Source: SAR92 clade bacterium H231 (GTDB lineage: Bacteria > Pseudomonadota > Gammaproteobacteria > Pseudomonadales > Porticoccaceae). From it: a stretch of DNA of 64,000 nt. This document shows positions 1 to 64,000 of this stretch, piece after piece. Below the pieces are notes generated by a model, which ran no database searches, was not told the DNA's origin, and saw only the letters and a program-made list of their open reading frames with translations. Positions within the stretch are counted from its first letter, which is position 1; every line of letters begins with the position of its first letter. Where the stretch lies: positions 62,001 to 126,000 of the forward strand of contig JAOALC010000004.1 in NCBI GenBank assembly GCA_025153775.1, read 5' to 3'. The translations under genes and the position numbers were made by a program.

Positions 1-187
1 CACTGAACTTTCCCACGAGAGCAGAAAGCCCTTGCAAAGATCTTGCTAAGGGATTCTTCTTTATAGATATAAACTCAGTTTTGGCAATTGGTGGTAACTT
101 AGTTATGTACTCAGATTGAGCCATACTGCTCAAAAGCATAACACTAAAAAATAGGGAATTAGCGACCAACGTCCGTAGTAAGACCAT
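1..187 (-). CDS. N-terminus of an unrecognised secreted protein (cut by window edge)
   Basis: A leftward reading frame opens with ATG at 185-187 and stays open to the window edge (62 codons). A good ribosome site, GGAGGG, lies 8 to 9 bases upstream on the minus strand. The N-terminus has a charged start and then a hydrophobic stretch (about residues 8-22) ending in Ser-Met-Ala-Gln-Ser, which reads as a Sec signal peptide cut after the Ala. The mature part begins SEYITKLPPIAKTEF. No family is recognised from this fragment. It is divergent from the TonB receptor gene, so it may belong to the same uptake or catabolic island. A CTTCGAAG palindrome lies at 231-238 in the shared upstream region. 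Confidence 0.55.
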   Translation of the reverse strand, partial: MVLLRTLVANSLFFSVMLLSSMAQSEYITKLPPIAKTEFISIKKNPLARSLQGLSALVGKFS

Positions 188-353
188 GAACACAGCCCTC
201 CAAATTCGATATGCAGCAAAGTATGCTAGCTTCGAAGTCAAAAACATTCAAGAACCCTGCCTTTTCAACCCAAGAAAAAATGCATTACCGGCAAAAAATC
301 AAAGAAACCACAAAATCAATAGCTAAAATTAGGGAAAAACCGACCAAATTATC

Positions 354-382
354 TTGACTCAGGCTTGCATTCGAAGTACAAA
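354..382 (+). promoter_or_regulatory. Predicted sigma70 promoter of the TonB receptor gene
   Basis: TTGACT (354-359) and TACAAA (377-382) are separated by exactly 17 bases, and the start codon lies about 110 bases downstream. The spacer contains the 16-nt motif that recurs at 6528-6543. The rest of the 308-base gap (188-495) shows only this promoter, the ribosome site of the leftward gene and an AT-rich stretch; no other gene is seen there. Confidence 0.55.
365..380. promoter_or_regulatory. Shared 16-nt operator-like motif, copy 1
   Basis: TTGCATTCGAAGTACA sits between the -35 and -10 elements of the receptor promoter and overlaps the -10. Its exact reverse complement lies at 6528-6543 in the promoter of the leftward SnoaL operon. 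The motif is a rough palindrome (TGxAxT, 3 bases, AxTxCA). A repressor bound here would block RNA polymerase. The LacI-family protein encoded at 6826-7899 is the obvious but untested candidate. Confidence 0.5.
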
Positions 383-495
383 GCAGATAGTCCTGAAGAG
401 GTTTTTAAGCTTCTTGGGCGGTTTGGGGGAGCCGATAGAACGCAATCCCGACTTTTGACACTCAAAATATTGATAAAACAATTTGGGAGAGCAAC

Positions 496-2757
496 ATGAT
501 AAAAACAACACAACGAGAAGTATTGGCCTTGGCAGTAGCGATGGCCACTTTTGCAGGATCCAGCGCATTTGCAGAGGGCACCTCAAGTCTGATGGAGGAG
601 GTCCTTGTTACTGCGGAGAAGCGATCTGAGAGCGTTCAGGACGTTTCTGCTTCGATCACCGCACTAAGCCCCGAAATGATGGCTCGCTCTGGCATCGACG
701 ATGTTACCCGCCTCGAGCACGTAGTTCCGGGGATGAGAATGGGTATGTCAGGTAACGAAGCGCGAATTGCGATACGCGGGACTCGATCAAATAATGTAGG
801 CACGGAAGGCGAGCAGACAGTTGGCATCTTTCAAGATGGTGTTTATGTAGCGACTTCGACTCAGGCTCTTGGGTCTTATGTCGATCTTGAAAGAATCGAG
901 GTTCTTCGCGGCCCTCAGGGTACTCTGTATGGCCGTAATACCTTCGGTGGGGCAATCAACGTAATCAGTAAAGCCCCAGACTTCGATGCTACTAGCGGTT
1001 CGGTAATGACGTTAATTGGAGATAAAAATCGCCGGAAAATGCAGGGTGTTCTAAATCTTCCTCTTAGCGACACTTTCGCGGTCCGACTAGTAGGTATGAC
1101 CGATGAGCATGATGGTTACATCACTAATAGTTTTGCAGCTGGAACAGATGATGATCTCGACAACCAAGACACTACCTACATTCGAATGACTGCAGCTTGG
1201 CAGCCTACTGATGAATTTCAGGCCACCCTTCGTTATTCTGAGTCATCAAAAGATACCAATTCCACTGCTATCTGGGGTTACCAACAGGTTGGTGGATATG
1301 TTGACGGTGACTATCAGGACGGGCACGTCTATCAATTTGAAGGAGCAACGCAGGATGCTGGTCCATGGAATGTTTCGCGAAATGAAAGCTCGGCTGCGGT
1401 TTTGGATGACGAATCCCTTACACTTGAACTCAGCTATGATCTTTCCTTTGCAACGGCTAAATTAACTATTAATCAGACTGACTTTGAAGGCGTGCAGTTC
1501 TACGATTCTGATTACAGTGACGCTGGCTCTGTTTCAGAGCAGCCGGGGAAATTCATCGGTTGGAATTCTAGCCAGGAAGATAGTTCATCGGAATTACAGC
1601 TGACTTCTAATAGCGATGGCGCGCTGCAATGGACACTCGGATACTACCAGTTTAAACAGGAATCAGATTGGGGTTGGATTGGTTCCGATTACGATGGCAA
1701 TGGCACTAATGTCAAGTATATATGGGGTCATAATATGTACGAGTCTGAGTCTACTGCAATTTATGGAAACGCGACTTACTCCATGACTGATAGTGTTCGT
1801 CTAATTGCCGGTATTCGCAGCAATGAAGACAAAAAAGGTCGCGTAGGATCAATTAATACATGGGATGACACTCTTTGGAAGGCCGCTATTGAAGTTGATC
1901 TCAGCGAAGACACGATGGTCTATGGGTCAGTCTCGACAGGCTTCCGAGCCGGTGGTGCCAATGGGGCCGCTATTGTCGCAACCCTTGCAGCAGAAGGTAT
2001 TGACGCAGATCTTTACGACCCAGAATTTGTCACAGCTTATGAAGCGGGTATTAAGACAATATTGCAAGATGGGCGCATGACGCTCAATGCGGCGATATTC
2101 ATGAATGAATATACTGATATGCATGCCCAGTCGTTTGTGGTTCTAAATGGCGGTGCTTCAGAATATACGATGAACGGAGGTGAGGTTGATGCCAGCGGTC
2201 TTGAGGTAGAGATGCAGTGGGCGCCCACCGACAAATGGTATATAACTGCTAACGTTGCGTTCCTAGATGCTGAGTTTGGCACCTATGATATGGCTGCTCT
2301 AGCAGGGCTTGGTTCTCTTGGTGGTCGTCAAGTTGACTTGGATGCAAATGGGACATTGGATAGTTTAAGCTTGAAAGGTTATGCACCTGCGCTGGCACCA
2401 GAACTGACGGTTGGTTTTCAGGTCAGCTATGATATTAATCTAGGCGATATGGGTACTCTTACACCTATGCTTCAGGGCACCTATACGAGCGATTACTACG
2501 CGCACGATATTAATGTTGCACCGGCAGAACAAAAGGCCCATACCAAGTCTGATCTGCGTTTGATTTGGGATTCAGGAGACAGCGTTAGAGTTGAAGCCTA
2601 TATCCTAAATCTTGAAGATGAGGCGGTAATGAATCGCGCTGTAGTATTTGGTCCCGGAGTTACAGGGACAGTTGCAGAGGGGTCATCTGTCGCTTCAGTT
2701 CAATCTAACTGGTCACGTCCTCGCACCTGGGGCATGAGCATTAGCTATGATTTCTAA
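496..2757 (+). CDS. TonB-dependent outer membrane receptor
   Basis: This 753-residue outer membrane receptor would take up a ligand using proton-motive force passed on by TonB-ExbBD. It has a signal peptide ending AFA at residue 26, a TonB-box-like EEVLVTAEK (about 34-42), and a plug domain (about 45-160) with RGPQGTLYGRNTFGGAINV-type signatures. A 22-strand-type barrel follows and ends in the C-terminal Phe typical of outer membrane proteins. The start is supported by GGGAGAG a few bases upstream. Barrels of this class in marine gammaproteobacteria often import oligosaccharides or other large organic ligands, but the substrate is not readable here. Context with SnoaL-like proteins, a LacI regulator and an aldolase argues for a catabolic substrate rather than a siderophore. 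It is transcribed alone, with a promoter in front and a terminator behind. Confidence 0.93.
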   Translation: MIKTTQREVLALAVAMATFAGSSAFAEGTSSLMEEVLVTAEKRSESVQDVSASITALSPEMMARSGIDDVTRLEHVVPGMRMGMSGNEARIAIRGTRSNNVGTEGEQTVGIFQDGVYVATSTQALGSYVDLERIEVLRGPQGTLYGRNTFGGAINVISKAPDFDATSGSVMTLIGDKNRRKMQGVLNLPLSDTFAVRLVGMTDEHDGYITNSFAAGTDDDLDNQDTTYIRMTAAWQPTDEFQATLRYSESSKDTNSTAIWGYQQVGGYVDGDYQDGHVYQFEGATQDAGPWNVSRNESSAAVLDDESLTLELSYDLSFATAKLTINQTDFEGVQFYDSDYSDAGSVSEQPGKFIGWNSSQEDSSSELQLTSNSDGALQWTLGYYQFKQESDWGWIGSDYDGNGTNVKYIWGHNMYESESTAIYGNATYSMTDSVRLIAGIRSNEDKKGRVGSINTWDDTLWKAAIEVDLSEDTMVYGSVSTGFRAGGANGAAIVATLAAEGIDADLYDPEFVTAYEAGIKTILQDGRMTLNAAIFMNEYTDMHAQSFVVLNGGASEYTMNGGEVDASGLEVEMQWAPTDKWYITANVAFLDAEFGTYDMAALAGLGSLGGRQVDLDANGTLDSLSLKGYAPALAPELTVGFQVSYDINLGDMGTLTPMLQGTYTSDYYAHDINVAPAEQKAHTKSDLRLIWDSGDSVRVEAYILNLEDEAVMNRAVVFGPGVTGTVAEGSSVASVQSNWSRPRTWGMSISYDF

Positions 2758-2780
2758 TTAGCTGTTCAGGTAAGAAAGAA

Positions 2781-2805
2781 AGAGACCTTCGGGTCTCTTT
2801 TTTTT
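2781..2805 (+). terminator. Rho-independent terminator after the TonB receptor
   Basis: The arms AGAGACC (2781-2787) and GGTCTCT (2792-2798) pair around a TTCG tetraloop, followed by a run of eight T. It lies 24 bases after the receptor stop codon. Confidence 0.9.
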
Positions 2806-2846
2806 AGTCAACTATTTTGTCAGTACAATCAAAATGAGATAATCGA

Positions 2847-3857
2847 ATGAGTGAAGCCAACAAACAGCTAATTAATATTGTTCGCAGCAGCCTATATGAC
2901 TTTGATCTGAACACTGTAGCTGAGGTAATGGCGAAGGTTTTTCATCCTAAGGCGCTGATCCAGTTAAGCTTCCCCTTTGAGACCCTTCGTAATGGCCCTA
3001 AAGGACTGCTTAACGAGGTACTTGTCCCACTTGCCGAGGCCCTGCCTGACCTTGAGCGAAGAGATACTATCGTGATGAGCGGTACTACAGATGCCGGAAA
3101 ACATTGGGTGGGCTGTTGTGGCCACTATACAGGCACATTTACCAATCCGTGGCTAGATATTTTTCCTACCGGTCATCAAATCTCCCTACGTTTTCATGAG
3201 TTTTATCGAGTCGAGGAAGGCCAAATTGTAGAGATGCAGGCTATCTGGGATATTCCTGAGTTAATGATGCAGGCTAAGGCCTGGCCTATGGTTCCTAGCC
3301 TTGGTCGTGAATGGCACGTGCCTGGTCCGGCGACACAGGACGGTATTATATTGGGTCCCAGAGATGACAAGCGTTCGAACGATAGTTTGGCACTGGTTAC
3401 TAATATGTGCGCTGGCTTGGCAAATTTCTCCACCGGTGGCGCTGAGGCTATGGAGTTGGAAAAATATTGGCATCCCAGATGCAATTGGTATGGGCCCTCT
3501 GGAATTGGCACCGGTAGAGGCCTGTCTGGCTTTCGTAACTGGCACCAAATTCCCTTTCTAAATACTTTTCCTGATCGTGGTGGCATACCAGAAAAGCGAA
3601 ATATGTTTGCCGATGGCGACTACGTTGGGTTCACGGCCTGGCCAGGTATGCGTATGACTGTCAGTGGCGATGGCTGGCTGGGTATTGCCCCAGCCGGCCA
3701 ACAAATTACTATGCGCAGTCTTGATTTTTGGCGCTGTGAAAAAGGGCTAATTCGAGAAAACTGGGTGCTTATTGACCTATTAGATGTGTATCACCAACTG
3801 GGCGTAGATGTGCTGGGGCGAATGCGAGAATTTAATAAGGCAAAAAGGCTCTCTTAA
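2847..3857 (+). CDS. Two-domain SnoaL/NTF2-like protein
   Basis: This 336-residue cytoplasmic protein (no signal peptide) is built of two SnoaL-like (NTF2-fold) units, about residues 1-160 and 175-336. The second half carries WYGPSGIGTG, a FPDR-type turn and ENWVLIDLLDVYHQLGVDVL. These landmarks recur in the three leftward paralogues at 3911-6486. SnoaL-fold proteins include polyketide cyclases, hydratases, isomerases and many uncharacterised enzymes, so a reaction cannot be assigned. The gene has its own spacing from the receptor (terminator between them) and a weak GAGAT ribosome site. It converges on the paralogous operon, and a bidirectional terminator overlaps its stop codon. Family assignment is confident; function is unknown. 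Confidence 0.8.
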   Translation: MSEANKQLINIVRSSLYDFDLNTVAEVMAKVFHPKALIQLSFPFETLRNGPKGLLNEVLVPLAEALPDLERRDTIVMSGTTDAGKHWVGCCGHYTGTFTNPWLDIFPTGHQISLRFHEFYRVEEGQIVEMQAIWDIPELMMQAKAWPMVPSLGREWHVPGPATQDGIILGPRDDKRSNDSLALVTNMCAGLANFSTGGAEAMELEKYWHPRCNWYGPSGIGTGRGLSGFRNWHQIPFLNTFPDRGGIPEKRNMFADGDYVGFTAWPGMRMTVSGDGWLGIAPAGQQITMRSLDFWRCEKGLIRENWVLIDLLDVYHQLGVDVLGRMREFNKAKRLS

Positions 3858-3869
3858 AAAGCCTTTTTG
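3841..3869. terminator. Bidirectional terminator between convergent SnoaL genes
   Basis: CAAAAAGGCT (3841-3850) and AGCCTTTTTG (3860-3869) form a perfect 10-bp stem. It has A- and T-rich outer ends, so it can end transcription from both sides. The left arm is inside the coding region of the rightward gene and its stop codon (3855-3857) is in the loop. Confidence 0.75.
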
Positions 3870-3910
3870 CCCATTTTCTGGTCAGAGCATCAATGTTGAA
3901 CTATACCGAA

Positions 3911-4444
3911 TTAGGACTCTTCGCCATTTTGGATAGGTGCTCTTTGGGAATCCATCTTTTCCCACCCATGACCATCGAATGGGTCGACACCAAGTTGCTG
4001 CAATATTGACGGAAAATCAACCATGACCCAGTTGTCGACAATTTTTCCATCAACAACTTTCCAAAAATCCATATAGCGAATTTCGATCTTTTTCTGAGTT
4101 GCTGGGATGCCCATAAAGTCACCGGAATGCACCGCCTCTTGGCGCCCAAATGCCGAGCACCATTCACCCTCGGTTACTCTTGCTTCGTCGATACAGACTT
4201 TATCAGAAAAAGCAGCTTGAAATGGGCGCTGCCAATTTTCTTGAAATTCATTGAGGCCGACTTTATAGCCGCAACCAGCATTTCCTATCCAGCGAAATGA
4301 TTGACTAAAAAATCTATCCATGGTGTCAATATCGTGATCATTGAGACCGTCCACCATGGAATCAATGACTGCCAAAGTTTCAGCAGTTTTACTGAGGTCA
4401 TTGTTGGCCGTTAGTGGGGCTTGAGAGGGTCTAGATCCCTTCAT
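3911..4444 (-). CDS. Single-domain SnoaL/NTF2-like protein
   Basis: This 177-residue cytoplasmic protein corresponds to just the C-terminal half of its neighbours. It has WIGNAGCGYK in place of their WYGPxGIG, then FQENWQRPFQAAFSDK, and the closing block DNWVMVDFPSILQQLGVDPF. It is the last gene of a leftward three-gene operon, 24 bases behind the gene at 4469-5473, with GGAGA about 9 bases before its ATG. The single domain suggests it either lost the N-terminal half or represents the ancestral unit. Its change from Tyr-Gly-Pro to Ile-Gly-Asn in the first motif may mark a different ligand. Reaction unknown. Confidence 0.78.
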   Translation of the reverse strand: MKGSRPSQAPLTANNDLSKTAETLAVIDSMVDGLNDHDIDTMDRFFSQSFRWIGNAGCGYKVGLNEFQENWQRPFQAAFSDKVCIDEARVTEGEWCSAFGRQEAVHSGDFMGIPATQKKIEIRYMDFWKVVDGKIVDNWVMVDFPSILQQLGVDPFDGHGWEKMDSQRAPIQNGEES

Positions 4445-4468
4445 AGTGTATGTCTCCGTAGAATAGGG

Positions 4469-5473
4469 TTAAGAAATTATATTTTTACAGCGCTCAAGGA
4501 TGTCTATGCCCTGCTGCTTAAGCCACCAGGGCAAATCAATGATGACCCAGTTCTCCGCGAGTTTATCACCTTCCCGTCGATATACATCGACGACGCGCAT
4601 ATCGACTCGGCAGTCATTTCCCGGGAGACCCAAAAATCCACCGGTTGGTGTATGGGTCAAATTGGGCCAACCAAAAAAGCAGGCGTAGTCGCCATCGGCA
4701 TAGCGGCAAATATGACCGTTATACACTTTGTCTTTAAGAGCTTCTCTAAAGGGGTAGGAGTGCTGTTCCTGATAGCGGCGAATCGTATAGGTCGATCCAA
4801 TACCGGCAGGCCCATACCAGCTCATATCAGAGTGCCATGATCGCTCCAATACTTCAGGAGGATAGCGGTCGTCACCTGAGTGATTTAGCTCATCTAGATC
4901 AGCGATCATTTGGTTGAGCACCGCCATGGTTTTTTGCGACTCACTTTCGGGTTGGCTGGCTATCTGAATACCATCGTGAGTTTTAGGCCCGGGAACAATG
5001 CCAGAGGCACCGGTTTGTATTGGTAGTGGATTTATACCTGCTTGGTGCATAACGCCAATAATGTCACAGAAAAAACTACTGCGAACGATCTTTCCATTCC
5101 TTACATTGTGGAATTCTGCATAGCGTAAATAGGCCATCTTGCCAGTGGCTGGAATGCCTAACCAATCATTATCAAAGAGCCCTTGCAAGTGACCCATGCT
5201 AGTGACCCACTGAGTTCCGTCTACCTCGTTAGTGCCCCCCATAAAGACATCTTGCCGGCGACTGACCGGTGACCAAGCATCTAAAAATGGCTTCCAGAAT
5301 GCCTCAGCTACTCCAGAAGCGTCGCTTTGCTCTTCAAAGGGGTATACGCCATACCAATGATAATCATCAGCAATAAATTGACCAATAGTCTCGTTAATAT
5401 TCTGCGAAGTGGATTTTTCCACTGCAGCAAAGTAATCGAGGATAAGTTGCTTACTAGAGTTAAGATCGGTCAC
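4469..5473 (-). CDS. Two-domain SnoaL/NTF2-like protein
   Basis: This 334-residue cytoplasmic protein has two SnoaL-like halves. The N-terminal half has HWYGVYPFEE and a long WVTSMGHLQGLF strand region. The C-terminal half has WYGPAGIGST, ALKDK and ENWVIIDLPWWLKQQGIDIL, matching the landmarks of the neighbours. The frame opens with GTG at 5473, 5 bases after the stop of the upstream gene. An AAGGG ribosome site lies inside the end of that gene, so translation is probably coupled. It is the middle gene of the leftward operon whose promoter is at 6526-6555. It may form a mixed complex with its paralogues. Reaction unknown. Confidence 0.78.
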   Translation of the reverse strand: MTDLNSSKQLILDYFAAVEKSTSQNINETIGQFIADDYHWYGVYPFEEQSDASGVAEAFWKPFLDAWSPVSRRQDVFMGGTNEVDGTQWVTSMGHLQGLFDNDWLGIPATGKMAYLRYAEFHNVRNGKIVRSSFFCDIIGVMHQAGINPLPIQTGASGIVPGPKTHDGIQIASQPESESQKTMAVLNQMIADLDELNHSGDDRYPPEVLERSWHSDMSWYGPAGIGSTYTIRRYQEQHSYPFREALKDKVYNGHICRYADGDYACFFGWPNLTHTPTGGFLGLPGNDCRVDMRVVDVYRREGDKLAENWVIIDLPWWLKQQGIDILERCKNIIS

Positions 5474-5478
5474 CGAGG

Positions 5479-6486
5479 TTACCCTTCTCGTGCTTGTTGA
5501 AGTAAATCAACGCCAAATTGTTCAAAGAGGTCAATCATGTCAACAAAGACCCAGTTTTCGACAAACTTATCACCACGGCGCAGCCAGAAATCCATGCCAT
5601 TAAAGTTGATCCGGTTGCCGGTAGCTGCTGCGCTGAGATAGTTACCAATATGTTGCGATGTAACACCTGCCCAGCCCGAAGACCCAACAAAATTACCCTC
5701 GGCGAATAGACTGTCTAGATCCTGCACTTTGCGGTCAGGAAATGCGGCAAGCCAGTGCTGCTGATGGTAGTCTTGAAACTCCTTTAAGCTAAGGCAAGCG
5801 CCTATTCCGCCAGGCCCATACCAGTTTACATTGTCATGGAAAAAATCAGCAACACCCATGCTGGTGAGATTTTCTTCATCAAAATTATTGAGCCCTTCAA
5901 AAAGAAACTCTCGTATCAATCGCATCGACTCAGCGGTTTCAGACGCACTACTCTCGTCAAGTAAAACCCCGTTAATACCTGTCGGACTGGGATACACAAA
6001 ATCCGTCCCATGGCTTGGGGGCAGAGGGTTTTTGTTGATTTGCTGTAAAAAGTCAATGATATCGAAAAGCGTATACATCTCTACAATCTTGTCATCCTCA
6101 AAGCGGAAGAATTCCCCCCACCTTAACTTGATCACCTGATGCGATGGTTCAAAACCAAGCCAGGATTTCGCGAAAACACCTTCATAATAACCAGTAGCCC
6201 CAACCCATGATTGGCCATCCAGACTATTGTCGGCTTTACCTTGGCTTATGCCACCAAAAAGCATATGCGTCTCTCGAGACACACCCTCAAATGCATCAAC
6301 AAAGGGCAGCCAAAACGTCGAGCACCACTCTTCAGTGCTTGAGCAAGATTTAAAAGGCTTGGGGCCGTGCCAAGCAAAATGGTTACCGACCTGCTGGGCC
6401 AGTGCAGCCTGTGCTTTTTGAGGATCCTGGAGTAACTCAAAGAGATTTGCGATGGCAAGTTTGTTATTTGATACGATACTGTTCAT
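5479..6486 (-). CDS. Two-domain SnoaL/NTF2-like protein, first gene of operon
   Basis: This 335-residue cytoplasmic protein starts the leftward operon. The N-terminal half contains HFAWHGPKPF and SWVGATGYYEGVFAKSWLG. The C-terminal half contains WYGPGGIGAC, AAFPDRK and ENWVFVDMIDLFEQFGVDLL. The two halves look like an internal duplication of one NTF2-fold unit. GGAAA lies about 10 bases before the ATG. The promoter 40 to 70 bases upstream carries the 16-nt motif shared with the TonB receptor promoter, so this operon and the receptor are probably switched together. No catalytic function can be given from sequence alone. Confidence 0.78.
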   Translation of the reverse strand: MNSIVSNNKLAIANLFELLQDPQKAQAALAQQVGNHFAWHGPKPFKSCSSTEEWCSTFWLPFVDAFEGVSRETHMLFGGISQGKADNSLDGQSWVGATGYYEGVFAKSWLGFEPSHQVIKLRWGEFFRFEDDKIVEMYTLFDIIDFLQQINKNPLPPSHGTDFVYPSPTGINGVLLDESSASETAESMRLIREFLFEGLNNFDEENLTSMGVADFFHDNVNWYGPGGIGACLSLKEFQDYHQQHWLAAFPDRKVQDLDSLFAEGNFVGSSGWAGVTSQHIGNYLSAAATGNRINFNGMDFWLRRGDKFVENWVFVDMIDLFEQFGVDLLQQAREG

Positions 6487-6525
6487 TTAAATGTTTCCAA
6501 TAGTTATGTTAAGGATTATCATAGC

Positions 6526-6555
6526 AATGTACTTCGAATGCAAAATTAAAGTCAA
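6526..6555 (-). promoter_or_regulatory. Predicted promoter of the SnoaL operon
   Basis: On the minus strand TTGACT (6555-6550) and TACATT (6531-6526) are 18 bases apart, giving a leader of about 33 bases. The arrangement (TTGACT, 5 or 6 bases, 16-nt motif overlapping the -10) is the same as at 354-382. The rest of the 339-base gap to the LacI gene holds the inverted repeat at 6553-6580 and no visible gene. Confidence 0.55.
6528..6543. promoter_or_regulatory. Shared 16-nt operator-like motif, copy 2
   Basis: TGTACTTCGAATGCAA is the exact reverse complement of bases 365-380. It overlaps the -10 element of the leftward SnoaL operon promoter, about 42 bases before the start codon at 6486. A looser match (ATTCCGAAG) lies near 6783-6791, ahead of the LacI gene. 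Confidence 0.5.
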
Positions 6556-6580
6556 ATATTTATAATCCGATAAATATTTG
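6553..6580. repeat. Perfect 11-bp inverted repeat upstream of SnoaL promoter
   Basis: CAAATATTTAT (6553-6563) and ATAAATATTTG (6570-6580) are separated by AATCCG. The repeat overlaps the outer edge of the -35 element, a position typical of an activator or repressor site. There is no T-run, so it is not a terminator. Confidence 0.5.
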
Positions 6581-6825
6581 TGTAGGATTGATCGTGCACT
6601 GCTTTGCTAATGGTGGTTAGTTGGACTATTGGAAGGCCTGTAGTTTGGAGAGTAGGGCCAAAATACACCTTATAATTAACGAGAATAGACTGGTCTAAGG
6701 AGCCCTAAACGGGTCAGAAGATAGAGTGATAAAAGCGCGACCCGGTGCTCTGCGTAACGCCGAATACTGTGTAATGTGTTAGTATTCCGAAGATTATTAA
6801 ACGCATTGCATCTGATTTTTATCAT

Positions 6826-7899
6826 ATGCCAACCGAGGTTATTTATTTAAAAGGTATGAATAAAAAAGCACGAGACAATACGCCACAAAATATTACATTC
6901 GAAGGCAAACGATCGACCTCTTATGATGTTGCGCGAGTTGCAGGAGTCTCCCAGTCGGCAGTCTCACGCTGCTTCAAGCCTGGAGCGAGTGTATCCGCAA
7001 AAACGCGCGCAAAAGTGGAGAGCGCCGCAAAAGCGCTGGGTTATCAACCTAATGCTATTGCACGTGGATTAATCTCTGGTAGATCAAACATTGTTGGCGT
7101 ATTGATTACTGAACTTACCAACCTGAATTATCCGCAGATTCTGGCTGAGTTAAATCGAAAATTTGATGAGAAAAATATTCATATTCTACTGTTTACGCTT
7201 GATAGCGAGAGCGATGTGGACAAAGTTTTAGAAAAAGTCTGGCAGTATCAAGTGGATGGAATTATTGCCGCGGCTCAATTCACCGATACACAGATAAGTG
7301 CCTGCCAAGACCGCAATATTCCCTTGGTTTTTTATAATCGCCTCTACCCCCAAAATACTGTTTCATCAGTTTGTTGTGATCATTATGAGGGCGAGCGGTC
7401 ACTCGTTGAAGGGCTGCTCAACAATGGGCGCAAGTCATTTGTCGTAATGAGTGGGCCGATAGATTCGTCAGTTAGCACGGCAAGAACTAAGGGAGCAGTG
7501 GCCCAGCTTAAGGGACTGCCTGTCGATATGGTCGAACTGGAAGGTGATTATAGCTATGAGCGAGCCTGTAGCTTAACGCGAGATGTTATGGGCTCAGCTA
7601 ACCCCAAACCAGATGCGTTTGTTTGTACTAACGATATTATGGCCCTCGGCTGCCTAGACACGCTGCGTATCGAGTACCGGGCGAAAGTCCCTAAAGATAT
7701 ATCTGTTGTTGGGTTTGATGGAGTTGATGCCGCTGCTTGGCTCAATTACGACTTAACAACAGTTCTACAGCCTTTAGAACGCATGGTAGAGGCAGCTGTA
7801 GATATGCTTTTGGAGCGTATTGAGAATCCGGAACTGCCTTCCGAGAAACGTCTTTTTGCCGGCAGCATCAGACATGGTTCCACAGCCCAGCTTGATTAG
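6826..7899 (+). CDS. LacI-family transcriptional regulator
   Basis: This 357-residue one-component regulator has an N-terminal LacI-type helix-turn-helix (YDVARVAGVSQSAVSRCF, about residues 33-50), a hinge helix region and a periplasmic-binding-protein-like sensor domain (about 85-345). The end of that domain contains FVCTNDIMALGCLD and VVGFDGVDAA. Such proteins usually repress catabolic or uptake genes until a sugar-like or other small ligand binds. The DNA-binding domain is preceded by an unusually long leader. An in-frame ATG at 6856 would give a 347-residue product, and neither start has a convincing ribosome site. Its position between the SnoaL operon and the hydrolase-aldolase genes makes it the likely local controller, probably acting on the shared motif at 365-380 and 6528-6543. 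Confidence 0.88.
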   Translation: MPTEVIYLKGMNKKARDNTPQNITFEGKRSTSYDVARVAGVSQSAVSRCFKPGASVSAKTRAKVESAAKALGYQPNAIARGLISGRSNIVGVLITELTNLNYPQILAELNRKFDEKNIHILLFTLDSESDVDKVLEKVWQYQVDGIIAAAQFTDTQISACQDRNIPLVFYNRLYPQNTVSSVCCDHYEGERSLVEGLLNNGRKSFVVMSGPIDSSVSTARTKGAVAQLKGLPVDMVELEGDYSYERACSLTRDVMGSANPKPDAFVCTNDIMALGCLDTLRIEYRAKVPKDISVVGFDGVDAAAWLNYDLTTVLQPLERMVEAAVDMLLERIENPELPSEKRLFAGSIRHGSTAQLD

Positions 7900-7935
7900 C
7901 ATTCAAATAGGATAATTTTGATCGGAGTACCCCTA

Positions 7936-8640
7936 GTGCCATTACCTTTATTACTTTTACCTGGTTCACTTTGTACCGGTATGCTTTTTCAGTCGCAAAT
8001 CTCGGCTTTTCAAGACATTAGGGAGGTATTAGTAGGCGACTTTTCTAATTGCGATTCGATTGAGACTATGGCTACCAAGGTACTCACGGAAGCACCGGCA
8101 GAGTTTGCATTGGCAGGCCTTTCGATGGGCGGTATTGTGGCCTTTGAAATGTTTAGACAGGCACCCGAGCGGATTAAAAAAATCGCGTTGCTAGACACCA
8201 ATCCACGGAGTGAATTGCCAGAAAATGTGCCTGTCCGTCAACAGCAGATCAACACCATTGCTCGAGGCGGTGTTGAAAGTTTAACAACCTTAGTGAGTCA
8301 GCAGCTAATGCCGAAATATGCTTTTGACTCAGAGCAGCTTTTAAAGCTCGAGCCTTTGGTGATGGAAATGGCCTTGGAGGTTGGTACTGATGAGTTCATC
8401 AATCAATGGCGTGCATTAGCTAGTCGAGCTGATAGCTGGAGCACGCTAAAAGATATTCGCTGCCCTACCCTTATTTTGTGTGGTATTCATGATGCACTGT
8501 GCAGCGAAAAGCTCCATCGCGATATGGCTGAAGAAATAAAATATGCCAAATTGGAGATTATTCAAGAGGCCGGTCACCTCAGCACCCTTGATGCGCCCGA
8601 ACAGGTAAATAGCGCTCTACAAGACTGGCTCAATTTGTAA
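7936..8640 (+). CDS. Alpha/beta hydrolase
   Basis: A cytoplasmic alpha/beta-hydrolase of about 234 residues. The nucleophile elbow is GLSMGG, the acid is probably in CGIHDALCS, and the histidine is in EAGHLSTLD near the C-terminus, giving a complete Ser-Asp-His triad. I prefer GTG at 7936 as start because GGAG lies 8 bases before it and the homologous region begins PLPLLLLPGSL. A longer TTG start at 7918 is possible. The gene follows the LacI gene by 36 bases and precedes the aldolase by 25, so the three are probably co-transcribed. It may hydrolyse an ester or lactone to feed the aldolase, which is inferred from context only. Confidence 0.85.
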   Translation: MPLPLLLLPGSLCTGMLFQSQISAFQDIREVLVGDFSNCDSIETMATKVLTEAPAEFALAGLSMGGIVAFEMFRQAPERIKKIALLDTNPRSELPENVPVRQQQINTIARGGVESLTTLVSQQLMPKYAFDSEQLLKLEPLVMEMALEVGTDEFINQWRALASRADSWSTLKDIRCPTLILCGIHDALCSEKLHRDMAEEIKYAKLEIIQEAGHLSTLDAPEQVNSALQDWLNL

Positions 8641-8665
8641 CCTTTTCTTAAGAGAAACATCAATT

Positions 8666-9442
8666 ATGGCTGCTAGTAACCCACATAATAACTTTAGACA
8701 GAAACTGTTATCAGGGGACTGCTTAATCGGCACCTTTGTAAAGACACCATCGATGATGGTTGCAGAAGTATTGGCAAGTACCGATTTAGATGTTGCCTGC
8801 TTCGATGCCGAACACTCCCCATTCGATCGTCGCGATATAGACAGCTGTTTGCTGGCTTTTCGCGCAGAGCAGAAACCCGCGTTGGTTAGGGTAGCCTCGT
8901 CATCAGCGGATCAAATACTCAATGCACTAGATTGTGGCGCCACGGGTGTGGTGATTCCACATGTTGATTCGCCTGAAAAAGCCTTGGCCTGTGTTAATGC
9001 GGCCAGATATGGGAGGACAGGACGGGGATACGCAGGTTCTACTCGTTCGGCGGGTTATGGCGCAGCCAGTGTTGCTGACAACATCAGTCTCAATCAGTCA
9101 GAGACCACTGTAATAGCACAAATTGAAGATATTGCTGCTGTCGATAATATTGATGCGATAGCCGCTCAAGAAGGCATTGATTGCCTGTTTATCGGCATGA
9201 TGGACCTAACCGTTGCTCTTGGCGCGACGGCTGCGACTGATAAGATCGTCGTTGAAGCGGCTGAACAAATCTGTATTGCCGCTAAGGCAAATAATAAGAA
9301 ACTCGGTATCTTCGTGCCTGATATTGACAGTATCGAATTTTGGCGAAGTCGAGGTGTTACACTTTTCCTAATGGCCTCAGACCATAGTTTTATCAAGCAG
9401 GGGGCCAAAAGCTTGGCAGAATCAGCTCGGGGGAATTTCTAG
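8666..9442 (+). CDS. HpcH/HpaI-family aldolase
   Basis: A 258-residue TIM-barrel aldolase of the HpcH/HpaI (citrate lyase beta/2-oxo-4-hydroxyacid aldolase) superfamily. Signatures are LIGTFVKTPS near the N-terminus, FDAEHSPFD (about 45-53), the GRGYAGSTRSAGYG block (about 121-134), QIEDIAAVDNID with the metal-binding Glu, and CLFIGMMDL with the metal-binding Asp. The family splits 2-keto-4-hydroxy acids into pyruvate and an aldehyde using Mg2+ or Mn2+. The specific substrate is not determined. It ends the LacI-hydrolase-aldolase unit and supplies the most concrete evidence that the island is catabolic. Confidence 0.9.
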   Translation: MAASNPHNNFRQKLLSGDCLIGTFVKTPSMMVAEVLASTDLDVACFDAEHSPFDRRDIDSCLLAFRAEQKPALVRVASSSADQILNALDCGATGVVIPHVDSPEKALACVNAARYGRTGRGYAGSTRSAGYGAASVADNISLNQSETTVIAQIEDIAAVDNIDAIAAQEGIDCLFIGMMDLTVALGATAATDKIVVEAAEQICIAAKANNKKLGIFVPDIDSIEFWRSRGVTLFLMASDHSFIKQGAKSLAESARGNF

Positions 9443-10112
9443 AGAGTTAAATCGCTTCTTATCCAATGCCGCACCAATGAACTAGCAATGCAATTAGATG
9501 CAGCTTTTTTATAGACTTGACAAAGCTCCTATAGTTTAAGCTGATGCTTGACACGACCAAAGGCCTGTAGCGCAAACTCACTACGGGTGACTCAGCGCAT
9601 TTTCGTGGGGATCTTATCCACAGTATTGAGAACTGCTGGGACTGCGAATTAGTTGCTTACCTTGTAGTCACTAGTCAGTGACCTCCCCACCAAGACTAAA
9701 AGCATCAAGCTGCGTAACCGTAAACGGATGTTAACGAATTTTACAGAATCTAAAAGACCCATACATGACCAGACATACAGGCTGATATATCAGGCGGCTA
9801 CTGATCGCTATTGGTAGCCTAGGAGTTTACACCAAGCTTAGGATTAATTTGCGCTACCAAACACACCTGCTCTTGCAGCAACCAATAAATGGCGGTTTAG
9901 CGATGCTAAAACCTATGAATCCAATTTTTTATTTAATGTACAAATAGGTCGATATTTCAAAGACTGTATAAGGCTCGAGGTACTCTTCAGAGGTCAGTCC
10001 AAGGGTAGTTCGCGATCGCAAAATGATTCTAGTGATGGAATTTCCAAAACCTAATTGTTACAACTGGCGTCGCTGCGTAAAGATAAAATTATTGGGGGTA
10101 ATTTTGGGGGGT
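9443..10112. other. 670 bases without a recognisable gene
   Basis: No open frame with a plausible start, RNA gene or repeat is seen here. All frames are broken. It may be decayed sequence: it lies between the catabolic island and the element junction and has no clear terminator for the aldolase gene. Confidence 0.4.
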
Positions 10113-10157
10113 ATATTCCCACTCAAACCATTAACCCTTTGATTTGAATGGGAATAT
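10113..10157. repeat. 15-bp inverted repeat beside the attachment site
   Basis: ATATTCCCACTCAAA (10113-10127) pairs with TTTGAATGGGAATAT (10143-10157) with one mismatch around a 15-base loop. It ends 9 bases before the attachment core, on the chromosomal side. It could be the terminator of the tRNA before insertion, since it would lie just downstream of the uninterrupted gene. It could also be a protein-binding site. Confidence 0.5.
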
Positions 10158-10166
10158 ATTTGCATT

Positions 10167-10186
10167 TGGCGGTGAGAGAGGGATTC
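10167..10186. repeat. Attachment site core, left copy
   Basis: TGGCGGTGAGAGAGGGATTC is identical to 19101-19120, the last 20 bases (with CCA) of tRNA-Ser on the opposite strand. After this core the two copies diverge. It marks the left junction of the element. Confidence 0.85.
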
Positions 10187-10233
10187 ACCCCGATAGCATA
10201 TGAACGTTGACTAATCCATGTAATAAGCTATAT

Positions 10234-10256
10234 TTGCTACAAATTTTTGCTACAAA
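10234..10256. repeat. Paired arm-type integrase sites, left end
   Basis: TTGCTACAAA occurs at 10234-10243 and 10247-10256, a 13-bp pitch. The same pair with the same pitch and orientation occurs at 19027-19049. They lie 47 bases inside the left core, as expected for recombinase arm-binding sites, and just before the integrase start. Confidence 0.6.
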
Positions 10257-10266
10257 TGTTCTTAAT

Positions 10267-11544
10267 ATGGCTAACAATCTGATCCTACGCGGCAACACTT
10301 GGCATGCTCGGCTGGTGATCCCAACTCATCTGCGCTCTGCATTCAATCGTCGAGAATTCACACAATCATTGAAAACTTCATCTAAGTCGATAGCTGCGAA
10401 ACTGGCAAATGATAAAGTGGCACTTTGGAGGCTACAACTTGATGCTGCAGCAGGAGATGCAAATGCTGTCGAGGTGCTAGCGTCCGAGTTGGCTGTTAGG
10501 GTAAAAGAGGAGGAATCTGAAGGTCAATATGCTGATGTCACCACAGGCATGACAAACAGCTCCGCTTTCGCGGAACATTATGCTGAAGGACTGAGCGAAA
10601 CTGATAGACAAAGATTCTATGGCATACTCACAGGAAGACGCACTCTACCGCTTCATACTTGGGTACTGGAGTGGGCTGACAAAGCCTATTCCAATGCTAA
10701 AACCAATCAGATAGCAGTTAACGAAATACGAAACTTTTGTGTTTATGCCCCTTCAGTCTCTGATGTGACTAAAAACAATATTAGACGGTGGTTAAAATCT
10801 GAGACACGATCGAAGAAGACTATTGAGCGCGCGTTAAGTTTCGCTAGGAAATACTGGACTTATCTCCAAGATGTGGGCGTCGTGTCTGATGATGCCTATC
10901 CTTTCATGGGCGTCAAACTGCCAGATACGCTTAAAGCTCCAGAAAGCAAGCGTGAGCCCTTCAATGAAGCCGATATTCCTATACTATTTGAGGCATTACA
11001 GGTCGATAGATCGGTCTATTTGGCATCGTTAATCGCTTTGCACAGCGGCGCAAGACTCGCTGAAGTACTGGGACTTACAAAATCCGACGTAGTCCACATC
11101 GAAAACTATGCATGCTTTCACATTGCTGGCACAAAGACTAAGGCTTCAAATAGATACGTACCGATCCACAATGCACTACAACCTGCTATACACCTATTAC
11201 TGAATGAGAGCGATGAACAGTGGTTGATACCTAATGTGCGATCTAAAGGCGGTGCATACAGACGTGGAGATGTCCTTGGTAAGCGATTTGGTCGACTGAA
11301 GACGAAACTTAACTTTCCAAGCACTAAAGTCTTTCACAGTCTCCGAAAAACCTTTATTACAGTATGCGAGCAAGCTGAAGCTCCCGAGGGCGTTGTAGCG
11401 GACATTGTAGGACACGAAAAACAGACGATGACCTACGGACTCTATAGCGGTGGCAGTAGCATTCCTCAGCGCGCCAGAGTTATGGAGTCACTAGATTTTG
11501 GTTTAACAATATCTCCAATAGGCCTTCTAAAACCCCAAGAGTGA
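10267..11544 (+). CDS. Tyrosine recombinase (site-specific integrase)
   Basis: This recombinase of about 425 residues presumably integrates and excises the surrounding element at tRNA-Ser. The N-terminus (MANNLILRGNTWHARLVIPTHL) is the DUF6538-like arm-binding region found in many tRNA-targeting integrases. A core-binding helical domain follows, then the catalytic domain with R in HSGARLAEVLGL, a K near GTKTKASNRYVPIH, HSLRKTF (H and R), GHEKQTMTYGLYS and the expected Tyr nucleophile in the last of these. The frame extends upstream to TTG at 10207. That part covers the arm repeats, so ATG at 10267 is the more likely start. Autoregulation by arm-site binding is plausible. Confidence 0.88.
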   Translation: MANNLILRGNTWHARLVIPTHLRSAFNRREFTQSLKTSSKSIAAKLANDKVALWRLQLDAAAGDANAVEVLASELAVRVKEEESEGQYADVTTGMTNSSAFAEHYAEGLSETDRQRFYGILTGRRTLPLHTWVLEWADKAYSNAKTNQIAVNEIRNFCVYAPSVSDVTKNNIRRWLKSETRSKKTIERALSFARKYWTYLQDVGVVSDDAYPFMGVKLPDTLKAPESKREPFNEADIPILFEALQVDRSVYLASLIALHSGARLAEVLGLTKSDVVHIENYACFHIAGTKTKASNRYVPIHNALQPAIHLLLNESDEQWLIPNVRSKGGAYRRGDVLGKRFGRLKTKLNFPSTKVFHSLRKTFITVCEQAEAPEGVVADIVGHEKQTMTYGLYSGGSSIPQRARVMESLDFGLTISPIGLLKPQE

Positions 11545-11688
11545 GAGTCTAAATAGGTGCTATATACCACTATATAACGCCCACTAAGCCTCCGCAGCCA
11601 ACGTACCACATAGCACCTAAGAAGTAGCATCTTAATCGTTATGGACTTCTGTTGTACCATGACTGCTTACATAAATAGGGGTATGCCC

Positions 11689-11964
11689 ATGATTGAAAGA
11701 AGAAAGCACACACAATCAGTCACATCATTCGCTACTTTGACATTGATAGCACTGCTGTTCCCGAATACTGCTTTAGCTTTTCGCTATGGAGGACCTGGGA
11801 CGGGAATACCGATCTATGTAATTACAGTAAGCCTCTTTTTGGTGCTCTTGGGTTCAGCGCTTCACAAAAAAATAATAGACGCGTATGAAGCAGCTTTGAT
11901 TGTCGGTCTGATACTCTTCTGTGTATTTGCATATCTTTATGACAAAAATCTTCTGCAATCTTAG
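11689..11964 (+). CDS. Small membrane protein of unknown function
   Basis: A 91-residue protein with a hydrophobic N-terminal segment that ends Asn-Thr-Ala-Leu-Ala and looks like a signal peptide. A Gly-rich FRYGGPGTGIPIY stretch and two more hydrophobic segments (about 37-55 and 64-82) follow, ending in YDKNLLQS. AGGGG lies 7 bases before ATG 11689. In-frame upstream starts at 11683 and 11641 are possible. It sits alone between the integrase and the polymerase-like gene. I recognise no family. It could be an entry-exclusion, immunity or holin-like protein, but nothing in the sequence decides this. Confidence 0.55.
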   Translation: MIERRKHTQSVTSFATLTLIALLFPNTALAFRYGGPGTGIPIYVITVSLFLVLLGSALHKKIIDAYEAALIVGLILFCVFAYLYDKNLLQS

Positions 11965-12080
11965 CGCAAATATTTTCCATTTATATAGCGGCTAAAAACA
12001 CTATTTACCCACTCCTCAGCCTCCCCAGCCAACCCTGCTTCACAGCACGCCACAGGACGCACCACATTGCCCTGAGAAGC

Positions 12081-12176
12081 CTGATATTGCTGACCTTAAG
12101 GTTCTTGACGGGTGCGCCTAGGATGCCTCTGAGAGGCTCTGTATTGCCTTCTAAGCGGGGCTGTATTTGACCTTTT
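12081..12176. repeat. Possible iteron-like degenerate repeats before the polymerase-like gene
   Basis: Three related strings, CTGATATTGCTGACCTT (12081-12097), CTGTATTGCCTT (12139-12150) and CTGTATTTGACCTTTT (12161-12176), lie in the 242-base gap, along with a perfect GCCTCT-G-AGAGGC palindrome (12125-12137). Together they may form a replication origin or operator. A 19-base string at 12015-12033 also resembles 11584-11602 (about 17 of 19 bases). Confidence 0.3.
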
Positions 12177-12242
12177 TAGTGGCTTTGAAATTAATCCCAA
12201 TCCCGCTTGGCACACTTTTTAATTACATGCTTCAATAAGCAG

Positions 12243-13661
12243 ATGACAGCATCAGAATCCAACAGCCACTACATCAAATACCACCATATCTCTGATGATC
12301 CTGCTCTGATTGCAAAGGCGCAGTCGCTGGTTGATCTGTATAGACTCTCCAGGCAACAACAGCGGCAAAGTAACCGCGACTTCGAGGCTGCATTCAACGC
12401 AATTCTTACCAGCATTGACATCTTCCAAGCCTATGATGGGTGGTCTCTCTACATCCCCACTAACAACAACCTTTTTAGTGGAACCCTTAAGCGCAACAGC
12501 ACCTACACAACAGACCTTCTTGATGCTCTTAAATGGTTAATTGCTAAGGGCTATCTCGAGCAGGTCTCTGGCGTAACTAGACCTAAAAAGAAGAACAGTA
12601 AGAAACGACAGTGGCTACCCAAAGCCTATAAACTAACTGCCAGATGGTTGTCAGAGATATCAGACAAACCTCTATCAGACCCTAGACTGATACGCAGGAA
12701 TCCTTTAGCTGGTTATTGGGAGTGTAGGAAGAAGATTGATGGCGCTAAAGTTGCTGTAACACCTAGCGACAGACAATTGAAGCTACACACAGCAATGCTG
12801 GCGGACACTGACCAGGCGCTAGAGGCTTATGACAAGTTCATGGTCAATGTTGTAACTAGTATTGGGCATAGCGCTATAAATCCTGCACAGCTCTCTATGA
12901 TGAGGATATTTAGTAATGGCTCTCTAAAACAGGGTGGCAGGTTGTACTCGGCTGTACAGAACTACAAGAAATACACTCGGAAGTACCTTTACTTCGATGA
13001 TGAGCCAACGCTAGAGATAGACTACAGCGCCTTCCATCCTCACTTAATCTACCACCAAGCAGGTCAAGAGTTTAAGGGTGATGACCCCTATGTCATAGAA
13101 GGCTTTGACCGTGATCATGTAAAAGTAGCTTTCAACATAATGCTGAACAGACGAGGCTCTAAAGATAATAAGTCTGCAGCAGGAACCATTAGCGAAGAGC
13201 TGGATGTAGACCTACTACAAGCAACTGCTCTAGAAAACGCTATCTTGCAGCTGCATGCGCCAATAGCGGGCCAGTTTAACTCTGGCGCAGGGCTTCGGCT
13301 TCAGCGCTTAGACAGCAATATAGCGCTGTCTGTGGTTAATCACTTTATAACAAAGCATCAACGCCCTATTGTCTGCATACACGATAGCTTTATTTGCTCT
13401 GTTAGAGATACTGAGACGCTAATACTGCTAATGGCTGACTACTACAGCATTATTGTAGGAGAGGTGGGAATGCGTGGCATAAAAGGCACAGCGCAAGAGT
13501 TCTCTGAGCCTCTAACAGATGCTATCAACAAGTGCTTTGAGCAAGACACTGATGGAATAACTGCTAGTAGTTGGGACGCTTTAGTCGCTAAAGAAGGTGT
13601 TAATGATCCTCCTAGCATTGAAGCAACTGAAGAGGATGTTAGTGACGCTGAAGCGTTATAG
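12243..13661 (+). CDS. Single-subunit-polymerase-like protein (T7 RNAP/Pol A palm motifs)
   Basis: This protein has about 472 residues. The N-terminal part (about 20-150) is basic with winged-helix-like segments (LLDALKWLIAKGYLEQV). The C-terminal half carries three blocks in polymerase order. Motif A-like is LEIDYSAFHPHLIYH (Asp about 260). Motif B-like is RDHVKVAFNIMLNRRGSKD (Arg 290, Lys 294), spaced like the O-helix of T7 RNA polymerase. Motif C-like is VCIHDSF (His-Asp 380-381). HDSF is the T7-type form of motif C. No exonuclease domain is seen. It is probably a replication or transcription enzyme of the element, or a primase-like polymerase. The C-terminal about 40 residues are acidic and probably disordered. 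The start may be ATG 12243 or TTG 12207; neither has a strong ribosome site. Confidence 0.6.
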   Translation: MTASESNSHYIKYHHISDDPALIAKAQSLVDLYRLSRQQQRQSNRDFEAAFNAILTSIDIFQAYDGWSLYIPTNNNLFSGTLKRNSTYTTDLLDALKWLIAKGYLEQVSGVTRPKKKNSKKRQWLPKAYKLTARWLSEISDKPLSDPRLIRRNPLAGYWECRKKIDGAKVAVTPSDRQLKLHTAMLADTDQALEAYDKFMVNVVTSIGHSAINPAQLSMMRIFSNGSLKQGGRLYSAVQNYKKYTRKYLYFDDEPTLEIDYSAFHPHLIYHQAGQEFKGDDPYVIEGFDRDHVKVAFNIMLNRRGSKDNKSAAGTISEELDVDLLQATALENAILQLHAPIAGQFNSGAGLRLQRLDSNIALSVVNHFITKHQRPIVCIHDSFICSVRDTETLILLMADYYSIIVGEVGMRGIKGTAQEFSEPLTDAINKCFEQDTDGITASSWDALVAKEGVNDPPSIEATEEDVSDAEAL

Positions 13662-13767
13662 ACTGTGCAGGTGCTATAGCGGTATAGAGGCATAGTAACA
13701 GCACAGCCATCTTCCCTATTGTAAGATGATTAAGGAGAAGCGCTCCGGTCAAGCGAACAAATATAGC

Positions 13768-14289
13768 TCATTGACTCTGGAGTGTTGGATCAATTGAATC
13801 TAGCTCAACTTCCTCTACGTTCTTATCAGCTCTCAACTTCAGGATCACCGCCTCTAAATCTAAAATATTAGGCACTTTAAAAACACCTCTTTGTATGGTT
13901 GCAAGCGGTTTTACAAAAACTATTGCATTTTCGGCCGCATACTGCTCGAAATTGGGCAGTTCAACGAATTTTACAATTATAGACCCATTGATCAGCATCT
14001 CTCGATTGTCTGTGCCGATTATTGAGATATACTCATTATCCCTGAGCAGCAGGCTTTTTATTGAACCCTCCTTCTCCAACCTTGGGCTAAGCTCTTCGCT
14101 TTTTTGCAATTCGATACGCTGAAAACCTGTTTCAGTCTTCACTACAATATCTTCAGCCGAGATTTCCAAATTGGGAAGTACGTAAATACTCCGGTCAATG
14201 GCGGTACTTTGTGAATATGCCGCCAAAGAAAATAAGATACAAATCAAAGCACCGATAACAGTCTTCAATTTAGAGATATTAGTTGCCAT
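13768..14289 (-). CDS. Secreted subtilisin-prodomain-like (inhibitor I9-like) protein
   Basis: A 173-residue exported protein with a signal peptide ending around AAYSQS (residue 27). The C-terminal half reads like the propeptide of subtilases: SIIVKF strand, GVFKVPNILDLEAVILKLRADKNVEEVE. The last part matches the usual prodomain ending, in which LRADPNVE precedes the catalytic domain. Its ATG overlaps the last 11 bases of the upstream protease gene, so the two are translationally coupled. The protease has no such prodomain of its own. I infer that this protein folds, inhibits or protects against the protease in trans. Family match is by eye; confidence in the coupling is high. Confidence 0.65.
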   Translation of the reverse strand: MATNISKLKTVIGALICILFSLAAYSQSTAIDRSIYVLPNLEISAEDIVVKTETGFQRIELQKSEELSPRLEKEGSIKSLLLRDNEYISIIGTDNREMLINGSIIVKFVELPNFEQYAAENAIVFVKPLATIQRGVFKVPNILDLEAVILKLRADKNVEEVELDSIDPTLQSQ

Positions 14290-17200
14290 AAACTTTTATT
14301 CCCCATTTTATTAGTGTTCCAGTCGTGCCATCGTTAAGGTAGTCATTAGCCGCTATAGTCCAAACGCCCTCAATACTTTCTCCATATAAGCCGCTAACTC
14401 CTATATCGAAAAGAGTGCTAGATGGGTTGGTGCTCAGATTAGTCATGGGTTGCATAATATTAATAATCGTCCCATCGGGCGACATTAAGCGTAATCCAAC
14501 AGAGTTAGGTATTGAGTGACTAAACTGAACGGAGACCCTAACATATTCAACAAAGTCATTGGATCCTGCTGGCTTTGTAACTGTTATGGTTGACGTGGTG
14601 TTGTTTGGATAGACAATTCCTGAGTTAATAACTCCTGACTCTGCATAGGGGGTACTTACAAAAATTCCTCTACTGTCCGGGGTGTATGATGTCGCTGTCG
14701 TAACCGCCTCCGCAGCATCGATTTTTCCAAAACCGAAACGATTGTGAAATTTATAGCCCGCACTGTTTGTTTCCCATTCATACTGAACAAGTCCTTGATA
14801 AGTGTAGGATAGGGATGGCGAAACTTGGTCAGCAGTAGTAGCAAGAATATGCTTAACATCTCTCCAGGTTAAATCTGGATTAGCCTCTAGCATCAGAGCT
14901 ACTACGCCCGCTACGGACGGAGCCGCTGAAGAAGTTCCATTAAAAGTCGATGCATAATTACAGCTAGAGTTTTCAGAATTATCGCCATTATTGAATGTGT
15001 TATAATTTCGCCCAGATCCAGCGCTAACTCCTGTCCTTGTATATCCCTTGGAACACGACGCCTGATCGACCGTCATAATTGCAGGTTTATTGCCAGAAGA
15101 GTGATTCAAACCAGAGTGGTCGGTATTGTTTCCTGTCTCACCACCAAAGCCAGAAATCCATAAACCTGATCCAGGCGTTGAGTAACTACTGATAGTTCCG
15201 TCCGCATTGAGAGCAGCAACAGGGAGGATATACGGAGATCCTCGCTTTACATCAATCATTGCCTCTGTGCAGCTCAAATAAGTGCCACATGAAGCGGATG
15301 GATATTGTGCAAAGCCATTTCCTGCAGATTGAATATAGATTGCTCCTTTACCAGCCCTTAAATTAGTAACCCCACTTATTAAAGCCGCCTCTTGACTTGA
15401 ACCCATGAAGCTTGGCAAGGCATAGCCACTCTCGGTGGGTCCAGAACCATAACTCATATTGTATATATCAACGTCCACAGCGACTGGCGGGCTGGAGCCC
15501 CAGGATTGTAGCTGATTACTCAAATCTTGAGATTTAATGAAATTGTACCCAATAATTGATGCATTAGGCGCAACACCTCTTACGCCAATGTTATTCCAGC
15601 CTTTCGCAGCAATTATTCCAGCAACACTCGTACCATGATCACCGGATACATTATCACTAGTGGGGTCGCTATCAGAATTCACAAAATCCCATGAACCTGC
15701 GACAACATTATCAACTAAATCCTCATGGCCTAATTCAAGACCTTCGTCTATGACGGCAACGGTAACACCCGAACCTGTTATACCTCCCGAAATTACCGTA
15801 TCGACGTTTAGATCAGCCCCTGATGTCCCAGGATTTGTTGCAAAATTAGTTTGACCCACGTTATTCAAATGCCACTGGTATTGATAAAGAGGATCTGTTT
15901 TCAAACTTATAGACACTGTAGCGCTGGGCGAATCCACACTCCCATCGTTCACCTTGAAAGTGAAGCTCTCAGATGACGCGGCCTGAGTGTCAGAAGAAGT
16001 AGTGTAAGTGATCGTTGAACCGCTAATAGTAGCTGATCCAAAGGAACCATTTGACACTATAGAATAAGTGAGCGGATCACCATCCTCGTCAGTGCCCGCA
16101 AGCGATATTGTACCTGCAGTTTGCAGCTGAGGAAGTAAGTTTAGATAGTAACTCGCGGGAGTAGCGATTGGGGGATCATTAACATCAGATACAGAAACAC
16201 TAACACCCTGAGATATTTCGTTAACACCATCATTAACGGTCACTGTGGCGCTGTAGCTAGATTTAGTCTCATAGTTAGGCGCTGATGCGAAGCTCAGAAC
16301 ACCTGAAGAGCTAATCACTAACTCTGAACCAGAAACACTGTAAGTGAGAGCATCACCTTCAGCATCAGACGCTGATACAGAACCAACTCCTGTTTGATTC
16401 TCTGCCGCACTAAAGCTAGATGAAGATGAAATAACTGGCGCTTCATTGACGTTAGTCACAGCAACAGTAACCTCCTGCGTGGCGCTATTAACACCATCAT
16501 TAACAGTCACTGTGGCGCTGTAGCTAGATTTAGTCTCATAATCAGGCGCTGATGCGAAGCTCAGAACACCTGAAGCGCTAATCACTAACTCTGAACCAGA
16601 AATACTGTAAGTGAGAGCATCACCTTCAGCATCAGATGCTGATACAGAACCAACCCCTGTTTGATTCTCTGCTGCACTAAAACTCGCTGAAGAACCTATC
16701 ACTGGCGCAACATCATTGACGTTAGTGACAGCAACAGTAACCTCCTGCGTGGCGCTATTAACACCATCATTAACAGTCACTGTGGCGCTGTAGCTAGATT
16801 TAGTCTCATAATCAGGCGCTGATGCGAAGCTCAGAACACCTGAAGCGCTAATCACTAACTCTGAACCAGAAATACTGTAAGTGAGAGCATCACCTTCAGC
16901 ATCAGATGCTGATACAGAACCAACCCCTGTTTGATTCTCTGCTGCACTAAAACTTGCTGAAGAACCTATCACTGGCGCAACATCATTGACGTTAGAAATT
17001 TCTACAATTACCTCTTTGATTACTACCTCTACGCCATCACTCACAGATATTGAGACGCTATAGCGAGTTTTTCTTTCGAAGTCAGGGGCAGCTTTGAAGA
17101 CAAGATTATTCTGATCGTCCAAGCTAAAGCTCTCTGAGTCAATTCCACTCAAGCTGTATGTTAGGGCATCTTCATCCACATCTATCCCGAAAACGGTTAC

Positions 17201-18697
17201 CACCGAAACCTCATTCTCCGGGACAATATAACGAGGTAACAAGTTGTTAAAGGAAGGTGCATCATTTACAGCCTTCACATCAACCGTTACCAAACCTGAT
17301 GCGGATTTATCACCTTGCACCACTGTATAGTTAAAAGTATCTATACCATTAAAATCAGGATTCGGAGTATAAGACACAACCTGATTGTTAAGCTCAACTG
17401 ACCCATTCGAAGGGCTCTCCAAGACAATATTAAAAGGCGCGGAAAGTACCAGTGAATCATTGGACAGCACAAGTATGTCTAATGCTTGATCCTCACTAGT
17501 AGAAACAACATCTCCTGATACCCGTACCTCGGGGGTTAAATCATTGGCGCTTACATTCTGGTCAGACGCTATATAGTTAATGATATCTGACTTGTAACTA
17601 TTCAATTTCTCCTCTGAGGCTGTTCCATTAGCGACGGATTGTATATCTGATTGAAAAGTGCTTGTAGCAAAGCCAAAAAGCGCGGCGTTCAACGGCAGGT
17701 CATCCTTAACCTCAATGACTGGCATTACCGAAGCTAATGTATCGGCTAAAACTGTTTGAGATTCTTCGGAAAGTGCTAAGGACTTTGAGGAAACAATATT
17801 GTTGATCACACTACGGATAAAAAGATTATCTTCGATATCAACTTTGGCTTGAGTATCAGCATAGTTCTGCTCCAACTCCTCTGCAATAGATTTGAAGTAA
17901 TCTTGTGAAGTATCGATGCTGATATTGAGATCATTGCTAATATTCTGCATAGCCAGAGCAAGGACAGTGACCTGATTTCCCTTTTCAAATAGAAAGTCAT
18001 AGATTCCACCATCGCCCATCATTGCTACCGGGTCAGTTGTGGCTATAGCAATACTAGAATCTATTCCAAGCGAGGAATGAATATCAGAAGGAATATCCAT
18101 AAATGCCATCACGGTTGTAATCGGTGTAATAGCAGCAAAATCTATGTGTTCATCAAGTTTGTTGACTAACAGCAGATTGTCGAGGAGAACTCCTGAGTCA
18201 AGATCGAAGCCCCCTAGGCTAATTAAATTTCCCTTGGAATATCTAGTTGAAAAACCGCCATTATCATCAGAAATAACTATTTGTTCATCAGAGTCTGCGA
18301 CGAAATTTTCATTTTGGTCAATAAAGATATCAGCAGCCCTTATATAGCCATCAACAGTAACTCCTACTGTGATTTGAAACCCATCAACGGAAACTGATTT
18401 AGAGGACGAGCCTCCTTTACCCGAGCAATTTAGCCCAAAAATATAAGTCTTAGCATCTCCAATGAGTACTGACTCGCTGCCACTCAAACCTTTCTCTCCA
18501 GACCAGTCTCCAGAGGCAATACAAGACGTTGCATTTAGAGAAGTCCAGCTAATACTTACTGTCTCCCCAACTTCCTCTTCAAGCGAGGAAGACTGCAAAT
18601 TTAGATTTGGTACTGGAGGAGGTGTTCCGCCGCCGCTACAGGAACCGAGTAGAAGGGCAAAGAAACTAACCAAAATAAAACCTGAAATATTACGCAC
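14279..18697 (-). CDS. Giant cell-surface lipoprotein subtilase with cadherin-like repeats and P domain
   Basis: A protein of about 1472 residues. A lipoprotein signal ends LLLGSC. An Ig-like segment and a carboxypeptidase-like segment follow (about 20-140), then a helical region, and Cadherin/Ig-like repeats from about 400 to 930, including three 90-residue units at about 571-840. A kexin/subtilisin-type S8 domain follows, with Asp984 (VIDEG), His1021 (DHGTS) and Ser1256 (GTSSAAP). The C-terminal about 130 residues form a P/Homo B domain (GVWTIAAND). The catalytic domain starts QYQWHLNNVGQ without a prodomain before it. Transcription is leftward, and the prodomain-like gene follows. GTG 18697 gives a clean lipoprotein start; the frame extends to TTG 18763. 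It is probably anchored on the outer membrane. Confidence 0.85.
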   Translation of the reverse strand: MRNISGFILVSFFALLLGSCSGGGTPPPVPNLNLQSSSLEEEVGETVSISWTSLNATSCIASGDWSGEKGLSGSESVLIGDAKTYIFGLNCSGKGGSSSKSVSVDGFQITVGVTVDGYIRAADIFIDQNENFVADSDEQIVISDDNGGFSTRYSKGNLISLGGFDLDSGVLLDNLLLVNKLDEHIDFAAITPITTVMAFMDIPSDIHSSLGIDSSIAIATTDPVAMMGDGGIYDFLFEKGNQVTVLALAMQNISNDLNISIDTSQDYFKSIAEELEQNYADTQAKVDIEDNLFIRSVINNIVSSKSLALSEESQTVLADTLASVMPVIEVKDDLPLNAALFGFATSTFQSDIQSVANGTASEEKLNSYKSDIINYIASDQNVSANDLTPEVRVSGDVVSTSEDQALDILVLSNDSLVLSAPFNIVLESPSNGSVELNNQVVSYTPNPDFNGIDTFNYTVVQGDKSASGLVTVDVKAVNDAPSFNNLLPRYIVPENEVSVVTVFGIDVDEDALTYSLSGIDSESFSLDDQNNLVFKAAPDFERKTRYSVSISVSDGVEVVIKEVIVEISNVNDVAPVIGSSASFSAAENQTGVGSVSASDAEGDALTYSISGSELVISASGVLSFASAPDYETKSSYSATVTVNDGVNSATQEVTVAVTNVNDVAPVIGSSASFSAAENQTGVGSVSASDAEGDALTYSISGSELVISASGVLSFASAPDYETKSSYSATVTVNDGVNSATQEVTVAVTNVNEAPVISSSSSFSAAENQTGVGSVSASDAEGDALTYSVSGSELVISSSGVLSFASAPNYETKSSYSATVTVNDGVNEISQGVSVSVSDVNDPPIATPASYYLNLLPQLQTAGTISLAGTDEDGDPLTYSIVSNGSFGSATISGSTITYTTSSDTQAASSESFTFKVNDGSVDSPSATVSISLKTDPLYQYQWHLNNVGQTNFATNPGTSGADLNVDTVISGGITGSGVTVAVIDEGLELGHEDLVDNVVAGSWDFVNSDSDPTSDNVSGDHGTSVAGIIAAKGWNNIGVRGVAPNASIIGYNFIKSQDLSNQLQSWGSSPPVAVDVDIYNMSYGSGPTESGYALPSFMGSSQEAALISGVTNLRAGKGAIYIQSAGNGFAQYPSASCGTYLSCTEAMIDVKRGSPYILPVAALNADGTISSYSTPGSGLWISGFGGETGNNTDHSGLNHSSGNKPAIMTVDQASCSKGYTRTGVSAGSGRNYNTFNNGDNSENSSCNYASTFNGTSSAAPSVAGVVALMLEANPDLTWRDVKHILATTADQVSPSLSYTYQGLVQYEWETNSAGYKFHNRFGFGKIDAAEAVTTATSYTPDSRGIFVSTPYAESGVINSGIVYPNNTTSTITVTKPAGSNDFVEYVRVSVQFSHSIPNSVGLRLMSPDGTIINIMQPMTNLSTNPSSTLFDIGVSGLYGESIEGVWTIAANDYLNDGTTGTLIKWGIKVYGN
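16178..16987 (-). repeat. Three tandem 270-bp coding repeats (cadherin-like units)
   Basis: The units 16178-16447, 16448-16717 and 16718-16987 each encode one 90-residue cadherin-like module. The last two are nearly identical at the DNA level, including silent sites, while the first differs moderately. This indicates recent duplication or gene conversion and likely copy-number variation between strains. Confidence 0.85.
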
Positions 18698-18763
18698 AAT
18701 GACCTGCTTCAACCCAAACGATGAAAGAGATTGGAGTGTATAGAAGACAATATATCTATGCAA

Positions 18764-19026
18764 TAACGTATAATTTTATAGCGAGAAGCTTCTGCCTTAT
18801 GCCTTCACAACCCATTAAAGCTTGCAAACCCTCACACCGCCTCTTTGCGGAATGGTTCTGACTGGTAACCACAAAGCCTCAAAGAGCTACCTAAAGTACC
18901 TCCCCAGATACAGTAACAATCACAAGTACTCAGCAGGCTCCCCCGCCCCCTGTGAAGAAGCCCCCTGCCCTGAAACAGCACAGAAAGCGACTCAATTGAC
19001 TGAATCAGAATAATTAGAAGATGTTA
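18764..19026. other. Element right-end region without a supported gene
   Basis: The stretch lies upstream of the leftward protease operon, up to the right arm sites. It should contain the operon promoter (AT-rich around 18750-18785), but I see no convincing -35/-10 pair. A rightward frame opening at TTG 18822 lacks a ribosome site and is not called. Confidence 0.35.
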
Positions 19027-19049
19027 TTGCTACAAAGATTTGCTACAAA
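19027..19049. repeat. Paired arm-type integrase sites, right end
   Basis: TTGCTACAAA occurs at 19027-19036 and 19040-19049, the same 13-bp pitch and orientation as 10234-10256. It lies 51 bases inside the right core, mirroring the 47-base distance at the left end. Confidence 0.6.
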
Positions 19050-19060
19050 GCAGGCACAAA

Positions 19061-19094
19061 AAAGCCCCAGAAACACTGTAGTTATTGGGGCTTT
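19061..19094 (-). terminator. Terminator of tRNA-Ser, supplied by the element
   Basis: The arms AAAGCCCCA (19061-19069) and TGGGGCTTT (19086-19094) form a 9-bp stem. On the minus strand a T-run follows it, directly downstream of tRNA-Ser. It lies inside the element, so the inserted DNA brings a replacement terminator for the host gene. Confidence 0.7.
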
Positions 19095-19100
19095 AATACG

Positions 19101-19120
19101 TGGCGGTGAGAGAGGGATTC
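19101..19120. repeat. Attachment site core, right copy (tRNA 3' end)
   Basis: This is identical to 10167-10186. On the minus strand it is the T-stem/acceptor 3' part of tRNA-Ser including CCA. Confidence 0.85.
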
Positions 19121-19191
19121 GAACCCTCGAAACGCTATTAACGCTTACACACTTTCCAGGCGTGCTCCTTCAGCCACTCGGACACCTCACC
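19101..19191 (-). tRNA. tRNA-Ser(GGA)
   Basis: A 91-base class II tRNA on the minus strand. The acceptor stem GGTGAGG pairs with TCTCACC, followed by discriminator G and an encoded CCA. The D-arm is GTCCGAGTGGCTGAAGG, anticodon GGA is at 19157-19155 in loop CTGGAAA, a long variable arm follows, and the T-loop is TTCGAAT. It closely resembles the serine GGA isoacceptor of enterics and reads UCC/UCU codons. It is the integration target of the element to its left. Confidence 0.95.
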
Positions 19192-19632
19192 GTAAACTGT
19201 CACCGTTTTCTGTTCTATTAACTAGTCAGGAGCACGGCGTGCTCGTTGCTTCGAGACAAACTAAAGCTTGCCTCTTGTCTCTGCGAGATCGCCCTGCGGG
19301 CGCCCAAAATGCATTCGCATTTTGTCAGCCACTCGGACACCTCACCGTAAACTGTCACCGTTTTCTGTTCTATTAACTAGTCAGGAGCACGGCGTGCTCG
19401 TTGCTTCGAGACAAGCTAAAGCTTGCCTCTTGTCTCTGCGAGATCGCCCTGCGGGCGCCCAAAATACATTCGCATTTTAGCAGCCACTCGGACACCTCAC
19501 CGTAAACTGTCACCGTTTTCTGTTCTATTAACTAGTCAGGAGCACGGCGTGCTCGTTGCTTCGAGACAAGCTAAAGCTTGCCTCTTGTCTCTGCGAGATC
19601 GCCCTGCGGGCGCCCAAAATGCATTCGCATTT
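19171..19632. repeat. Tandem 155-bp repeats containing the tRNA-Ser 5' end (units A)
   Basis: Three copies start at 19171, 19326 and 19481 with a period of 155. Each begins with the first 21 bases of tRNA-Ser (opposite strand) and continues with its upstream sequence. That sequence includes the palindromes AGCACGGCGTGCT, GAGACAAG...CTTGTCTC, GCCCTGCGGGC and AAAATGC-ATTC-GCATTTT. The first copy overlaps the real tRNA. Copies differ by only a few bases. Confidence 0.9.
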
Positions 19633-19863
19633 GCTGATTGTTAAGGCCCTGTAGGGACTTAACAACCCCTTCGGGGCGCCCTTCGTGCGTCCAAAATCCA
19701 TTCGCATTTGCTGATTGTTAAGGTCCTGTAGGGACTTAACAACCCCTTCGGGGCGCCCTTCGTGCGTCCAAAATCCATTCGCATTTGCTGATTGTTAAGG
19801 CCCTGTAGGGACTTAACAACCCCTTCGGGGCGCCCTTCGTGCGTCCAAAATGCATTCGCATTT
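19633..19863. repeat. Three tandem 77-bp repeats (units B)
   Basis: Copies start at 19633, 19710 and 19787. Each contains GTTAAG...CTTAAC, CCCCTTCGGGG and a GCATTCGCATTT ending shared with unit A, so the array can fold into successive hairpins. The second copy has one C-to-T change (GGTCC for GGCCC). Confidence 0.9.
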
Positions 19864-19866
19864 TGT

Positions 19867-19942
19867 CAGCCACTCGGACACCTCACAGTAAACTGTCACC
19901 GTTTTCTGTTCTATTAACTAGTCAGGAGCACGGCGTGCTCGT
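19867..19942. repeat. Truncated fourth copy of unit A
   Basis: This repeats the tRNA-Ser 5' segment (with one C-to-A change where the tRNA starts) and the next 55 bases, then breaks off after GGCGTGCTCG. It is the outer edge of the array. The 135 bases from here to the cyclase gene show no further repeat or gene. Confidence 0.85.
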
Positions 19943-20077
19943 GCTTCAATAATCTCGGGGCTTGCAGCCTGTTTTGAAGCGCAGCAACTTTACACAAACG
20001 GGGTGGTAAAAGCAATCAACCCAGAGCGTATCCGCAGTAATCTGACGCTTCTTTGGGCTGGGTGCTAGACTAAAGTC

Positions 20078-21370
20078 ATGACATGGAAAGAGATTGTATA
20101 TCCGTCGCCGAAACTGCAGGAGCTCTATCGGTTGGTGCTTGGCCTCTGTGGGGCTATTATTCTGTTGGGAGCCTGGGGAGTTATTGGCTATCACCCTGCC
20201 CTGCTGGTTTTGCTGCCGGCTCTGTTTATCTATCAGTTTAGCTGTTATTTCAGAAGCATGGCTTCGCCTAACAAGCAGGTGCGGCAGCGCCTCGCTCTGT
20301 TGCTGGAATTTGTCGATGGGGTTCTTACCGGGGTGCTATTGGCCTTTGTGGGCTTTGATCCGCTGCTGACTATTGCTCTGGGACTGGGGTTTCTGATGAC
20401 TGTTATCAGCCCTCTTAAAGCTACTGCGCCCCTGGACCTATTTGGGCTCTTTGCTGGCGCTCTGCTCACCTATTGGCTGTTACCAATAAGCGTAAGTCCC
20501 GGTTTGCAGGCACAGCTACTGATCCTACTATTGGTGGCTGGTTACTGTCTGTTGCTGGCTAATATGGCGCGAAATACCCATTCAATGCTGGCTGAGCAGA
20601 ATGATTCTGTGCTGAGGCAGAATGAATGGCTGACGCTGCGCACTTTTAGGTTATCTAAATATCTATCACCACCGCTGCGCAAAGCTATCTTAACTGGCAA
20701 GGATGTGCGTGCCGAAACTCAGGAAAAGGCTCTGACTATTTTCTTCTCTGATATGGAGGGCTTTACCCAATTGGCGGAAAAGCTGGATCCTGAGCAGCTG
20801 ACCTCTCTGCTAAATAGCTATCTAACTGTGATGTCTGAAATCGCCTTTCGCTTTGGGGGCACAGTGGACAAGGTAATTGGCGACTCGATTATGGTGTTCT
20901 TTGGTGACCCTGAGAGTCGCGGTGTACGATCTGATGCGGTTCGCTGTGTGTCTATGGCCATTGCTATGCGCAAAGCCATGCAGGAGCTGCAGCTGCGCTG
21001 GCAGGCTGAGGGTATAGAGCACCCAGTTGGCCTGCGTATGGGCATCAACAGCGGAGTCTGTAAAGTGGGCAACTTTGGCACCGAGAACCGCCTCGACTAC
21101 ACCTTGCTGGGCCGTGCGGTCAATCTGGCCAGCCGCCTGGAGTCCTCTGCAGACAGCAACGAGATTTTACTCTCTGAGGATACCTACGGGCTAATTGGCG
21201 ACTCTATTCACTGCATAGATAAGGGGCAGATATCTATCAAGGGGTTCGCTGAGCCGGTCAAGGTTTACAGCGCTGTGGATCTGCACAAACATCTCAGCTC
21301 AGACTACCCGCCAAGGGACAGCGCCACAGTTAAACCATCCAACCACCCAGCAGTAGCAGACTACTCGTAA
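20078..21370 (+). CDS. Class III adenylate cyclase, membrane-bound
   Basis: A 430-residue enzyme making cAMP from ATP. Residues about 20-170 hold about six hydrophobic segments, and a short linker leads to the cyclase domain from about 215. Metal-binding Asp residues are in FFSDMEGFT and [10 protein letters not shown]. The adenine-specifying pair is visible as Lys in VDKVIGD and Asp in DYTLLG, and the transition-state Asn/Arg in NLASRLE. These residues favour ATP over GTP. A small-molecule or membrane signal might be sensed by the N-terminal segments. The 3' end overlaps convergent gcvP by 10 bases. The upstream side is the repeat array; no clear promoter was seen. Confidence 0.9.
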
Positions 21371-24222
21371 TCTGCTATAGATGGGCAGGAACAGACCAGA
21401 TTGCGGTCGCCAAACACATGGTCGAGACGCCCCACCGGCGGCCAGTATTTGCCCTCGCGCAATGAAGCCAATGGATAGGCTGCCTGACTGCGGCTGTAGG
21501 CCCGCGTCCATTGGTCGGCACTGACCATAGCGGCGGTGTGAGGTGCGCCCGCCAGGGGGTTGTTATCCACAGTGAACTCGCCATTGGCAACCTGATCAAT
21601 CTCCTGCTTAATAGCAATCATCGCATCACAGAATCGGTCTAGCTCTGCTTTTGACTCACTCTCTGTGGGCTCGATCATCAATGTGCCAGCTACAGGGAAT
21701 GACATGGTTGGCGCATGGAAGCCATAGTCGATCAATCGCTTGGCTATATCGTCAACACTGATGCCTATCTCATCTTTTATGGGTCGCACATCCAGAATAC
21801 ATTCGTGGGCAACTCGACCGTTAGAGCCGGTATACAGCACCTGGTAATGGTCCTGCAGACGATCGGCCATATAGTTGGCATTCAGTATGGCTACCTCTGT
21901 AGCCTGCTTGAGCCCAACTCGACCCATCATGCGAATATACATCCAGGTAATAGGCAGAATACTGGCACTGCCATAGGGAGCCGCTGAAACCTGCGCACCC
22001 TGACGGCTGCCCTCTGCCGATTCTCTGGGTAAAAATGGCGCCAGATGCTCGCCAACGCCAATCGGACCTACGCCCGGGCCACCACCGCCATGAGGGATAC
22101 AGAATGTTTTATGCAGATTGAGATGTGAGACATCGCCACCAAATTTACCTGGCTGACAGACACCCACCATGGCATTGAGATTGGCGCCATCTATATACAC
22201 CTGACCACCATGGTTATGCACAATCTCACATATCTCGCTAATGCGCTCTTCAAACACCCCATGGGTGGATGGGTAAGTCACCATAATGGCAGCTAGGCTA
22301 TCTGCGTGGGCCTCAGCCTTGGCGCTGAGGTCATCTACATCCACATTACCCTGGTCATCACATTTAACCACCACCACTGCCATGCCACACATCTGTGCTG
22401 ATGCTGGATTGGTGCCATGGGCCGAGCTGGGTATCAGGCAAATATTACGCTGAGTATCACCGCGACTTTCGTGGTAACCGCGAATAGCTAGCAGACCTGC
22501 ATATTCACCCTGGGAGCCAGCATTGGGCTGCAGTGACATAGCATCGTAGCCAGTTGAAGCGCAGAGCATAGCCTCCAGATCATCAATCATAGCCCGATAG
22601 CCTGCTGTCTGATCCTCTGGTGCAAAGGGATGTATATTGGCGAATTCAGGCCAGGTAATCGGCAGCATCTCTGCGGTGGCATTGAGCTTCATGGTGCATG
22701 AGCCCAGGGGAATCATAGCGCGATCCAGGGCAATATCTTTGTCTGACAGCTTGCGCAGATAACGCAGCATCTCCGTCTCGGAATGGTAGCGGCTAAAGGT
22801 TGGGTGAGTTAGAAAGCTGTCCTTGCGCATCAGGTTGCCGGGCAGTGCCTCCGACACCTCCTCTAACAGAGCCTCTATATCCAGGCTATGGCTACCCAGC
22901 AAAATATCCCAGAGTGCAACCACATCCTCAGCACCAGTGGTTTCATCCAGCGACAGACCAATGGTATTGGCGTCAATCTGGCGCAGATTAACTCTTTGCT
23001 TCTGAGCGGCTTTAATTAGCGCCGCAGTTTTATCCCCTGTATTCAGGGTCAATGTATCAAACCAGCTATCATTAACCGGTGACAGGTTATTTTGTCGCAG
23101 GCCCTCGGCCAGCACAGAGGTCAGCAGATGCACTCGCTGAGCAATGCGCTTAAGCCCGTCCGGACCATGGTACACAGCATACATACTGGCGATAACCGCC
23201 AATAGCACCTGGGCCGTACAGATATTAGAGGTCGCCTTCTCGCGGCGTATATGCTGTTCGCGAGTTTGCAGTGCCAACCGGTACGCTGGTTCGCCATTGG
23301 CATCCTGTGACAGACCTACCAATCGGCCCGGCAGATTGCGTTTAAAGGCTTCGCGAGTGGCCATATAGCCAGCATGGGGGCCACCGTAACCCAGTGGTAC
23401 ACCAAAGCGCTGGGTTGAACCAATAGCCACATCTGCTCCCAGAGAGCCGGGAGACTCAAGTAATACCAGGCTGAGAATATCCGCCGCCATTACCACCAGG
23501 CCTTTATTGTCCTGGATACGCTGGGCAATCTGCCGGTAGTCTCGCACCTCACCACTGGCACCTGGATATTGCAGCAGTGCGCCAAAGGCCTCACCGTCAA
23601 ATTGCTCAGGCTCAGCCACCACTACCTCTATGGCCATGGGCTCGGCGCGGGTTTTAATAATCTCTATGGTCTGGGGCAAGCAGTCCGCATCTACCAAAAA
23701 GCGCATTGATTTTGACTTGGACATGCGCTGACAGAGGGCCATGGCCTCAGCCGCCGCTGTGCCCTCATCGAGCATGGAGGCATTGGCCATTTCCATACCA
23801 GTCAGGTCAGTAATCATGGTCTGGAAGTTAATTAGTGCCTCCAGGCGACCCTGAGAAATCTCCGGCTGATAGGGGGTATAGGCTGTGTACCAGGCGGGGT
23901 TTTCCAAAATATTGCGCTGAATTACATTGGGTGTGATGGTGCCGTAATAGCCCTGCCCTATATAGTTCTTAAATACCTGATTGAGGCCGGCCATCTGCCG
24001 CAGCTCGGCCAGTGCCTGCACCTCGGTGCAGCCATCAACTATATCCAGCGCCTCAGTCATGGCGATGGCACTGGGTACTACCTCAGCGGTTAACTCAGTC
24101 AGATTACTGCAGCCCAGAGCTGCCAGCATAGCCTGCTGATCATCTGCATTGGGACCAATATGACGGGCCATAAATTCTGCAGAATTTTCCAGATCGGCAA
24201 AGGTGCGTTTCTTTTGTAACAT
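21361..24222 (-). CDS. gcvP: Glycine dehydrogenase (decarboxylating), P-protein
   Basis: This 953-residue PLP enzyme decarboxylates glycine and passes the aminomethyl group to the lipoyl arm of H-protein. It is the long single-chain form (E. coli about 957 residues), with two related halves. The PLP lysine is in [18 protein letters not shown], followed by the glycine-rich GVGPIGV loop. The N-terminal FMARHIGPN is typical. It lies 27 bases downstream of gcvT and was probably transcribed from the gcvT promoter. The H-protein gene, usually between T and P, is absent here. The 3' end overlaps the cyclase gene in convergent orientation. Confidence 0.97.
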
Positions 24223-24249
24223 TAACCAGGCTCCAATAATTAGTGGTAA

Positions 24250-25371
24250 TTAACCGCGAAAATAACGTTGCTGCACCAGTGGCATCTTGGCCACTGTAAT
24301 GGGCCGCTCTTTGCCGCGGACCATTGCTCTGAGTTGAGTACCCACAGCTGATAAATGGCTGGGCACATAGCCCATGGCTACAGGTGCCTGCAATGTAGGG
24401 CCAAAACCACCACTGGTGATATGGCCAACCACTGTGCCCTGCTGATCAATAATCTCCGCACCTTCGCGCACCGGCGCGCGGCCTTCGACAATAAAGCTAA
24501 CTCGCTTTTTGGTGACACCATTGGCTAGCTGATCGAGAATAATGCCGGCACCCAGAAAGCCTCCGGCCTTGGCTCCATCAGCGCGGCGAGACTTACTGAT
24601 GCTCCAGGCAATACTGGCTTCTACAGGGCTGGTCTCTGTATCTAAATCATGGCCATAGAGACAGAGTCCTGCCTCCAGTCGCAAAGAATCTCTGGCACCC
24701 AGCCCAATCCACTTAACTGAGCTGTGGGCCAGTAATCTGTCTGCCAGAGCACGGGCATCTGCGGCGGCCACAGAAATTTCAAAGCCGTCTTCGCCGGTGT
24801 AACCTGAGCGAGTGACATAGCAGTCCATGCCATCAATGGACAGCGGACAACCATTCATAAATAGCAGTGTATTGGCCTCTGGTGCCAGTTGGGCCATTAC
24901 CTCATTGGCAGCTGCACCCTGCAGTGCTAGCAGCTGGGAATCCGCAAAATACTCAATATCCAGATCACTGAGGTGGTGGCGTAAATGGGCTAGGTCCTGT
25001 TCCTTGCAGGCGGCATTCACCACCAGAAAAAAACTATTCTCTGACCAGCGGGTAACAATCAGATCGTCGGAAATTCCACCGCTCTCGGTGGTAAAGGTGG
25101 CATAGGTTTGCTGGTTAATCTGCAGAGACTCCAGATCGACGGGCATAAGTTTTTCTAATGCCAGTGCAGCGCCATCGCCACTCACTAACAGCTGCCCCAT
25201 ATGGGAGACATCGAACAGACCTGCATTATCTCTGCAGTGCAGATGCTCTTGCATAATGCCCTCGGCATACTGCACCGGCATCAAATAACCAGCGAAAGGC
25301 ACCATTTTGCCTCCGGCAGCCCTGTGGTGGTCGTAAAATTGCGTATGCTTGAGTTCAGTATTGTCGGACAT
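24250..25371 (-). CDS. gcvT: Aminomethyltransferase, glycine cleavage T-protein
   Basis: This 373-residue T-protein transfers the methylene group from aminomethyl-H-protein to tetrahydrofolate, releasing ammonia. It contains LFDVSHMGQ, the folate-binding RSGYTGEDGFEI, GLGARDSLRLEAGLCLYG with the catalytic Asp region, and a C-terminal beta-barrel (FIVEGRAPVREG, VGHITSGGFGPTL). It is the first gene of a gcvT-gcvP operon and is divergent from the LysR gene. The 110-base gap between them contains a 9-bp hairpin and a dyad but no glycine riboswitch that I can recognise. Confidence 0.96.
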   Translation of the reverse strand: MSDNTELKHTQFYDHHRAAGGKMVPFAGYLMPVQYAEGIMQEHLHCRDNAGLFDVSHMGQLLVSGDGAALALEKLMPVDLESLQINQQTYATFTTESGGISDDLIVTRWSENSFFLVVNAACKEQDLAHLRHHLSDLDIEYFADSQLLALQGAAANEVMAQLAPEANTLLFMNGCPLSIDGMDCYVTRSGYTGEDGFEISVAAADARALADRLLAHSSVKWIGLGARDSLRLEAGLCLYGHDLDTETSPVEASIAWSISKSRRADGAKAGGFLGAGIILDQLANGVTKKRVSFIVEGRAPVREGAEIIDQQGTVVGHITSGGFGPTLQAPVAMGYVPSHLSAVGTQLRAMVRGKERPITVAKMPLVQQRYFRG

Positions 25372-25387
25372 TGTTAGACGCTTTTTA

Positions 25388-25413
25388 GCTCTATTAGAAG
25401 TGAATAATAGAGC
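25388..25413. promoter_or_regulatory. Hairpin in the gcvT-lysR divergent region
   Basis: GCTCTATTA (25388-25396) and TAATAGAGC (25405-25413) form a perfect 9-bp stem with an 8-base loop. It falls in the probable 5' leader of gcvT, 17 bases before its start codon. No T-run follows on the gcvT strand at once, so it is more likely a regulatory structure or protein site than a terminator. Confidence 0.4.
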
Positions 25414-25433
25414 CTGGCCTGTGATTTGTTAAA

Positions 25434-25458
25434 TTAATAGCTATAATGCATGTATTAA
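25434..25458. promoter_or_regulatory. Possible LysR-type operator and -10 of lysR gene
   Basis: TTAAT-N15-ATTAA (25434-25458) is a T-rich/A-rich dyad like LysR-family sites, and a TATAAT lies inside it at 25442-25447. A fitting -35 for the rightward gene is not obvious. The position suggests autoregulation and control of gcvTP. Confidence 0.35.
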
Positions 25459-25481
25459 TATATTAAATACTAAGGTGAGCT

Positions 25482-26336
25482 ATGAAAAATCTGCCCATGG
25501 AGCTGCTCAGAGCCTTTGTTTCTGTGGCCCAACTAGGCAGCTTTACCAAGGCCGGAGAAATACTTGGCCGATCACAGCCTGCAGTCAGTCTGCAGATACA
25601 GCGCCTAGAGGAACTGGTTGATGAACCTCTACTGAATCGCAATGGTAGAAACCTGGAACTGAGCGATGCCGGCAACAATCTCTATGGTTATGCCAATCAA
25701 ATTCTGTCCTTAAACGATCTGGCTATCAGTGAGCTTTCAAAGAGTGCCGTCTCAGGAAAAATCCGCCTGGGTATTCCCAGCGAATTTGCCACTATGCTCC
25801 TGCCAAAAATTGTCAGTCGTTTTGCCAGTGCCTATCCCAATATCACTCTGGAAGTAAACTGTGAGTTGAGTAAAAACCTGTTATCCAAGGCTGGCAAGCA
25901 GAGCCACGACCTTATTCTTGCACTGGAGGACAACCCATCAAAAACCTGGTCTAACCTGGTGAAAACCGATGATCTGGTCTGGGTAACCAGCGCCGACCGC
26001 AGTATTCAGAAAGCCCCTATTGTGCCGCTAATTGCCGCGGCAGAGGGCTGCATCTACAGACAGCGAGCCACCAACCTGCTGGACCAGATTCAGCAACCCT
26101 GGCAGATCGTGTATACCATTCCAGATTTAGGTGGCATTCAGCAGGCTATTCAGGAGGGGCTGGGGGTCACTGTACTGGCCAAGAGCACAGTGCCGGGCAA
26201 CCTCAGGGTACTGCCACCCTCGGCACGCTTTCCAGACCTGGGTAAGGTGGGTATTAGTTTGCTCGCTTCCAAGCGCAGCGCAAATAACAAGGCAGTGCAT
26301 CTGCTCACTGAGTTTTTAAAAACCAGTCTGACCTAG
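25482..26336 (+). CDS. LysR-family transcriptional regulator
   Basis: A 284-residue regulator with the N-terminal winged helix-turn-helix (LGSFTKAGEILGRSQPAVSLQIQRLE, split here as residues about 18-43) and a substrate-binding effector domain (KIRLGIPSEFATMLLP onward). A good ribosome site, AAGGTGAG, lies 6 to 7 bases before ATG. It is divergent from gcvT across 110 bases, the typical layout for a LysR protein that controls its neighbour. By analogy with GcvA it may respond to glycine or purines, but the sequence does not prove orthology. It converges on queF with 19 bases between. Confidence 0.9.
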   Translation: MKNLPMELLRAFVSVAQLGSFTKAGEILGRSQPAVSLQIQRLEELVDEPLLNRNGRNLELSDAGNNLYGYANQILSLNDLAISELSKSAVSGKIRLGIPSEFATMLLPKIVSRFASAYPNITLEVNCELSKNLLSKAGKQSHDLILALEDNPSKTWSNLVKTDDLVWVTSADRSIQKAPIVPLIAAAEGCIYRQRATNLLDQIQQPWQIVYTIPDLGGIQQAIQEGLGVTVLAKSTVPGNLRVLPPSARFPDLGKVGISLLASKRSANNKAVHLLTEFLKTSLT

Positions 26337-26355
26337 AGCTGCTGCTAGCGGTCAG

Positions 26356-27177
26356 TTACTGGCGCACCTGGCGATAGCTGGGCGGAAAGCTTTGCATCGT
26401 GCTGCGAAAAGGGTTGATATCCAGACCGCCGCGTCTCATGTAGCGCGCATATACACTCAGTTCAGTCGGCGCACAGCGCTGCATAATATCGGTAAAAATC
26501 TTCTCGACACATTGCTCGTGAAAATCCTGATGCTGGCGAAAAGAGACTATATATTTGAGTAGCCCCGCCCTATCGATTGCCGGCCCGCTGTAACTGATAT
26601 ATACAGAGGCCCAGTCGGGTTGATCGGTCACCGGACAGTTGGTCTTTAACAGATGTGAATAGAGAGTTTCACTGACCGAACCACTGTTACCGGCTGACAG
26701 AAACTTAGGTTCTGGCTGATAGGTATCTATTGCCAGCGACTGGTTGTCGATACAGAACCCATCTGGCTCTGATATGGGCTTAAAACCGTTGTAAGCCGAT
26801 ATATCATAGAGCACCACATCCACGTCAGACCCAGTTGCCCCAGACAGGTCGGCGACCAATGCCTCAGTGACCTGATCCATGGAGGTAAATTGTGTCTGAA
26901 TAAACGAGTTGAGATAGAGCTTAAATGACTTGGACTCAACAATAGCACTGCTGGTGCAGGGAAATAAAAACTCGCCAATAGCCAACTGTGGCAGGCCATC
27001 TAAATTTAACCAGGAGATCTCAAAGGCAGTCCAGAGATCCACACCCACAAATGGAAGTTCCCCACTGTTATCAGAGCCGCGCGCCTTGCTGCGGGGAATG
27101 GGAAACAGCAGCGAGGCATCGTACTGGTCACTGTAGCCTGTATCTTTTCCCAGCCCGGTATCTGAATAATCCGCCAT
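26356..27177 (-). CDS. queF: 7-cyano-7-deazaguanine (preQ0) reductase
   Basis: This 273-residue enzyme reduces the nitrile of preQ0 to preQ1 with NADPH in queuosine tRNA modification. It is the long (E. coli-like, about 280 residues) form. The N-terminal half contains GVDLWTAFEISWLNLDGLP. The C-terminal half has LKTNCPVTDQPDWASVYI with the nucleophilic Cys and a Glu/Asp-rich FHEQCVEKIF. Its ATG overlaps the TAA of the upstream permease gene (TAATG), so it is translated from the ABC exporter operon. Confidence 0.96.
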   Translation of the reverse strand: MADYSDTGLGKDTGYSDQYDASLLFPIPRSKARGSDNSGELPFVGVDLWTAFEISWLNLDGLPQLAIGEFLFPCTSSAIVESKSFKLYLNSFIQTQFTSMDQVTEALVADLSGATGSDVDVVLYDISAYNGFKPISEPDGFCIDNQSLAIDTYQPEPKFLSAGNSGSVSETLYSHLLKTNCPVTDQPDWASVYISYSGPAIDRAGLLKYIVSFRQHQDFHEQCVEKIFTDIMQRCAPTELSVYARYMRRGGLDINPFRSTMQSFPPSYRQVRQ

Positions 27178-27950
27178 TAGCTGCGCAGCCTCGAGCCAGT
27201 CTCCAGCAGTCGCAGAGCCACGCCAAATAACACCACAGAAAATAAGCCAACCATAATAAATGACCAGGCAATATTGATATCTGTAATCCCCACCATACCG
27301 TAGCGAAAGGCATTGACCATATAGAGTATTGGGTTAATCAGGGACACTGAACCCCAGAAATCGCCGAGCATATCTATGGAATAAAATACTCCACCCAGAT
27401 AGATCAGCGGTGTTAAAACGAAGGTGGGAATAATAGAAATATCGTCAAAGCTACTGGCAAAAATAGCATTGATCAAACCAGCCAGACTAAACATCAATGA
27501 AGTCATTAATACTATGCCAATGGTGATAGGCAAACTGTGCAGACTAAAATCGGCAAAATAAAGTGACAGCAAGGTCACCATAGCGCCCACACCTAGGCCA
27601 CGACTCATGCCACCCACAACATAGCCCAGCAAAATAATCCAGTTGGGAGTTGGCGACACCAGCAACTCTTCAATATTGCGCTGGAATTTAGAACCATAAA
27701 AAGACGAGACCACATTGGAGTAGGAGTTGGTAATTACCGACATCATAATCAAACCAGGCGCCACAAACTGTATATAGGGCAGCTCTGACATCTCGCCGAT
27801 ACGCGAGCCAATCAATCGGCCAAAAATCACAAAGTACAGCACAATAGTAATAATCGGCGGCACTAGAGTCTGGGGCCAAATGCGCAGAAACCGATGAATC
27901 TCGCGACGCACAATGGTACTGAAAGAAATCCACTTCTGGCGATTATTCAT
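27177..27950 (-). CDS. yadH: ABC-2 type exporter permease (YadH-like)
   Basis: A 257-residue integral membrane protein with about six hydrophobic segments and the ABC-2 landmarks YIQFVAPGLIMMSVITNSYSNV and IYLGGVFYSIDMLG. It pairs with the ATPase encoded immediately upstream (8-base overlap) to form a half-size exporter resembling E. coli YadGH. The substrate is unknown. The stop codon overlaps the queF start by one base. Symbol is by resemblance. Confidence 0.87.
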   Translation of the reverse strand: MNNRQKWISFSTIVRREIHRFLRIWPQTLVPPIITIVLYFVIFGRLIGSRIGEMSELPYIQFVAPGLIMMSVITNSYSNVVSSFYGSKFQRNIEELLVSPTPNWIILLGYVVGGMSRGLGVGAMVTLLSLYFADFSLHSLPITIGIVLMTSLMFSLAGLINAIFASSFDDISIIPTFVLTPLIYLGGVFYSIDMLGDFWGSVSLINPILYMVNAFRYGMVGITDINIAWSFIMVGLFSVVLFGVALRLLETGSRLRS

Positions 27951-28890
27951 GGTTGCTCTCCTGCAGGTTTTTCTCCACCAAATCGAAGAACAACTCCTCG
28001 AGTCGGTTGGTCTTGTTGCGCATACTCAACACATGGATACCCTTCTCTGTCAGTGCAGTAAATAGTTTATTGACTGACTGGGACTTATCAATAACCACCT
28101 CTAGACTGTGCTCGTCTACCAATGATAAGGGATAACCTTCAACCTGGGGGCAGCTGTCCAGTACCTCGCGAATATCCAGCACAAAGGTCTCTTTATTGAG
28201 CTGTTTTAATAACTCTCTAATACTGGTATTTTTGACAATCTGCCCATGGTCGATAATGGCAATATTGCGACACAGGCTCTCGGCCTCCTCGAGATAATGG
28301 GTGGTCAGTATAATAGTGGTGCCCTGACGGTTTATCTCCTTAAGAAACTCCCACATTGAGCGGCGCAGCTCTATATCCACACCGGCAGTGGGCTCATCGA
28401 GCACTAATAATTTGGGCTGGTGAATCAGTGCCCGAGCAATCATCAATCGGCGCTTCATACCCCCAGAGAGAGTCCGCGATGCGGTATTGCGCTTATCCCA
28501 GAGGGCCAGCTGTTTTAAATATTTTTCGGCACGCTCATAGGCAACATCAGAGGGGATGCCGTAATAGCCCGCCTGATTGATTAGAATATCAATCGGCTTT
28601 TCAAATTGATTAAAGTTAAATTCCTGGGGCACCACGCCCACAAACTGTTTTGCAGTACTAAAATCCTGATCTATATCATGGCCAAAAACCTTGATCGAAC
28701 CTGTGGTCTTTCGAACCAGGGAACAGATAATACCTATGGTTGTGGACTTACCTGCGCCATTGGGGCCAAGCAGCGCAAAAAAATCCCCTGGCGCCACCTC
28801 CAGATCAACCGACTTCAGGGCCTGAAAGCCATCTTCATAGGTTTTGCTAAGCTGACTGATCGCCAGAGCTGGTTCGCTTTGCTGTTTCAA
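27943..28890 (-). CDS. yadG: ABC exporter ATPase (YadG-like)
   Basis: A 315-residue ATPase with Walker A GPNGAGKST (about 42-50), Q-loop VVPQEFNFN, signature LSGGMKRR, Walker B LLVLDEPTAGVD and switch His in TTHYLEEAE. After about residue 240 comes the C-terminal extension typical of DrrA/YadG proteins. It energises the permease encoded next and starts the operon yadG-yadH-queF. The DUF2062 gene lies divergently upstream across 147 bases. Confidence 0.92.
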   Translation of the reverse strand: MKQQSEPALAISQLSKTYEDGFQALKSVDLEVAPGDFFALLGPNGAGKSTTIGIICSLVRKTTGSIKVFGHDIDQDFSTAKQFVGVVPQEFNFNQFEKPIDILINQAGYYGIPSDVAYERAEKYLKQLALWDKRNTASRTLSGGMKRRLMIARALIHQPKLLVLDEPTAGVDIELRRSMWEFLKEINRQGTTIILTTHYLEEAESLCRNIAIIDHGQIVKNTSIRELLKQLNKETFVLDIREVLDSCPQVEGYPLSLVDEHSLEVVIDKSQSVNKLFTALTEKGIHVLSMRNKTNRLEELFFDLVEKNLQESNHE

Positions 28891-29037
28891 GTAAATGCTT
28901 CCAAATAGGTTATTTAATTCTGTGGAGCATTGTATCCCGAGAGCAAAATTTTGTCTGGTTTAAAGGCCTGTTTAGACTAGTTCCATCCAAATTTTGCGGG
29001 CATAATGATCCGGCATTTGATGGGTAAAAGAGACTCT

Positions 29038-29568
29038 ATGCCGCGAAAAACCATTCATCGCTTTCTCCCGGATATCGGCAAACTGCTGCAGCGTCCCTCG
29101 CTGCGCTGGATCGACAATCTAGCCCATGACCCAAATCTGCTGCATCTCAACCGCCACTCCGTCTCTCTGGCCGTGTTTGTGGGTATTTTCTGCGCCTTTA
29201 TACCACTGCCTATTCAGACCCTGATAGCCGTGGCTATGTGTTTTTGGCTGGGAGCAAATCTACCCATTGGTATGATGGCCATCTGGATAAGTAATCCAAT
29301 CACTATTCCGCCTATGTTTTATCTTACCCATCAGCTGGGGAGCTTTCTGCTGGGTAGTGAGCCGGTAGACTTCACCGTAACACTGTCCTGGGAATGGTTT
29401 TCGAATCTTGGCTCTGGGGTGCTGTTGCCGTTAATGGTGGGCAGCCTGCTGTGCGGGATTATTCTGGCCTCTATTGGCTATTTCTTTATCCACTATCTGT
29501 GGCGCTGGAAGGTCGTAAAAAACTGGGAAGAGCGCAAAAATCAGCGCCAGAACAACAGGCGGGCTTAG
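29038..29568 (+). CDS. DUF2062 membrane protein
   Basis: An inner membrane protein of 176 residues with the DUF2062 pattern: basic N-terminus, RHSVSLAVFVGIFCAFIPLPIQT, then WISNPITIPPMFYLTHQLG, and a last transmembrane segment before a basic tail (WRWKVVKNWEERKNQRQ). Four hydrophobic segments are seen. An in-frame ATG at 29005 exists, but ATG 29038 (protein start MPRKTIHRFLPD) has the AAGAG ribosome site. The function of the family is unknown. Its end overlaps lolE by 4 bases in convergent orientation. Confidence 0.85.
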   Translation: MPRKTIHRFLPDIGKLLQRPSLRWIDNLAHDPNLLHLNRHSVSLAVFVGIFCAFIPLPIQTLIAVAMCFWLGANLPIGMMAIWISNPITIPPMFYLTHQLGSFLLGSEPVDFTVTLSWEWFSNLGSGVLLPLMVGSLLCGIILASIGYFFIHYLWRWKVVKNWEERKNQRQNNRRA

Positions 29569-30788
29569 CCCTCAAAGCGCAACTCTTGCGCCGGCACCAC
29601 GCGACTGGCTCGCAGCGCCGGGTAAATTGTGGCAATAATATTTAGCACTATAGCCACAGCTGCAATTTGCGCCACATTCTCCCAGCGCAGGTCAACCGGA
29701 ACATAGTCAATTGGATACACGGCGGTATCCAGAAATCTGCTGCCTACCATGGACTCAATCCAGAGTACTAAATCTGCGACCCAGTAACAGCCAATCACTC
29801 CCAGAAGTACCCCTAGGGCTATGCCAAACAGCCCAATCATAGCCCCCTGAATTAAAAACAGTTGCACAATGGCCTGTCGCGATAGCCCCAGAGTCTGCAA
29901 AATTGCAATATCGCCGCGCTTATTGACCACAGACATCATTAGCATAGACACCACATTAAATGCCGCAATGGCCACAATCAAAAAGATTAGCAGACTCACT
30001 AGATTGCGCGATAGTTGGATTGCCTGATAGAGATTGCCATGGGTCTGAAACCAGTCGCGAAAGCCGTAGCCAAAAGGCAGCTGCTCAAGCAACCTGTAAC
30101 CGGTCTGACGGGCATCAAACTGATCCTCCACCTGCAGCCTAAAGCCCTGCACCAGCCCCTCTACCCCGGCTATATTTCCCACCTGATGCAGAGAGGCTAG
30201 ACCCAGAATCTGGTCCAGCTCAGTATGGGTAGCAAAAATACCGGTTAGCAGAAAACTATGGGCGGCTGTAGCTCTGCCATTGATCGCGGGAATGATCACA
30301 GTTACCCGCTGGCCCACAACCACATTTAAATCTTCGGCCATAGGCTGGGGCAAAAGTAGCTGGCCAGATTGGGGGACGGTCAGACCGGCCTCCTGAATGA
30401 CATTTTTAAGGCCCCTGGGCAAGGCCTGGGCAGAGAGCCCAAGTAGCTGTATTGGCCTAGTTTGCTGGCCACTATGTATCAGTCCCTCAGCCTCATTGTA
30501 GGGAGTGACTTCGGTCACCTGATCCAACTCCGCTATCAACTGAGTTTGGCTCTGCCAATCACTGACACCCACCCCGTGAATCAATTGAATATGGGGCACC
30601 ACGGAGAGAATGCGCTCGCGCAATTCACGGTCAAAACCATTCATCACTGACAGCACAACCACTAGCAGCGCAACACCTAGAGCCAGCCCGGCAATGGCCA
30701 GCATAGAGATAAATGAAACCAACAGACTGCCCCGCCCGCCCGAGGTAAAGTAGCGCAGGCCCACAAACACTGGTACCGACTTAAACAA
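29565..30788 (-). CDS. lolE: Lipoprotein-releasing ABC permease LolE
   Basis: This protein of about 407 residues has one N-terminal transmembrane helix, a large periplasmic domain (about 50-265) and three C-terminal helices. Signature VVVLSVMNGFDRELRERIL is near the N-terminus, and VVNKRGDIAILQTLGLS is before the last helices. With LolC and LolD it extracts outer-membrane lipoproteins and loads them on LolA. I choose TTG 30788 as start because it gives (M)FKSVPVFVGLRY, matching MFKNLPLFIGLRY of LolC, with GGAG upstream and overlap with the lolD stop. GTG 30827 is the longer option. Confidence 0.93.
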   Translation of the reverse strand: MFKSVPVFVGLRYFTSGGRGSLLVSFISMLAIAGLALGVALLVVVLSVMNGFDRELRERILSVVPHIQLIHGVGVSDWQSQTQLIAELDQVTEVTPYNEAEGLIHSGQQTRPIQLLGLSAQALPRGLKNVIQEAGLTVPQSGQLLLPQPMAEDLNVVVGQRVTVIIPAINGRATAAHSFLLTGIFATHTELDQILGLASLHQVGNIAGVEGLVQGFRLQVEDQFDARQTGYRLLEQLPFGYGFRDWFQTHGNLYQAIQLSRNLVSLLIFLIVAIAAFNVVSMLMMSVVNKRGDIAILQTLGLSRQAIVQLFLIQGAMIGLFGIALGVLLGVIGCYWVADLVLWIESMVGSRFLDTAVYPIDYVPVDLRWENVAQIAAVAIVLNIIATIYPALRASRVVPAQELRFEG

Positions 30789-31476
30789 GTGCAGGCTCCA
30801 GAATGCCTTCCACCAGGCGCACTGCACGGTCCATACGCCCGGCTATTGCCGGATCATGGGTGACCATCACAGTGGAAATACCCAGGGTTTCATTGAGTTC
30901 CATAAGCAGATCTAACATAGAGGCGGCGGTATGGGGGTCCAGATTACCTGTGGGCTCATCCATTAAAACCACCGCTGGCTGGGTGACCAGAGCCCGGGCT
31001 ATGGCCACGCGCTGGCGCTCACCACCAGACAGCTCAGCCGGGTGATGCCGCAGGCGCTCAGCCAGGCCCACTCGAGACAAAAGTTCTTCCGATCGCTCTC
31101 TGGCCTGGGCTACAGATGCACCTCCAATCAGCAGCGGCAGAGCGACATTTTCCAGCGCGGAAAACTCTGCCAGCAGATGATGAAATTGATACACAAAGCC
31201 CAGGTGCTGATTGCGCCAACTGGCCCTCTGGGAGGCGTCTAAATTCTGCCAGTCAGTACCGCACAGCTTTACTGAGCCCCCATTGGGGTCGTCCAGCCCA
31301 GCCAGCAGATTGAGCAATGTGGTTTTGCCCGATCCAGAGACACCAATAATAGCCAGCTTTTCGCCTGCATGTACCTCTAGGTTGGCCCCCTCAAGCACTG
31401 CTAAATCATTATCGCCGCCCGCCTGCTTATAGCTGCGGTATAGATCTGAGGCCAGCAACACAGATTTATCGGTCAT
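30781..31476 (-). CDS. lolD: Lipoprotein-releasing ABC ATPase LolD
   Basis: A 231-residue ATPase of the MacB/LolD family: Walker A GVSGSGKTT (about 44-52), Q-loop VYQFHHLLAEFSALENV (the LolD-type Q-F-H-H-L-L stretch), signature LSGGERQRV, Walker B VVLMDEPTGNLD and VTHDPAIA. It drives the LolC/LolE pair. The gene overlaps lolC by 11 bases upstream and lolE by a few bases downstream, so the three are translated together. Confidence 0.96.
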   Translation of the reverse strand: MTDKSVLLASDLYRSYKQAGGDNDLAVLEGANLEVHAGEKLAIIGVSGSGKTTLLNLLAGLDDPNGGSVKLCGTDWQNLDASQRASWRNQHLGFVYQFHHLLAEFSALENVALPLLIGGASVAQARERSEELLSRVGLAERLRHHPAELSGGERQRVAIARALVTQPAVVLMDEPTGNLDPHTAASMLDLLMELNETLGISTVMVTHDPAIAGRMDRAVRLVEGILEPALV

Positions 31477-32713
31477 AGCGCAGTGCCTCCGCCGGAAGAA
31501 CCTGCCCCGCTCGCCAGGCTGGATAAAGCGTGGCTAGAAAACTAATAGCAGCAGCACTGAGCACCACCAGGGCCACATCGCTAGCCAGCAATCTGGATGG
31601 CAGAGCGCTAATCAAATAGACCGAGGGATCAAATAGATAGACCCCGATAAAGGTTTCGATAAAGCTCACAATATCTCCAATAAAAACAGCCAGCAGACAG
31701 CCCAGCACCGTGCCCACAAAAATTCCCATAAAACCTACTGCCAAGCCCTGCACCATAAATACCTTGATCACCAGACCTGCGGATGCACCCAGGGTGCGCA
31801 CCACAGCTATATCACTGCGTTTATCTGCCACCATCAGCACCAGGCTGGCAACAATATTGAAGGCGGCCACGGCAATAATAACCGACAGCAGCAAACTCAC
31901 CACCAGCTTCTCCATGCGCATCGCCTGAAATAAAGTGCCCATGGATTGGGTCCAGGTACGCCAATTAATATCCTCTAGAAGCTGGGCGTTGTTGGCCAGC
32001 CAGCTGTCAGCCTGATAGGCGTCGCCCAGACTCAGCTGAACTCCCTGATAGCGCTCACCGAGCTGCAGTAACTTGCGGGCATCGCTCTGGTGTACAAAGC
32101 TAACCGAGGAGTCCACCTGGGCACCCACCTGAAAAATTCCTGTGACCACAAAACTCTTGATGCGCGGAAAAATACCAGCAGGTGTCACACTGACTTTAGG
32201 TAGGGTCAGCTGCAGTTTATCGCCAACAAAAACCCCCAGCCGTCGCGCCACCTGGCTACCTAAAATAATGCCAAACTCACCAGCGCGCAGCTGCTCCACA
32301 TGACCGCTGAGCATCTGCTGTTGCAGCAACGCTGCGCTGGGCCAGTCTGGGTCTGTGGCCTGCATCATCAGGCCCAGCTGCTGTGACTGATAGGAGAGCA
32401 TCACAAAGCTCTGGGCCAATGGGGTCACCTCGACTACCGGCGATTGCTCGCCGAGTAAACTGTGGCGCAAATCATCAATATCTGCCGCCGAAACCCCCTG
32501 AGCTGAGGTGCCAGTAATATGGGGAACCACCATCAGCAGCCGGGACTTGATCTCGCGATCAAAGCCATTCATTACCGACAGCACCACAATTAAAGCCATC
32601 ACGCCGAGAGCCATGGCAAATAGCGAAAAGCCAGAGATAAAGGAAACAAATCCTTCGCGGCGTTTACTGCGGGTATAGCGCAAGCCTATAAAGAGAGGGA
32701 GGTTTTTAAACAT
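31466..32713 (-). CDS. lolC: Lipoprotein-releasing ABC permease LolC
   Basis: A 415-residue inner membrane protein with the same layout as LolE: one N-terminal helix, a periplasmic MacB-like domain and three C-terminal helices (VADKRSDIAVVRTLGAS before the second). It starts MFKNLPLFIGLRYTRSKRREGFVSFISG. It is the first gene of the lolCDE operon. A convincing promoter was not picked out in the 133-base gap to the divergent gene at 32847. Separate LolC and LolE genes are the arrangement of many gammaproteobacteria, while some related bacteria have one LolF. Confidence 0.95.
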   Translation of the reverse strand: MFKNLPLFIGLRYTRSKRREGFVSFISGFSLFAMALGVMALIVVLSVMNGFDREIKSRLLMVVPHITGTSAQGVSAADIDDLRHSLLGEQSPVVEVTPLAQSFVMLSYQSQQLGLMMQATDPDWPSAALLQQQMLSGHVEQLRAGEFGIILGSQVARRLGVFVGDKLQLTLPKVSVTPAGIFPRIKSFVVTGIFQVGAQVDSSVSFVHQSDARKLLQLGERYQGVQLSLGDAYQADSWLANNAQLLEDINWRTWTQSMGTLFQAMRMEKLVVSLLLSVIIAVAAFNIVASLVLMVADKRSDIAVVRTLGASAGLVIKVFMVQGLAVGFMGIFVGTVLGCLLAVFIGDIVSFIETFIGVYLFDPSVYLISALPSRLLASDVALVVLSAAAISFLATLYPAWRAGQVLPAEALRYDR

Positions 32714-32846
32714 GCAGGGATTAAACCCGAAACCCTGGCTACAAACAACATTGCATCCATATCAGTAATGCTAACCAATTCAGGTTTTCCTCGGACCTAT
32801 TGCCTACAATTAGCAGAGTAAATCATCAGATTACAGGATGTTGAGC

Positions 32847-33176
32847 ATGAAACACTGGACCCTATCATCTGTTTTAGCCGCTTTGCTATGCATCGGCTGG
32901 GCCGGAACTCTAACAGCAGAGCAGATAAAGCTGCCCCTGGGGCAGCAGACAGATAGCAGTGCGCTGGACCTACCCCAGCGCGGCCTTACCAGAGCCCAGG
33001 TGGCCGAGCAGTTAGGTGAGCCGGAAACTGTGCAACTGGCGGTGGGAGAACCACCTATAAGCGCCTGGGAATACCAGGATTTTACAGTCTATTTTGAGCA
33101 CGACTTGGTGCTGCGCTCTGTGGTCAGGCACCCGAATTTATCGCCAACCCCCGAGGATGAACACCAAACTCCTTAG
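32847..33176 (+). CDS. Small exported protein, SmpA/OmlA-like
   Basis: A 109-residue protein with a signal peptide ending TLTA (about residue 24) and a short domain, [13 protein letters not shown] ... [22 protein letters not shown]. This pattern matches the SmpA/OmlA-like fold (alpha-alpha-beta, GxP turn followed by a WxYxxF strand) seen in many small proteobacterial periplasmic proteins. No lipobox cysteine is present, so it is not BamE. The start at ATG 32847 has AGGA 8 bases upstream; a second ATG is at 32838. It ends with a 4-base convergent overlap with sthA. Function unknown. Confidence 0.7.
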
Positions 33177-34600
33177 GACTGCTTGCCCTCAAAGGACCTA
33201 CGATCGCGACTAACCCGGTTTAAACCATTCATAGAGGCAATACGATAGGCCTCAGCCATGGTTGGGTAGTTGAAGGTGGTACGCAGGAAATACTTGATGC
33301 TGTTGGCCTCACCCTTCTGGCTCATAATAGCCTGGCCAATATGGATAATCTCCGCAGCTTCGGCACCAAAACAGTGAATGCCCAGAATTTCCAGACTGTC
33401 CTGGTGGAAGAGAATTTTTAGCATACCCACTTCCTCACCCGAGATATGCGCCCGGGCTGTGTCCTTAAAGTAGGCGCGACCAATCTCGTAGGGAATCTTT
33501 TGCTCGGTAAGCTCAGACTCATTCTGGCCTACAAAGCTAATCTCTGGGATGGTCCAGATACCTGTGGCCACATCCTCAACCCTGTACTGATCATCAGTTC
33601 CACACATATGGGACGCGGCAAAGCGCCCCTGATCATAGGCTGCCCCCGCCAGAGAGGGCCAGCCAATCAAATCACCAGCGGCATAGATATGGGACACTGA
33701 GGTCTGATAGTCTTTATTTACCTGGAGCTGCCCGCGCTCATCGGCTTCCAGGCCAGCATTTTCCAGACCCAGACCTTTGGTATTACCGGCCCGGCCATTA
33801 CACCAGAGCAACGCTTCACCATGGATACGCTTGCCCGACTTCAGTTCCAGAGTCACACCGTTGTCATTGGTAGTGACCCGCTCATACTCTTCGTTATGGC
33901 GCACCATGACATTGAGATCACGCAGGTGGTAACTCAGAGCATCAGAGATTTCATCATCGAGGAAATTCATCAGCCATTCTCTGGTATTTACCAAATCCAC
34001 TCGAGTATCCAATCCTGAGAAGATCGAGGCATATTCGCAGCCTATAACTCCGGCACCATAGATAATAATATTCCGCGGGGTGCTATCCAGCCCGAGAATA
34101 CTGTCGCTATCAAAGATTGCCGAGTGGCTAAAATCAATATCATCCGGGCGATAGGGGCTAGAGCCCGTAGCCAGTAAAAAATGTTTACCTGCAACCGACA
34201 GCACCTTGCCATCGCGACTTGTTACTGAGACCTCATGGGGGTTAACAAAACTGGCGCGACCAATATGGGTCTGCACTCGATTTCGCGCATAGCCTTTGGT
34301 GCGCCCCTCAACCTGTTTGGTGATTACGCTCTCTGCAGCTTTCATCACCTCGGGGAAAGAAAACCATTTCGGCTCACCCACTGCCCGGAACATGGGCATG
34401 GTGTTGTACTGCATCATGCGACGCACTGACTGCCGCAGCGCTTTGGAGGGAATAGTTCCCAGGTGAGTGCAGCTGCCGCCGGCCTGATGACGCTCATCAA
34501 TAACAGCCACGCGCCAGCCCTGCTTTACCGCATTCATAGCCGCGCCCTCACCAGCAGGGCCGCTGCCAATCACTACCAGGTCATAGGAAAAATCTGCCAT
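33173..34600 (-). CDS. sthA: Soluble pyridine nucleotide transhydrogenase
   Basis: This 475-residue FAD flavoenzyme moves hydride between NADPH and NADH in the cytosol. It has an FAD-binding [10 protein letters not shown] near the N-terminus and the SthA form of the redox site, [16 protein letters not shown]. Only one Cys is present there, so the disulfide of lipoamide-dehydrogenase relatives is missing. A NAD(P) [11 protein letters not shown] motif and a C-terminal dimer domain ([18 protein letters not shown]) follow. The gene begins 2 bases after nqrM and is likely the last gene of the Nqr operon. This would link NADPH excess to Na+-pumping respiration. Confidence 0.95.
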
Positions 34601-34602
34601 TG

Positions 34603-34848
34603 TTAAACTTTGTCCTTGCTGATTGCGGTCGCATCAGCGGTAGCATCATAGCCAAGCTCAGAATTTGATTGCTCATCACATTTATTGGGATCGCCGCCAC
34701 AGATATCGCAGTTGTAGTTAGCCTCGCCCAGGGCCGCACCCACGCCGCCGCAGGAGCCAGAAATAGGTTTACCACCCATCAGCACACCAATCGCCATGGC
34801 CGCTATCAGCAGGCCAAACATTAAAATTGCCAGGAAAATCTCTGCCAT
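34603..34848 (-). CDS. nqrM: Nqr maturation factor NqrM
   Basis: An 81-residue protein with an N-terminal transmembrane helix ([22 protein letters not shown]) and the Cys-rich motif [15 protein letters not shown] ... [12 protein letters not shown]. NqrM is needed to put the iron (in NqrD/E) into the Na+-translocating NADH:quinone reductase. ATG 34848 is chosen because the conserved domain begins there. It lies 13 bases after apbE and 2 bases before sthA in the same direction. Confidence 0.9.
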
Positions 34849-34861
34849 AGGAACTAGTCTC

Positions 34862-35941
34862 TCAGGCCTCTTGTTCTGTGGATTTTGTTGCCAGTAAGTA
34901 GGGCGCGAAAGCTTCACTGCTCAGCGCTTTAAATTCTTCACCATCTTTGACCAGCATATAGATCGCCAGACCCAGCTGCTCGGCCAGTGCCATGCCCTGC
35001 TCTTCTCCGAGAACCATAAGGGCTGTAGCCCAGGCATCGGCCTCTGCACAGGTCTCGCCCACCACGGTTACCGAGGCTAGGTTATGACGAATAGGCCTGC
35101 CGGTGCGCGGATCTATGGTATGGGAGTAGCGCACGCCATCCTGCTCAAAATAGTTGCGATAGTCACCTGAGGTGGCAATAGCCACATTGTGAGCGGCAAT
35201 CACTCGCTGCACCTGAGGAATCACCGCAGGCATTTCAACCGCTATGCGCCAGGGTTGTCCGTCGGGATTGAATCCACCGAGACGCATCTCTCCGCCAATC
35301 TCCACCAGATAGTCAGGCAGGGCCAGCATCTCGAGCAGATCAGCAACCTGATCCACCGCATAGCCCTTGGCTACAGCTGACAGATCAAGGCGAATAGGCG
35401 ATGATTTGCTGATCATCTGCATATCCATATCCAGATGCTGATAACCTGTATTCTCTAGCGCCTGGGCAATTTGCTCATCGGCAGGAACCACATCATCTGT
35501 AGGCACAGGGCCAAAACCCCAAAGGTCGACCAAGGGCCCAACCGTAGGGTCAAAAGCGCCGGCGCTCTGCTCCCAGACCAGCTTGCTAACATCCAGCACA
35601 TCGGCAAACTGTGGGCTGATCATTTGCGGCTCGGCCACCGGCTGGGCATTGAACTGACTGATCTCAGAATTACTTTTGTAGGTGGACATGGACTGATCGA
35701 CCAGGTCCAGAGCAGCTTCGATGCGCTGCGCTAAATCCGCAGGCGCAGGCTGGTCGGCCACTACGGTGATATGGTAGCTGGTACCCATTTTGGTGCCAGA
35801 GATTTTAATAATCTCTGGGCTTGAGTCACAGCCAGTTAACCCAGTAAGGGCGACCAAAAATAGGCTATAAAGCAAAAACGAGGCCCTATCAAAAAGCCCC
35901 GTTATCGCGTTTACTCTGTTGTTATTAACCACCGAAATCAT
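34862..35941 (-). CDS. apbE: FAD:protein FMN transferase
   Basis: An enzyme that attaches FMN covalently to Thr in NqrB and NqrC. The mature lipoprotein starts at Cys after LVALTGLTG. The ApbE landmarks are [12 protein letters not shown] near the mature N-terminus, [14 protein letters not shown] (central), VEIGGEMR and [10 protein letters not shown] plus [12 protein letters not shown] in the C-terminal half. Mature length is close to 330 residues. ATG 35941, inside the end of nqrF, gives 359 residues in total. An alternative at 36001 adds 20 more. The overlap with nqrF (17 bases) indicates coupling in the Nqr operon. Confidence 0.95.
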
Positions 35942-37148
35942 CGAGGAAAATATTCTCCTGCTCAACACCCAGGTCGACCAGCAACTTAACCACTGCAGCA
36001 TTCATCATAGGGGGTCCGCACATATAGAACTCACAGTCCTCTGGCGCCTCATGATCCTTTAGGTACTGCTCATAGAGCACATTGTGGATAAAGCCAGTCA
36101 GTCCATCCCAGTTATCTTCTGGCTGCGGATCTGAAAGTGCCAGATGCCAGTCGAAGTTGTCGTTCTCTGCAGCCAGCATATCGTACTCATCGTCGTAGAA
36201 ACACTCGCGCAGTGAGCGGGCGCCATACCAGAAGCTGATTTTACGATCAGATTTAATACGCTTAAGCTGGTCAAAAATATGCGAGCGCATAGGAGCCATA
36301 CCGGCGCCGCCACCCACAAATACCATCTCATTGTCGGTCTCCTTGGCAAAGAACTCACCAAAGGGGCCATAGACCTGAATCTTATCCCCAGGCTTAAGGC
36401 TGAAAACATAGGACGACATCTGTCCGGGCACAATGCCGGTAGAGCCTGGAGGCGGCGTGGCAATACGAATATTAAACTTAACTACGCCCTTCTCGTCTGG
36501 GTAGTTAGCCATTGAATAGGCGCGAATCACCGTCTCATCAACAATCGACTCATGCTTAAAGAAGTCAAAGCGCTCCCAGTCACCGCGATACTCTTCTTCA
36601 ATATCAAAATCTGAGTACTTAATATGGTGAGGGGGGCATTCCAGCTGCACATAACCACCGGCGCGGAATTTAACATCCTCACCTCCGGGTAGCTTGAGGG
36701 TCAGCTCTTTGATAAAGGTAGCCACATTGGGATTGGACTCAACCTCACATTCCCAGCGCTTAACACCAAATACTTCTTCCGGCACCTGGACATGCATGTC
36801 CTGCTTAACCGGAGCCTGACAGGACAGTCTCCAGCCTTCAGCAGCTTCACGACGATTAAAGTGACTCTCTTCGGTGGGCAGCATAGAGCCACCACCTTCG
36901 GTAATCACACATTTGCACTGAGCGCAGCTACCGCCACCACCACAGGCCGAGGGCAAAAACAGCCCCGCATTGGACAATGTCTGCAGCAGCTTATCGCCCG
37001 CAGGTACAGTGATGGTTTTCTCACCATTAATGACAATATTTACATCACCAGAGGACACCAACTTACTGCGTGCAGCCAGAATAAAGGCCACCAGCGCCAG
37101 AATCACTGTGGTAAACATGCCTACGCCAAGAATAATTTCTGTATTCAT
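35925..37148 (-). CDS. nqrF: Na+-NADH:quinone reductase subunit F
   Basis: This 407-residue subunit is the NADH entry point of Nqr. It has a single N-terminal transmembrane helix (about 5-26), a [2Fe-2S] ferredoxin domain with Cys69, Cys75 and Cys78 ([12 protein letters not shown]) plus a fourth Cys near 111, an FAD domain with RAYSMANYP, and an NADH-binding domain ([22 protein letters not shown]). It ends in DDFGG, typical for NqrF. It is 35 bases downstream of nqrE in the operon. Confidence 0.98.
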
Positions 37149-37182
37149 ACTTTTATTACGTCTCCGTTATTACAGATATTGC

Positions 37183-37791
37183 TTAGATATCAATGCCGCC
37201 GAAGGACATAAAGCCCAGCGATATAAGACCCACAGTAATAAATACGATACCCAGCCCCTGTAGGCCTTCTGGAATATCACTATATTTTAATTTTTCACGA
37301 ATACCTGCCAGAACCGCAATTGCCAGTGCCCAAGAGGTGCCCGAACCAAGACCATAAACCACAGACTCGCTAAAGTTGAAGCCCCGCTCTGCCATCAGCA
37401 GAGAGCCACCCAGAATTGCACAGTTCACCGTAATCAGTGGTAAAAACACGCCAAGGGCGCTGTAGAGAGCTGGCACATATTTATCCAGGACCATCTCCAG
37501 TATCTGCACCATGGCAGCAATAACGCCAATAAAACACAGATACATCAAAAAGCTCAGGTCTACATCTGGCAGACCAGCCCAGGCCAATGCGCCATCGGCC
37601 AACAGATAGTTCAGCAGTAGATTATTGACCGGCACAGTAATGGTCTGCACCACAATAACGGCTATACCTAGACCAATAGCGGCATCGATTTTCTTCGACA
37701 GGGCCAGGAAGGTACACATGCCCAAAAACATGCTAAGGGCAATATTATCTATAAAGATTGAGCGGACTAAGATGCTTAGATAATGTTCCAT
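37183..37791 (-). CDS. nqrE: Na+-NADH:quinone reductase subunit E
   Basis: This 202-residue membrane subunit has six transmembrane helices. NqrE and NqrD face opposite ways and form an intramembrane iron centre with conserved Cys residues (here CTFLAL near residue 26 and VNCAILGG near 113). It starts with [20 protein letters not shown] and has a [12 protein letters not shown] segment. Its start codon is directly next to the nqrD stop (one base shared), so translation is coupled. Confidence 0.97.
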
Positions 37792-38453
37792 TAGACCACC
37801 TCGCTCGGACGACTATTGGCGGTAATTTTAAAGTCAGGCTGTTCCACCTGCTTTTTATCGTAGATGCGGATTACCCAGATCAACAAACCGATAAGGAAGA
37901 ACGCGCTGGGTGCCATCAGCATCATTCCATTAGCCACATACCAGCCACCATCGGTAGTCAGGCTTAGCACTTCATAGCCCCACAGCTTGCCGGCACCAAA
38001 TAGCTCGCGGAAAAAGGCGACTACCATCAGCACCATGCTGTAACCCAGGCCATTACCTATACCATCGTAAAAGCTAGCCATTGGCGGGTTCTTCATGGCA
38101 AATGCTTCAGCGCGACCCATCACAATACAGTTGGTAATAATCAGACCCACAAATACTGACAGCTGCTTGCTGATATCGTAGGCCACGGCCTTGAGCACCT
38201 GATCCACCACAATTACCAGAGAGGCAATAATAGTCATCTGCACAATAATGCGGATGCTGCTGGGGATATGGTTGCGAATAATCGAAACAAACAGATTGGC
38301 AAAAGCCGCCACTATGGTCAGTGCCAGGCACATCACAAAGGCAACTTTCATGCTTGAGGTTACCGCCAGCGCCGAGCAGATTCCCAGAATCTGCAGTGCC
38401 ACTGGGTTATTGGCAACAATAGGCTCCAATAAGGTGTCTTTAACTTTGGACAT
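37791..38453 (-). CDS. nqrD: Na+-NADH:quinone reductase subunit D
   Basis: A 220-residue membrane subunit with six helices, homologous to NqrE. Conserved cysteines appear in [12 protein letters not shown] (about 23) and [14 protein letters not shown] (about 107). It forms the iron-binding and Na+-handling core with NqrB and NqrE. The gene lies 3 bases behind nqrC and overlaps nqrE by one base. Confidence 0.97.
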
Positions 38454-38456
38454 TAG

Positions 38457-39224
38457 TTAGGCCTCCCCAGATTTTAAAGAATTGATCAGAGGTCTAAAGC
38501 CCTCATCACCCAGCCAGTAGCGCACCAGATTATCAACACCTCTGGTGGTCAGCGTAGCACCGGCCAGACCATCGATCTGGGACTCAGACCCAGCCCGGCT
38601 CATATCAGCCTTGCCTTTTAATACAGTAATGGCCAGCTCACCCTGGTTATAGGCCTGCTTGCCCACCCAGCTGGCTTTCCACCTGGGGTTATCTACTTCG
38701 CCACCCAGACCAGGAGTTTCGGTATGCTCATAAAAGCCAATACCTGCCACTGTCTCAAAATCAGCTTCCAGTGCCAGAAACCCATAGAGAGTCGACCAGA
38801 GGCCATAGCCTTTGATGGGCAGGATAATTTTCTCAATGCCCTGCTCGCCTTCAACCATATACACAGTGGCATAATTGGCGCGGCGCTTAATCTTGGCAGG
38901 ATCCTGCTTGGGATCCAGAGCCATAGAGAGAGCCGGGTCTTTAGACGCCTTGCGCTGGTCATAGGTCGCGGCATCCACTGCGTCGGTAAACTCACCAGTC
39001 TGCAGATCAACCACGCGAGTGCTAATCTGCTCGAACTGAGTCTCAATCGATACTCCCTCCTGGAGCAAACCCGCCGAGGCCAAAATATTAGCTTTTAGAT
39101 CCAGCAGTTTGTTCACTTCCTGAGTGGGTCGCAAAATCACCGCGGCGCTGGAAACCACCACAGCGCAGACCACACAGAGTGCCAGTGCTACACCAAATGT
39201 CTTAGAAATACTGTCATTACCCAC
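38457..39224 (-). CDS. nqrC: Na+-NADH:quinone reductase subunit C
   Basis: This periplasm-facing flavoprotein of about 255 residues has one N-terminal transmembrane helix ([19 protein letters not shown]) and the covalent FMN site [11 protein letters not shown] near residue 220. GTG 39224 is chosen as start because AAGGAG lies about 10 bases upstream and the product begins (M)[10 protein letters not shown] like other NqrC proteins. The frame continues upstream without a ribosome site. It overlaps the end of nqrB by 8 bases. Confidence 0.96.
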
Positions 39225-40410
39225 GAGCCAGTCTCCTTTTAATATTGCCCTGCACAACCCAGTGGTCGAACAGCGGCGCAAATAGATTGGCAAATAGAAT
39301 CGCCAGCATCATGCCCTCTGGGAATGCGGGGTTAACCACACGAATCAGAATCACCATCACACCGATCAAAATGCCGTACCAGAACTTGCCTGTATTAGTC
39401 ATGGCCGCAGACACAGGGTCTGTGGCCATAAAGATGGCACCAAAGGCAAAGCCACCAATCACCCAGTGCCAGTAGAATGGCATGGCAAACATGGGGTTGG
39501 TTGAATCAATATTGTTAAACAGCAGGGACAGAACTGCAGAGCCAATCAGCACACCGGTGATAATTCGCCAGGAGGCAATGCGCATCACCAGCAGCAACAC
39601 CGCACCCATCAGAATGGCCAGGGTTGATGTTTCACCTATAGAGCCCTGAATAGTGCCTAGAAAAGCCTGCATCCAGGTCGCACTCTGTTGCAGGGCAACC
39701 ATGCCATCAGCGGCAGCCACAGACAGCATGGTTGCGCCAGTGTAGCCGTCTACTGCTGACCAAACTGCATCGCCAGACATATAGGCCGGGTAGGCAAAGT
39801 ACAGAAACGCCCGGCCAGTCAGCGCCGGGTTCAAGAAGTTCTTGCCGGTACCGCCAAACACTTCTTTGCCGATCACAATACCAAAGCTAATACCCACAGC
39901 CACCATCCACAGCGGCAGATCCGGGGGACAGCAGAGCGCAAACAGGATAGATGTAACAAAGAAGCCTTCATTGACCTCATGGCCGCGCACCGAGGCAAAT
40001 AACACCTCCCAAAAACCGCCCACAATAAAGGTAGTCATATAAATGGGCAGGAAATAAGCAGCGCCATGGACCATATTGTCCCAGACACTGGTAGCATCAT
40101 AGCCAGCCAGCAGGCCAATAAAGACACCGCGCAGCCCCTCTTGGGAGACCATGCCCATGTCCGCCATAATGGTATTGGCCTGAAAACCAATATTCCACAT
40201 ACCGAAGAACATAGTAGGGAAAGTAGCCAGCCAGACGGTGATCATCACACGCTTCAGATCAATACCATCGCGAACATGGGAGCTGTTCTTAGTGATATCG
40301 GACGGCTTGTAGAGAGCAGTGTCTACAGCTTCAAAAAGTGCATACCACTTTTCCCATTTGCCACCTTTGTGAAAGTTTGGCTCTAATTTATCGAGAAGAT
40401 TACGCATCAT
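39217..40410 (-). CDS. nqrB: Na+-NADH:quinone reductase subunit B
   Basis: This 397-residue membrane subunit has about ten helices, binds covalent FMN at the Thr of YTGATML (about residue 229) and non-covalent riboflavin, and forms the quinone site with NqrA. AAGGAGG lies 9 bases before ATG 40410, which fixes the start at [13 protein letters not shown]. The upstream extension to 40431 is unlikely. It is 4 bases behind nqrA. Confidence 0.97.
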
Positions 40411-40414
40411 GGGC

Positions 40415-41755
40415 TTAACCCTCCTTTTCAATTCTAGTTAGGTTGTCGCGCAAAATGCCGCCGTACTCGTGCTTGCCTACACAGACATAGGTGTAGAGGC
40501 CAACATCTTCTTCATCCAGTTCCAGGCAACCCAGCTTCTGGGCCATTTCTGTATCACCTACAATCAGTGAGCGCAGCAGTTGCACCGGCAAAATATCCAG
40601 TGCAGTCACATCTTCATAGCCACCCACAGGAACCATGGCGCGTTCGCTACCATTGGTGCTGGAGGTCATATTAAAGAGTTTGCTGGTCAAAGAAGAGAAA
40701 AATATAGGTAGAGCGGAATGCTTGTTTACGCCGGCACGCAGATAGTGCAGGAACTCACGCTCGCGGCCTTCGCGAATCACAGAGACCTGACTGTGGTAGC
40801 GGCCCAAAAAAGCAAACTCACCAGCCGCTTTGCGACCTGAGAGTACAGAGCCACTGATAATCCGGTTCTCATCATTGACCAACTCCCCAATCACTAGCTG
40901 ATTCAGATTAGCGCCGAGCTGCGTGGTTAGCAGGCGAGGCTTAACCACCTGAGGTCCACCCAGAGCAACCACTCGAGAGTTATCCAGTTTGCCTGTGGTA
41001 AACAGAACGCCCATCGCGATCACATCCTGGTAGCCAATGGTCCAAACTGTCTTAGCTGCACTTACTGGATCCAGGTGATGGATATGGGTTCCAGCCAGAC
41101 CAGCTGGGTGCGGCCCACTAAAGCCAACAACGCGAACCCCATCAACCTCATCACCAGGCACATCGACATCTGGAGCAACACAGAGATTAACCGGACCCTG
41201 GGTCAAGCGAGTTAACAGGGTCAAACCATTGAGGAAGTCTTCGCTGCGTTGGGCAATAACCACTGCCGGATCCGCCGCCAGAGGATTGGTATCCATGGCA
41301 GTGACAAAAATCGAAGCCGGCGCAGAATCAATAGCGGGAACCTTGGAATAGGGTCTGGTGCGCAGGGCCACCCACTGGCCAGAGTTGACCAGATTGTCTA
41401 CCACTTCAGCGCGGTCCAGACCTGCTAATTTGGCGGCAGAGTAAGACTTAAATTTCTCAGCCTTGTCGCCATCTACATCAATGACCAGCGACTGAAACAC
41501 TCGTCGCTCGCCACGATTGATGGCAACCACAGTACCAGCTGCCGGCGCGGTAAATACAACGCCTTCATTTTTCTTATCGGAAAACAGTACCTGACCCCGG
41601 GTGACAGAGTCACCTTCGCGCACCGCCATGGTGGGCTTCATGCCCGGATAATCTGAACCGATTACCGCCACCTGACTTATCAGGGGACCATCTTGGACGA
41701 CCTGTTCCGGCGCACCGGCAATGGGCAGATCTAATCCTCGACGAACTTTGATCAT
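40415..41755 (-). CDS. nqrA: Na+-NADH:quinone reductase subunit A
   Basis: This 446-residue cytoplasmic subunit binds quinone with NqrB. It starts [16 protein letters not shown] and contains a Rnf C-like barrel ([26 protein letters not shown]) and the later [20 protein letters not shown] end. It is the first gene of the nqrABCDEF-apbE-nqrM-sthA string, all leftward with gaps of at most about 35 bases. The promoter is expected in the 295-base gap to the upstream hydrolase gene (42051-42830). Confidence 0.98.
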
Positions 41756-41935
41756 AAGGAAATACCACTAGTTTAATTTAAATTCCGGCTGCACTCGCCA
41801 AACTCTTGCGACCAATCAAATAGCCGCTGCTCAAACTCAAATTAAAGCTCGAGACCTGTGCAAATTACGATGTAGTTTCGCCCAATCGGTGACCGCTCCA
41901 GAATGATCAAAATTGGCCGAATTAGATTGCGCGGG

Positions 41936-41941
41936 ATTATA
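41936..41941 (-). promoter_or_regulatory. Candidate -10 of the nqr operon
   Basis: TATAAT occurs on the minus strand here, about 180 bases before nqrA. The sequence at a 17-base spacing upstream (TGGCAT) is a poor -35. The gap from 41756 to 42050 otherwise holds the hairpin at 42023-42040 and no gene. Confidence 0.35.
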
Positions 41942-42022
41942 AAGGTCTGGGCGCTGCGATGCCAGCGCTGTAGCACTTTTAAGACCAATCTAAAGGTTTT
42001 TTTTAGATTTGATTAGAAATGA

Positions 42023-42040
42023 CTGGGCAAACCGGCCCAG
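42023..42040 (-). terminator. Weak hairpin after the glyoxalase II gene
   Basis: CTGGGC (42023-42028) and GCCCAG (42035-42040) form a 6-bp stem 10 bases beyond the stop codon of the leftward gene. On that strand only TCATTTCT follows, so termination may be inefficient and some read-through into nqrA is possible. Confidence 0.3.
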
Positions 42041-42050
42041 GGGGTATTAA

Positions 42051-42830
42051 TTACCAGCTATTGCGACAGTCCCGCAGGGCCAAAAACACCTCTGTAGGGC
42101 TGGCCTCTGGGGACAGCTGGGCAAAGTTTTGGATAATCTCAGGACTCTGGGTGCGGAAAAAGGTATTGATCTGCCTCTCCTGACCCAAATTGGTAATCAG
42201 CGCCTGATTGGGATCCTGGGACTCCACCTGCTGCAGCAATTCCGCTGCGGCCGAATTATTAGGCTCCCGATCCAGGGTAAAGCGCAGATTATTGACAATA
42301 TAATCATGGCCTGGATAGAGCAGAGTTTTGTCTGGCAGCGCCGCCACCTGGGACAGTACGGTATTGGCAAGAACATCTGGGTCACCCCCGTAATGGCAAT
42401 GACCCACCCCCGCATTGAAGATGGTATCGCCACTAAACAGCGCTGGCACCTGGGTTTTAGACAGCAGGCAGATATGGCTCATGGTATGGCCAGGCGTATC
42501 CAGCACCTCTAGCTCTACCGTGCTGCCAACCCTTACCACCGATCCGGCATGTAAGCCGGTGTTCATACCGGCAATCTTGTCACGGGCATTGGCATGGGCA
42601 AGCACCACAGCGCCAGTGGCGGCAACCATTGCCTGGTTGCCATCAATATGGTCAAAGTGCTCATGGGTATTGAGAATCTGGGTAATCTTCCAGCCCAGTG
42701 CCTCGGCGCGCTTCAGCACCAGCTGATGATCAAAGGGATCAATAGCCAGAGCCTCGCGGGTCTCTGCGCAGGCCACCAGATAGTGAAAATTACGCAGTGG
42801 GTTATCTGTCCATATCTGCTCTACCAGCAT
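42051..42830 (-). CDS. gloB: Hydroxyacylglutathione hydrolase (glyoxalase II)
   Basis: A 259-residue metallo-beta-lactamase-fold enzyme splitting S-lactoylglutathione to lactate and glutathione. Metal ligands are in THEHFDHIDG, VLDTPGHTMSHICLL, LFSGDTIFNAGVGHCHYGG and LYPGHDYI. The C-terminal FFRTQSPEI region matches glyoxalase II glutathione-binding proteins. It lies 23 bases downstream of the gap-like gene. Methylglyoxal arises from triose phosphates, so the pairing is metabolically sensible. Confidence 0.92.
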   Translation of the reverse strand: MLVEQIWTDNPLRNFHYLVACAETREALAIDPFDHQLVLKRAEALGWKITQILNTHEHFDHIDGNQAMVAATGAVVLAHANARDKIAGMNTGLHAGSVVRVGSTVELEVLDTPGHTMSHICLLSKTQVPALFSGDTIFNAGVGHCHYGGDPDVLANTVLSQVAALPDKTLLYPGHDYIVNNLRFTLDREPNNSAAAELLQQVESQDPNQALITNLGQERQINTFFRTQSPEIIQNFAQLSPEASPTEVFLALRDCRNSW

Positions 42831-42853
42831 GGGGTTATCCTTTTATAAAGACT

Positions 42854-44317
42854 TTATTCCCCTTCTAAGGGATAGCTGGGCCATACCACACCAGCAAACT
42901 TCTCGAGACAGCGCACTACCTGACAGCTGTAGCCAAATTCATTGTCATACCAGCAGTACAGCACGCAGCTATTGCCATCGACAATGGTCGCCTGGGAGTC
43001 CAGCACACAGGCCTGACGAGAGCCCACAAAGTCTGTAGATACAGCCTCAGTAGATACTGTGTAGCCGATTTGCTGTTGCAGGCTGGAATGCAGGGCCTTT
43101 TGCCGCAAAAACTCATTGAGATCCTCAACACTGGTCTCCCTACCCAGTTGTAAATTAAGGATAGCCATGGACACATTGGGTGTAGGCACCCTGATCGCAT
43201 TGCCGGTCAATTTGCCTTTGAGCTCTGGAATTGCCTTGGCCACTGCCTTGGCCGCACCTGTAGAGGTCAACACCATATTGAGCGCCGCACTGCGCCCCCG
43301 ACGATCACCTTTATGATAGTTATCAATCAGGTTTTGGTCATTGGTGTAGGCGTGCACGGTCTCCACATGGCCGTTATTAATTCCGTACTCATCGAGCAGA
43401 CACTTTAATACAGGCACAATAGCGTTGGTGGTGCAGGAGGCCGCAGAGATAATTTTGCGCTCTGGGGTAATCTCATGATGGTTGATACCATAGACAATGT
43501 TGGGAATATCATCTCCAGCCGGTGCTGTTAGCAGCACCCTGGAAGCGCCCGGCCGCAGATGCCCACCCAGACCAGCATTGTCTTTCCAAACCCCGGTATT
43601 ATCGACAATCAGGGCATTGTTAATGCCGTACTCTGTATAGTCAATTTCCTCTGGGTTGTTGGCATAGATTACCTTGATGGGATTGCCGTTAACCACCAGC
43701 GTATTGCTTTCATTGAGCACACGAATAGTGCCCTTAAAGGACCCGTGGACCGAGTCCCGACGCAGCAGAGCCGCACGTTTTTCCAGATCATTGTCCAACT
43801 TGCTCTTGCGAATAACAATTGCGCGCAGGCGCAGCACATCGCCGCCGCCCGCCTTATCAATCAATATTCTCGCCACCAGGCGGCCTATTCGGCCAAAGCC
43901 ATAGAGCACCACATCCTGGGGCTCAGGCAGTGGCTTGATATCTGAGCCTACGATCTCTGCCAGCTCATCGTGAACAAAGTCTTGAATGGAGCGACCATTG
44001 CCGCCTTTTTGGAATTTGACGACCATTTTTCCCAGGTCCAAATGCGCTGGGCCGAGCTGTAACTTCGCTATGGCATCCAACATGGGCGCAGTGTCAAACT
44101 CACTGAGTTCGTTCATCTCCACCTGCCGCACAAAGCGGTGAGACTTCATCAAGTCGATTACCGACTTGTTGACCATATTATTACCGTACATATAGGTGCT
44201 GACATTGCGCTCGCGGTAGAGCTTGCCAATCACCGGTATCATACTTTCAGCCAGAGCTTCCCGTTGCTTCCAATCTTTAAAGAAATCATCTGGTAATGGT
44301 CTTGTTTGCTCGGTCAT
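42854..44317 (-). CDS. gap: Glyceraldehyde-3-phosphate dehydrogenase, long form
   Basis: A protein of about 487 residues, much longer than the usual 330. An N-terminal extension of about 125 residues (TRPLPDDFFKDWKQREALAESMI) precedes a normal GAPDH: DVVLYGFGRIGRLVARIL NAD motif, ISAASCTTNAIVPVLK with the catalytic Cys, and WYDNEFGYSCQVVR at the C-terminus. A similar long GAPDH-like protein is encoded next to mfd in Pseudomonas. It converts glyceraldehyde-3-phosphate to 1,3-bisphosphoglycerate with NAD(P). Role in glycolysis or gluconeogenesis is not settled by sequence. AAGGATCC precedes ATG 44317; an upstream ATG is at 44338. It is divergent from mfd. Confidence 0.92.
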   Translation of the reverse strand: MTEQTRPLPDDFFKDWKQREALAESMIPVIGKLYRERNVSTYMYGNNMVNKSVIDLMKSHRFVRQVEMNELSEFDTAPMLDAIAKLQLGPAHLDLGKMVVKFQKGGNGRSIQDFVHDELAEIVGSDIKPLPEPQDVVLYGFGRIGRLVARILIDKAGGGDVLRLRAIVIRKSKLDNDLEKRAALLRRDSVHGSFKGTIRVLNESNTLVVNGNPIKVIYANNPEEIDYTEYGINNALIVDNTGVWKDNAGLGGHLRPGASRVLLTAPAGDDIPNIVYGINHHEITPERKIISAASCTTNAIVPVLKCLLDEYGINNGHVETVHAYTNDQNLIDNYHKGDRRGRSAALNMVLTSTGAAKAVAKAIPELKGKLTGNAIRVPTPNVSMAILNLQLGRETSVEDLNEFLRQKALHSSLQQQIGYTVSTEAVSTDFVGSRQACVLDSQATIVDGNSCVLYCWYDNEFGYSCQVVRCLEKFAGVVWPSYPLEGE

Positions 44318-44511
44318 GCCTTGGATCCTTTTCCACATTAAAGAGACTCTTCATTATCCGGCAGTCCGAAAGCTCAGACAATGAACATTTATTTAATCAC
44401 TATGATAGACGATATATCTACAATCAATACTCCTAGATAAGTAGAATAGCGACTTCATCCGTTTTGTCGCTTGGCTATTTGCGACACTCACTGACAGATA
44501 AGCTATTATTT

Positions 44512-47500
44512 ATGAGTATTATCCAGCACCACCCCGCCTCTAAGCCCGGTGACAAAAAGCATTGGGGCGAGTTGCGCGCAGCCGGTCGCGCTCTGGCAGT
44601 GGCGGAGTCAGCCCTCAAATTCAATGGCCTGACCCTGCTGGTTACCGAGACCGCCAGGCAGGCTGCACAACAGATACGTGCCCTACAATTTTTTACCGCC
44701 GAGCAGCAGCTGCCAATCTTTAGCTTTCCGGATTGGGAGACCCTGCCCTATGATATTTTTTCCCCGCATCAGGATATTGTTTCTGCGCGCCTGCAGACCC
44801 TGGCCAATCTGCCGACTGCCCAGCGCGGGATTATTGTGGTTCCCCTTTCCACCTTGATGCACCGTATAGCGCCCGTAGATTTTGTTGCCTCGCGCACATT
44901 TAGCTACAACCTGGGCGAGGATTTAGACCGAGTTCAGCTTCAAGACCAACTTGGCCGCGCAGGCTATAAGCGCGTAGACACGGTTTTCGAGCACGGAGAA
45001 TTTGCCTTTCGCGGTTCCATTATCGATATCTTCCCTATGGGGGAAAAAACACCCTTCCGCATAGACCTTTTAGACGATGAAATTGAATCGCTGCGGCTGT
45101 TTGACCCTGAGACCCAGCGTACCAAGGAAACCGTTGACCAGTTAATGCTATTGCCCGCCCGGGAGTTTCCCCTGGATGCAGAGGCCATCAACCAGTTTCT
45201 TAATAGCTGGCATGACCATTTTGACCACGACCCCAGCAACTGTTCAATCTACAAAGATATCAAAGAAGGAATTGCTCCCCAGGGCATTGAATACTACCTG
45301 CCACTGTTTTTCCCCAACACCTCTACATTGTTCGACTATCTGCCAGACCAGGTGCAATTATTTACCCAGGCCGGTATTGAAGAGGCGGCAGAGCAATTTT
45401 GGCAGGACGTCAAGAGCCGCCATGAGGAATATGGCGTTGATCCGGAGCGACCCATTCTGCCCCCGGGGGAAATTTTTGTCCCCATCGACAGCCTATTTCA
45501 GGAACTCAAGCAGCTGCCGCGAACCATTGTTAGCCATGAGGTGCTGGATAAAGGCCCGGGAAAGAACAACCTGCAGCTCCATGCAGTGCCAGATGTAGCG
45601 GTTAACGCCAAGTTGATTAACCCGCTGGCCAACCTGCAGACGTTTATAAAACAGTGCACGGCAGATACCAGAATTCTGTTCTGTGCGGAGTCGCCAGGCC
45701 GCAGAGAAGTGCTTGCTGATCTGCTAAAAACCATTGATTTAATACCTCAGTCCATGGATCACTGGCAGCAGTTTGTGGATGCTGATTGCAGCTATGGCAT
45801 AACTACCTATGCAATCGATCAGGGGGTTTACTGTCCCGAGCAAAAACTCTGCCTGATTACCGAGGGTGAGTTATTTGGCCAGCAGGTAATGCAGCGACGC
45901 CGCAGATCCAAGGCCTCTGAGTCACCGGACTATGTATTTAAAAACCTGGCAGAGCTCAAGGTAGGCTCACCTGTGGTGCATATAGAGCATGGTGTAGGTC
46001 GCTATCAGGGCCTGGTCACCCTTGAGGTTGACCGCGCCGTTCAGGAATTTCTAATGCTCAGCTATGCGGATGATGCCAAGCTCTATGTGCCAGTATCTTC
46101 ACTTCATCTCATCAGTCGCTTTGGTGGCGGTGAGCAGGTAGCGGCACCGCTCAATCGTCTGGGCACAGACAAATGGGATAAGGCCAAAGAAAAAGCCGCC
46201 AAGCAGGTACGTGATACTGCGGTTGAATTACTGGATATCTATTCGCGCCGCGCCGCGCGCAGTGGCTTTGCCTGCAGCGAAAATGAAGAGGACTACCGCA
46301 CATTTAGCAGCGACTTCCCTTTCGAGGAAACCGCAGACCAGCAGGAGGCTATAGATGCTGTGCGCCGCGATCTGCTGAGCGCTCAACCAATGGATCGCCT
46401 GGTGTGCGGGGATGTGGGTTTTGGCAAAACCGAGGTGGCTATGCGCGCGGCCTTTACGGTGGTCTCCAGCGGTAAACAGGTGGTTATTCTGGTGCCCACC
46501 ACATTGCTTGCCCATCAGCATCTGCAGAATTTTAAGGATCGCTTCGCCAGCTGGCCGGTGCGCATAGAGGAACTATCGCGCTTTAAAACCAATAAAGAGC
46601 AAGAGCAGATAATTGCCGCCACCGAGGCCGGCAAGGTGGATATCTTAATCAGCACCCACAAGCTGCTCCACGCGGCTATCAACTTTAGTCAGCTTGGCCT
46701 GATGATTATTGATGAAGAACATCGCTTTGGCGTGCGCCAGAAAGAAAAAATCAAATCTCTGCGCAGCTCCGTAGATATTCTGACCATGACTGCTACCCCT
46801 ATTCCACGCACTTTAAATATGTCGATGCACAGCATCCGCGATCTATCCATAATCGCTACGCCGCCGGCCAAACGCCTATCGGTTAAAACCTTTGTTCGCA
46901 AGCAGGAATCGAGAGTTACCAGGGAAGCCATATTGCGAGAAATACTGCGCGGCGGCCAGGTGTACTTTCTGCACAATGATGTCAAAAGCATTCAGCGAAC
47001 TGCAGATGAGCTGGCAGAGCTGGTGCCCGAAGCGCGCATAGAGATAGCCCATGGTCAGATGCGCGAGCGTCAGCTGGAACAGGTGATGTCGAACTTTTAC
47101 CACCAGCGCTTCAATGTGCTGGTCTGTACCACAATAATTGAAACCGGTATCGATGTACCCAGCGCCAATACCATATTGATTGAGCGTGCGGATAAATTTG
47201 GCTTGGCCCAGCTGCATCAGCTGCGCGGCCGCGTGGGCCGATCTCACCATCAGGCCTATGCCTACCTGATGACCCCTCAGGATAAAAAACTCACCTCAGA
47301 TGCCACCAAGCGACTTGAAGCCATCTCTGCCGCCGACCATCTGGGTTCAGGGTTTACACTGGCGACCAACGATCTGGAGATTCGTGGTGCCGGCGAACTG
47401 CTTGGCGAAGAACAGAGTGGTCATATCCAGGCTATTGGCTTTACCCTCTACCTGGAAATGTTAGAGCGCGCGGTGAATGCGCTTCGCAAAGGAGCCAAGC

Positions 47501-47973
47501 CAGATCTTAATGCCGCTTTAAACCAGGGTGTTGAGGTCAATCTGCATATTCCCGCACTGATTCCCGATGACTATCTGCCCGACGTCAATATGCGCCTCAC
47601 CCTCTACAAAAGACTGTCCAATTGCCAGACCAAAGAGCAACTACATGAGTTGCAGGTGGAGATGATTGACCGTTTTGGTCTGTTACCTGATCAGGTAAAA
47701 GCACTATTTCAGCTTGCCGAGCTACGCCAGCTGGGTGAGAGCCTGGGACTTAAAAAGATCGAGGCAGGCCCCAATGGCGGTCGTGTGCAATTTACCGAAA
47801 ACACCGCGGTTGAGCCTATGGCCATTGTGACTATGGTGCAGACTCAGCCCAATATTTTCCGCTTGCAAAACAATGACCAACTGAGTTTCACTATGCCCAT
47901 GGACAGTCCGCAAGAGCGCTTTGTGCAGGTCAATGAAATCTTGCAGCAACTGCTGTTATCGACCGCCGCTTAA
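44512..47973 (+). CDS. mfd: Transcription-repair coupling factor
   Basis: A protein of about 1153 residues that displaces stalled RNA polymerase and recruits UvrA. Domains in order are UvrB-homology (about 1-310), a linker, the RNA-polymerase-interacting CarD-like domain (YVFKNLAELKVGSPVVHIEHGVGRY, about 480-500), the RecG-like helicase with Walker A CGDVGFGKTEVA and DEEH box IIDEEHRFGV, motif VI GRVGRS, and TRCF domain. The frame extends to TTG 44464. ATG 44512 begins MSIIQHHPASKPG and fits other Mfd starts. It is followed after 20 bases by the csiV-like gene. Confidence 0.96.
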   Translation: MSIIQHHPASKPGDKKHWGELRAAGRALAVAESALKFNGLTLLVTETARQAAQQIRALQFFTAEQQLPIFSFPDWETLPYDIFSPHQDIVSARLQTLANLPTAQRGIIVVPLSTLMHRIAPVDFVASRTFSYNLGEDLDRVQLQDQLGRAGYKRVDTVFEHGEFAFRGSIIDIFPMGEKTPFRIDLLDDEIESLRLFDPETQRTKETVDQLMLLPAREFPLDAEAINQFLNSWHDHFDHDPSNCSIYKDIKEGIAPQGIEYYLPLFFPNTSTLFDYLPDQVQLFTQAGIEEAAEQFWQDVKSRHEEYGVDPERPILPPGEIFVPIDSLFQELKQLPRTIVSHEVLDKGPGKNNLQLHAVPDVAVNAKLINPLANLQTFIKQCTADTRILFCAESPGRREVLADLLKTIDLIPQSMDHWQQFVDADCSYGITTYAIDQGVYCPEQKLCLITEGELFGQQVMQRRRRSKASESPDYVFKNLAELKVGSPVVHIEHGVGRYQGLVTLEVDRAVQEFLMLSYADDAKLYVPVSSLHLISRFGGGEQVAAPLNRLGTDKWDKAKEKAAKQVRDTAVELLDIYSRRAARSGFACSENEEDYRTFSSDFPFEETADQQEAIDAVRRDLLSAQPMDRLVCGDVGFGKTEVAMRAAFTVVSSGKQVVILVPTTLLAHQHLQNFKDRFASWPVRIEELSRFKTNKEQEQIIAATEAGKVDILISTHKLLHAAINFSQLGLMIIDEEHRFGVRQKEKIKSLRSSVDILTMTATPIPRTLNMSMHSIRDLSIIATPPAKRLSVKTFVRKQESRVTREAILREILRGGQVYFLHNDVKSIQRTADELAELVPEARIEIAHGQMRERQLEQVMSNFYHQRFNVLVCTTIIETGIDVPSANTILIERADKFGLAQLHQLRGRVGRSHHQAYAYLMTPQDKKLTSDATKRLEAISAADHLGSGFTLATNDLEIRGAGELLGEEQSGHIQAIGFTLYLEMLERAVNALRKGAKPDLNAALNQGVEVNLHIPALIPDDYLPDVNMRLTLYKRLSNCQTKEQLHELQVEMIDRFGLLPDQVKALFQLAELRQLGESLGLKKIEAGPNGGRVQFTENTAVEPMAIVTMVQTQPNIFRLQNNDQLSFTMPMDSPQERFVQVNEILQQLLLSTAA

Positions 47974-47993
47974 GCGCATCACAGGGAAAGATA

Positions 47994-49175
47994 ATGAACC
48001 AGAGCAGCACCCAAACAGAGGCTTCACCAGCATTGAAAATAAGCAGAATCGTCTTGGCTCTGGGTTTGTGTCTATCAGCTGCAGCAGTGGCTGAGGAGAA
48101 TATAGATAACCATCAACAGCAGATTAGTCCGCCAGACAACTGGTACCAGGTTGAGGTTATTTTATTTACTCACCAGGGGGACAGCGGCAGTGAAACCCCT
48201 CCACTGAACTATCAGTTGGCTTTTCCGCCGAACTGGCAAGAGCTTATTGACCCGCGCCTGGAACAGAATGGAGCCCCCCTGCCCATCGCCGAGGGTGCCC
48301 TGTTAAGTGCAGATAGGTTAAATGGCGTTGAGCCGCTATCAAGATTTATTCCCCGCGCCCAGGTGGAGGACCCTGCCATCTCCCAGTTTCAGGATCAGGA
48401 CAGTCCGCAACAGGATATTAGCCAAGAGATTCCCAGTGATGCCAGAACCCAGGCAGCCCAGCGTTTGGCTGAGGCTCAGGCTATGGACCAACAGCTTACA
48501 GAGGCCAGCGCCTACCAGCCGAGATATGAGCAGCCACTGCTAATGCTGGATAGCCAATTTCGCGATCTCAATGAAAGTGCGATGACCCTGGACCGCCGCG
48601 GCTATAACCTGGTGTTTCACAGTGCCTGGCGCTTTGCCAGCGAAGGGGAAGAGACTGACCCATGGCTGCTGATAAGAGCCGGGCAACAACTTGAAGACCG
48701 CCACCAAATTGAAGGCTCGCTGCGCTTCTATAAATCTCGCTTTCTGCACTTCCAAACCGATCTCTGGCTGTCGCAGTTTAGCCTCGACAGTACCCAGCTA
48801 GTTGAACTTCCTGAGCTGCCAAAGGCACCGGAGCCCGAGCAAGCCTCTGCCTCGCAAAGTGTAGACTTTCATTCCAGTCTAGCCAACCTGGGTCCTGTTG
48901 ATCTCGACAGCTTCCAAGACCTGGATAACCCTGCTAGCCTAGCAGGCCCAGCCAGCCGGCAATTGCTCGAATTGACTGATAGAGAAACAGCTGCACCCAA
49001 ACAGTATCCAGTGGCCCAGTTATGGACCTTAAAAAAGTCCCTGCGGCTAGACGAAGATGAGGTCTACTACATAGACCATCCCAAGATGGGTATTTTGGTG
49101 AGTATTAAAAGTTATCAACCGCTGCTGCTTAACCCACAGCACTCTGCCGAGATCGACGAGCCTGTCGCAGAATAA
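47994..49175 (+). CDS. CsiV-like exported protein
   Basis: A 393-residue protein with a signal peptide (hydrophobic stretch about 18-33 ending AVAEE) and NWYQVEVILFTHQ near the mature N-terminus, then Pro/Gln/Glu-rich low-complexity segments, and KSLRLDEDEVYYIDHPKMGILVSI near the end. This is the pattern of the CsiV (peptidoglycan-associated LpoA/ApoB-type) family encoded next to mfd in gammaproteobacteria. In Vibrio CsiV supports CsgA-independent peptidoglycan damage resistance. The role here is not shown. It converges on the lipocalin gene with 29 bases between. Confidence 0.75.
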   Translation: MNQSSTQTEASPALKISRIVLALGLCLSAAAVAEENIDNHQQQISPPDNWYQVEVILFTHQGDSGSETPPLNYQLAFPPNWQELIDPRLEQNGAPLPIAEGALLSADRLNGVEPLSRFIPRAQVEDPAISQFQDQDSPQQDISQEIPSDARTQAAQRLAEAQAMDQQLTEASAYQPRYEQPLLMLDSQFRDLNESAMTLDRRGYNLVFHSAWRFASEGEETDPWLLIRAGQQLEDRHQIEGSLRFYKSRFLHFQTDLWLSQFSLDSTQLVELPELPKAPEPEQASASQSVDFHSSLANLGPVDLDSFQDLDNPASLAGPASRQLLELTDRETAAPKQYPVAQLWTLKKSLRLDEDEVYYIDHPKMGILVSIKSYQPLLLNPQHSAEIDEPVAE

Positions 49176-49204
49176 ATCGCTCCACCCAGCGCAATCCTGC
49201 TGTC

Positions 49205-49738
49205 CTAGCCCTGGGGAGTAGAGGAGTTTTGCGTTACATAGATTAGTTTTTGACTGTCAAACCCCAGCGCCTCAGCCTGGGCTATAAAACGCCCCATAAC
49301 CTTATCGGAAACCTCTGGGGTTCGTGCCAGCAACCACAGGTAGTCTGTGCTGTTGCCTGACACAAAGGCATACTGATAATTCTCTGTATCCAGATCAAAG
49401 ACAATATAAGACCCAAAAAATGGCCCAAAGAAAGACACCTTCAAATGGCCAATATCTTCACTCTCAATAAAATAAGCCCTGCCCTCTGCCTCGCTGGGCT
49501 CTCCTGTTTCCATGGAGACGCCCCTATTGATCACCCTAATCCCACCATCTTCACGCAGGGAATAATCAGCAGTGACCTGTTGCAAGCCCCGCTCAAACGA
49601 GTGATCTAGGCGGGCAATCTCATACCAGCGCCCCAAATAGGACTCCAGTTTAAAGTTGCTCACGGGCTCTACACCCTCAGGTGCACCCAGGCAGCCCCAG
49701 AGACTAAAACATGCAAGAACAACGGTAAGCAGGCGCAT
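49205..49738 (-). CDS. blc: Outer membrane lipocalin (Blc-like)
   Basis: A lipoprotein of 177 residues. Lipobox SLWGC gives Cys16. The lipocalin fold shows the GxW motif GRWYEIARLDHSFERG, RVINRG (TDxxx-like strand region) and the third motif YLWLLARTPEVSD. It is a bacterial Blc/apolipoprotein D relative binding hydrophobic ligands under membrane stress. GGAAAAGG lies close to ATG 49738, which starts the signal peptide; the open frame continues upstream without one. It is 53 bases downstream of the unknown membrane protein gene. Confidence 0.93.
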   Translation of the reverse strand: MRLLTVVLACFSLWGCLGAPEGVEPVSNFKLESYLGRWYEIARLDHSFERGLQQVTADYSLREDGGIRVINRGVSMETGEPSEAEGRAYFIESEDIGHLKVSFFGPFFGSYIVFDLDTENYQYAFVSGNSTDYLWLLARTPEVSDKVMGRFIAQAEALGFDSQKLIYVTQNSSTPQG

Positions 49739-49791
49739 AACCTTTTCCAAAATAATTAACTCGACAGAGATTATACGCAGCAATGCAGCCT

Positions 49792-50748
49792 TTAGGGTCG
49801 CCAGTTTCCGGACAGTAAATATCTGCAGTCGCCACAGAGTGCCGGCTCTAAATCGAACTCTGCTCGCCACAGGGCATCCATCCAGAATATGGCCAGGGCG
49901 GCAAAAAAACAGTGGATATTAATAAGGTCCAGCATTGCGCTGACCAGCACAAAGGCGGCTACTGACCCAAGCAGAAAAATAGCCATGACCAATAGCTTGG
50001 TTACCAGCGACTGCTTAAACAGCCTGTCAAAATTCGCTATATAAGACTGTTCGGTATCCTCAGCCGCGGAGCGCCTGTAGGTCATCAGCCAGTAGCAAAA
50101 ATAAAACAATAGCCCAACGATTAACATCATGGGCCACAGAGCTCCGCCCAGCTGAGCCAGCATTAGCTCAATGGTTTCGTCCACCCGCATTGGTGCCTCA
50201 AAGGGATAGGACAACTTATTATCGTCAATAATCCAATAGCCATTGAAATAGCCCAGCGCCAGCATACGTACTGGGTTATTGTAAATTCCAGCAATAGCAA
50301 TCACGCCTATAAGTCCCATGTAAAACAGCAGCATAGGTCCACTAATTTCTTCGATAAGCCACCAGCCCACCATTGCCGTGAGCAGTAATATAGGAATACC
50401 TATGCAAAAAATAACATCCGCGGTTTGATAGAGAATGGAGTAAAAGCGCTTGACCCAGAGTACCAGCGCAGAGCAACAGGCATTGGCTATATTGTAGCCC
50501 GGCAGTCGGGTAGCCAGTGATGGCAAAACCTCTTGAACAAACTGGTTGCGCCCAAAAAACGTCAGATAACTGGTTATAGCCATGCCTAGAAGACCGAACC
50601 AGATTTGCATCTGGGGCGAGCCGGTAATCTCATCGAAAAATTGCGACGCCAAATAGTCAAAGGTCGCCATCCCCAATAGACCCCAGCCAGTGCAGAGTAA
50701 AACAATGCTGACAATATAGGCCACTGAGCGACGGGCAACGGCTAGCAT
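49792..50748 (-). CDS. Unknown multi-pass inner membrane protein
   Basis: A protein of about 318 residues with about seven to eight hydrophobic segments, a soluble loop around YWIIDDNKLSYPFEAPMRV, and a Cys pair near the end (ALCGDCRYLLSGNWRP). I do not recognise the family. GGAGAC lies about 7 bases before ATG 50748, which starts MLAVARRSVAYIVSIVLL; upstream frames to 50859 lack a ribosome site. It precedes the lipocalin gene in the same direction, so they may be transcribed together. The closing GDCRYLL-NW block is a possible conserved tail. Confidence 0.6.
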   Translation of the reverse strand: MLAVARRSVAYIVSIVLLCTGWGLLGMATFDYLASQFFDEITGSPQMQIWFGLLGMAITSYLTFFGRNQFVQEVLPSLATRLPGYNIANACCSALVLWVKRFYSILYQTADVIFCIGIPILLLTAMVGWWLIEEISGPMLLFYMGLIGVIAIAGIYNNPVRMLALGYFNGYWIIDDNKLSYPFEAPMRVDETIELMLAQLGGALWPMMLIVGLLFYFCYWLMTYRRSAAEDTEQSYIANFDRLFKQSLVTKLLVMAIFLLGSVAAFVLVSAMLDLINIHCFFAALAIFWMDALWRAEFDLEPALCGDCRYLLSGNWRP

Positions 50749-51040
50749 TTGCCAGTCTCCCACTGGAGTTTGACAACTGCGACTACCGGGCAAAGATGCC
50801 CAGCCCAATTTGAAAAGCCCATGATCCGATATCCCTATCATCAGACAGCCTCTATCCATTTACAGCTGGCTATCTGTATTCACCCCTTTTAACATCCCTG
50901 TTACTAAAAGAGAGTCTCTGAAGTTGCTATCACTACCCGCTTACAGTTACTACTTACTGAAGAAATGTAGATGCTGGCAGAGCAAAATTCCAGCCTGTTA
51001 GCCGATTTTATGCTTTTAAACCCTTTTCTGCCCCAAAAAA

Positions 51041-52135
51041 CTAGCCCACAACCGGCACTTCAGACTGGGTTTCGATATGCAGTGTAGATGTGGGAAACGC
51101 AATCTCTGCTCTATTAGCTGCAATAATTTCCGCCACCTCAAGCAATATCTCCTGCTTGATTTTATGGAATTGAATCCAGTCTGTGGTCTTGGTAAATGTA
51201 TAGATAAAAAAGTCCACTGAGCTCTCAGAGAAGCGATTGAAGTTAACAATCATGGTCTGCTGGGTATCTATTTCTGAATGCGCCATCAACATGGCGGTCA
51301 CCTGATTCACTATGGAGCCCATGGCGTTGATATCGGCATAGCGAATTCCCACAGTCTCATAAATTCTGCGATTACTCATACGAGAGGGGTTTTCCACCGA
51401 GATACTGGCAAAGGCTGAGTTGGGAATATACAGGGGCCGCTTGTCAAAGGTTCTTATCCTGGTCAAGCGCCAGCCTATATCCTCTACGGTTCCCTCTATC
51501 TCTTTATCCGGAGAGCGCACCCAGTCTCCCACAGAAAAGGGCCGATCTAGGTAGATCATCAGGCCGCCAAAGAAATTAGCCAGCAGGTCTTTGGCTGCAA
51601 AGCCCACTGCTATTCCGCCTATGCCGCCAAAGGCCAGCAGCCCGGAAATGCTGTAGCCAAACAGCTGCAGTGCCACCAGTATGGCGGTGATAATCACCGA
51701 GGCGCGCAGCAGTTTGCCTATGGCAATTACTGTGGTCGCATCCATGGGTTTGGCTATATAGTCCGGGTGCACCAGATTGCGTTCGGCACGCTTGATAAAA
51801 TTATTTAAAAACAGCGCGCCAAGAAAGATAACCGCAAGGCGATTTATCGGGTCAATCAGGCCCTGCAGAGGCGAGCCCATTTTTTGCGCCGCTACACTGG
51901 CAGCAAAGTTGATACCCAGAATCCATACCAGCCAGATCGCCGGCTTGCGGCAAGCTTCAATAAAAGCATCGTCCCACACTGTCGCTGTTTTATCGGTATG
52001 CAGTTCCAGTCGATCAATAATTTTGTTGAGAATATAGCCCGCGGTCACAGCTGCGAGAACAATGATAAACAGTTGGACTATCCATAGGTTGTCATGTCCC
52101 GCCAGGTTGATAACCAAATTTTCCATCGCATTCAT
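51041..52135 (-). CDS. Small-conductance mechanosensitive channel (MscS family)
   Basis: This 364-residue inner membrane protein has about four transmembrane helices. Typical pore helix GGIGGIAVGFAAKDLLANFFGG is at about 175-196, then the beta domain DRPFSVGDWVRSPDKEIEGTVEDIGWRLTRIRTFD. A C-terminal alpha/beta domain follows. It is longer than E. coli MscS (286) and has extra N-terminal helices. It opens under osmotic downshock. nagZ ends 5 bases upstream of its start, so both form one leftward operon. Confidence 0.93.
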   Translation of the reverse strand: MNAMENLVINLAGHDNLWIVQLFIIVLAAVTAGYILNKIIDRLELHTDKTATVWDDAFIEACRKPAIWLVWILGINFAASVAAQKMGSPLQGLIDPINRLAVIFLGALFLNNFIKRAERNLVHPDYIAKPMDATTVIAIGKLLRASVIITAILVALQLFGYSISGLLAFGGIGGIAVGFAAKDLLANFFGGLMIYLDRPFSVGDWVRSPDKEIEGTVEDIGWRLTRIRTFDKRPLYIPNSAFASISVENPSRMSNRRIYETVGIRYADINAMGSIVNQVTAMLMAHSEIDTQQTMIVNFNRFSESSVDFFIYTFTKTTDWIQFHKIKQEILLEVAEIIAANRAEIAFPTSTLHIETQSEVPVVG

Positions 52136-52140
52136 AATAA

Positions 52141-53160
52141 TTACTTGCTCCGACTTATGTCTTTTAATTGCTGAACAACTCTGGTGCGTCTAGAGTCAGC
52201 ACAGAGTTTATCCCAGTCCACAGATTTCGTGGCGCCCATAGACGCGATCCTATCAGAACCTGCCAGTGACCGATGCTCCATCATCTGCAGCACCTCCCGG
52301 GCACCCTCGGGACAGTTACATACCAGAATCATATCGCAACCAGCATTTAGTGCCAGCTGTGCTTTATCAATATAACCCCCGGCCACATCAGCGCCCTTCA
52401 TACTCAGATCATCGCTAAAAATCACTCCATCAAAGCCCAGCTGTTGCCTCAGCACCTGCTGTAGCCAAAAGCCTGAGAAGCCAACGGAATCTGGGTCAAC
52501 CGCAGGAAAAGTAATATGGGCTGGCATCACTCCAGCCAACTGTTTGCTCAGGGCCACAAAGGGCTTGAGGTCGTGATCCAATAGCTGCTGCCAGCTGCGA
52601 TGATCAACGGGCGCCTCCAGATGACTGTCGGCTACAATACCTCCATGGCCGGGAAAATGCTTGCCCGTGGCGGCCATGCCCGCTTCATTCATACCTTCAA
52701 TAAATGCCTGTGCCAAGGTGATAACCATTTCGGGCTGGTCGGAGAAAGCTCGGTCGCCAATAATACTGCTGGTATCTCTATCCACATCCAATACAGGGGC
52801 AAAACTAATATCAAAACCACAGGCCAGCACCTCAGAGGCCATCAACCAACCGGTATCACGCACCAGCTGAACCCCTACCTCTGGGTTCTGAACCACCGAG
52901 TCCGCCAACAGCTGCATGGGCGGCAATGGAGTAAAGCCGTCGCGCAGGCGCTGCACCCGGCCACCCTCCTGATCCACAGCAATCAGCAGGTTAGCCGATG
53001 CCTGTCTGATTTGGGCATTGAGGGCAGTCACCTGTTCTCGGCTTTGAATATTGCGGGCAAAAAGGATCACACCGCCCACCTGGGGGCTCTGCAGTATCTG
53101 TTGCTCCTCTGCGGTCAGCTCGGTGCCGGCCAGATCCAGCATTAAACGTCCATAAGCCAT
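52141..53160 (-). CDS. nagZ: Beta-N-acetylhexosaminidase NagZ
   Basis: A 339-residue GH3 enzyme that removes N-acetylglucosamine from cytoplasmic muropeptides in peptidoglycan recycling. It contains QEGGRVQRLRDGF (substrate Arg), GKHFPGHGGI (NagZ-typical KHFPGHG loop with general acid His) and FSDDLSMKGAD with the nucleophilic Asp. It has no signal peptide, fitting cytosolic action. It lies 5 bases upstream of the mscS-type gene. The 252-base gap to the rightward gene at 53413 is AT-rich and probably holds its promoter. Confidence 0.96.
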   Translation of the reverse strand: MAYGRLMLDLAGTELTAEEQQILQSPQVGGVILFARNIQSREQVTALNAQIRQASANLLIAVDQEGGRVQRLRDGFTPLPPMQLLADSVVQNPEVGVQLVRDTGWLMASEVLACGFDISFAPVLDVDRDTSSIIGDRAFSDQPEMVITLAQAFIEGMNEAGMAATGKHFPGHGGIVADSHLEAPVDHRSWQQLLDHDLKPFVALSKQLAGVMPAHITFPAVDPDSVGFSGFWLQQVLRQQLGFDGVIFSDDLSMKGADVAGGYIDKAQLALNAGCDMILVCNCPEGAREVLQMMEHRSLAGSDRIASMGATKSVDWDKLCADSRRTRVVQQLKDISRSK

Positions 53161-53412
53161 TGTCGGGTTTCCTGTTTAGACGGATTTATTATTTAAGCTA
53201 GTTGCGCTATTCCTATCGGCTATTTTAACCATTAAACAAATTTCAACCCAGAAAAAATAATATTATATTTTTGAGTGGCTTAGATAATCTATGTAAAAAT
53301 CTACTTCCTGTTTCCTCGCCAACTTAAGTCTCAATTGGAAAAATAATTTCCATGCAGGACCCTGGATTTAATGGTAATTTTTGATTCCATCGGCTTGATC
53401 AGGAGAACTCTT

Positions 53413-53730
53413 ATGGCAACTCAGCTTCCCACCATAGGTCAGTGGTTTCAGGATATCCCTATGAATCGACTATTCGAGATTATTGGCCAGGACCAGTACT
53501 GCGCAACCCTGGATATCAGATATGAGGACGGGGAGATTGACCAAATAGATTTGGAGTGCTGGGCGCAGATGTCAGTTGTTCTGGCGAACCCACCACAGGA
53601 TTGGCGCAGTCTCTTTGAGCTCAGCGATGAACAGCGCCTTTTCTCTGACGATATCATTGCACCTGCTCCAGGTACCGATGTTCTGGCGGGTCTGGAACCG
53701 GATTCCCAGTTTGGCTGGGATGAGTTTTAG
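53413..53730 (+). CDS. Small conserved hypothetical protein
   Basis: A 105-residue acidic cytoplasmic protein starting MATQLPTIGQWFQDIPMNRLFEI, with DIRYEDGEIDQIDLECW and the tail [19 protein letters not shown] lies 6 bases before ATG 53413. The pattern resembles a small DUF (possibly DUF6763) found in gammaproteobacteria, but I am not certain of the name. The longer frame from 53371 lacks a ribosome site. It ends with a 4-base convergent overlap with the LOG gene. Function unknown. Confidence 0.75.
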   Translation: MATQLPTIGQWFQDIPMNRLFEIIGQDQYCATLDIRYEDGEIDQIDLECWAQMSVVLANPPQDWRSLFELSDEQRLFSDDIIAPAPGTDVLAGLEPDSQFGWDEF

Positions 53731-54407
53731 CTGGACTCAGCACCTGGCTCAGATTTTGCGGCAGCCTCATCGATCTCACGACTAATATGCTGGAGTATCA
53801 GCTCCGCGGCCTGGTGGCTGTTGTCTACCAACTTAAATAGATCTAGCTCATCCTCGGAGATACAACCCTGATCAAGCATGCGCTGCACAATCCAATCCAC
53901 CAGTCCCGCCCAGTAGTCACGACCCACCAGGATAATGGGGAATGGGCGTACCTTGCCGGTTTGCACCAGGGTCAAAGCCTCAAATAACTCGTCTAGAGTG
54001 CCATAGCCGCCGGGGAAGATTACAAAGCCCACCGCATGCTTCACAAACAAATACTTGCGCACAAAAAAGTAGCGGAAATCCAGCGATATATCCTGATAGG
54101 GGTTGCTGGTCTGTTCAAAGGGCAGCTCAATATTGAGACCCACAGAGGGCGCATCGGTGGCATGACAGCCGCGATTGGCACCCTCCATAATCCCCGGGCC
54201 TCCGCCGGTAATCACTGGCACTCCCTGCCGGCCCAGCAGATCACCCAGAATCTGTGCCTGCTCATAATGTTGCGACCCGGGCTCAAATCTAGCGCCGCCA
54301 AACACAGTGACCGCCGCACCTAACTTGAGGAGTCTATCTGTTCCATCGACTAATTCAGACTGTATACGCAGAACGCGCCAAGCTTCTTGTACTTTTGCTT
54401 CAAGCAT
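53727..54407 (-). CDS. LOG-family Rossmann protein (nucleotide 5'-monophosphate phosphoribohydrolase-like)
   Basis: This 226-residue protein has the LOG signatures [12 protein letters not shown] (about 67-78) and [13 protein letters not shown] (about 130-142). Proteins with these motifs cleave cytokinin- or purine-type nucleoside monophosphates to base and ribose 5-phosphate; bacterial roles also include nucleotide breakdown. It is divergent from lexA. The LexA box at 54460-54475 also lies 53 bases ahead of it, so SOS control is possible. Confidence 0.88.
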
Positions 54408-54459
54408 TTTTTACCTCTGTTTTACTTTAAATATAGACCCTATTGCGCTTTTTAGGATA

Positions 54460-54475
54460 CTGTATATAATCACAG
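54460..54475. promoter_or_regulatory. LexA box
   Basis: CTGTATATAATCACAG fits the gammaproteobacterial SOS box CTG-N10-CAG with AT-rich centre. It is 23 bases before the lexA start and 52 after the LOG start in the divergent region. It indicates lexA autorepression. Confidence 0.85.
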
Positions 54476-54498
54476 GCATACGACAAGAGGAAAAGCTT

Positions 54499-55104
54499 AT
54501 GGACCGTCTTACCGCCAGACAGCAGCAAGTCTTTGACTTGATAAAGGACAATCTCGATGAGACTGGCTATCCACCGACCAGGGCAGAGATAGCTCAGAAA
54601 TTGGGTTTCCGCTCGGCCAATGCCGCAGAGGACCATCTGCGCGCCCTGGCCCGCAAAGGGGTTATTGAGATGATTCCCGGCGCCTCTAGGGGTATTAGAG
54701 TGGTCGAGCAGTTTAATGGCATTCCCATTGTTGGCCGTGTGGCCGCCGGCGAGCCTATTCTGGCCGAGCAAAATATTGAGGACTACCAAGAGATGCCCGC
54801 TGGTAGTTTCCACCCTCATGCCGACTACTTTCTGCGTGTGCAGGGCCAGAGTATGGTCGATGTAGGCATTATGGATGGCGACCTACTGGCAGTTCACCAG
54901 CAACCTACAGCTGAAAATCAGCAGATTGTAGTGGCCCGTGTCGATGGTGAGGTTACGGTTAAACGACTAAAGAGAACCCGCAGCAAACATGAGATTCATC
55001 TGCTACCAGAGAATCAGAATTACAGCCCTATACTAGTAGATTTGCGCGCTCAAGACTTTGCCATCGAAGGCCTGGCTGTAGGTGTTGTCAGGGTTGCTAT
55101 CTAA
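54499..55104 (+). CDS. lexA: SOS repressor LexA
   Basis: This 201-residue repressor has an N-terminal winged helix ([21 protein letters not shown]), the cleavage site Ala83-Gly84 in VAAGEP, and the serine-lysine dyad Ser118 (GQSMVD) and Lys155 (VTVKRL). ATG 54499 is 8 bases after AAGAGGAA. Earlier in-frame starts would overlap the LexA box. RecA-stimulated self-cleavage opens SOS genes. No sulA-type cell-division inhibitor follows, unlike Pseudomonas. Confidence 0.98.
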
Positions 55105-55137
55105 GATTTGCAGCTGTTGACAGGATTCTTTTGCAGG

Positions 55138-55500
55138 TTACTTTTGTAGATTACTTTGGGCGAAGGCGTAGTCTGCTACTGGCGTGCCTCCAAGCACGTG
55201 CTCCTGCAAGATTCTCTCAATCACCTCTGGGCTGCAGCTATGGTACCAGGTTCCATCTGGATAGCTGAGCATAATGGGGCCCTGGCGACAGATTCTTAGG
55301 CAGTCTACCTTGGACCTGTATACTCCGGACTCAACATCCATTAGGCCCAGCTCGCGGATGCGTCGCTTTAAATAGTCCCAGGCTTCGCCGGCCTGTTCCG
55401 GCGGAGCGCATTTACCCGCGGTACAGATCATTAGATGTTGACGAAAGTTAGCTACCTGCCGCTGCTGGGCAAGCTTTTGTAGTAGATCGGTATTTTCCAT
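55138..55500 (-). CDS. Thioredoxin-like [2Fe-2S] ferredoxin
   Basis: A cytoplasmic protein of about 120 residues with [12 protein letters not shown] and [22 protein letters not shown]. Four Cys residues in this spacing (C-x4-C, about 35 residues, C-x3-C) are those of thioredoxin-like (NuoE-related) 2Fe-2S ferredoxins. Redox partner unknown. ATG 55500 is chosen over 55521 because the conserved part begins soon after; no strong ribosome site. The next gene lies 30 bases upstream in the same direction. Confidence 0.85.
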
Positions 55501-55530
55501 AGAGAGGCGACCCAGGGCCAAGTACTTTGC

Positions 55531-55776
55531 CTAGTGGACAGTGTGGCGTTTTTCTTCGCCCTCTGCATTGACGGGCGCCCGCTCTTCATTTATGTCAAAT
55601 ACAGTCTGAATACCAGCATCCATCATGCTCTTGGCGACATCCAGGTGCTTGCCCTCCAAATACTCCAGCACCTCTTTCGAAAAGCTGATACGCACCAGGG
55701 GTTGATCGGACCCGGAGCGCTGCAGTGCAACCTCTCCGTCTTCAAGCATAATTAATTCAAACTCTGTAAGAGCCAT
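55531..55776 (-). CDS. Small conserved hypothetical protein
   Basis: An 81-residue acidic protein starting MALTEFELIMLEDGEVALQR, with LVRISFSKEVLEYL and a tail of Glu/Lys. No membrane or signal segment. It precedes the ferredoxin gene and follows the DUF6586 gene in the same leftward group. I recall similar small proteins next to ferredoxins and topA in Cellvibrionales relatives but cannot name the family. GGAAG lies 5 to 9 bases before ATG. Confidence 0.75.
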   Translation of the reverse strand: MALTEFELIMLEDGEVALQRSGSDQPLVRISFSKEVLEYLEGKHLDVAKSMMDAGIQTVFDINEERAPVNAEGEEKRHTVH

Positions 55777-55876
55777 GGTTTCTTCCTAGCCTATCCGTCT
55801 GGTTATATCTGTATTTAAATCTATGTATTCTTGTGTGGCTGTTATATCTAAGTTTAGCAGTTATTGCTGCCAATAG

Positions 55877-56389
55877 TTAAAACTCCACCATCATATCCCG
55901 GTGCCGCTCTATAAGCTCTCGCATGCTTTCCAGCCATTCTCTAGCACTCTCTAATCGCCATTCCACCCGCTGTTCACCATCAGCTGCCAGAGCATCCACA
56001 GCGATGATGGGCAGTCTGTCTGCATCCATTTCTGCTTTGCGTATATGGGGTAACTGATACAGCTGGCTATGGGCGGTTAATAACTGGGCTGCCCATGAAT
56101 CTCTATCTGCCAGCAGACAGCGCATCTCCAATGCCTCAGCCGGGCACTTACCCATAGCCTCGAGCATCTCAATCAGGCTCTCTGCATCTGTAACCCTGTC
56201 TGCATCTGGGACTTTGTAGCTGCTGGCTATATCACAGAGATGCCAGTGCCAGGCCTGATAGAGCTGCAGCGCCACCGACTGAGCCACAGCCTCTGTCTGA
56301 TGGCTGTTTTTCTCGTTGGCCGAAGCCAGCAGCTGAGTTGCAAACAGACATTTCTGATTGACCGCAGACAGATAGCTCGACAGTGCCAC
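55877..56389 (-). CDS. DUF6586-like protein
   Basis: A 170-residue cytoplasmic all-helical protein: QALAQQ-type N-terminus MALSSYLSAVNQKCLFATQL, LQLYQAWHWHLCDIA and the end SAREWLESMRELIERHRDMMVEF. The layout matches a family of topA neighbours in Pseudomonas-type genomes that I associate with DUF6586. It starts 5 bases after the topA stop and is probably expressed with it. Function unknown. Confidence 0.75.
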   Translation of the reverse strand: MALSSYLSAVNQKCLFATQLLASANEKNSHQTEAVAQSVALQLYQAWHWHLCDIASSYKVPDADRVTDAESLIEMLEAMGKCPAEALEMRCLLADRDSWAAQLLTAHSQLYQLPHIRKAEMDADRLPIIAVDALAADGEQRVEWRLESAREWLESMRELIERHRDMMVEF

Positions 56390-56394
56390 GTCCT

Positions 56395-59061
56395 TTAACT
56401 GCTGCCTTTTTCAGCCGGCTTCCAGCTGCCATTGCTGTAAAAGGCACTCCAGCCTGTGGGCTTGCCGTCATCTTCACTGCGCACATACTGCTCTTTAGTT
56501 TTGCGACTGTAGCGGATCACCGTGGGCCTGCCCTCTGGATCTGATACTGGCGCCGTGAGCAGGAACTGGTACTTGTCATCAATACGATCTTTGTAGGGCA
56601 TTAGCTCTTCTACAGTTGGCGCACGAGTTTCGCGGTGCCGCGGGAACTGACTGGCTGCCAGGAAAATACCAGAGGCACCATCGCGTAAAACATAGTGGTC
56701 CTCTACTTTGACACAGCGAAGTTCTGGCATGGCAATAGGATCTACCTTGGGCGGTGCGGCCTCACCATTGCGCAATAGCTTGCGGGTATTTTTACAGGGA
56801 ACATCGGGTTCAGTTTCTCCGGTGCAACCAAAATACTTGCCAAAGCGGCCAGTCTTAAGCTGCATCTCACTGCCACATTTGTCGCAGTCAATCACTGGCC
56901 CCTCGTAGCCTTTGATCACATACTGACCAAATTCCACCTCATAGCCATTACAGTCTGGGTTATTGCCACAGACGTGCAGTTTGCGAGTCTCATCGAGCAG
57001 ATAGCTATCCATAGAGGTATTGCAAAGCTTGCAGCGATGCTTGTGTAGCAGCAGTTTAGATTCTGCCTCATCATCTTCATCAATATTGACCGCCTCATCA
57101 CCAGCAGTCAGGTTAACTGTGTGCTTGCAGCGTTCTTTGGGCGGCAATATATAGCCGGAACAACCCAAAAACACACCAGTACCCGCAGTTCTAATCATCA
57201 TTGGGCGACCGCACTTAGAACACTCAATATCCGTTGCTGAGGGATTATTGGGACGCATGCCGGCTTCAGCGTTTTTGGCGCTGCCAACCTTTTGACTAAA
57301 GTCTTGATAGAAGCGATTGAGCACCTGTTTCCAGTTGAGCTTGCCCTCGGCAATCTCATCTAACTGCTCTTCCATGGTAGCTGTAAAGCCATAGTCCATC
57401 AGGTCGGTAAAACTTTCACTGAGTCGATCTGTGACAATATCGCCAATCTTCTCGGCAAATAGACGCTTGTTTTCAATGCGCACATAGCCGCGATCTTGAA
57501 TGGTTGAAATAATCGATGCATAGGTCGATGGCCGGCCAATACCTCGCTTCTCCAGCTCTTTAACCAGGGCCGCTTCTGAATAGCGAGCCGTGGGTTTGGT
57601 GAAATGCTGCTGAGGAATCAGTGTCAGCATTTTCATCTCATCGCCCTGCTGCAGATCCGGAAGCTCGTCATCCTCGTCTCTGGCTGGCATAACGGCCAGA
57701 TACCCGTCAAAACGCGTTACCCGACCCTTGGTAGTCAATTCATAATCAGCTGCGGCCACGGTAATAGTAGTGGCGGTAAATTCTGCTGGCGTCATCTGGC
57801 AGGCGACAAACTGTTGCCAGATCAGCTGGTAGAGACGTCGCGCATCAACTTCCATCTCTCCCAGGCTGCCAGGAGCAATATCAATATTGGAAGGTCGAAT
57901 GGCTTCGTGGGCGTCCTGAGCACCGGATTTGCTGCTGTAAATATTTGGCTGCTCAGGTAGGTACTTTGCGCCATGGCGCAGTTGGATATACTCGCGACAA
58001 GCCGCCACAGCGTCTGCGCTCAGATTGGTAGAGTCGGTTCGCATATAGGTGATATAGCCAGCTTCATAGAGTCGCTGAGCCATCATCATGGTTTTCTTCA
58101 CGCCAAAACCCAGTCTGGTACTGGCGGCCTGCTGCAATGTAGAGGTGATAAAGGGCGCCGAGGGTTTAGACTTGGTGGGCTTATCTTCCCTCTTGCTCAC
58201 TGCGTAGTCCGCTATGCGCAGAGTGGCCAGAGCTGTGTCAGTTTGATCCTTGTTTACTGGGCGAAAGGCGCTGCCCTGGAATTTTTTAATATCAAAGCGA
58301 ATTTTGATATCTTCGTCGCTGTCCTGACTATCTGAATCTTTGCTGTTCTCAAGGTCAGCCTGAACTGTCCAGTATTCTTCGGGAATAAAGGCGCGAATCT
58401 CGCGCTCACGCTCAACGATTAAACGCAGTGCAACTGACTGAACTCGCCCAGCAGACAGGCCGCGGCCGACTTTTTCCCATAGCAGCGGCGAGACCATAAA
58501 ACCCACTACGCGGTCGAGAAAACGACGGGCTTGCTGAGCATCTACCCGGTCAGTATTTAGGGTACCTGGGTCCTCAAAGGCAGTGCGTATGGCTTTTTTG
58601 GTAATCTCATTAAAAACCACTCGCTTGTAGCGACTCTCATCACCACCAATAACCTGGGTGAGATGCCAGGCAATAGCCTCACCCTCTCTATCCATATCCG
58701 TTGCCAGATAAACCGTATCTGCATTTTTGGCCAGCTTCTTAAGCTCGGCAACGACTTTTTCCTTGCCTGGCAAGGTAGCGTATTCGGCCTTCCAGTCGTT
58801 ATCTGGATCAATACCCATACTATTAATAAGTTGAGCTTTGGCTTTTTTCTCTTTGTGGATAATCTTGTCTTCTGGTGACATCTTGCGAGTCAGCGCCGCC
58901 AGCCGGGCACGCTCTTTTGGATCGGTGGTGGTGCGGTTAGCACCTGTGGGAAGGTCTCGAATATGGCCAACACTGGACTTCACCACAAAATCATCACCAA
59001 GATAGCGGTTGATTGTTTTAGCTTTGGCGGGTGATTCCACAATGACGAGAGATTTGCCCAT
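56395..59061 (-). CDS. topA: DNA topoisomerase I
   Basis: This 888-residue type IA enzyme relaxes negative supercoils. Its Toprim domain has [15 protein letters not shown] and [11 protein letters not shown] with the metal-binding acidic residues. Active Tyr is in [13 protein letters not shown]. Downstream are three C4 zinc ribbons (CSKCGRP..., CKLCNTS..., CDKCGSE...). The C-terminal tail is basic and ribbon-like. It starts right after a 128-base gap holding its promoter and ends 5 bases before the DUF6586-like gene. Confidence 0.98.
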
Positions 59062-59189
59062 AACAGGAGTTGTTCCTTAATAAAACCGCACAATAGTTAA
59101 GATTTCTGGCAGTAAAAGTTGAGTTAACTGACCATTTATACAAGCCAAGGGTCGCATATATACGTGCTAGCTTGCCCTTTGGTCAAGCT

Positions 59190-59675
59190 TCAGAGGCAAA
59201 TTTCTTCAGCTTTTTGTCTCAGCCTATGCAAAAAATCACAGATTTGGTTTAGCTCAGCGGAGTCTCCACGCTCGTCCCAAATCACCCCAATACCCTGACC
59301 ACTGGCAACAATAGCACCAACGCCGGAGGGTAAATTGGCAATGTTTTCCGCCAGTAAATCATGCCACTGCTGGCCCGCGTCCTGTGCCATCCAGGACCAG
59401 CCCTGATGCTCTGAGGGCCAGCCCCTGTCGCTAAGACGTTGCAGCACCCAGTCTTGGCGGCAGTCTGTATCCTGCCAGGGCAACCGGTAACAGACAGCCT
59501 CCAGACGACGCTCATCCTCTCGCGCATCTGGCCTGCGATGCAAACTAACCTGCAGTGAGGCTGCACTGGCCTGGCGACGTAATTCGGTAATGCGCCTCTG
59601 ATGAGGCGTCTGCTTGAGCCACATCAATGGTGACAATACCAACGCTGTGCCAAAAACTATTAACAACCAGGTCAT
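59190..59675 (-). CDS. Membrane-anchored protein of unknown function
   Basis: A 161-residue protein with one N-terminal helix (WLLIVFGTALVLSPLMWL) as anchor, then a cytosolic domain with basic segment HQRRITELRRQA, WSWMAQDAGQ and GVGAIVASGQGIGVIWDERGD. Related topA-upstream proteins are sometimes labelled YajC, but it lacks the YajC pattern, so I leave it unnamed. It lies 129 bases upstream of topA on the same strand and is divergent from the Usp gene. Confidence 0.75.
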   Translation of the reverse strand: MTWLLIVFGTALVLSPLMWLKQTPHQRRITELRRQASAASLQVSLHRRPDAREDERRLEAVCYRLPWQDTDCRQDWVLQRLSDRGWPSEHQGWSWMAQDAGQQWHDLLAENIANLPSGVGAIVASGQGIGVIWDERGDSAELNQICDFLHRLRQKAEEICL

Positions 59676-59776
59676 TTCGTACTACTCTTATTAACAGAAC
59701 TTTTGTTAGCCCCAAAGGCCGAACAAAGAAGCGATTTATCCGGTTGCTTCAAATGGCTCGAAAAAGCAACTGCGAA

Positions 59777-59795
59777 TGTAACTGTAACTGTAACT
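59777..59795. repeat. Three tandem TGTAAC hexamers
   Basis: TGTAAC occurs at 59777-59782, 59783-59788 and 59789-59794, 17 bases before the AAGGAG ribosome site of the Usp gene. It could be a regulator site or slipped-strand repeat. Confidence 0.6.
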
Positions 59796-59815
59796 CACTC
59801 TAAGGAGAGCAACCT

Positions 59816-60250
59816 ATGTCTGGCTACAACCATATTTTAGTCGGTCTGGATCTATCTACAGAATCCCAGCAAGTAATAGATCGCGTCAAGTATCTTTTCG
59901 CTAACACGGATACAAAAGTCTCTCTCTGCCATGTTTTAGAGCCTTTGGCCTTCACTTACGGGGGAGATATACCAGTAGATCTGTCCGATGTGCAGTCCCA
60001 GTTGCAGCAGCAGGCAACCGAAAGAATAGCTCTCCTGGGAGAGCAATTGGATATTAACTCTGATGATCAGCATATTATTCTGGGTCATCCGGCTCAGGAG
60101 ATGCATCGTATGGCCAGCGAGCAGGATATTGACCTGATTGTTGTTGGCAGCCATGGTCGCCACGGTCTGGCGTTAATTTTCGGCTCTACCAGTAACTCGG
60201 TATTGCATGGAGCCACCTGCGATGTTCTGGCCGTGCGAATTCAAGACTAG
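59816..60250 (+). CDS. Universal stress protein, UspA family
   Basis: A 144-residue protein with the Usp fold: HILVGLDLS start, LCHVLEP, and the ATP-binding tail VVGSHGRHGLALIFGSTSNSVLH followed by CDVLAVRI. The G-x2-G-x9-G-(S/T) pattern is present (GSHGRHG... GST), so it probably binds ATP. It has AAGGAGAG 6 to 8 bases before ATG. It stands alone between the divergent membrane protein gene and slt. Confidence 0.94.
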   Translation: MSGYNHILVGLDLSTESQQVIDRVKYLFANTDTKVSLCHVLEPLAFTYGGDIPVDLSDVQSQLQQQATERIALLGEQLDINSDDQHIILGHPAQEMHRMASEQDIDLIVVGSHGRHGLALIFGSTSNSVLHGATCDVLAVRIQD

Positions 60251-60392
60251 TTCCAGTCTCTGAATCCTAATTAAAATACCTGTACTGCTGCCTTGGTTTT
60301 ACTTTTAGGCTCGCATTATCACTGCTTTACTGGTAACTTTCTGGCTGGCAACACCAGGTTTCCAGACCCTTTAATCCGTAAGCAGGGATCTA

Positions 60393-62489
60393 ATGTTCAG
60401 CAGACAGATAGCATACAACCTATTATCCCAGTGCTATCTACCTCCCCAGGCTCTATTCAGAAATGGGTTAGTGCTCCGCAGCCCAGTGGTGGGGCCTGCC
60501 TTATTTAGCCTCTTTATCCTGGCCGGGTTCTGTGCCCCAGCATTAGCCAATACGGCCGTGGATACCAACAGTCAAACATCTAGCTCCACTAAGTCAGTGG
60601 CCACAGATAGGCAGCTAGCCGCCCAGCGAGACCTCTACAGACAGAGCTTAAAACTAATTGGCAACAGGGATTGGCAAAAACTGCGTCGCCAGCGAACTCA
60701 GCTTGTCGACTACCCTCTCTATCCCTACCTTATTTACGCAGATCTGATTGCTGATCTGCGTTATGCCCGCAGGCACGAGGTGGGAAATTATTTGCGTCGC
60801 TATCAGGGCTCAGTAAAAGCGCAACATCTTCGCGCTCGCTGGCTTGATTACCTGGCTCGCCGTGCCTACTGGCAGACCTACACAGAGTACTATGACCCGA
60901 AGACAGCCAGTGTCAGTCGCAGGTGCAACTACTATCTGGCCCAGTACCGGCTGGATAATAAACCCCTGGCAATCAGTGAGGGACTTAAACTCTGGTCAGA
61001 GGGAAAATCTCAACCCAAGGCCTGTGACAAACTTTTTGGCCTATTGATCAAGTACAAACATATTAGCGAGAGTCTTGCCTGGCAGCGTTTTAATGCTGCT
61101 TTAATAAACCATAACTTTCAACTGGCTCGCTACCTAAAACGATTTTTGAAAAGTCCTGAATATCTTAAACGCCATCAGCTTTATTATGATATTGATCGCA
61201 ATCCCCGGCGGCTGAGCCAACACAAGGCGTTTAACAGCAACAGTGCGGAAGAGCGCAAGGTGCTGGAACACGGGCTAATTCATCTGGCCCGCAGGGATCC
61301 CAACCTAAGCCTAAAGTACTGGACTCGCTACCAGCTGAGTCATGAGTTCAACCATAGGGCCCAGGCCAAAATTGTCAGTGCTATTATCAAAGGTCTCTAT
61401 CAGAAGGGCCACAGAACAGCAGCGGATAGTTATTTTATCGACCACCTGTCGCTACTGAATCAAACCCTGGATGGCGAACAGACCGAATGGCGCATTCGCC
61501 AGGCTCTAGCCGAACTGGATTGGCCTGCTGCATCTCTGTGGCTAGCCCGCCTACCCAAGGCCAGCCAACAAAAAACCGTCTGGCGCTACTGGACAATTCG
61601 CAGTATGGAGAGCAATCCTGCAACCACCCTGAATCCGGAACTCAATCAGCTGACCAGGGCACTGGCCAGAGAACGGGATTTTTATGGCTTTCTTGCCAGT
61701 GAGAAACTGGATAAGAGTTACAGCATTAATCATAACCCGGCAATTGTTGATGACCAGCTGCTGAGGTCCATAGCCAATATACCGGCAATGCAGCGCGCCA
61801 GAGAACTGCACCACCATGGTGACAGTCTGGATGCCAACCGCGAATGGGCTGCGGCCAGTAAAAGTTATCAGCGCCAGGACTGGATTGCCGCCGCCGTTCT
61901 GGCCAGCCAATGGCAGTGGCACAACAAAGCTATTGCGGCTATGGGCAGTGCCAAATACTGGGATGATGTTGAAATCAGATTTCCCCTAGCCTACGTGCAA
62001 CCCATTAACCAGGCCGCGAAAAATGCAGGGATACAAAACTATCTGCTATTCGCTCTGGCGCGCCAGGAAAGTGCATTTAATGCGACGGCAACTTCCGGAG
62101 CCGGTGCCATGGGTCTGATTCAGGTAATGCCGGCCACAGCAAAATCAACGGCAAGAAAACATCGCTTGCCCTATGTCAGCAAGAAACAGCTGCACAAGGC
62201 CTCTGTGAACCTGCCTATAGGCTCGAGGTACTACAGCGATCTTCTGCAACGATTTGGCAACAATCGCATTCTGGCCACCGCTGCCTATAATGCGGGTCCC
62301 ACCCGCGTGGACCAGTGGTTGCGCAAAACTAATGGCAAGCTCCCTTTCGATGTATGGATGACCCTGATCCCATTTAAAGAGACGCGCAGCTATGTGCGCA
62401 ATGTAATGATGTATTCCGCCATTTATTCTCGCAAGCTGGGTATGACACCACCTATGCTGCAGCAACATGAACTGGATAGGCTGCTATGA
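60393..62489 (+). CDS. slt: Soluble lytic murein transglycosylase
   Basis: A 698-residue periplasmic enzyme cleaving peptidoglycan glycan strands. It has a signal peptide ending CAPALA (about residue 51, a long N-region), a large helical doughnut region (about 60-520) and the C-terminal catalytic SLT domain with RQESAF (catalytic Glu near 558), GAMGLIQVMPATA, and NILA/AAYNAGPTRVDQWL. Length is close to Slt70 (645). GGG lies 7 bases before ATG 60393. Confidence 0.95.
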   Translation: MFSRQIAYNLLSQCYLPPQALFRNGLVLRSPVVGPALFSLFILAGFCAPALANTAVDTNSQTSSSTKSVATDRQLAAQRDLYRQSLKLIGNRDWQKLRRQRTQLVDYPLYPYLIYADLIADLRYARRHEVGNYLRRYQGSVKAQHLRARWLDYLARRAYWQTYTEYYDPKTASVSRRCNYYLAQYRLDNKPLAISEGLKLWSEGKSQPKACDKLFGLLIKYKHISESLAWQRFNAALINHNFQLARYLKRFLKSPEYLKRHQLYYDIDRNPRRLSQHKAFNSNSAEERKVLEHGLIHLARRDPNLSLKYWTRYQLSHEFNHRAQAKIVSAIIKGLYQKGHRTAADSYFIDHLSLLNQTLDGEQTEWRIRQALAELDWPAASLWLARLPKASQQKTVWRYWTIRSMESNPATTLNPELNQLTRALARERDFYGFLASEKLDKSYSINHNPAIVDDQLLRSIANIPAMQRARELHHHGDSLDANREWAAASKSYQRQDWIAAAVLASQWQWHNKAIAAMGSAKYWDDVEIRFPLAYVQPINQAAKNAGIQNYLLFALARQESAFNATATSGAGAMGLIQVMPATAKSTARKHRLPYVSKKQLHKASVNLPIGSRYYSDLLQRFGNNRILATAAYNAGPTRVDQWLRKTNGKLPFDVWMTLIPFKETRSYVRNVMMYSAIYSRKLGMTPPMLQQHELDRLL

Positions 62490-62559
62490 TGGCAAGTTAC
62501 ACTGCAATACTAGCCCACAGAATCCCCTCTGAGGGCAATTCGGGCCCAGGTGTGTCAGA

Positions 62560-63363
62560 GTGATAGATATTGGTGTAAACCTCTCCAGCAAACGTTTTAA
62601 AGGGGATGTAGCTGATGTACTGACCAGAGCTGTAGACGCCAATGTGCTGCAAATGGTACTCACCGGCACTTCGGTAGATGAGAGCCGCGCGGTGCTGTCT
62701 ATCTGTGAAGAGTACAGCGACCAGTTTCCCTCCATGCTGTTCGCCACCTGTGGCATCCATCCCCACGATGCCCTGTCCTTCAACACTCAGAGTCTGGATG
62801 CTTTGCGCGAACTGGCCCAGCACCCACAGATGGTGGCCATAGGTGAAGCCGGCCTAGACTTTAATCGCAACCTGTCTCCAGCTGCAGCTCAGGAAGCCTG
62901 CTTTGAGGCCCAGCTGGAACTGGCAGCCGAACTGCAGTTGCCACTATTTCTTCACGAGCGCGACGCCGCTAAACGCCAGCTGGAAATTCTTAAGAGCTAT
63001 CGCGATGAATTTAATGAGGCAGTGATCCACTGCTTTACTGGGGACAGGAAAACTTTGTTTAGCTATCTGGATATGGACCTGCATATAGGGATAACCGGCT
63101 GGATATGCGATGAGCGCAGAGGTCAGGAACTGCAAAGCCTGGCTAAGAATATCCCTCTGCAGCGGCTGATGATAGAGACAGATGCACCCTATTTGCTGCC
63201 GCGCTCCATTCAGCCCGTGCCTGCAGATCGCCGCAACGAACCGGCGTTTTTATCCTATGTTCTGGCAGGTATTGCTGCAGTGCGGGGGGAAACTGAGCAA
63301 CAGATAGCCAGCGCCACCTGCGCCAATGCCCAGAGATTTTTCAACTTACCCAGCCCAGACTAG
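62560..63363 (+). CDS. tatD: TatD-family deoxyribonuclease
   Basis: A 267-residue metal-dependent hydrolase with amidohydrolase-like TIM barrel: MIDIGVNLSS start, CGIHPHDALS, IGEAGLDFNRN (metal Glu), LFLHERDA, HCFTGD and MIETDAPYLLPR. It is closest to TatD (3'-5' DNA/RNA exonuclease, DNA repair) in the TatD/YcfH group. The start is GTG 62560, with AGGTG about 8 bases upstream; the product begins MIDIGVNL. It overlaps the MOSC gene by 4 bases in convergent orientation. Confidence 0.94.
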   Translation: MIDIGVNLSSKRFKGDVADVLTRAVDANVLQMVLTGTSVDESRAVLSICEEYSDQFPSMLFATCGIHPHDALSFNTQSLDALRELAQHPQMVAIGEAGLDFNRNLSPAAAQEACFEAQLELAAELQLPLFLHERDAAKRQLEILKSYRDEFNEAVIHCFTGDRKTLFSYLDMDLHIGITGWICDERRGQELQSLAKNIPLQRLMIETDAPYLLPRSIQPVPADRRNEPAFLSYVLAGIAAVRGETEQQIASATCANAQRFFNLPSPD

Positions 63364-63830
63364 GCCTCTTCTATACTGCCACCTGCGGAAATCAGCCCCG
63401 AGCTCTTAATCTGCGCCCTGAGACCGCCCTTGCCCACCAGGTCCGGAAGAATTCGTACACCCAGTCGCTTTTGCAACCCTGCACAGGGCTCGCAAAGCTG
63501 CACCCCATAGCATTGAACACCATCAATGGTAAAATTTTTGCCCACCAGATTATTGAGTTCAATCCCCTCAGTAACCAGATTGCGGCGAAAATCACTGTCA
63601 TGAAACTTATTACCTGTGGCACGGTTAAATGCCTCTATCACCTCTGACTCTATCAGAGTGATCTCCCAATCAGGCTGGCCTTTGAAACTCGATCTATTAG
63701 CGCCTGACTCTGAATAGTAGCGGTCGCCCACTATGCCCTTACCAGCTTTGAGCGAGACCTTTTGATGGCCGCTTACATTATCACCCGCTTTGCGGGCAAT
63801 ATAAATTGCTTTGATTTTAGCTGTGGTCAT
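63360..63830 (-). CDS. MOSC-domain protein
   Basis: A 156-residue MOSC protein (molybdenum-cofactor sulfurase C-terminal type) with KGIVGDRYY and YGVQLCEPCAGLQKRLG containing a conserved Cys. Related YiiM-like and MARC proteins handle N-hydroxylated bases or bind Mo cofactor. The stand-alone domain is common in gammaproteobacteria, and its substrate is unknown. It converges on tatD and is followed on the same strand by the gene cut at the right edge. Confidence 0.9.
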   Translation of the reverse strand: MTTAKIKAIYIARKAGDNVSGHQKVSLKAGKGIVGDRYYSESGANRSSFKGQPDWEITLIESEVIEAFNRATGNKFHDSDFRRNLVTEGIELNNLVGKNFTIDGVQCYGVQLCEPCAGLQKRLGVRILPDLVGKGGLRAQIKSSGLISAGGSIEEA

Positions 63831-63845
63831 AGCTACTCAGTGCCT

Positions 63846-64000
63846 TTAACTAGCCATCAAGTCTTTGTAAATTGAGGTCTTGGGCTGACTAAATACCGAG
63901 CGCACCATGGGCTCGAACAGAGATAATTCCATCTTTGGCATACTGGGGTCAAAAGAGGGATCGTCGTATTTAGCAATAAACCTAGCGGTGCGCTTGAAGT
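63846..64000 (-). CDS. C-terminus of an unrecognised protein (cut by window edge)
   Basis: A leftward frame open from the window edge to TAA at 63846-63848 encodes 50 residues ending SVFSQPKTSIYKDLMAS. It begins FKRTARFIAKYDDPSFDPSMPKME in the visible part. It ends 15 bases before the MOSC gene on the same strand. No family is recognised from so short a piece. Confidence 0.5.
   Translation of the reverse strand, partial: FKRTARFIAKYDDPSFDPSMPKMELSLFEPMVRSVFSQPKTSIYKDLMAS

What the first reader, a model, noticed from the sequence alone, without database searches (positions are those of the whole stretch)
12243..13661. Polymerase-like protein with T7-type motif C in a small tRNA-integrated element
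Three blocks appear in polymerase order: LEIDYSAFHPHLIYH (A), RDHVKVAFNIMLNRRGSKD (B) and VCIHDSF (C). Block B keeps the R-x3-K spacing and a GSK(D/E) tail like the T7 RNA polymerase O-helix, and HDSF is the T7-type motif C. The protein is only about 470 residues, with a winged-helix-like N-terminus and no exonuclease. It could be a minimal replicative or transcribing polymerase for the element, a class I do not know as described in such elements.
Basis: partly seen in the sequence, partly recalled or inferred. Interest (0 to 1): 0.82.

Follow-up and report, generated by a model that had tools for sequence, protein, structure and literature searches.

The report
Known mobile-element polymerase in tRNA-inserted island
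The gene encodes a small DNA-polymerase-like enzyme carried by a 9-kilobase island inserted in a bacterial tRNA gene; the enzyme family was already described in mobile elements and phages, so it is a well-defined new member rather than a new class.

Summary
Window 12243-13661 (+) is an intact 472-residue gene whose motifs A, B and C are conserved in distant relatives. A predicted structure resembles family A DNA polymerases. The element is real: a 20-bp perfect repeat of the 3' end of tRNA-Ser(GGA) bounds 8.95 kb (10167-19120), with a tyrosine integrase at one end, the polymerase, and a subtilase as cargo.

The claim of an undescribed class fails. The protein belongs to PHROG 4756, as does AUR84708, the published example of "divPolA2" (2024). 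It also shows most defining features of TV-Pols, described in 2008 for integrase-bearing mobile elements and predicted to be primase-polymerases. Direct membership in the 2008 alignment could not be tested.

The T7-specific argument is weak. "GSKD" is a private insertion, two residues out of register. The T7 motif B Tyr is Asn, and the T7 motif A Gly (Glu in Pol I) is His. HDS in motif C is a family trait. The substrate sugar stays open.

Most likely role: priming and/or copying the excised element with host factors (inferred). New here: element polymerases and phage divPolA2s are one family, attachment repeats define five small tRNA islands, and a related gene sits on a plasmid-like contig with its own Rep_3 initiator.

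The parts
10167..10186 (.). attL: 20-bp direct repeat of the tRNA-Ser 3' end, left boundary of the element
   Evidence: identical to 19101-19120; only two matches in 64 kb at up to 3 mismatches, none in 100 shuffles
10267..11544 (+). tyrosine integrase with N-terminal DUF6538 domain (probable start ATG 10267; longest ORF starts 10207)
   Evidence: PF00589 E 5.8e-12, PF20172 E 3.5e-12; L032 homologue 57% identical
11641..11964 (+). 107-aa ORF, hydrophobic by eye, no family match
11995..12180 (+). conserved non-coding DNA block between integrase and polymerase; function unknown, candidate cis-acting site
   Evidence: matches in 8 of 50 same-genus genomes incl. own; full-length copies lie 3' of and co-oriented with an integrase in window + 8 other loci
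12243..13661 (+). family A-type polymerase (divPolA2 / PHROG 4756, TV-Pol-like), 472 aa: N-terminal domain about 1-170, catalytic core about 176-410
12933..12980 (+). hairpin with G231-G232-R233 and R246
   Evidence: G232 invariant, R233 and R246 at least 90%; aligned with the GRLSS..LQNIP segment of E. coli Pol I by hhalign, E 0.0031
13020..13022 (+). catalytic Asp D260 (motif A)
   Evidence: invariant in 28 of 28 rows
13110..13124 (+). motif B R290-x3-K294
   Evidence: K294 invariant, R290 at least 90%
13380..13388 (+). motif C H380-D381-S382
   Evidence: HDS in 22 of 28 rows; D381 column invariant, one row (L045) being truncated
13768..14289 (-). cargo: 173-aa prodomain-like protein (weak)
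   Evidence: Fervidolysin_NPro-like E 0.0043, below the Pfam cut-off
14279..18763 (-). cargo: 1494-aa subtilase (S8) with cadherin/Big_9 repeats and P-domain; lipoprotein-like start by eye
   Evidence: PF00082 E 1.3e-38, PF17963 E 2.1e-43, PF01483 E 8.4e-12
19101..19120 (.). attR: 20-bp repeat = 3' end of tRNA-Ser(GGA)
19101..19191 (-). tRNA-Ser(GGA), integration target
   Evidence: ARAGORN

Best explanation
The gene encodes a compact nucleic-acid polymerase of the family A fold, of the kind named divPolA2 in phages and TV-Pol in mobile elements. It is carried by an 8.95-kb site-specific integrative element in tRNA-Ser(GGA) of a SAR92-clade bacterium. Most likely mechanism (inferred): the integrase excises the element as a circle by recombining attL and attR. 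The polymerase's N-terminal domain positions it on element DNA. Its core then primes and/or extends DNA on the excised element, with host helicase, SSB and replisome supplying the rest, so that the element is copied before reintegration or transfer. Shown here: the family, the conserved catalytic residues, the predicted fold, the element boundaries, and recurrence with integrases and tRNAs. Inferred: excision, priming, DNA as product, and a role in element replication.
For: Same PHROG as the divPolA2 exemplar AUR84708 (window protein E 1.2e-38, exemplar E 1.8e-91) and a direct BLASTP match at E 2e-14. Conserved hairpin Arg, two Asp, fingers Asp and RxxxK as defined for TV-Pols. AF2 model with core pLDDT mostly 85-98; 50 of 50 listed PDB hits are family A DNA polymerases, best E 5.7e-5; core-only model likewise, best E 6e-4, TM to query 0.38-0.53. 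Nearest viral fold matches are phage proteins, one annotated 'DNA polymerase' (Barba31A, E 8.5e-18). Purifying selection. Tyrosine integrase in 9 of 18 genome contigs relatives. Exact tRNA 3' repeats of 17-24 bp in 5 of 13 tRNA-bearing loci tested. A TV-Pol-group enzyme, CcPol, primes DNA when bound to MP (PMC7581432, abstract and passages).
Against: No helicase, SSB or MP-like partner was recognised among the five ORFs scanned in the element, so autonomous replication is not shown; CcPol needs MP to prime. Profile searches against PDB sequences found no polymerase, and the family profiles did not find fetched T7 RNAP or E. coli Pol I. hhalign to Pol I is only E 0.003 at 10% probability; to a thin two-row T7 RNAP profile E 0.26. 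TM-scores are modest (full model 0.24-0.30). RNA polymerases do appear lower in the viral fold list (ranks 24, 35, 36, 40; E 0.0024-0.079). Pol I's two ribose-discriminating residues (E710, F762; passage) are H265 and N298 here, so DNA as product is uncertain. On the plasmid-like contig L104 a relative sits beside a Rep_3 initiator, so there it is probably not the initiator. The divPolA2 authors leave repair or transcription open.
Confidence: 0.66

Rival explanations
1. An element-specific RNA polymerase that transcribes element genes (or makes RNA primers), like T7 RNAP but minimal.
Against: The 50 listed PDB matches are all DNA polymerases. The T7 motif B Tyr639 position is Asn in 25 of 28 rows, and the T7 Gly542 position is His in 21 of 28 and never Gly. 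'GSKD' is out of register and private. No T7-type promoter-recognition domain is recognisable in the 472 residues (inference).
Confidence: 0.17
2. A repair, gap-filling or recombination-associated polymerase that helps establishment (for example completing the incoming strand after transfer or transduction), not replication proper.
For: Barbavirus relatives coexist with the phage's own PolB, and KASIA carries its relative near its own RNA polymerase, primase and helicase genes. The L104 contig has its own Rep_3 initiator.
Against: Recurrent pairing with integrase and tRNA sites in small elements; in the window element no other replication gene was recognised.
Confidence: 0.13
3. A degenerate, catalytically dead relative with a binding or regulatory role.
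For: Some family members have changed motifs: L048 has DDS for HDS; AUR84708 reads FDE at motif C.
Against: In the window protein the conserved catalytic residues are intact and the gene is under purifying selection.
Confidence: 0.04

Closest known systems
divPolA2 of phages (PMC11348598; PHROG 4756)
   Same: Homologous over the catalytic core (BLASTP E 2e-14 to AUR84708, residues 216-406); same PHROG; similar length (430 vs 472 aa); N-terminal domain without clear relatives.
   Different: Carried by a tRNA-integrated 9-kb element rather than a large phage; motif C HDS versus FDE in the aligned exemplar.
TV-Pol family of transposons and viruses (PMC2579912)
   Same: Size 400-600 aa, hairpin Arg, two catalytic Asp, fingers Asp, RxxxK, extra N-terminal domain, linkage to lambda-type integrases or resolvases, R-M genes nearby in some loci, a Bro-N gene next to the polymerase in L035.
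   Different: No D5-like helicase in the element. Membership in the published alignment could not be checked (supplement not available). The N-terminal domain may be winged-helix-like (weak) where the paper predicts all-helical.
CcPol-MP primase of SCCmec (PMC7581432, PMC10061031; abstracts and passages)
   Same: Mobile-element family A polymerase core.
   Different: No MP-like partner or helicase recognised; CcPol keeps Pol I E710 and F762 equivalents, this protein has His and Asn; [quoted passage not shown]
T7 RNA polymerase
   Same: Order of motifs A, B, C; R-x3-K; HDSF.
   Different: 883 vs 472 aa; motif A D+5 Gly vs His; motif B K+8 Tyr vs Asn; GSKE at K+9 vs private GSKD at K+11.
Pipolins (piPolB elements; seen in a search listing only)
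   Same: Works like: small mobile element bringing its own polymerase (tyrosine recombinase and tRNA site of pipolins recalled, not looked up).
   Different: Family A-type fold here, family B in pipolins.

Membership tests
divPolA2 (PHROG 4756) | Homology to the published exemplar / same profile family | tested here: met
   P0001 E 1.2e-38 and AUR84708 E 1.8e-91 to phrog_4756; BLASTP E 2e-14
divPolA2 (PHROG 4756) | Palm with catalytic Asp pair | tested here: met
   D260 and D381 columns invariant in 28 rows, L045 truncated at motif C; fold match
divPolA2 (PHROG 4756) | No 3'-5' exonuclease domain; unrelated N-terminal domain instead of a usual thumb | tested here: inconclusive
   no Pfam or NCBIfam hit, but these miss the polymerase core too; the N-terminal 170 residues are modelled at low confidence
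TV-Pol | Hairpin Arg, two palm Asp, fingers Asp, RxxxK | tested here: met
   R233/R246, D260/D381, D281, R290-x3-K294; definition read
TV-Pol | Thumb of two antiparallel helices before the hairpin | tested here: inconclusive
   helices 176-181 and 183-200 precede the hairpin; their packing was not examined
TV-Pol | 400-600 aa protein in a mobile element with integrase, resolvase or transposase | tested here: met
   element with integrase; resolvase on the contig of the relative L104
TV-Pol | Sequence-level membership in the 2008 alignment | tested here: inconclusive
   supplement not available; the probable Ma-LMM01 member (MAP_030, my identification) gave hhalign E 0.0051 at 7% probability, colinear
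TV-Pol | Association with a D5-like helicase (a subset of the family) | tested here: not met
   no helicase among the five ORFs scanned; the paper gives this feature for a subset only
T7-like single-subunit RNA polymerase | Motif A Gly, motif B Tyr-Gly-Ser-Lys | tested here: not met
   His265, Asn302, GSKD two residues out of register; size 472 vs 883
DNA polymerase I | PF00476 above cut-off; motif A Glu710, motif B Phe762/Tyr766 | tested here: not met
   no Pfam hit; His, Asn, Asn at these positions
CcPol-MP primase | MP (OB-fold) partner and helicase encoded alongside | tested here: inconclusive
   no helicase found; the 107-aa ORF has no family match, but its fold was not predicted
Any of these | Primase or polymerase activity | not testable with these tools
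   needs purified protein

The most novel reading that the evidence does not exclude
Integrase, one ~470-aa family A-type polymerase with an origin-binding N-terminal domain, and a 180-bp cis block (11995-12180) form a minimal self-priming replication module of small tRNA islands that needs no helicase or primase gene of its own. The same polymerase family, with a His gate and no motif B Tyr, was exchanged with large phages, where it may help such islands travel as satellites.
Probability: 0.12. Interest if true: 0.65.

Novelty: new member of a known kind. Interest (0 to 1): 0.36.

Why it matters
It turns an unannotated gene (no Pfam or NCBIfam hit, PHROG of unknown function) into a defined family. 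It ties the phage divPolA2 proteins, whose role is unknown, to polymerases of small integrative elements with exact ends. That gives compact, testable systems for the open question whether TV-Pol/divPolA2 enzymes prime DNA, copy DNA or make RNA.

Tried and rejected
Pfam, NCBIfam and PDB-sequence searches of the single protein: nothing. Family profiles against PDB sequences: 1xma, Flp recombinase, PadR regulators and a dynein at weak E-values, no polymerase. Family profiles against the ORFs of fetched T7 gene 1, E. coli polA and KASIA: T7 RNAP and Pol I not found, KASIA RNA polymerase E 3.9. T7-like membership: rejected on registers read from fetched T7 gene 1 and E. coli polA. CcPol-MP-type pair: no helicase; the 107-aa ORF has no family match. 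The 35-bp imperfect repeat flanking the 107-aa ORF (11568/11999, 77%) first looked like a cassette site; the second copy proved to be the start of the 180-bp block. Structured RNA at 11995-12180: rejected for now; covariation term +0.58; column-shuffled alignments reach the energy in 2 of 100 (forward) and 8 of 100 (reverse), so some folding signal remains on the forward strand; no Rfam hit in 9400-14300. Single-strand DNA folding of parts of the block: z-scores -0.30 to 0.37, nothing. Clean empty site: not found. Blastn of window 1-22000 against 11 fetched places in relatives gave no match to 10212-19035 at any; 9 of them hold over 2 kb beyond the tRNA 3' end and so show absence, the other 2 (L085, L094) end at or near the tRNA and tell nothing; the left flank differs. 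Tree of 40 family members: window plus L032 are one clade (100/100), deep forks unresolved, so the direction of exchange between phages and elements cannot be told.

Full report
What is there. The frame 12243-13661 (+) is intact: 472 residues, ATG start. The homologue in L032 (SAR92 clade bacterium H921, JAOALD010000004.1, 72% identical) starts at the same place. The own genome has one such gene.

Is it more than chance. The protein matches PHROG 4756 (function unknown) at E 1.2e-38 over residues 53-418 of the 484-aa ORF; Pfam and NCBIfam give nothing. tblastn at E up to 0.01 finds relatives in 279 phage records (139 Vibrio, 115 Rheinheimera, 13 Aeromonas, 6 Pseudoalteromonas, 5 Shewanella, 1 Pseudaeromonas) and 3 plasmid records; none covers 80% of the query and all are under 60% identical. 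Among bacterial genomes, 9 of 94 relatives (protein search) and 5 of 369 of the class (PHROG profile) have a match, the own genome counted in both. The 28-row alignment holds the window protein, 11 loci from viral contigs and 16 from genome contigs (L032 among them); L043 (same gene as L023) and L049 (near-copy of L048) were left out. Eight columns are invariant, including D260, D281, K294 and D381; L045 is truncated before motif C. dN/dS to L032 is 0.14-0.15 with dS near saturation.

Fold. AF2 with the 28-row alignment gave mean pLDDT 73.9, pTM 0.70, with the core (about 160-400) mostly 85-98 and the C-terminal tail unordered. Foldseek against PDB: 493 matches with E up to 10, 32 with E up to 0.001. 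All 50 listed are family A DNA polymerases (Bst, Taq, Pol nu, Pol theta, apicoplast and the like, many rows being the same protein), best E 5.7e-5, TM to the query 0.24-0.30. A core-only model (235 residues, pLDDT 85.6) gave the same families in all 50 rows, best E 6e-4, TM to the query 0.38-0.53. No RNA polymerase is in either PDB list of 50; only the first 50 rows were seen. Against viral models, the first 11 hits (E 6.1e-20 to 4.6e-16) include two Aeromonas phage proteins and 'DNA polymerase' of Rheinheimera phage Barba31A, the other eight having no name in the table; RNA polymerases come at ranks 24, 35, 36 and 40 (E 0.0024-0.079) among family A polymerases. Profile evidence for the link to Pol I is weaker: hhalign E 0.0031 at 10% probability, aligning the GGR hairpin with GRLSS..LQNIP and motif A with DYSQIE; a two-row T7 RNAP profile gave E 0.26 at motif C only. 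The family HMMs did not find T7 RNAP or E. coli Pol I.

T7 or not. Registers were read from fetched T7 gene 1 and E. coli polA. Motif A D+5 is Gly542 in T7, Glu710 in Pol I and His265 here; His in 21 of 28 rows, never Gly or Glu. Motif B K+8 is Tyr in both references and Asn302 here; Asn in 25 of 28. T7 has GSKE at K+9; the window has GSKD at K+11 behind an insertion that 25 of 28 rows lack (L032 reads GTKN, L045 another insertion). HDS in motif C is a family trait: 22 of 28 rows; 2 HDA, 2 HDG, one DDS, one truncated. PMC7581432 (passage) names E710 and F762 as Pol I's ribose discriminators, conserved in CcPol; here they are His265 and Asn298. Substrate sugar is therefore open.

Known family. 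TV-Pols (PMC2579912, whole held text) are 400-600 residue polymerases with hairpin Arg, two Asp, fingers Asp and RxxxK, often with an N-terminal domain, next to lambda-type integrases, resolvases or transposases in regions rich in mobile elements and R-M operons; they were predicted to be primase-polymerases. divPolA2 (PMC11348598, passages and section 13) is a phage PolA variant with active palm, no exonuclease and an unrelated N-terminal domain; its authors leave repair or RNA synthesis open. The exemplar they modelled, AUR84708, was fetched: it is PHROG 4756 at E 1.8e-91 and aligns to the window protein at E 2e-14. So the window protein is a divPolA2. The TV-Pol label rests on matching definition and context. 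The one published TV-Pol genome I could read (Microcystis phage Ma-LMM01, first 50 of 162 kb) has a candidate, MAP_030 beside transposases (my identification), aligning only weakly, hhalign E 0.0051 at 7% probability. The term divPolA2 occurs in two library records, a paper and its preprint, both on phages. Other searches brought no paper joining TV-Pol or family A polymerases to tRNA-integrated islands in the rows listed (10 of 30,047; 12 of 114; 8 of 67). The library lacks most subscription journals.

The element. A 20-bp repeat of the tRNA-Ser(GGA) 3' end bounds 10167-19120. Inside are the integrase, a 107-aa ORF, the polymerase, a weak prodomain-like 173-aa ORF and a 1494-aa subtilase with cadherin/Big repeats. 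L032 has the same plan: 20-bp repeat, tRNA-Ser(GCT), integrase 57% identical, polymerase, other cargo, about 9.8 kb. Of 13 tRNA-bearing loci tested (17 tRNAs), 5 show an exact repeat of 17-24 bp with integrase and polymerase between the copies: window, L032, L033 (Met), L037 (Ala), L039 (Cys); the other 8 show none of 12 bp or more, some being cut by contig ends. Of 18 genome-contig loci, L045 was not scanned for tRNAs and 5 of the other 17 had none. Integrases were found in 9 of the 18. Of 10 neighbouring proteins picked from 6 loci, 6 match PADLOC models at E up to 1e-5, including type III R-M in L030 and PDC-M68B in L039; 4 match none. Whether each lies inside the element was not always determined. 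At 9 of 11 fetched places in relatives the element's interior is absent beside the tRNA; the other 2 end too close to the tRNA to tell. A clean empty site was not found because the left flank differs.

Mechanism. I favour replication of the excised circle by this polymerase as primase and/or polymerase, with host factors. Excision, priming, DNA product and transfer are inference. Against full autonomy: no helicase or SSB recognised in the element, and on the plasmid-like contig L104 a relative sits with a Rep_3 initiator, seven 22-bp iterons, a resolvase and ParA, so there it is probably not the initiator.

Verdict. Observation confirmed; polymerase reading right; T7 flavour and novelty not. 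New member of a known kind, with a useful link between phage divPolA2s and tRNA-integrated elements.

Noticed in passing
window 11995-12180; L109-L114, L116, L117: A ~180-bp non-coding block, 65-91% identical between nine copies, lies 3' of and co-oriented with a tyrosine integrase in all nine loci (10-976 bp away), although the integrases fall into about five types (57%, 23-28% partial, or no significant alignment to the window's). Matches in 8 of 50 same-genus genomes; outside the genus one 49-bp match in a sample of 244 genomes of the order. A second partial copy lies in the own genome (C1:327879-327980). No convincing RNA structure; function unknown.
   Followed up: partly
L104 (G025:C11, 5648 bp): Plasmid-like contig: Rep_3 initiator, seven 22-bp iterons, resolvase, ParA and a divPolA2/TV-Pol gene (4181-5539). 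No exact end overlap, so circularity is not shown.
   Followed up: partly
L105 (G040:C155) 6251-11613: Another tRNA (Arg) locus, 16-bp repeat at 6314/16977, DUF6538 integrase, a C-terminal polymerase remnant and the same type of cargo pair as the window (subtilase 47% identical over 655 columns; the small prodomain-like ORFs both hit the Fervidolysin prodomain weakly but do not align by blastp): cargo apparently swapped between integrases.
   Followed up: partly
window 19170-19942: Tandem 155-nt and 77-nt repeats just 5' of tRNA-Ser(GGA), containing pieces of the tRNA 5' part; several relatives carry similar arrays at the same tRNA.
   Followed up: no
window 10062-10207; L085 6473-6620: The sequence just left of attL matches DNA next to tRNA-Ser(GCT) in G028 (87% over 149 bp), so the left flank may be the end of another element.
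   Followed up: partly
L002 7422-8771 (Shewanella phage KASIA): A family member sits in a phage region that also encodes an annotated RNA polymerase, primase and helicase.
   Followed up: no
L032 9491-9569 and 10852-10930: Two 79-bp copies (91% identical) outside the polymerase gene that, by eye, look like fragments of another polymerase's C-terminal part.
   Followed up: no
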